This document shows, in pieces, positions 1 through 21,262 of a stretch of 21,262 nucleotides of DNA. The stretch is from an uncultured Clostridia bacterium (GTDB lineage: Bacteria; Bacillota; Clostridia; Oscillospirales; Ruminococcaceae): assembly GCA_947302065.1 (NCBI GenBank), contig CAMYUO010000004.1, forward strand, positions 1 to 21,262, given 5' to 3'. Position 1 is the stretch's first letter. Each line of letters begins with the position of its first letter. The notes beneath the pieces were generated by a model. That model was not told the origin of the DNA and did not search any database. It worked only from the letters and a program-made list of their open reading frames with translations. The position numbers and the translations under genes are program-made.

Positions 1-17
1 AGGTTTAGGAAGGGGGT

Positions 18-54
18 CTGGGGGACAACCCTTCTCCAAAAGGGTTTCCCCCAG
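18..54. repeat. Long interrupted inverted repeat at window edge
   Basis: Arms CTGGGGGA (18-25) and TCCCCCAG (47-54) pair perfectly. After a small internal bulge the inner arms ACCCTT (28-33) and AAGGGT (40-45) also pair, leaving a six-base loop. It is followed by neither a T-run nor a gene start. It lies downstream of the GH3 terminator and may be one copy of a dispersed palindromic intergenic element or the end of a neighbouring gene's 3' region. Sequence to the left is not visible. Confidence 0.6.
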
Positions 55-90
55 CAGCTCCGCAAACACTGATTTACCTCACGTTCAAAA

Positions 91-129
91 TGAAAAGCCC
101 GAGAGCAGAAAAACATTTGCTCTCGGGCT
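91..129 (-). terminator. Hairpin terminator of the acetyltransferase-GH3 operon
   Basis: A perfect 12-bp stem, AGCCCGAGAGCA (96-107) with its complement at 118-129, encloses a 10-base loop. Read on the minus strand it lies 20 bases past the GH3 stop codon and is followed by TTTCATTTTG, a moderate U-rich tail. Because the stem is symmetric and the other side is also T-rich (GTTGTTTT), it could work in both directions. Confidence 0.75.
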
Positions 130-148
130 GTTGTTTTGGGTTGTGTTC

Positions 149-2875
149 TTACAGGTCGCCTAAACGTTTGAACTTAATGCTGATAAGGTCAAGACCTGCA
201 AGTCTGAAATGCAGTCTTACAACTGAGAAGCGTGAGAAGAAATAAGCGTGCTCGACGGTATGGCTGACAGGTTTGCCGCCTGTGCCGTTCCATGTGAATG
301 TGCCGAACGATGTGCTCATGCTGAAGATAGTCACAGGCATCTGCGCCAACTCGCTTGCGGTGGAGCTTGCGGTCAGGGTGATGCTGTAAAGACCCGGCTT
401 GGATCTTTCGATGGTAAAGCTGTAATCCATATTGGTGCAGACTTTTACATCCGAAAGGTCTATCTCAAGCTCGTCATCGACAAAGTAAACTCTGCTTGCG
501 GCTTCCTCGTCGATAGTCTCTGCGGGCTTGCCCCCCACCTCGACTTTTTCGTCCTCGCCCATAAAGCGTTTCATTGCGTGGGTATCGAGCAGGAACGAGA
601 GGATATTCTTTGCACAGCGCTGAAGCTCGGCTCTGGTCAGCCTGCCGTCTGCGAGTGCCTGCTGAACGTTGTCGGTGTGATCCTCGCCGTTTGCGCATAC
701 CATATAGACATCGTTCTGTGCTCTTACCATTGCGGCGAAGTTGTTTTTATCAGGCTCACAGCCGCGGTCATTGATGTTTGCCCACCAGTCTGTCATCGCA
801 AAGCCGTCAAATCCCCACTGCTGACGCAGGATAACGGTATCGAGGTCGTAGTTGCCCGATGTCCACAGGTCGTTTACCTTGCCGTAGGTGGTCATAACAG
901 AGCGGTTCTTGCCGCACTTTACAGCCATTTCAAAACCGCGCAGATATATCTCACGCAGTGCTCTTTCGCTGACGGCGGAATCGAGGAAATGTCGGTTTGT
1001 CTCCTGATTGTTTGCGCAGAAATGCTTGATAGTTCCCTCGACACCCTGACTGTGCAGACCACGAAGCTCGTGAGCTGCCATAACGCCCGTGAGGTACGGG
1101 TCTTCGGAGAAATACTCAAAGTTTCTGCCGTTTAACGGGTGGCGGTGGATATTCATACCCGGACCGAGCAGGCAGTCAACGTTGTTGGCTCTCATTTCAA
1201 GACCGAGCAGTGAGAAAAGCTCCATAACGAGCGATTTATTGAATGTCGATGCGATGAGCGTGCCGTTTGGCAGGCTGAACGCTTTTGTGCCTGTATCAAG
1301 GCGCATGCCCGACGGACCGTCAGAGCAGCAGCCGCAGGGGACACCGAAGTTTTTCAGGCTCTCGCTGACGCCGCCGAATGCTGCGGCAGTGCCCGGGGTG
1401 ACCTTCGGAGAGCACATACCCTCACCACGCACGATGCAGTTGAGGTCGGTATCGGAAAGCTGGGCAACGAACTCATCGAGTGTGCATTTGCCGCTTTTTA
1501 CATCTGCGAGCTTAAAGCCTTTATCGCCTGTGAAAGCTATCTCGGCGGGCAGTTCGTCTTTTATGCGCTGTGCTTCGTTTATCTTTGAAAGCGGAGCTTT
1601 TTCAAAGACCGGTGTGCCGTTCTTGTTTACCACTCTGTCAAATTCCATAACGGGAGCGAGTGCCTGCGAGAGCTGTTCGATGACCTTTGTCTCGTTGAGC
1701 TTGAATGCGCAGACCTCATCGGCATTGCGGACATCGCTGCCTGCATAGAGTTTATATGCGCCGCTTTCGAGCACCCACGCATAAGCGTGCCCTGTCACGC
1801 CGCTGTCGTCATAGCTTGCAAACTTTCTTTCCTCGACGGTTATGGTGAGCGTCTGCTCCTCGCCGGGAGCAAGCTCTTTTGTCTTTTCAAAGCCGCACAG
1901 CACTCTTGCAGGCTTGCCGAGCTCGCCCTGCGGAGCTTCGCAGTAGACCTGAACGACCTCTTTGCCTGCGCAGCTGCCGATGTTCTTGACTTTGGCGGTC
2001 ACGGTGACAGCCTGTCCGTCATAGCTGCCGACGGCGCTTATCTCGAAATCGGTATAGGACAGACCGAATCCGAACGGATAGCGGACTTTTTCCTTTGCGA
2101 ACGTTTCAAACCAGCGGTAGCCGACATAGATATCCTCGGTATAGAAATCCCTGTTCTTATCGTGAAAATACTTATCAGACGGGTAGTCGCTGACGTTATA
2201 TGCGATGGTATCGGGCAGTTTTCCGCACGGGGAGACATCGCCGAGCAGCACTCTTGCTGCGCCTGTTCCGCCTGTCATTCCGCCCTGCCAGATATAAAGC
2301 ACGGCTTCCGGCTCAAACTCGTCAACAAAGCTCATATCAATGATATTGCCGACATTGAGAACGACTATCATTCTTTTGAAATTCCTGCGCACGACAGCGA
2401 GCATCTCGTGCTCCTGCCCGGTGAGCTTATATGAGCCTTCGGTATTGCTGTTATCCTGCTCCTCGCCGGCAGTTCTGCCGATGATGACGAGAGCAGCCTG
2501 CGAGGTCTGCGCTGCCTTAGCGGCAAGCTCGTCGGGAATGGGCATTTCTTTCTGGCACCAAGGCTCACCGCCCCAGCCCTCACCGTAGTCGTGCGGGTTC
2601 TCTGCAAACCAGTCACGGTAGGTCTTCAAGACCTCTTCGTTGAGCTTTGCGCCTGCATCGAGCAGACCGTCGGTTATGCCAGTGACCTTAGCGACATTCA
2701 CCATGCCGCCCGAGCCTGTTCCGCTTTTGTAGTAATCGAGCTGGATGCGTCCGAAAACTGCGGTCTCTTTATTTTTATCAAGCGGCAGTCCGCCCTGATT
2801 GCGCACGAGAACTGCGCCCTCGGCATTTACCTGTGCTGCTTTTTCAAGATATTCGTTCCAGTCAAGTTTTATCAT
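149..2875 (-). CDS. Circularly permuted GH3 beta-glucosidase
   Basis: This 908-residue glycoside hydrolase family 3 enzyme most likely releases glucose, or a related sugar, from the non-reducing end of beta-linked oligosaccharides. The usual domain order is inverted. The alpha/beta sandwich domain comes first (about 17-275, ending in PFGFGLSYT), then an FnIII-like domain (about 290-385), then the TIM barrel (about 470-770), then a beta-rich tail. In the barrel I see GRNFEYFSEDP (583-593), KHF (617-619) and MTDWW, in which D696 is the expected nucleophile. The same permutation is known from Ruminococcus albus and Butyrivibrio beta-glucosidases. There is no signal peptide, so it should act in the cytoplasm on imported oligosaccharides. 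The ATG at 2875 has AAGGAGGA (2882-2889) six bases upstream. It sits 32 bases after the acetyltransferase gene in one operon. Exact substrate is unknown. Confidence 0.93.
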   Translation of the reverse strand: MIKLDWNEYLEKAAQVNAEGAVLVRNQGGLPLDKNKETAVFGRIQLDYYKSGTGSGGMVNVAKVTGITDGLLDAGAKLNEEVLKTYRDWFAENPHDYGEGWGGEPWCQKEMPIPDELAAKAAQTSQAALVIIGRTAGEEQDNSNTEGSYKLTGQEHEMLAVVRRNFKRMIVVLNVGNIIDMSFVDEFEPEAVLYIWQGGMTGGTGAARVLLGDVSPCGKLPDTIAYNVSDYPSDKYFHDKNRDFYTEDIYVGYRWFETFAKEKVRYPFGFGLSYTDFEISAVGSYDGQAVTVTAKVKNIGSCAGKEVVQVYCEAPQGELGKPARVLCGFEKTKELAPGEEQTLTITVEERKFASYDDSGVTGHAYAWVLESGAYKLYAGSDVRNADEVCAFKLNETKVIEQLSQALAPVMEFDRVVNKNGTPVFEKAPLSKINEAQRIKDELPAEIAFTGDKGFKLADVKSGKCTLDEFVAQLSDTDLNCIVRGEGMCSPKVTPGTAAAFGGVSESLKNFGVPCGCCSDGPSGMRLDTGTKAFSLPNGTLIASTFNKSLVMELFSLLGLEMRANNVDCLLGPGMNIHRHPLNGRNFEYFSEDPYLTGVMAAHELRGLHSQGVEGTIKHFCANNQETNRHFLDSAVSERALREIYLRGFEMAVKCGKNRSVMTTYGKVNDLWTSGNYDLDTVILRQQWGFDGFAMTDWWANINDRGCEPDKNNFAAMVRAQNDVYMVCANGEDHTDNVQQALADGRLTRAELQRCAKNILSFLLDTHAMKRFMGEDEKVEVGGKPAETIDEEAASRVYFVDDELEIDLSDVKVCTNMDYSFTIERSKPGLYSITLTASSTASELAQMPVTIFSMSTSFGTFTWNGTGGKPVSHTVEHAYFFSRFSVVRLHFRLAGLDLISIKFKRLGDL

Positions 2876-2907
2876 GAGTTATCCTCCTTAAAGGTGATGT
2901 GTTTATT

Positions 2908-3654
2908 CTACTGAGATATAAGTTTCAGAAATTTCTTGTCGTTCATCTGCTCGTTGGTCAGATATCTGCCGTCGCAGAAAAGCGCATAGGTAGTTATCGG
3001 TGTGGGTGCGTTCTGTGCGGTCTGCTTGTCGGTGATGTGGACAGCTTTGAACTGCACGCCGTGTTCTTTGGCTGTCTGCTCGACAACGGGTACATATTTT
3101 GCATTGAACGGGCACTGGCTGGTGTAATACAGCACATAGCCTTTTTCATCGGTGTGCGGGTCTTTTGCGCACTGTTTGAACTGCGGTTTTTCTGCATTTT
3201 TATCAAATGGCAGATACCACAGCTGTATGCCGTTTGATGCCTCGTCACAGACCTCAAAGCCTTTATGCGCAAGATATTTCGGGTCAGCAAGAAACGGTTT
3301 TTTCTTTGCGCTTGACAAAATGCACAGACCCTTTTTGCCTTTGCTTTTGCTGTCTGCGATGCACTCGCCGAGCAGGTCGCTCGAATAGCCGTGACCTTTC
3401 ATAGAGCCTGACACCCACAGGCAGTCGATATACATATAGCCGTCTGCATCTATCGGGTTCCACGCATTTTCGGCAGGGATATACTCGATGAAGCACTTGC
3501 CCCGCTGCTCGCTTTTCAAAAAGACAAGGCCCTCGTCAAAGCGCTGGGCGAGCCATGCTTTTTTAGACGATACCTGTATATCCTTATTGTTTGAGATGGC
3601 ACAGCAGATGTGCTCGCTCTCAAGATTATCCTTGGTAACGGTGATATACTGCAT
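2908..3654 (-). CDS. GNAT acetyltransferase, YoaP type, with thioredoxin-like tail
   Basis: This 248-residue protein has an N-terminal GNAT fold (about 1-150). The acetyl-CoA loop MKGHGYSSDLL is at 85-95. A C-terminal region resembles the YoaP-like domain. That tail (about 170-245) reads like a small thioredoxin fold: strand YVLYYTSQ, then CPFN with a single cysteine at 181, and TPITTY, which could supply the cis-proline. The acetyl acceptor is unknown. A TTG 13 codons upstream is open, but the -10 box (3705-3710) places the transcript start near 3698, leaving almost no leader for that TTG. The ATG at 3654 has GGGAG nine bases upstream and is therefore chosen. It is the first gene of the operon, and the GH3 gene follows after 32 bases. 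Confidence 0.85.
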   Translation of the reverse strand: MQYITVTKDNLESEHICCAISNNKDIQVSSKKAWLAQRFDEGLVFLKSEQRGKCFIEYIPAENAWNPIDADGYMYIDCLWVSGSMKGHGYSSDLLGECIADSKSKGKKGLCILSSAKKKPFLADPKYLAHKGFEVCDEASNGIQLWYLPFDKNAEKPQFKQCAKDPHTDEKGYVLYYTSQCPFNAKYVPVVEQTAKEHGVQFKAVHITDKQTAQNAPTPITTYALFCDGRYLTNEQMNDKKFLKLISQ

Positions 3655-3704
3655 AATAAAGTTCTCCCGAGAAAAATTGTTGATAATATTCAAACCTTGA
3701 TTAT

Positions 3705-3733
3705 ATTATAACGGATTTTTGTCAATAATGCAA
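3705..3733 (-). promoter_or_regulatory. Sigma-A promoter of the acetyltransferase-GH3 operon
   Basis: Read on the minus strand: -35 TTGCAT (3728-3733), 17-base spacer, perfect -10 TATAAT (3705-3710). Expected transcript start is near 3698, about 44 bases before the ATG at 3654. A perfect TTGACA also occurs, but only nine bases from the -10, so it is not the functional -35. Confidence 0.75.
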
Positions 3734-3787
3734 GATGTTTTTTGAAATTGATGAGATTTGTTTTTGAAATAACAATAGGTAGGAAAA

Positions 3788-3817
3788 TTGACAAAAAGCG
3801 CAAGAATGTGATATAAT
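3788..3817 (+). promoter_or_regulatory. Strong extended -10 promoter of the MATE gene
   Basis: Perfect -35 TTGACA (3788-3793), 18-base spacer, perfect -10 TATAAT (3812-3817) preceded by TGA, which makes an extended -10. Expected start is near 3824, giving a leader of about 66 bases. The promoter is divergent from the acetyltransferase promoter, with about 54 bases between the two -35 boxes. Confidence 0.85.
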
Positions 3818-3889
3818 TCTAAGGCGCAAAGTGATACTATCTTTATAGAAGAAACAGAACAAAAGGGAGAATGAAAGAAGGGGAGCAAA

Positions 3890-5245
3890 GTGGCTATAGA
3901 CAAGAAATTATATAAAAAGCTGTTTTCGATAGTTGCGCCGATAGCGTTCCAATATCTGACGGCGTCGCTGGTCACGGCGAGCGATGCGTTCATGCTTGGA
4001 TTTCTCGATCAGGATTCGCTTTCGGCATCGTCCCTTGCTGGACAGGTGCCGTTTGTTTTTAGCCTGTTTTTCGGGTCGTTCGTGTTCGGACTGACGGTGC
4101 TGGCGGCACAATACTGGGGAAAAGGCGACAAAAGATCGGTCGGGGAGATACTTGCGATAACGATGCGATACTGCCTGCTGGTGGGTGCGGTGTTCACGCT
4201 GGCGTGTCTTATCTGCCCGAGGCTGATAATGCATATTTTCACATCGGACGATGCGCTGATAACGGAGGGTGCGAAGTATCTGAGAATGGTATCGCCGCAG
4301 TTCCTGCTCAGCGGTTTCACGCAGGCATACTACGGCATAATGAAAGTCTGCGACAGGGCAAAGCTAAGCTCGGTCATCGGATCGGCATCGGTGTTTGTGA
4401 ACATCGGGCTGAACGCACTGCTCATTTTCGGTGTGTGGATATTCCCGAGAATGGGCATAAGAGGTGCGGCGCTGGCGACAGACCTTGCGAGAGTGTTTGA
4501 AACGGTCGTTGTCATCATCGTGGTGGCAAAGGGCAAATGCCCGAAGCTGAACATAAAGCAAATGTTTAAAACGCAGACAAAATTTCTGCACAAGGACTAC
4601 TGGAAATACTCGCTGCCGCTGCTTTTCAATCAGCTTGGCTGGGGCGGCGGAGTGACGATGTACTCGGTGATAATGGGACATCTCGGCAGCGACGCTGTTG
4701 CGGCGAACTCGATAGCGAGCATAGTGCGTTCGATGATAGCGAGCTTCTGCTGGGGCATCGCAGCAGGTGTGGGCATCATTCTCGGTATGATGCTCGGCAA
4801 GGGCGAGCTTGAAAAGGCAAAGAAAGCAGGCGGCAGCTTTGTGCGTGCATCGCTTGTGATAGGCGTTTTGTCGGGCGTTGTGATACTTGCGCTGACACCG
4901 ATAGTGCTTGGCGTGATAAAGCTTGAGCCGACGGCACAGCATTATCTGAAATACATGATGCTGTTTGCGGCGTATTACATAATTGGCAATTCGCTGAACT
5001 CAACGGTCATCGGCGGCATTTTCCCGTCGGGCGGTGATACCAAGTTCGGTATGATATGCGACAGCGTGACGATGTGGGCGGTGATACTCCCGATAGGTTT
5101 CTTCTGCGCATTCGTTCTCAAACTGCCTGTGCTGGTGGTCGCAGTGATACTCACGCTGGACGAATTTGTCAAGATACCGTGGGTATACAAGCATTATATG
5201 AAATACAAATGGGTGAAGAACATCACAAAGGAAAACAGCGAATAA
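3890..5245 (+). CDS. MATE family efflux transporter
   Basis: This 451-residue integral membrane protein is of the multidrug and toxic compound extrusion family, with about 12 membrane helices arranged as two six-helix bundles. It probably exports cationic drugs or metabolites in exchange for Na+ or H+. Family features include the N-terminal KLYKKLFSIVAPIAFQYL, the first-helix region ending in SDAFMLGFLD, GLTVLAAQYWGKGD, and in the second half LPLLFNQLGWGGGVTMYSVI. Length is normal for the family. The start is GTG at 3890, with AAGGGGAG (3878-3885) just upstream and no better ATG nearby. The gene is monocistronic, between its own promoter and a clear terminator. Substrate cannot be read from sequence. 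Confidence 0.92.
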   Translation: MAIDKKLYKKLFSIVAPIAFQYLTASLVTASDAFMLGFLDQDSLSASSLAGQVPFVFSLFFGSFVFGLTVLAAQYWGKGDKRSVGEILAITMRYCLLVGAVFTLACLICPRLIMHIFTSDDALITEGAKYLRMVSPQFLLSGFTQAYYGIMKVCDRAKLSSVIGSASVFVNIGLNALLIFGVWIFPRMGIRGAALATDLARVFETVVVIIVVAKGKCPKLNIKQMFKTQTKFLHKDYWKYSLPLLFNQLGWGGGVTMYSVIMGHLGSDAVAANSIASIVRSMIASFCWGIAAGVGIILGMMLGKGELEKAKKAGGSFVRASLVIGVLSGVVILALTPIVLGVIKLEPTAQHYLKYMMLFAAYYIIGNSLNSTVIGGIFPSGGDTKFGMICDSVTMWAVILPIGFFCAFVLKLPVLVVAVILTLDEFVKIPWVYKHYMKYKWVKNITKENSE

Positions 5246-5253
5246 AGTATCGG

Positions 5254-5285
5254 GAGATGAGCTTTTGCGGCTCATCTCTTTTTTT
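5254..5285 (+). terminator. Rho-independent terminator after the MATE gene
   Basis: The nine-base-pair perfect stem GAGATGAGC (5254-5262) / GCTCATCTC (5270-5278) has a seven-base loop and is followed by seven T's (5279-5285). It begins eight bases after the stop codon. Confidence 0.92.
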
Positions 5286-5298
5286 GCCGTGATAAAGT

Positions 5299-5335
5299 CT
5301 TAAAAAAGTCTTAAACACCTTAAAAGAGGCTTAAA
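5299..5335 (+). promoter_or_regulatory. Four helically phased CTTAAA boxes upstream of the LRR-CWB2 promoter
   Basis: CTTAAA occurs at 5299, 5310, 5319 and 5330, so the steps are 11, 9 and 11 bases. The -35 box starts at 5340, ten bases after the last box. The first two copies share a longer GTCTTAAA. Direct hexamers about one helical turn apart and abutting the -35 are the layout expected for OmpR/PhoB-type response regulators such as Bacillus PhoP (TTAACA-like boxes). The identity of the regulator is inference. Confidence 0.55.
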
Positions 5336-5339
5336 TGCG

Positions 5340-5368
5340 TTGACTCAGCGTACTTTGAGGATTATACT
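5340..5368 (+). promoter_or_regulatory. Sigma-A promoter of the LRR-CWB2 pair
   Basis: -35 TTGACT (5340-5345), 17-base spacer, -10 TATACT (5363-5368). Expected transcript start is near 5375, giving a leader of about 47 bases that consists almost entirely of the 20-bp tandem repeat. It lies immediately downstream of the CTTAAA boxes. Confidence 0.75.
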
Positions 5369-5370
5369 AT

Positions 5371-5410
5371 ATAATAGAAAAATATTGGCGATAATAGAAA
5401 AATATTGGCG
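5371..5410 (+). repeat. Perfect 20-bp tandem duplication in the 5' leader
   Basis: The unit ATAATAGAAAAATATTGGCG occurs at 5371-5390 and again, without any change, at 5391-5410. It is directly followed by the ribosome site GGAGGC (5411-5416) and the ATG at 5422. It lies between the -10 box and the ribosome site and so forms nearly the whole leader. Confidence 0.97.
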
Positions 5411-5421
5411 GGAGGCAAAAA

Positions 5422-7713
5422 ATGAAAAAGAAAATACTTGCTGCGGCGCTTGCGGTCTGCATGACATTCGGCTCTGCGGCTGCGCTGCCGAGGACGGTTT
5501 TTGATGATGTCGGCGGCATAACGGTCAGTGCACAAACTGTAGACAGCGATTTTACTACCGGTACTCTTGAAGACGGCACGCTGGCGATAACCGGTTACAA
5601 AGGAAATGGCGGCACGGTCGTTGTTCCGTCGGAGATAGGCGGAAAGAAAGTAACAAGGATACAGGGCACGGCTTTTGACGGTGATTATAAAAAATTTGAA
5701 AGCCCGACAAAGATGATCATCTCAGAGGGCATCAAGTTCATCGACGTCAGTGCGATCTGTGGCTGCGATAAGCTCGAAAGCGTGGACCTGCCGAGCTCGA
5801 TCGAAGATATAGAGATCCTGAATTTTATAAAGTGCAGCAAACTCAAAGAAATAAATGTTGCCAAGGGCTGCGAGAATTACTGCTCTGTAGACGGTGTGCT
5901 TTACACCAAGGATTATGAGTGGCTGCAGGTTTGCCCTCAGGCAAAAACAAGCATAACGATACCCGGCGGTGTCGAGTACATCTGCACTTATGCATTCTGG
6001 CACAGTCCGATGACGAGTGTGACGCTGCCGGAGAGCCTTGAGCAGATCGGCGCACGTGCATTCAAAGGCAGCAGGATAAAAAGCCTGCATATCCCCGGAA
6101 AAGTCACATATATCAGCTGGGACGCTTTTGATGAATGTGAAAACTTTGAAGGTTTGACTGTTGACAGCAGCAATGGAAGATTCAGTGCTGATGACGGCGT
6201 GCTGTATAGTAAGGATAAGACCAAGATCGTACGGTGTCCGGGCAAAAAGAAAAGCCTGACGCTGCCAAACACGGTCAGAACTATCGGAGAGTTTGCATTT
6301 ACACAAACCGAGATAGAAAGCATGATCCTGCCCGACAGCGTTACAAGCATAGAAAGATGGGCGTTTGATCAGTGCAGTGCCATCAAAAGCGTGACGCTTT
6401 CAAATAATATAATAAACATAGATCATTCTGCGTTCAGCAGATGTGATAGCCTTAAGAAGATAACTATCCCCGCCGGCGTCAAGACCGTTGGTGAGTCTAT
6501 GTTTTATGGGTGTACGAGCCTTGAAAGTGTAAATATAGGATACGGCGTTGAAAAGATAGAAAAGGAAGCCTTTTTTCACTGTACGGCGCTCAAAAGCGTG
6601 AAGATACCGTCGAGCGTGACGTCAATAGGCACTCATGCGCTCGGATATTACGATGCTGCCCCGAACAGTTCTACTAAATATGAGAAGGTCAGCGGCTTTA
6701 CTATCTGCGGCGTGAAAGGCTCGGCGGCTGAAAAGTATGCAAAAGAAGAGGGCTTCGCATTTGAGGATATTTACCGCCCTGTGCGGCTTGCAGGCAGAAA
6801 CAGATACGAAACTGCGGCTGTTATCTCACATAACACGAAAAACAGATCGACCGCTGTCATACTTGCAAGCGGTGAGGGATACGCTGATGCGCTGGCAGGC
6901 GTGCCGCTGGCAAAATATATCGGCTCACCGGTACTGCTGACGCCAAAGAACAGCCTCAGCAAAGATGCGCTTGCGGAGATAAAGCAGAGAGAAGCAAAGA
7001 AAGTCATTATCCTCGGCGGCGAGGGCGCTGTCAGCAAAAATGTTGAGAACGCACTGAAAAAAGAGGGACTCAAGACCGTTCGCCTTGCGGGCAGCAACCG
7101 TTACGGCACAGCAGTTGAGATAGCAAAGAATATGGACGACGAACCGAAAGAGGTGTTCTTTGTGAGTGCAGGCGGATTTGCCGATGCACTTTCCGCAGGT
7201 GCGGCGGCGGCTCTGAAAAGTGCGCCGATGATCTATCTCGGCAAGGACGGCGACCTTAATGCTGATTCAAAGGCGTATCTTGACCAGCTCGGAAAGAAAG
7301 GCTGTGTCAAGAAAGCGTACGTTATCGGCGGCACGGGCGTTATCAGCGATGCGATGATGAAAAAAGCCGCATCGGCTCTCGGTCTGAAAGCGGGAACGAC
7401 TGTGCAGCGTATCGCAGGCAGCGACAGATTTGAAACCTGTCTTGCTGTAAACAAGACATTCAAGAGTCTGTTCACAGGCAGGATGATATGCGTTTCAACG
7501 GGACTCGATTTCCCCGATGCACTGGCAGGCGGCTTTTACGCTGCGGAAAACAAGGCGTTTATGCTGCTGGTGGGTAATACGCCGGGCGCTGATCAGAGAT
7601 CTTTCCTTTCGGGCAGGAACAACTACTCGATGACAGTATTCGGCGGCACGGGTGCGGTCAATGAAGGACTGCTTACACAGATCAGCAACGCAAGGTACGA
7701 GACAAAGAAATAA
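5422..7713 (+). CDS. Secreted BspA-type LRR protein with three CWB2 wall-binding repeats (copy 1)
   Basis: This 763-residue surface protein opens with a signal peptide (MKKK, then a hydrophobic stretch to about residue 22; likely cleavage after ITVSA, residue 37). LRR_5/BspA-type repeats run from about 60 to 410, with recurring units of the form (S/T)LPxSVxxIxxxAFxxCxxLxS. Two inserted DGVLYxKD segments occur near 158 and 258. Three CWB2 repeats follow, starting at RLAGRNRYETA (455), RLAGSNRYGTA (554) and RIAGSDRFETC (663). CWB2 domains anchor clostridial proteins non-covalently to cell wall polymers, and BspA-type LRRs usually mediate binding to proteins or host surfaces, so the likely role is adhesion or surface display. 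GGAGGC sits five bases before the ATG. Its paralogue follows after 56 bases. The bound ligand is unknown. Confidence 0.92.
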   Translation: MKKKILAAALAVCMTFGSAAALPRTVFDDVGGITVSAQTVDSDFTTGTLEDGTLAITGYKGNGGTVVVPSEIGGKKVTRIQGTAFDGDYKKFESPTKMIISEGIKFIDVSAICGCDKLESVDLPSSIEDIEILNFIKCSKLKEINVAKGCENYCSVDGVLYTKDYEWLQVCPQAKTSITIPGGVEYICTYAFWHSPMTSVTLPESLEQIGARAFKGSRIKSLHIPGKVTYISWDAFDECENFEGLTVDSSNGRFSADDGVLYSKDKTKIVRCPGKKKSLTLPNTVRTIGEFAFTQTEIESMILPDSVTSIERWAFDQCSAIKSVTLSNNIINIDHSAFSRCDSLKKITIPAGVKTVGESMFYGCTSLESVNIGYGVEKIEKEAFFHCTALKSVKIPSSVTSIGTHALGYYDAAPNSSTKYEKVSGFTICGVKGSAAEKYAKEEGFAFEDIYRPVRLAGRNRYETAAVISHNTKNRSTAVILASGEGYADALAGVPLAKYIGSPVLLTPKNSLSKDALAEIKQREAKKVIILGGEGAVSKNVENALKKEGLKTVRLAGSNRYGTAVEIAKNMDDEPKEVFFVSAGGFADALSAGAAAALKSAPMIYLGKDGDLNADSKAYLDQLGKKGCVKKAYVIGGTGVISDAMMKKAASALGLKAGTTVQRIAGSDRFETCLAVNKTFKSLFTGRMICVSTGLDFPDALAGGFYAAENKAFMLLVGNTPGADQRSFLSGRNNYSMTVFGGTGAVNEGLLTQISNARYETKK

Positions 7714-7720
7714 GATGAAG

Positions 7721-7738
7721 ATGCCGATCAAACGGCAT
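7721..7738 (+). other. Small intercistronic hairpin between the two LRR-CWB2 genes
   Basis: ATGCCG (7721-7726) pairs with CGGCAT (7733-7738) around a six-base loop. No T-run follows, so it should not terminate strongly. It may stabilise the upstream mRNA or be incidental. Confidence 0.4.
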
Positions 7739-7769
7739 GCGGAAACGTATATATGGAGGCAAATGGTAT

Positions 7770-10049
7770 ATGAAAAAGAAAATACTTGCGGCGGCTCTTG
7801 CCGTTTGTATGTCTTTCGGTATGGCGGCAGCGCTGCCAAGGGCAGTTTTTGATGATGTCGGCGGAATTTCGGCGAGTGCGGACAGCAGCGGACTTTATAC
7901 GCAGACTCTCGAGGACGGCACGCTGGAGATAACCGGTTACAGAGGCAAGGGCGGTACGGTCACTGTTCCGTCGGAAATAGCCGGAAAGAAAGTAACGAGG
8001 ATCGGACAGTCGGCATTCGACTGCGGATTGTATGACTATACAGTCAGCCCGACAAAGATAATCGTTTCAGAGGGCATCACGCATATCGGTCAGTATGCGT
8101 TTTACGGCTGCGACAAGCTCGAAAGCGTGGAACTGCCAAAATCACTGAGTCATATGGATAACGCTGTTTTTCACGGGTGCGTTAAGCTGAAAGAGATCAA
8201 CGTCACTGCGGGCGGACTGTCTTACTGCTCCAAAGACGGCGTGCTTTACACCAAGGATTATAAGGAACTGGTGCATTGCCCTCAGACAAAGACAAGCATA
8301 ACGATACCTGACGGAGTCGAATACATCGGTCTTATGGCATTTGAGTCAAGTCAGATAACGAGCGTGAAGATACCCGACACAGTTACGGTGATAAAGGGAT
8401 ATGCTTTTCAATACAGCAGGCTCAAAAGCGTGAATATACCTAAAAACACCGAATTCCTCGGTTCTAAAGTATTTTATGACTGCGAGGACCTTGAAAGTAT
8501 AACTGTTGACAGCAGCAATGAGGATTTCAGTGCTGCTGACGGCGTGCTGTATAATAAGAAAAAGACCACCCTGATACAGTGCCCGACAAAAAAGAAAAGC
8601 CTGAGAGTTCCGGACACAGTCAGAATTATCAGTGAAGATGCGTTCGGAAGCTGCAAAATTGAAAGCGTGGTCTTGCCTGACAGCATTACTAAGATAGAGC
8701 GGTATGCGTTTACCGAATGCAAAAATCTCAAAAGCGTGAAGCTCTCAAGAAACATCACGGACGTGGGCGAGTATGCGTTCATGAACTGCAGCGGTCTTAC
8801 GAGCGTAAGTATCCCGGGCGGAGCCGTTGGTCCCGGAATGTTTATGCACTGTGAAAATCTTTCAAGCGTGAATATAGGATACGGCGCTTCACTGATAAAA
8901 GATGCTGCGTTTTACTTTTGCCCGAAGATCAAAAGCGTGACTATCCCGTCGAGCGTTAAGTCGATAGGTCAATATGCGTTCGGTTATTACAATACTGACC
9001 AGCAGGATATAATCGTAAAGCGTGACGATAAGGTCAGCGGATTCACTATCTGCGGCGTAAAGGGCACGGCGGCTGAAAAGTATGCAAAGGACAACGGCTT
9101 CAAGTTTGTAGCAGTGCCCGACGTCAAGCGCCTTGCAGGCAGCAACCGATATGACACGGCTGCGGTCATCGCACAGAATATGCTCAACAGGTCGAGCGCA
9201 GTTATTCTTGCAAGCGGTGAGGGATACGCTGATGCGCTGGCAGGTGTGCCGCTGGCAAAATATCTCGGCGCACCGATACTGCTGACGCCGAAAAACAGCC
9301 TCAGTCAAGAGGCTCTCGCTGAGATAAAGCGCAGGGGAGCGTCAAAGGTCATTATCCTCGGCGGAGAGGGCGCTGTCAGCAAAAATGTTGAGAGCGCACT
9401 GCAAAAAGAGAAACTCAAGACCATTCGTCTTGCGGGCAGCAGCCGTTACGGCACGGCAGTCGAGATAGCAAAGAATATGGACTACAAGCCGACAGAGGTG
9501 TTCTTTGCCTGCGCAGGAGGATTTGCAGATGCGCTTTCCGCAGGTGCGGCGGCGGCTCTGAAAAGTGCGCCGATAATCTATCTCGGTAAGGACGGCGAGC
9601 TTAATGCAGAGACAAAGGCTTATCTTGAACAGCTCAAAAAGAAAAACTGCGTAAAGCAGGCGTATGTCATCGGCGGCACCGGCGTTATCAGCGACGGCAT
9701 GATGAACAAGGCGGCTTCGGCTCTCGGTCTGAAATCGGGAACGACAGTAAAGCGCATCTGCGGCGCAAACAGATATGAGACCTGTCTTGCGGTGAACAAT
9801 ACTTTCAATAGTCTTTTCACAGGAAAGGAGATATGCGTTTCGACGGGACGCAATTTCCCCGATGCGCTGGCAGGCGGCGTTTATGCGGCAGAGAAAAAGG
9901 CATTCATGTTGCTGGCAGATGGAGCAGTGAGCGCAAATCAGCAGACATTCCTTACAAAGAATAAGGGCAGTCAGGTAACGGCGTTCGGCGGAAACGGCGC
10001 TGTGAGCGATTCGCTGCTCGGCAGTATTGCCAAGCTGGCAGGCAAGTAG
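7770..10049 (+). CDS. Secreted BspA-type LRR protein with three CWB2 wall-binding repeats (copy 2)
   Basis: This 759-residue paralogue of the preceding gene has the same plan: a signal peptide with nearly the same start (MKKKILAAALAVCM) and likely cleavage after ISASA (residue 37), LRR_5 repeats at about 60-405, and CWB2 repeats starting at RLAGSNRYDTA (454), RLAGSSRYGTA (553) and RICGANRYETC (662). The wall-binding half is closer between the copies than the LRR half, which suggests a shared anchor with diverged ligand specificity. An open ATG at 7737 lies upstream in frame, but the stretch between contains the ribosome site GGAGGC (7755-7760). The ATG at 7770 reproduces the start of copy 1 and is therefore used. 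There is no separate promoter or terminator in the 56-base gap, so the two genes are probably co-transcribed. Confidence 0.92.
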   Translation: MKKKILAAALAVCMSFGMAAALPRAVFDDVGGISASADSSGLYTQTLEDGTLEITGYRGKGGTVTVPSEIAGKKVTRIGQSAFDCGLYDYTVSPTKIIVSEGITHIGQYAFYGCDKLESVELPKSLSHMDNAVFHGCVKLKEINVTAGGLSYCSKDGVLYTKDYKELVHCPQTKTSITIPDGVEYIGLMAFESSQITSVKIPDTVTVIKGYAFQYSRLKSVNIPKNTEFLGSKVFYDCEDLESITVDSSNEDFSAADGVLYNKKKTTLIQCPTKKKSLRVPDTVRIISEDAFGSCKIESVVLPDSITKIERYAFTECKNLKSVKLSRNITDVGEYAFMNCSGLTSVSIPGGAVGPGMFMHCENLSSVNIGYGASLIKDAAFYFCPKIKSVTIPSSVKSIGQYAFGYYNTDQQDIIVKRDDKVSGFTICGVKGTAAEKYAKDNGFKFVAVPDVKRLAGSNRYDTAAVIAQNMLNRSSAVILASGEGYADALAGVPLAKYLGAPILLTPKNSLSQEALAEIKRRGASKVIILGGEGAVSKNVESALQKEKLKTIRLAGSSRYGTAVEIAKNMDYKPTEVFFACAGGFADALSAGAAAALKSAPIIYLGKDGELNAETKAYLEQLKKKNCVKQAYVIGGTGVISDGMMNKAASALGLKSGTTVKRICGANRYETCLAVNNTFNSLFTGKEICVSTGRNFPDALAGGVYAAEKKAFMLLADGAVSANQQTFLTKNKGSQVTAFGGNGAVSDSLLGSIAKLAGK

Positions 10050-10080
10050 AAATAAGAGATAAGAAATAAGATGTAAGAGG

Positions 10081-10123
10081 CTGGGACGACCGGAAAGAGT
10101 GTTGTCCCGGTCTTTAATTTTTG
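10081..10123 (+). terminator. Probable terminator of the LRR-CWB2 operon
   Basis: GACCGG (10088-10093) pairs with CCGGTC (10107-10112) and is followed by TTTAATTTTT. A second, mutually exclusive stem, CTGGGAC (10081-10087) with GTCCCGG (10104-10110, one G-U), overlaps it. Either fold precedes the T-rich tail. Confidence 0.6.
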
Positions 10124-10141
10124 GCAGAACGTAAATCGGGA

Positions 10142-10170
10142 TTGACTTTAAGCAATAAATCTGTTATTAT
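10142..10170 (+). promoter_or_regulatory. Extended -10 promoter of the MATE-GHKL operon
   Basis: -35 TTGACT (10142-10147), 17-base spacer, -10 TATTAT (10165-10170) preceded by TGT, an extended -10 motif. Expected start is near 10177, giving a leader of about 48 bases before the ATG at 10225. Confidence 0.7.
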
Positions 10171-10224
10171 TTATTTATACATATTTAAATCACAGATAAG
10201 TTGATTTTCGTAAAGGACGATATT

Positions 10225-11973
10225 ATGATAAAAAGGCTTTTTAAACAGATGCTGCTGACACAGATACTCTCGTCGATGACGGTGACGCTGTGTATGCTCA
10301 TCGACAGTATGATGATAGGACGTTTCCTCGGTGTTGACGCAATGACCGCTTACGGACTCGCCTCGCCTGTGCTGTTGGTATTTGCGGCGCTGGGCTGTCT
10401 GGTCTCGGCAGGCGTTCAGGTAATGTGCGGAAAAACTATGGGCAGCGGCGACAAGGAGGGCACGAATGCGTGCTTTACGATGTCGGTCGTGCTGTGGGCA
10501 GGCATCTCGGTGGTCGGACTTATCGCTGTGCTTTGTTTCACAGACCCGATATGTACGCTGCTCGGTGCAGGTGAGCCGGGACCGAACAACCCCGTTTTCG
10601 ACCTGACAAAAGACTATCTGCGAGGCTTTATAATCGGTGCGCCTGCGTTCCTTGCGGCGCAGATAATGGTGCCGTATATGCAGATATCGGGCAGCAGGGT
10701 AAGGCTCGTTGTGGCTGTTGCGATGATGACGGTCGGTGATATCCTGTTTGATATACTCAACGTTACGGTGATAAAGCAGGGCACTTTCGGAATGGGTCTT
10801 GCATCGAGTGTAAGCTACTACATCGCATTCCTCATAGGTCTTGTATATTTCTTCAAGAAAAACTGTATTTTCAAGTTCAGATTCAAAACGATAAAGGCAA
10901 AGGTCTGCGCACATCTGCTGGTCGACGGCGTGCCGACGCTGATAAACCAGCTGAGTCTGGTATTTCTGACGCTGGTAATAAACCAGATACTGCTCAACGT
11001 CAGCGGAAACCACGCTGTTGCGGCATATTCTGTTATCTCGTCGGCGGGAAATATCTGTTATGCGTTCTCGTCGGGAATCGCCGCTGTTGCGCTTACGCTT
11101 TCGTCGATACTTTACAGCGACGGCGACAAGAAAGCGCTCAAAGACCTCGTAAAGATAATGTGCTTCTACGCTGTGATAATATGCTCGGCGGTAACGGCTA
11201 TCGTGCTTGCGGCTGCAACGCCGATGGTAACGGTGTTCCTGACAGACCTTGACGCAAAGGACATGGCGGTCAGCGGACTGAGGCTGTTCGTGCTGTCGCT
11301 CGTGCCGTGTGCGCTCAACACGAGCTTCAAGAACTACTATCAGGGCATCGACAGGGTCAAGCTGACGATGGTTATATCGGTGTTCCAGAACTTCCTGCTT
11401 ACTGCGCTGGCTGCGCTGCTGCTGAGCATGCTGTTCGGCGTGACGGGCGTATGGCTCGGATTCGTATGCGGCGAGGTGCTGACGCTGATAAGCATTTGTA
11501 TAATGGTATTCGTGCGCAACAAGAAAGCCAAATTCAGTGCGGATAGCTTTGCTCTGCTCTCGGACAGGTTCGGTGAGGAGCTTGAGGACTGCTATGAATA
11601 CTCGATAACAAATCCGGAGGAGGTCGTTATCGTTTCGCAGGAGGCATCTGATTTCTGCACCAAGCACGGACAGAGCACCAAGATAAGCTCGATGCTCGCA
11701 CTTTGCATTGAGGAAATGGCGAACAACATTGTGCATTACGGTTTCAAGGGCAAAAAGGAACACAGTATAGATGTCAGGGTAATGATAATGAACGGCTCGC
11801 CCGTTCTGCGTATCAGAGACAACTGCGCAGGATTTGACCCTGTTAAGTTCGTGGAGATGCACGAGGACGAGAACCCTATCTCGCACATCGGCATAAGAAT
11901 GGTAATGAAACTCGTAAAAGACGCAAACTACGTCAACTCGCTGGGACTCAACAACCTGACGCTGACGCTGTAA
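10225..11973 (+). CDS. MATE transporter fused to an RsbW/SpoIIAB-like GHKL ATPase domain
   Basis: This 582-residue protein has two parts. Residues 1-435 are a complete MATE-type transporter with about 12 hydrophobic helices (LTQILSSMTVTLCMLIDSMMIGRFLG at the start in the family manner, SGSRVRL near 155). Residues about 445-582 are a cytoplasmic GHKL/HATPase domain of the anti-sigma-factor kind. They contain an N-box in LALCIEEMANNIVHYGF (E496, N500), a G1-like RIRDNCAGFDP (D532, G536) and a G2-like HIGIRMVMKLV (G556). Family MATE proteins are about 450 residues with no such tail. The likely idea is a membrane exporter regulated by, or reporting through, partner switching with STAS proteins. 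A TTG at 10201 is in frame, but AAAGGA (10212-10217) seven bases before the ATG at 10225 decides the start. The oxidoreductase gene follows after 18 bases. Kinase activity and transport substrate are unknown. Confidence 0.88.
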   Translation: MIKRLFKQMLLTQILSSMTVTLCMLIDSMMIGRFLGVDAMTAYGLASPVLLVFAALGCLVSAGVQVMCGKTMGSGDKEGTNACFTMSVVLWAGISVVGLIAVLCFTDPICTLLGAGEPGPNNPVFDLTKDYLRGFIIGAPAFLAAQIMVPYMQISGSRVRLVVAVAMMTVGDILFDILNVTVIKQGTFGMGLASSVSYYIAFLIGLVYFFKKNCIFKFRFKTIKAKVCAHLLVDGVPTLINQLSLVFLTLVINQILLNVSGNHAVAAYSVISSAGNICYAFSSGIAAVALTLSSILYSDGDKKALKDLVKIMCFYAVIICSAVTAIVLAAATPMVTVFLTDLDAKDMAVSGLRLFVLSLVPCALNTSFKNYYQGIDRVKLTMVISVFQNFLLTALAALLLSMLFGVTGVWLGFVCGEVLTLISICIMVFVRNKKAKFSADSFALLSDRFGEELEDCYEYSITNPEEVVIVSQEASDFCTKHGQSTKISSMLALCIEEMANNIVHYGFKGKKEHSIDVRVMIMNGSPVLRIRDNCAGFDPVKFVEMHEDENPISHIGIRMVMKLVKDANYVNSLGLNNLTLTL

Positions 11974-11991
11974 TGGCTCGGGAGAACGGCT

Positions 11992-12561
11992 ATGGAGATA
12001 CTTTACATCAATTGTGCGGTGCGAAGCGCTTCGAGAACACGAAAGCTTGCCCGGCACCTGCTTGAAAAGCTCGACGGGAACGTTGCCGAGGTGCGCCCGA
12101 ACGAGCTCGGGCTGCCCGTGACGGACGAGGAGCTTATAGACCGCCGCAGCAGGCTGAGTGCGGCAGGCGACTTTTCGGATAAGTATTTTGCGCCGGCAGT
12201 ACAGTTTGCACAGGCGGATATCATCGTGATAGCTGCGCCTTACTGGGACTTGTCTTTCCCTGCGGCGTTAAAGGCGTATTTTGAGCATATAAACATACTC
12301 GGACTGACGTTTGCATACACGCCCGAGGGTGAGCCTGTCGGGCTTTGCAGGGCGAAAAAGTTGTTTTATGTCACGACGGCAGGCGGAAAGATATACTCCG
12401 ACGAATACGGGTTCGGCTATGTAAAGGCGCTGGCGCAGACGTTTTACGGCATAAGCGAGGTAAAATGCTTTGCGGCGCAGGAGCTGGACATCATTGGCAA
12501 TGACCCCGAGGACATTCTTGCGCAGGCAAAAATACAGATAGATGACTATTTCGGAAAATGA
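11992..12561 (+). CDS. Flavodoxin-fold NAD(P)H-dependent oxidoreductase (AzoR/MdaB-like)
   Basis: This 189-residue protein is of the flavodoxin_2/NQO-like family, which reduces quinones, azo compounds or similar electrophiles with NAD(P)H through FMN. The N-terminal strand MEILYINCAV leads into a phosphate-loop-like RSASRTRKLA (11-20). The family hallmark APYWDLSFPAALKAYFEHI lies at 82-100, and YVTTAGG (126-132) is the second flavin loop. Length is typical. The protein has no signal peptide and should be cytoplasmic. It starts 18 bases after the MATE-GHKL stop, with GGGAG (11980-11984) seven bases before the ATG, so it is probably in the same operon. Pairing an exporter with a reductase of this type suggests detoxification of an electrophilic compound, but that is inference. 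Confidence 0.88.
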   Translation: MEILYINCAVRSASRTRKLARHLLEKLDGNVAEVRPNELGLPVTDEELIDRRSRLSAAGDFSDKYFAPAVQFAQADIIVIAAPYWDLSFPAALKAYFEHINILGLTFAYTPEGEPVGLCRAKKLFYVTTAGGKIYSDEYGFGYVKALAQTFYGISEVKCFAAQELDIIGNDPEDILAQAKIQIDDYFGK

Positions 12562-12574
12562 CAGATAATATGGG

Positions 12575-12606
12575 GACTGCTGCATACAAGCGGCAGTCTT
12601 TTTTTT
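12575..12606 (+). terminator. Rho-independent terminator after the oxidoreductase gene
   Basis: The eight-base-pair stem GACTGCTG (12575-12582) / CGGCAGTC (12591-12598) contains one G-U pair and has an eight-base loop. Eight T's (12599-12606) follow. It ends the MATE-GHKL operon 14 bases after the stop codon. Confidence 0.92.
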
Positions 12607-12626
12607 CAAAAACAATGGCTGATTTG

Positions 12627-12655
12627 TTGACAGACTTTGATGAATGTGCTATACT
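12627..12655 (+). promoter_or_regulatory. Strong extended -10 promoter of the partner-switching operon
   Basis: Perfect -35 TTGACA (12627-12632), 17-base spacer, -10 TATACT (12650-12655) preceded by TGC, an extended -10. Expected start is near 12662, leaving an unusually long leader of about 116 bases before the ATG at 12778. The match is to the housekeeping sigma-A consensus, with no sign of a sigma-B/F-type -10. Confidence 0.85.
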
Positions 12656-12729
12656 TAAATGAATAAGACACGGATGTTTTAGCGATTTTGCACAGCGTGT
12701 CGGTATCAACAAATAAACAATATGCTGTT

Positions 12730-12744
12730 TGTGCAGTCTGCACA
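12730..12744. promoter_or_regulatory. Perfect palindrome in the leader of the partner-switching operon
   Basis: TGTGCAG (12730-12736) and CTGCACA (12738-12744) form a perfect inverted repeat around a single central T. An overlapping alternative pairs TGCTGT (12723-12728) with ACAGCA (12742-12747). The octamer TGCACAGC in the right arm (12739-12746) also occurs at 12689-12696, 50 bases upstream. It lies about 70 bases downstream of the expected transcript start and 33 bases before the ATG, so it could be an operator or an RNA hairpin. Confidence 0.45.
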
Positions 12745-12777
12745 GCAGAAAATCAAATAACGAAAGGAAGAATCACT

Positions 12778-13074
12778 ATGACAGTTAACAAGAATCTGAA
12801 GGCAGATGCTCTGTCAGTAGCAGTTGAGGGAAGGATAGACACAACTACCGCTCCCGAGCTTGAAAAGGAGATAAAGGACTCACTTGGCGGCGTAAAGAAG
12901 CTGGTGCTCGATTTTGAAAAGGTGGAGTACATCTCATCGGCAGGACTCAGAGTGCTGCTTTCCACCCAGAAGATAATGAACAAGCAGGGTGAGATGAAGC
13001 TTATCAATGTAAGCTCCGATATAATGGAGATATTTGAGGTGACAGGTTTTTCCGATATTCTTACCATCGCCTGA
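12778..13074 (+). CDS. STAS-domain anti-anti-sigma factor
   Basis: This 98-residue single-domain STAS protein is of the RsbV/SpoIIAA type. The family binds an RsbW-like ATPase when unphosphorylated and is switched off by serine phosphorylation. It has the expected succession: strand ALSVAVEGRID, the DTTTAPELEKEI helix, strand KLVLDFEKVEYI, then the phosphorylation-site motif YISSAGLRVLL with its conserved serine pair at about 55-56. An in-frame TTG at 12688 would add 30 unrelated residues with no ribosome site, whereas the ATG at 12778 has GAAAGGAAG (12762-12770) seven bases upstream and gives a normal family length. It is the first gene of a three-gene operon, with the ATPase 18 bases downstream. 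Confidence 0.93.
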   Translation: MTVNKNLKADALSVAVEGRIDTTTAPELEKEIKDSLGGVKKLVLDFEKVEYISSAGLRVLLSTQKIMNKQGEMKLINVSSDIMEIFEVTGFSDILTIA

Positions 13075-13092
13075 ACCGGACAGGAGGTAAAA

Positions 13093-13503
13093 ATGAAGGA
13101 GCTTGATATAGTTGCAAAAACCGAAAATCTCGATGCAGTGACGGATTTTGTAAATGAGCAGCTCGAGGCAGCGGGCTGCCCGATGAAGATATTGATGCAG
13201 ATAGACCTCGCTGTTGAGGAGATATTTGTAAATATCGCTAACTATGCATACTCGCCCGAGGAGGGACCTGCAACGGTGAGGGTGCAGACGGACAGCGAGA
13301 AAAGCACTGTCGATATCACTTTCATAGACCACGGTGTGCCTTACGATCCGCTTGCAAAGCAGGACCCCGACGTTACCCTCAGCGCAGAGCAGAGAGCTAT
13401 CGGCGGACTGGGTATATTTATGGTGAAAAAGAGCATGGACGACGTAACATATGAGTACCGTGACGGTCACAACATATTGACGATCAAAAAAGGCATTGCC
13501 TGA
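13093..13503 (+). CDS. RsbW-like anti-sigma factor / serine kinase ATPase
   Basis: This 136-residue GHKL ATPase is of the RsbW/SpoIIAB class, which can bind and inhibit a sigma factor or another partner and phosphorylate the cognate STAS protein. The N-box lies in IDLAVEEIFVNIANYAY (E43, N47), G1 in FIDHGVPYDP (D79, G81) and G2 in AIGGLGIFMV (G104-G107). All key positions for Mg-ATP are present. The ribosome site GGAGGT is just upstream of the ATG. It sits 18 bases after the STAS gene and 16 bases before the phosphatase gene. No sigma factor gene is adjacent, so the target is encoded elsewhere or is not a sigma factor. Confidence 0.92.
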   Translation: MKELDIVAKTENLDAVTDFVNEQLEAAGCPMKILMQIDLAVEEIFVNIANYAYSPEEGPATVRVQTDSEKSTVDITFIDHGVPYDPLAKQDPDVTLSAEQRAIGGLGIFMVKKSMDDVTYEYRDGHNILTIKKGIA

Positions 13504-13519
13504 CCTGCGGAGGTAGATC

Positions 13520-15055
13520 ATGAAGATTCAGGATCAGATGCAGTCATTTTTCCTGCGGAACAAATGGGTGCTGCCTCTGTGTTTCCTAACGTCAGCGACG
13601 CTGACGGTCATGGGCATAGCAATTTGCCTTGCCAGAGGTTTTTCGGATCTGCAAAATACCTTTACATTCAGCGTCGGTGCAGATGTTTTCTCGATGCTGG
13701 TGTGTACGGTGCTGCTTTACAGCTGTATACAGGATAAAGAGGGTGCGAGTATGCATACACGCACCTTTGTTCTGCTTATAATGATGACAAACTGCGTGCT
13801 GTTTTCGGATCTCTGCTGCTGGATGCTGCAGGGCGAGGCAGCGCTGAGAACGCTGGTGCTTGTGGTCAACGTGTTCAGCTTTACGAATGCGGCGTGCCTG
13901 CTGTACTGCTTCTGGCAGTATGTGTTCAACTCGCTGAACCTCAAGGAAAACCGGATAATGCGGGGCTGCGATCTGGTGCTCAACATACTTATGGTGCCGA
14001 CGATCATAGCGTGCCTGTTGAACTTTGTTTATCCGCTGTATTTCAGGGTAAGCCACACGGGCGAATATCACAGAGAGCCTGCGTTCATGTGGAGCCAGAC
14101 GTATCTTGCGATAGGACTTGTTTTCGTGATGATAGGCTTTTTCTTGTCAAAGGTGCCGATGAGGGAGCGTATAGTGACGATGTCGTTCGTACTTATCCCG
14201 ATCGCCAACCAGCTGCTGACAAGGTACAAGTTCGGACTGACCACGCAGTATGCGGCGATGACGGTATCTATCGTGCTGATATATGCAAGGGTCTTTGCAC
14301 AGAGACAGAAAAGGCTCGCATCAACACAGAAAGAGCTTTCGATGGCGTCGGGCATTCAGGCTGCGATGCTGCCGAGCGATTTCCCTGCGTTCCCCGACAG
14401 AAACGATTTTGACATTTATGCGTCCATGACACCGGCAAAAGAGGTCGGCGGCGACTTTTACGACTTTTTCCTGATAGATGACGACCATCTTGCGATGGTG
14501 ATTGCCGATGTGTCGGGAAAGGGCGTGCCTGCGGCACTTTTTATGATGATGTCAAGGATCATGATAAAGAATTTCGCAATGATGGGCTATTCGCCGGCGG
14601 ATCTGCTCGAACAGACCAACACGGCGATTTGTATGAACAACACCAAGGATATGTTCGTGACGGTGTGGTACGGCGTTATGGAGATATCGACGGGCAAGGT
14701 GACGGCTGCGAATGCGGGTCACGAATACCCGATAGTGCGCAAAGCGAACGGCAGCTTTGAGCTGATGCGTGACAAGCACGGCTTTGTGCTCGGCGGAATG
14801 GAGGATATGACATACCGTCAGTATGATTTCGAGCTTGAAAAGGGCGCAGCGCTGTTCCTTTACACAGACGGTGTTGCAGAGGCGACAGATGCGGAAAACA
14901 GGATGTTCGGCGTGGACAGGATGCTCGCAGCGCTCAACGCTGATGCGTCTGCGCCCCCGAAAAAGCTCATCGAGAACATGAAAAGCGAGGTAGACCGCTT
15001 TGTCGGCGACGCTGACCAGTTCGACGATCTCACGATGCTGGCAGTTTCACGATAG
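13520..15055 (+). CDS. Membrane-anchored SpoIIE/RsbU-type PP2C serine phosphatase
   Basis: In this 511-residue protein residues about 15-262 form seven or eight membrane helices. A short linker (QRQKRLASTQKELSMASGIQ, likely helical) leads to a PP2C phosphatase of the SpoIIE/RsbU family at about 280-511. Metal-binding motifs are complete: EVGGDFYD (D312), ADVSGKG (D330), YTDG (D450) and DDLTM (D503). It should dephosphorylate the STAS protein two genes upstream, freeing it to capture the RsbW-like ATPase. The multi-helix N-terminus has no recognisable extracellular sensor domain and may sense within the membrane. The ribosome site CGGAGGT is close to the ATG. This is the last gene of the operon before a strong terminator. 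Confidence 0.93.
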   Translation: MKIQDQMQSFFLRNKWVLPLCFLTSATLTVMGIAICLARGFSDLQNTFTFSVGADVFSMLVCTVLLYSCIQDKEGASMHTRTFVLLIMMTNCVLFSDLCCWMLQGEAALRTLVLVVNVFSFTNAACLLYCFWQYVFNSLNLKENRIMRGCDLVLNILMVPTIIACLLNFVYPLYFRVSHTGEYHREPAFMWSQTYLAIGLVFVMIGFFLSKVPMRERIVTMSFVLIPIANQLLTRYKFGLTTQYAAMTVSIVLIYARVFAQRQKRLASTQKELSMASGIQAAMLPSDFPAFPDRNDFDIYASMTPAKEVGGDFYDFFLIDDDHLAMVIADVSGKGVPAALFMMMSRIMIKNFAMMGYSPADLLEQTNTAICMNNTKDMFVTVWYGVMEISTGKVTAANAGHEYPIVRKANGSFELMRDKHGFVLGGMEDMTYRQYDFELEKGAALFLYTDGVAEATDAENRMFGVDRMLAALNADASAPPKKLIENMKSEVDRFVGDADQFDDLTMLAVSR

Positions 15056-15073
15056 CCTGATATTTGTTATCTG

Positions 15074-15107
15074 ACCGGGTGTGCCAAATCGGTGCGCCCG
15101 GTTTTTT
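15074..15107 (+). terminator. Rho-independent terminator of the partner-switching operon
   Basis: A 12-bp stem pairs ACCGGGTGTGCC (15074-15085) with GGTGCGCCCGGT (15091-15102), including three G-U pairs, around a five-base loop. A run of six T's (15102-15107) follows. Confidence 0.92.
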
Positions 15108-15138
15108 GCGCAAATTGATAAGCCTTTGCAAAAGTGCA

Positions 15139-15160
15139 CAAAAAACGTAGTCGTTTTTTG
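15139..15160. repeat. AT-rich perfect inverted repeat, possible second terminator or operator
   Basis: CAAAAAACG (15139-15147) and CGTTTTTTG (15152-15160) pair fully around TAGT. Flanking TGC and GCA extend the stem past a one-base bulge. It lies between the phosphatase terminator and the c-di-GMP operon promoters. Its T-run is inside the stem, so it is a weak terminator by itself. Confidence 0.5.
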
Positions 15161-15185
15161 GCATCAAATAGGCAAACAGACGGAT

Positions 15186-15221
15186 TTGCTTATTGACTTG
15201 ATGATGATATAATGGTATAAT
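15186..15221 (+). promoter_or_regulatory. Two overlapping sigma-A promoters of the c-di-GMP operon
   Basis: Promoter A: TTGACT (15193-15198), 17-base spacer, perfect TATAAT (15216-15221). Promoter B: TTGCTT (15186-15191), 16-base spacer, perfect TATAAT (15208-15213) preceded by TGA, an extended -10. The two -10 boxes are eight bases apart. Leaders would be about 55-62 bases, and I saw no c-di-GMP riboswitch in them. Confidence 0.7.
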
Positions 15222-15281
15222 AATTATGTCTAAATATCATCAAAATTGTGACCGTATTAATATCCGAGGAGGGCTTTTTGC

Positions 15282-17891
15282 GTGTTTACTTGGAATTTTC
15301 AATATATCTCAAAGGCAAGACTTGCCGAGACGTTCGGTCAGCTGAGGCTGAGCGCCGAGCAGGGCGATATACTTGTGCGCATACATACGGCGATACACGC
15401 TGAGGACGAGGCTGTTGACCTGGCTCGCTTTATCGCAAAACTCGTGCCGGGAGCACATATTTTCGGAACGAGCACATCGGCGGTCATTGCATGGGGCAGG
15501 CTGATACAGAACCAGTGCGTCATATCGGTCACACAGATGTCAAAGGGCAGGGTAAAAACTGCGCTTTTGCCGACGTTTGACGAGGGCGGCAATATGCTGG
15601 CAGTTGATGAGCTTTGCCAGAGCGTCAAAGACGCTGTTATCAGCGAGGACACAAAGCTGATGCTGACGTTCCTGACGGGAAAGTATCTCGATGTTTACAG
15701 CTTTGTTGAGCGCTGCAACGACTTTTTCCCCGGCGTGCAGATGATAGGCGGACTTGCCAATACGTCGGAGATAAATCTCAAAAAGTTTCTTGATTCGGGC
15801 TTTGTTTTCAACGAGAACGGCTGGAGCAGCAAAGGCATCGTGCTTGCGGCGATAAGCGGCAGCGAGGTGGAGAGCTACAGCTCGTATGCAACAGGCGTTG
15901 AGGTCATAGGTAAAGAGCGTGAGATAACCGATACGTTCGGAACGTGCATACTTACGATGGACGGAAAGGACGCAGCGAGCGAATACCGTGTGGGCATAGG
16001 CGACGAGCTGAAAACACGTCCGGAGCTGACAAATCTTTTCCCTTTCGTTTATTCGCAGACGAGCGATATTCCGATAATGGTGCGCTTTTCCGACGATATG
16101 AGCATAGAGGATATGTTCCCCGCAGATAACGAGCTCAACGAGCAGGCATACAGCGCACACGCAGGACTCGATACAGCCTCCAAGCGTGAGATGATAAATG
16201 CAAATCACAACGTTCAGGCGGGCAAAAAGCTCAAAAGAGCGTTTATTTACGACGGAAAGATAATTGCGGACAACCGTAAGCTGTTTCGGCATATCGAGAA
16301 CTTTGAAAAAGCGGAAACTATTTTCGGATATTCCTGCATCGCACGTTCGATGATATATTCAAACTGCGTAAAATGGGAGCTTTCAGCCTATGAGAACTCT
16401 AATATCTGCGGCTGTATCACCGAGGGCGAGATAGCTCACGTTGACGGAAAGAACACGTTTGCGAACTGCTCGTTCGTGGTGTCGGTCATCGGTGAAGAGC
16501 CTGCAACGCAGATGTACAACCCATATGCTTTTTCGCATACCGACTCGCTGGCAGCGGACAACAGAGAGCTGCTTGCGTATCTGTATGATGTGGAGAACAA
16601 GCTGGTGAGCAGCGATCGTTATGTTGCGGCGGAGAGTCTTAAAAAGTTCGTAAGAGACTGCGAGCTGAAGCTGCTTTATTCGCAGACGGACGATATGCCG
16701 AATGCTGCGGCGCTGAACATGGACGTCAGGCTAAAAGGATATGACCGCTTGTGCGTGATAAACGTGTTCGATATGTCGAGCATAAGAACGGTTTTTTCTA
16801 GCCAGCTGATCGACCTGACATATAAAAATTACATATCAAAGTGCGTGAGCTTTGCAAAAGCGCACAAGTATGCGATATATCATATAAAGGACTGGATGGT
16901 GGCTGTGGCTGCGCCGTCGGATATGGTCGCACTTTCCGAGTTCATCGAGGATATGAAGCAGCTGCAAAAGGCTCTGTTTGCGGTGTCGGAGGAGTGCATC
17001 GCCATTGTTCCGATATTCAGCATCATAGACAACTGCTCTGACCGCAGCAGTTTTTCTGTCTACTATTCGACGCTTCTGGAAATGAAGCAGAAAAATATAC
17101 AGTTCTATGTGCGTGACGCAAAGAAGGGTCAGCTCGACGAGGACAGTATCCGTGAGCGTTACCATATGGTGAACGTGATAAACTACGCTATCGCAAACGA
17201 CAAGGTGATACCGTATTTTCAGGGCATTTACGACAACAAGGAAAAGTGCATAAACCACTATGAGTCGCTGATGCGCCTTGAGGACGAAAACGGCAAGGTG
17301 TATTATCCTGCCAGCTTCCTTGATGTTGCGAGAAGCTACGGTCTGCTCTACGACTCTATCTCGCAAAAGATGATAAGCAGGGTCTTTGAGCGTTTCAAGG
17401 ACGTTGTCGGCAAGAGCGTGAGCATTAATCTTGAAATAAGAGATATCAAAAACCGGGAGCTTACGGATTTTATCTATGAGTTCCTTTCAACTGCAGAACA
17501 CCCTGAGAATTTCGTCTTTGAGATACTTGAAAACGAGGATATTGACGATTATGACACGCTTATAGCTTTCGTTGACAGGATACACGACCTCGGCGGTCTT
17601 ATCTCTATCGACGATTTCGGCAGCGGCTTTTCAAATCTGCAGCATATCGCAAGCATACGCTGCGATTATCTGAAAATAGACGGCTCTATCGTAAAAAACT
17701 GCTGCGAGGACGAACAGCTTGCAAACATCATCGCACTCGTTGCAGACTGGAAACGCCTGAGCAATAAGACATTCAGCATCATTGCCGAGTTCGTGGAGAA
17801 TGAGGATATACAATCACTGCTGATGAAATTCGGGATAGACTATTCACAGGGCTATCTTTTCGCAAAACCCGAGCCTGAGATAGAGGGCTGA
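15282..17891 (+). CDS. FIST sensor - degenerate GGDEF - EAL c-di-GMP phosphodiesterase
   Basis: This 869-residue cytoplasmic protein has a FIST sensory module in two parts (about 25-230 and 230-400; GTSTSAVI at 62-69, MIGGLAN at 154-160). A region at about 435-615 looks like a GGDEF fold whose signature has decayed to IKDWM. An EAL domain occupies about 625-866. The EAL domain keeps the catalytic set: ESLMRL with E661 (ESL instead of EAL), N716, E747, D777-D778 in IDDFGSG, K798 in LKID, E836 and Q856 in QGYLF. It should therefore hydrolyse c-di-GMP to pGpG. FIST domains are thought to bind small molecules such as amino acids. The start is GTG at 15282, with GAGGAGGGC (15266-15274) upstream. 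It is the first gene of the operon, 33 bases before the cyclase gene. Confidence 0.9.
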   Translation: MFTWNFQYISKARLAETFGQLRLSAEQGDILVRIHTAIHAEDEAVDLARFIAKLVPGAHIFGTSTSAVIAWGRLIQNQCVISVTQMSKGRVKTALLPTFDEGGNMLAVDELCQSVKDAVISEDTKLMLTFLTGKYLDVYSFVERCNDFFPGVQMIGGLANTSEINLKKFLDSGFVFNENGWSSKGIVLAAISGSEVESYSSYATGVEVIGKEREITDTFGTCILTMDGKDAASEYRVGIGDELKTRPELTNLFPFVYSQTSDIPIMVRFSDDMSIEDMFPADNELNEQAYSAHAGLDTASKREMINANHNVQAGKKLKRAFIYDGKIIADNRKLFRHIENFEKAETIFGYSCIARSMIYSNCVKWELSAYENSNICGCITEGEIAHVDGKNTFANCSFVVSVIGEEPATQMYNPYAFSHTDSLAADNRELLAYLYDVENKLVSSDRYVAAESLKKFVRDCELKLLYSQTDDMPNAAALNMDVRLKGYDRLCVINVFDMSSIRTVFSSQLIDLTYKNYISKCVSFAKAHKYAIYHIKDWMVAVAAPSDMVALSEFIEDMKQLQKALFAVSEECIAIVPIFSIIDNCSDRSSFSVYYSTLLEMKQKNIQFYVRDAKKGQLDEDSIRERYHMVNVINYAIANDKVIPYFQGIYDNKEKCINHYESLMRLEDENGKVYYPASFLDVARSYGLLYDSISQKMISRVFERFKDVVGKSVSINLEIRDIKNRELTDFIYEFLSTAEHPENFVFEILENEDIDDYDTLIAFVDRIHDLGGLISIDDFGSGFSNLQHIASIRCDYLKIDGSIVKNCCEDEQLANIIALVADWKRLSNKTFSIIAEFVENEDIQSLLMKFGIDYSQGYLFAKPEPEIEG

Positions 17892-17924
17892 CGGGCAGCT
17901 TAGTATCATTCGGAGGTCTTGCAG

Positions 17925-20114
17925 ATGCGAAGCGCAAGAAAACGCAATACTGTTATAGGACTGGTCCTTGAGGAGATATACACTGATTTCTCGAAAGAGC
18001 TTATCCAGAGCGTCCTCGATGCCATTCCGCCAAAAAGGGATATACGTCTTGTCGTGCTTGCAGGCAAGTATGACCACGGTGACAGTACATATACAGACCA
18101 TGTGTATAAAACGGTCTATAATACGATATTCAAGCTCAGTGAGCTTTGCGAGCTCGACGGGCTTATCATACATCTTGGCAGCGTGAGCAGTCAGCGGGGC
18201 GAAAGGCTGGTAGAAAAACAGCTTGAACGCTACAAGAGCGTGCCTAAGGTGTTCATCGCCTGCGATAATCCCGAGCTGCTGACAGTCAACTATGACAACG
18301 AAACGGGCATAAGGCAGGCGGTCGACCTGCTGGTCAACGTCAACGGGCTGACAAAGATATGTATGCTTGGCGGCAGAGACGACAACACCGACGCGCAGCT
18401 GCGCAAGGAGATATTCGCGCGGTGTCTGAAAGAAAACGGCATTGAGTTCACCGACAAAAACTATGTCCACAGCGGAATGTCGATAGAATCGGAAAAGAGG
18501 GCGGCTGAGCTGCTTGACAAAAATCCCGATGCACAGGCGATATTCTGCGTTAATGACGCTGTCGCAAAGGGACTTTACAACGTTATGGAGCAGCGTGGTC
18601 TTGTGCCGGGCAGGGACATACTTATATTCGGTTTTGACAATACGCATATGGCGGGCGAGATGATACCTTCGCTGTCATCGGTGGGACTTGCGGACTGTAC
18701 GCTGGGAAAAAAGGCACTGGAGCTGCTGCTTAAAAAGCTCAGCGGCGAGGAGGTCAGCTCTGCGCTCGTGCCGACAAGACTTTACGGCAGGCAGAGCCTG
18801 CCTCACGAGATGTATGATTACAACTCCCTTGAGCTGCAGAACGTTGAAACGCAGTTTATCTACCGTATGTTCGATGACTGCTTTTACAGATACAAAAGCG
18901 AATCGAGAAGCAGGGAATCGGTTGACCTGCGCAGACTTTTCTATGAGTTCATATCAAGAATGCTCGGTGCGATAAAGCGCAGATATATGAGCCAGGAAGA
19001 ATTTGAAGAGATAGGCTCGATGATAGACAAGTTCTTTGAAAAAGGTGTGATGCGTTATACCGATGCGGTCAAGCTGATAACCAGCACCGATAAGCTGATA
19101 GCTGGCGTGAACACCAAGATGAACGGCACGAATATGTTCGTCAACAGGCTGTTTGTGCGAATAAAGGACAGAGCTATCCTTGCGCTTAGCGAGCAGAATA
19201 TCAAGGATAGCCAGAAGTTCATTTACGGCAGGGCAAATCTTCAGCAGTTCCTTATTGACGGTGTTGTCTATGCAAACACAAATCAGACCGGTCACGAGAA
19301 CGTTATCCGCAATATTTACAAGCTGGGCATCAAAAATGCCGCACTTTATATGTATGACGAACCTGTTGTGTTCAACGGCTCTGAGCGTGCGATGTTCCCG
19401 GACTATGTGCGGCTGCGCTGCGTGATAAGATCCGGCGAGGTGTATATGCTGCCGATAGAGCGCCAGAAATGCGGCGTATATGAGATGTTCACACGCCTTG
19501 AGCTTCCGACAAAGTGCAAAGGCTTTGCGGCTCTGCCGATATTCTACCGTGACGTTATCTATGGTCTTTTCCTGTGCGAGCTGACAGATGACATCTACGA
19601 CAGAGGCGAGTATATCGCTCTTGAGCTTGGCAGAACGGTCTATCTCAGCGATGAACAGGCTGTCATAAAGCTCGCAAACACCGATACGCTCACGGGTCTT
19701 TACAACAGACGGTTTTTCTACAACTATCTCAGCGGCGTTATCACCGAGCCGTTCCACATTATCTACCTTGATCTTGACTATTTCAAGGCGATAAACGATA
19801 ATCACGGGCACGCAACAGGCGATGCGGTGCTCGTCAGAACGGCAGAGCTGATAAGGGAGTATTTCCCCGATTCGATGATAGCAAGGCTCGGAGGCGATGA
19901 GTTCGTCGTAAAGTATGACTCGACCGATCACGAGGAGGTCGCACGCATCTGCGGCGAGCTTGAAACACGCATCGAGCAGGAATTTGAAAAGTACGGCTGC
20001 GGCACGTCTTTGAGCTGGGGATCTGTCTTTACAGACGGAAACGGCTTTGATATCGACAAGCTGATGCAGCGAAGCGATATCAGAATGTATGAATCAAAGC
20101 GCAGCAAGCGCTGA
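17925..20114 (+). CDS. Cytoplasmic LacI-type ligand sensor fused to a GGDEF diguanylate cyclase
   Basis: This 729-residue protein begins with a type-1 periplasmic-binding fold as found in LacI-family regulators (about 9-290; VFIACDNP, AIFCVNDAVAKGLYNVM, ILIFGFDNT). It has neither a signal peptide nor the N-terminal LacI helix-turn-helix. A helical linker (about 305-430) and a GAF-like segment (about 435-575) follow, then GGDEF at about 585-729 with TDTLTGLYNRR, YLDLDYFK (D616) and intact RLGGDEF (656-660). It should make c-di-GMP from two GTP in response to an intracellular ligand, perhaps a sugar or nucleoside. The usual RxxD inhibitory site is replaced by FPDS. A TTG at 17919 is too close to the ribosome site GGAGGT (17912-17917), so the ATG at 17925 is used. 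It is the second gene of the operon. Confidence 0.9.
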   Translation: MRSARKRNTVIGLVLEEIYTDFSKELIQSVLDAIPPKRDIRLVVLAGKYDHGDSTYTDHVYKTVYNTIFKLSELCELDGLIIHLGSVSSQRGERLVEKQLERYKSVPKVFIACDNPELLTVNYDNETGIRQAVDLLVNVNGLTKICMLGGRDDNTDAQLRKEIFARCLKENGIEFTDKNYVHSGMSIESEKRAAELLDKNPDAQAIFCVNDAVAKGLYNVMEQRGLVPGRDILIFGFDNTHMAGEMIPSLSSVGLADCTLGKKALELLLKKLSGEEVSSALVPTRLYGRQSLPHEMYDYNSLELQNVETQFIYRMFDDCFYRYKSESRSRESVDLRRLFYEFISRMLGAIKRRYMSQEEFEEIGSMIDKFFEKGVMRYTDAVKLITSTDKLIAGVNTKMNGTNMFVNRLFVRIKDRAILALSEQNIKDSQKFIYGRANLQQFLIDGVVYANTNQTGHENVIRNIYKLGIKNAALYMYDEPVVFNGSERAMFPDYVRLRCVIRSGEVYMLPIERQKCGVYEMFTRLELPTKCKGFAALPIFYRDVIYGLFLCELTDDIYDRGEYIALELGRTVYLSDEQAVIKLANTDTLTGLYNRRFFYNYLSGVITEPFHIIYLDLDYFKAINDNHGHATGDAVLVRTAELIREYFPDSMIARLGGDEFVVKYDSTDHEEVARICGELETRIEQEFEKYGCGTSLSWGSVFTDGNGFDIDKLMQRSDIRMYESKRSKR

Positions 20115-20156
20115 CAATAATTCGGCAAACGCCGATATTTCCGGAGGCATTAAGTT

Positions 20157-20759
20157 ATGAGATCAAATGAATATATCCTGTGCAGTCAGGATTCAGACAA
20201 CAGGAATATCCCGAACGAAGCGGAGAAAGTGGCTTTGCAGGGCAGGCTCGATGAAAAATCAGCGCTGAGGTTAAGGCTGCTGGCGGAGGAGCTTATCTGC
20301 ATGCTTCCGCAGCTGCTGCATTACGGCGCAGGCAAGTTCTGGATAGAACACTCGGGCAGGGATTATGAGCTGCATCTGAACGTTGCTATCGACAAGACGC
20401 ACGATTATGACGTAGACAGGATACTTTCGGTATCATCGAGCGGACAGAACGCCGCCGCAAAGGGTCTTATCGGTAAGATGATCGTTGCGGTCGAGAGCAT
20501 GCTGGGCAAGAACGAAAATTCGATAGATGACGATCCATACGGTGTCTGGCGCAGGGGACTCGCAGACTACGACGAGGAGACCATCTGGTCGCTTGAGGCT
20601 TACAAAGACGCTTTCAGCTCGGAAAACGCCAAGAAAGAATACAGCGATGACTGGGACGAGCTTGAGCGCTCGATAATCGCAAATATCGCTGACGAAGTGC
20701 GTGTGGGCGTGCGAGGCGGCAAGATCGACATCGTTGTGCTCAAGAGTTTTTACAAGTGA
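20157..20759 (+). CDS. Unknown protein, possibly a degenerate GHKL/RsbW-like domain
   Basis: I do not recognise this 200-residue soluble protein by name. The order of elements recalls an RsbW-type ATPase. There is a helix, ALRLRLLAEELICMLPQLL (36-54), where an N-box would be. Two strands follow (KFWIEHS, DYELHLNVAI), then a glycine-containing helix, GLIGKMIVAVESML (103-116), and a final strand, GKIDIVVLKSF. The N-box asparagine and the DxGxG motif are absent, so nucleotide binding is doubtful. An acidic, aromatic segment (about 120-165) is unusual for that family. The ribosome site GGAGGC precedes the ATG at 20157. It is the last gene of the c-di-GMP operon, 42 bases after the cyclase and before a terminator, so it may be an adaptor or regulator of that pair. 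Confidence 0.8.
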   Translation: MRSNEYILCSQDSDNRNIPNEAEKVALQGRLDEKSALRLRLLAEELICMLPQLLHYGAGKFWIEHSGRDYELHLNVAIDKTHDYDVDRILSVSSSGQNAAAKGLIGKMIVAVESMLGKNENSIDDDPYGVWRRGLADYDEETIWSLEAYKDAFSSENAKKEYSDDWDELERSIIANIADEVRVGVRGGKIDIVVLKSFYK

Positions 20760-20785
20760 GGCTCTCTTTATATAATAGTATATCC

Positions 20786-20815
20786 GAAAGTCTGCTGCGG
20801 CAGGCTTTCTTTTTT
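20786..20815 (+). terminator. Rho-independent terminator of the c-di-GMP operon
   Basis: The ten-base-pair stem GAAAGTCTGC (20786-20795) / GCAGGCTTTC (20800-20809) contains one G-U pair and has a TGCG loop. Six T's (20810-20815) follow. Confidence 0.9.
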
Positions 20816-20855
20816 GTCTAAAACGGGCAAATGTACTAAAAAACGGTCAGATATG

Positions 20856-20884
20856 TTGACTTTATGTCCAATACATGATATACT
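20856..20884 (+). promoter_or_regulatory. Extended -10 promoter of the MBOAT gene
   Basis: -35 TTGACT (20856-20861), 17-base spacer, -10 TATACT (20879-20884) preceded by TGA, an extended -10. Expected start is near 20891, giving a leader of about 54 bases. A TTGACG/TATACT pair at 20891-20906 has only a four-base spacer and is not a promoter. Confidence 0.75.
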
Positions 20885-20944
20885 TTAATATTGACGATAT
20901 TATACTGTGCTGTACGGTGCAGATCATAGCAGGGAGTTTTGAAA

Positions 20945-21262
20945 TTGATATTCGCTGACTTGTTTTTCATCTATTTCTTTTTGCCGTTGTGTCTGACGAT
21001 GTATTTTGTCACCAAAAAGACAAAATACAGAAACAGGGTGCTCATCGGATTCTCGCTCGTGTTCTATGCGTGGGGAGAGCCTGTGTGGGTGTTCATCCTG
21101 CTTTTGTCATCGGTCATCAACTATTATGCGGCGCTTGCAATCGACAGGCAGAAAAACACCGCAAAAGCCAAGATGCTCATGGCGCTCGTCACTATATGGG
21201 ATCTGGGCGTGCTGTTCTGCTTTAAGTATATCGGGTTCTTCGTAACCAACCTCAACGGCTGG
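20945..21262 (+). CDS. MBOAT-family O-acyltransferase (AlgI/DltB-like), 5' part only
   Basis: An open frame of 106 codons runs from TTG at 20945 to the window end without a stop. The translation has the typical N-terminus of membrane-bound O-acyltransferases of the AlgI group: FADLFFIYFFLPL at the first membrane helix, a short basic turn KKTKYRNR, LIGFSLVFYAWGEP (34-46, a family hallmark) and further hydrophobic helices (WVFILLLSSVINYYAAL, TIWDLGVLFCFKYIGFF). These enzymes move acyl, usually acetyl, groups onto exported polysaccharides or wall polymers. GGGAG (20932-20936) lies eight bases before the TTG, and no ATG or GTG fits the family start better. The catalytic histidine region lies beyond the window. 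It has its own promoter, separate from the c-di-GMP operon. Confidence 0.85.
   Translation, partial: MIFADLFFIYFFLPLCLTMYFVTKKTKYRNRVLIGFSLVFYAWGEPVWVFILLLSSVINYYAALAIDRQKNTAKAKMLMALVTIWDLGVLFCFKYIGFFVTNLNGW

Follow-up and report, generated by a model that had tools for sequence, protein, structure and literature searches.

The window analysed here is the whole stretch of 21,262 nucleotides from an uncultured Clostridia bacterium. It holds a gene that joins a MATE exporter to a domain of the kind found in partner-switch kinases, and partner-switch genes follow downstream. The features on which our argument draws are these.

10142-10170, plus strand: promoter-like site TTGACT-17-TATTAT, with TG ahead of the second hexamer, 5' of the fusion gene (consensus match only, 10/12)
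10225-11973, plus strand: fusion gene, MATE plus GHKL tail, an open frame of 582 aa
10225-11514, plus strand: MATE transporter domain, residues 1-430 (Pfam MatE 1.8e-30; solved relatives DinF-BH and PfMATE)
11515-11589, plus strand: short linker, residues 431-455, from the MATE helices to the first GHKL strand in the model
11590-11970, plus strand: RsbW/SpoIIAB-type GHKL tail, residues 456-582 (HATPase_c_2 2.4e-11; fold match SpoIIAB/RsbW/UsfX)
11713-11727, plus strand: N-box of the tail, E497-x3-N501
11818-11841, plus strand: G1 box D532-N-C534-A-G-F-D-P539, Cys534 in the glycine's place (C534 in 115/115 homologues)
11884-11892, plus strand: G2 box H554-I-G556, His in the first glycine's place (H554 in 113/115)
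11992-12561, plus strand: flavodoxin-fold NAD(P)H/FMN reductase-like gene, 18 bp 3' of the fusion (Flavodoxin_2 9e-26)
12572-12601, plus strand: intrinsic-terminator-like stem (12 pairs) and T run, 3' of the reductase gene
12627-12655, plus strand: promoter-like site TTGACA-17-TATACT, 5' of the switch genes (consensus match only, 11/12)
12778-13074, plus strand: stand-alone STAS protein of the anti-anti-sigma type, with a Ser-Ser-Ala-Gly motif (STAS 9e-17; TIGR00377 above cut-off)
13093-13503, plus strand: stand-alone RsbW-type kinase with complete N, G1 and G2 motifs (HATPase_c_2 1.2e-24)
13520-15055, plus strand: SpoIIE/RsbU-type PP2C phosphatase, C-terminal domain (SpoIIE 1.7e-52)

The exporter and its RsbW/SpoIIAB-type tail read as one open frame of 582 residues. 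Pfam places MatE (1.8e-30, in two stretches; PF01554 scores 106 bits against a cut-off of 24.9) and HATPase_c_2 (2.4e-11, residues 463-581) above their curated cut-offs, and a sub-threshold Polysacc_synt is the sole other Pfam match of the fusion. TIGR00797 reaches 129 bits, below its 147.4 cut-off, and the NCBIfam RsbW models give no match to the fusion. An AlphaFold2 model (pLDDT 85.6, pTM 0.84) shows the MATE helices and a GHKL sandwich within one chain. The exporter part has the MatE domain, two repeats and fold of a MATE protein of the MOP superfamily, its closest solved relatives being DinF-BH (BH2163) and PfMATE, with PfMATE/DinF among the top Foldseek matches; the tail has the Bergerat fold together with the HATPase_c_2 profile, and its top Foldseek matches are SpoIIAB and RsbW. 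Profiles and model thus identify a MATE-superfamily exporter with a C-terminal GHKL domain of the RsbW/SpoIIAB kind. The first-pass annotation had read a full-length MATE and a GHKL-class tail in one frame, and had proposed structure prediction as a check on the GHKL fold; both the reading and the fold are confirmed. Two acids of the MATE part, D27 and D176, presumably membrane residues of the ion-coupling type, align with acids of DinF-BH and are both kept in 15/15 near members. In distant members D27 is kept in 14/17 and 5/9 and D176 in 7/17 and 5/9, a variability which implies that transport itself may be altered in some of them.

A frameshift or an assembly chimera was rejected, since 245 proteins match residues 430-582 and, among the 120 matches listed, nearly all carry both domains and are about 580 aa long. 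At the level of the order, the tail gave matches at E 0.001 in 45 of 295 genomes, many of them other GHKL proteins, and across the phylum its profile matched in 31 of 398. Twenty places from the order survey, picked by frame length and not by neighbours, hold the fusion in 18 cases; this sample comprises nearly all distant matches with 583-641-codon frames and a few others, nine near-type matches being left out. Eleven places from the phylum survey, also picked by frame length (574-638 codons), gave nine MATE-GHKL fusions in eight genomes and two SpoIIE-GHKL proteins. Close relatives are represented by the best 80 of 271 loci, found with search patterns that included the G1 motif; the record titles of many of these loci name the rumen or other gut sites. 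Named isolates that carry the fusion are Ruminococcus sp. FC2018 (L025) and Qiania dongpingensis (P0181, Lachnospiraceae). When trees are built from the MATE part only, with fused proteins making up 45 of 78 rows or, after eight rows were added and seven removed, 47 of 79, a single branch (support values 90 and 91, unstarred) has all sampled fused proteins to the same side of it, which makes a single origin of the fusion likely, if not proven. A family of free-standing tails was considered and rejected: 53 short matches were taken as gene fragments, most of them on contigs of at most a few kb, not each being checked, while P0125 and P0144 lie on contigs of 16.7 and 13.2 kb. In the parts of the literature that our search for the fusion or near terms covered, we found no description of a MATE-GHKL protein.

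Downstream of the fusion the window carries, in order, the flavodoxin-like reductase, the STAS gene, the stand-alone GHKL kinase and the SpoIIE phosphatase. The ATG of the STAS gene at 12778 lies 804 bases past the fusion stop, in agreement with the earlier estimate of about 0.8 kb, and from there to 15055 a STAS protein, a GHKL kinase and a SpoIIE-type phosphatase stand together, as in a partner switch. The N-terminal 256 aa of the phosphatase have no Pfam match, and an Rfam scan of the window at gathering scores gave none either. The terminator-like stem and the promoter-like site, both consensus matches, separate the unit of the fusion from the switch genes, so that two transcription units are likely here. 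The flavodoxin-like gene also adjoins the fusion in L015-L018 (synteny), and the set of fusion, flavodoxin-like gene, kinase and phosphatase recurs in L015-L017, where the STAS gene lies upstream. Elsewhere in the window, 5422-7713 and 7737-10049 encode two similar proteins in tandem, each of which combines leucine-rich repeats of the BspA type with three cell-wall-binding (CWB2) stretches. A second, unfused MATE gene (3890-5245) lies 5 kb upstream of the fusion and is distant from it in the tree. On the other side, 3' of the phosphatase gene, come a FIST and EAL protein (15282-17891) and next a protein that unites a binding-protein domain of the LacI type with GGDEF (17919-20114), so that c-di-GMP genes adjoin the switch in this window.

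Is the tail still a kinase? We counted motifs in 115 full-length homologues, leaving out six shorter ones of 121. An active kinase of this class would have a complete N-box together with the G1 and G2 glycines; in the tail the N-box is fine within the near clade, the G1 glycine is Cys and the first G2 glycine is His. The N-box had been placed at E496 and N500, one residue off: position 496 is E in 112/115 homologues and position 500 is N in 91/115, and the conserved pair is E497 (113/115) and N501 (115/115). As for the G1-like motif, the proposed D532 holds (115/115) and G536 does not (G in 15/115), the position of the G1 glycine being that of Cys534, while the proposed G2-like G556 is invariant (115/115). 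Within the near clade, window included, E497, N501 and D532 are kept in 80/80 loci, a count that the scan patterns used to find these loci favour as regards the G1 motif. Fifteen near MATE tails keep the N-box Asn and have Cys for the G1 glycine in all cases; 30 MATE tails outside the near set keep the Asn in 9, having lost it in 21, and the G1 glycine in 12. The acid equivalent to E497 is kept in 44/45 MATE tails, even where the Asn is lost, and the tree implies at least two changes of the N-box Asn state among them. Mean pairwise identity in 35 rows is 59% for the tail against 63% for the MATE part, so that conservation of the tail falls little short of that of the transporter.

The other GHKL copies encoded in loci L015-L114 are largely intact. 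They keep the N-box Asn in 18/20 stand-alone, 16/16 SpoIIE-fused and 10/10 STAS-x-GHKL proteins, and the G1 glycine in 19/20, 16/16 and 10/10, respectively. The phosphorylatable serine, whose identity we take from SpoIIAA and RsbV, is present in 62 of 63 STAS domains of these loci, the remaining one being a gap. These intact copies and the kept serine suggest that the operons still run a phosphorylation switch, driven by the other kinase copies, and the contrast between intact neighbouring kinases and degenerate tails suggests a drift of the MATE tail towards binding. Over much of the family the tail looks like a pseudokinase. Among the window's close relatives nucleotide binding may still be possible, and even a working kinase is conceivable in the near clade, given that E497, N501 and D532 are kept. 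Of the RsbW-class ATPase originally proposed, therefore, the GHKL class stands by Pfam and Foldseek; an ordinary ATPase or kinase is not supported, given the replaced G1 glycine of the near tails and the N-box Asn lost in 21/30 others.

If the tail binds a partner, we may ask whether candidate partners are encoded nearby. Neighbouring genes for STAS, GHKL and SpoIIE proteins were marked on both strands by HMMs that we built from the proteins of the window itself; since at least one kinase gene (L102) escaped these HMMs, all such counts are lower bounds. Around close-clade fusions, within 500 bp, there are 35 switch genes in 79 kb, or 44 per 100 kb; the density falls to 1.5 per 100 kb at 5-7.5 kb, and at 7.5-10 kb there are none in 223 kb. 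Of the close-relative loci (the best 80 of 271), 36 have a gene for a STAS protein, a SpoIIE phosphatase or a separate kinase no farther than 3 kb away. In the order sample this is so for 14/18 fusion loci (12/16 with full flanks; 13/17 when L114 and L094, which are the same locus, are counted once), the exceptions being L095, L109, L110 and L113, and in the phylum sample for 7/9 within 3 kb and 9/9 within 4 kb (L151 and L155 added). Within 1 kb the counts are 27/68 for close-relative and 13/18 for order-sample loci, and in 31/98 fusion loci a switch gene on the same strand lies at most 60 bp from the fusion or overlaps it. As a control, 30 unfused MATE loci from 24 genomes with tail matches in the order survey, the window's own included, had a switch gene in 0/30, with a flank of 2.2-3.5 kb that is shorter than that of the fusion loci. 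The suspected link of the tail to STAS/PP2C genes is thus borne out far above background, with the control's shorter reach in mind. To the question raised in the first pass, whether such an operon is always nearby, the answer is no: where at least 3 kb is available on both sides, 24/50 close-relative loci have a switch gene within 3 kb and 26/50 have none.

Gene order varies among the linked loci: SpoIIE-GHKL, STAS, fusion in L068; STAS, SpoIIE, fusion in L088; kinase, STAS, fusion, SpoIIE in L106. Where linkage is lost the switch could act in trans, since a SpoIIE-domain match was present somewhere in 23/23 genomes of close-relative loci searched, which comprise 20 loci that lack a switch gene within 3 kb and three that have one (L019, L040, L055). 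The sporulation phosphatase will account for some of these matches, and the only match in G692 (L029) is a weaker one. In L049:572-9924 and L053:1-9852 a long row of same-strand genes precedes the fusion, and the L049 row includes a TerD/TerF-like protein.

From the motifs, the model and the neighbourhoods, by analogy with known switches, we consider it reasonably probable that the tail is a STAS-reading, perhaps non-catalytic domain and that the exporter is a direct output of partner switching. The tail would then be the exporter's receptor for a STAS protein. A SpoIIE-type phosphatase would keep the STAS protein dephosphorylated, in which state it would dock on the tail and alter transport; a separate RsbW-type kinase would phosphorylate it, whereupon it would release the tail. 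The direction of docking with respect to phosphorylation could be reversed, and the tail would need no phosphorylation activity of its own. Docking and release are modelled on established partner switching, and should docking change transport, the exporter would be a direct, non-transcriptional output of the switch. Both the step from gene linkage to binding and that from binding to control of transport are ones that we infer.

Such an arrangement resembles known systems in part. The STAS protein, GHKL kinase and SpoIIE-type phosphatase occur together as in RsbV/RsbW/RsbU and SpoIIAA/SpoIIAB/SpoIIE of Bacillus, and the tail has the SpoIIAB/RsbW fold; unlike in the Bacillus RsbV/SpoIIAA switches, sigma genes are rare nearby and one GHKL copy is transporter-fused and degenerate. 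Non-sigma outputs and fusions of transporters to kinases or pseudokinases do exist, which gives precedents in HsbA-HsbD, CbrA and MviN. In HsbA-HsbD and SiaB/SiaC the anti-anti-sigma protein is of the STAS type, and its target is not known to carry a GHKL domain. The SiaB/SiaC structure PDB 6kko is among the structure matches of the tail. For HsbA-HsbD, PMC5085249 describes an anti-anti-sigma protein that itself binds to a membrane enzyme in a manner that depends on its phosphorylation state. Like HsbA-HsbD and SiaB/SiaC, the switch proposed here would have an anti-anti-sigma protein acting on a non-sigma target, which is a diguanylate cyclase there and would be a transporter here. MviN belongs to the MOP superfamily. 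Mycobacterial MviN carries a C-terminal Ser/Thr pseudokinase that recruits a regulator, its FHA partner, and does not catalyse (PMC12599244). The likeness is that of a membrane protein whose kinase-like domain serves recruitment over catalysis; unlike the eukaryotic-type pseudokinase of MviN, the domain here has the GHKL fold, and its partner would be a STAS protein. SLC26/SulP transporters also bear a partner-switch-type domain, which there is STAS (PMC8256260), whereas here it is the binding partner of STAS, the GHKL domain, that is fused.

A second line of evidence comes from STAS domains fused to enzymes. Hand-picked neighbours of the distant fusions include enzymes that transfer acyl groups or make ester or amide bonds. 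NRPS genes occur in L104, where the available stretch has three condensation and three adenylation domains, and in L151, with adenylation, carrier and condensation domains. L101 and L155 have GH3 adenylases, L100 and L102 formyltransferases, L099, L105 and L107 LPG-synthase-C, and L099, L101, L105 and L149 GNATs. Neighbours otherwise include HD_4, PHP, MscS and Ter-type genes and others beside the GH3 adenylase, LPG synthase C, formyltransferase and GNAT kinds, and several of those picked by hand have no Pfam match. A single pathway was rejected as too narrow for so diverse a set of hand-picked neighbours, which gives no count. In L151:1355-2947, L153:4787-6391 and L156-L184 one protein combines STAS with a condensation domain of the NRPS type. 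With the fusion of L151 and L153 as the query, 189 genomes of G323's family gave 29 further places with both parts covered, or 31 genes with those of L151 and L153; all come from a single bacterial family and do not count as independent events. A MATE gene follows 3' in 29/31, directly in 20 (16 with a 4-base overlap) and behind one NRPS gene in 9. At L161 the contig ends inside the NRPS gene 3' of the STAS-condensation gene, and at L166 the contig ends after a 157-residue ORF and a shorter frame of the NRPS type, with no MATE seen. The contig end truncates the MATE of L171. Each of the remaining 28 carries a GHKL-type tail, found at E 2e-5 or better when 29 sequences were searched with sensitive settings; 3/28 of these tails have the N-box Asn and 25/28 have lost it. 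All 30 aligned STAS-condensation proteins have the STAS serine, and at least 95% of them have the condensation motif HxxxDG. Their MATE parts fall in two places in the tree, with a weakly supported separation, and no STAS-condensation gene was found in viral contigs. In L170-L175, L177 and L178, Ala and not Ser precedes the phospho-serine, and L161:3162-3935 is a 257-residue GHKL-type gene directly 5' of the STAS-condensation gene, unlike the rest of the set.

The MATE gene behind 29 of the 31 genes, GHKL-tailed in the 28 complete cases, suggests the bolder idea that the enzyme may dock on the exporter. In 14 loci (L170-L182 and L184, some on short contigs) the STAS-condensation and MATE-GHKL genes are the sole switch-type genes in the available stretch, so that the enzyme would bear the STAS domain and the exporter the presumed socket for it. 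We therefore entertain, tentatively and with more doubt than confidence, the idea that STAS and GHKL domains may form a phosphorylation-gated plug and socket outside gene regulation, joining a small-molecule biosynthetic enzyme (STAS-condensation domain, NRPS modules) to its own exporter, MATE-GHKL, with synthesis and export coupled only as far as a phosphatase permits. The window's MATE-GHKL would then belong to the same exporter family, its plug being the free STAS protein. STAS-APH proteins speak against docking as the general role of STAS-enzyme fusions, since most lie away from MATE-GHKL genes: in a reverse search of 295 genomes, 33 long matches (at least 329 query residues) were found. 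Set against the tail matches of the order survey, 5 of them adjoin a MATE-GHKL gene (G042, G215, G129, G019, G043; judged from coordinates only for G019, G042 and G129), 2 are on the opposite strand at a distance of 3-4 kb (G076, G130) and 26 are not near. As exporter-docked enzymes the STAS-APH proteins were accordingly set aside as mostly negative. They do show an APH phosphotransferase-family domain built into a partner switch, in STAS-APH-HATPase_c_2 proteins of about 540 aa (L054:8370-10004, L058:3617-5227) and STAS-APH proteins of about 394 aa (L068:12341-13525, L108:2622-3803), all Pfam-tested. STAS-x-GHKL genes of equal length occur, by HMM only, in L066, L080, L089, L093 and L094, and the x is an APH domain in both copies that were Pfam-tested.

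The strongest competitor to a STAS-reading tail runs the other way. The MATE part could sense a compound, transporting it or not, and set a tail that is a true, membrane-anchored STAS kinase, which would make the fusion the input of the switch. The conserved E497, N501 and D532 described above fit such a kinase, and so do the operons of L035 and L088, which have STAS and SpoIIE genes and no other GHKL gene called, so that the tail could be the kinase there (in L088 the last gene is cut by the contig end). Sensing fusions of a transporter to a kinase are known, CbrA among them (PMC13022988). The CbrA and CrbS transceptors (see also PMC7096432 and PMC5715377) have the order SLC5, STAC, histidine kinase, and like the present protein they are single chains with a transporter part and an ATPase domain of the GHKL class. 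Unlike them, our fusion has a MATE in place of SLC5, an RsbW-type domain without histidine phosphotransfer or STAC, and partner-switch neighbours; Pfam on the fusion finds none of SLC5, STAC and the histidine kinase core. Cys in place of the G1 glycine in all 15 near tails, the loss of the N-box Asn in 21/30 others, the intact separate kinase often encoded beside the fusion and a linkage of the parts by a short linker only all tell against it, and we regard a sensing role as unlikely. Of the two proposals, both inferred, a tail that gates transport via STAS appears more likely than a transporter that serves as sensor for the switch.

It is also imaginable that the link is genomic only, through co-transfer or co-regulation, and that the tail is a stabilising or dimerising module with no STAS binding. 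The partial linkage in the close clade and the two probable transcription units of the window agree with this. The association persists while gene order varies, however, the retained fold is the STAS-binding fold, and the STAS-condensation genes are nearly always followed by a GHKL-tailed MATE; we find such a purely genomic link quite improbable. That the tail is an anti-sigma factor at the membrane, holding a sigma factor whose gene lies elsewhere, is very improbable: although the closest solved relatives of the tail include anti-sigma factors and the window's genome has on another contig (L002; G000 contig C23) what we read as a SpoIIAA-SpoIIAB-SigF operon, the sporulation switch, in contrast to the fusion loci, only three sigma-like ORFs occur in the 100 loci L015-L114, at 1.3, 2.7 and 6.6 kb from the fusion, the one at 2.7 kb (L022) behind its own STAS and GHKL genes. 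The switch operons seen have no sigma gene inside, and no clear link to a sigma-factor output emerged, although an output encoded elsewhere is conceivable. An output through c-di-GMP was set aside; GGDEF/EAL genes near close-clade fusions are few, 4 within 1 kb (154 kb) and 4 at 6-10 kb (375 kb), and we claim no enrichment.

Thus, more generally, we return to the tail as a reader of STAS proteins. Partner switching is known mainly for freeing sigma factors, and the same parts here appear to act directly on a membrane exporter. With an exporter under direct control of a partner switch, bacteria may switch export on and off directly, and not only genes. If this is true, there would be a switch of export without transcription in a family that occurs in many Clostridia, animal guts being the source of a good share of these, and a GHKL pseudokinase family with a testable partner. 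The STAS-condensation and MATE-GHKL pairs, for their part, would point to uncharacterised natural-product clusters and perhaps to a physical link from a biosynthetic enzyme to its exporter.
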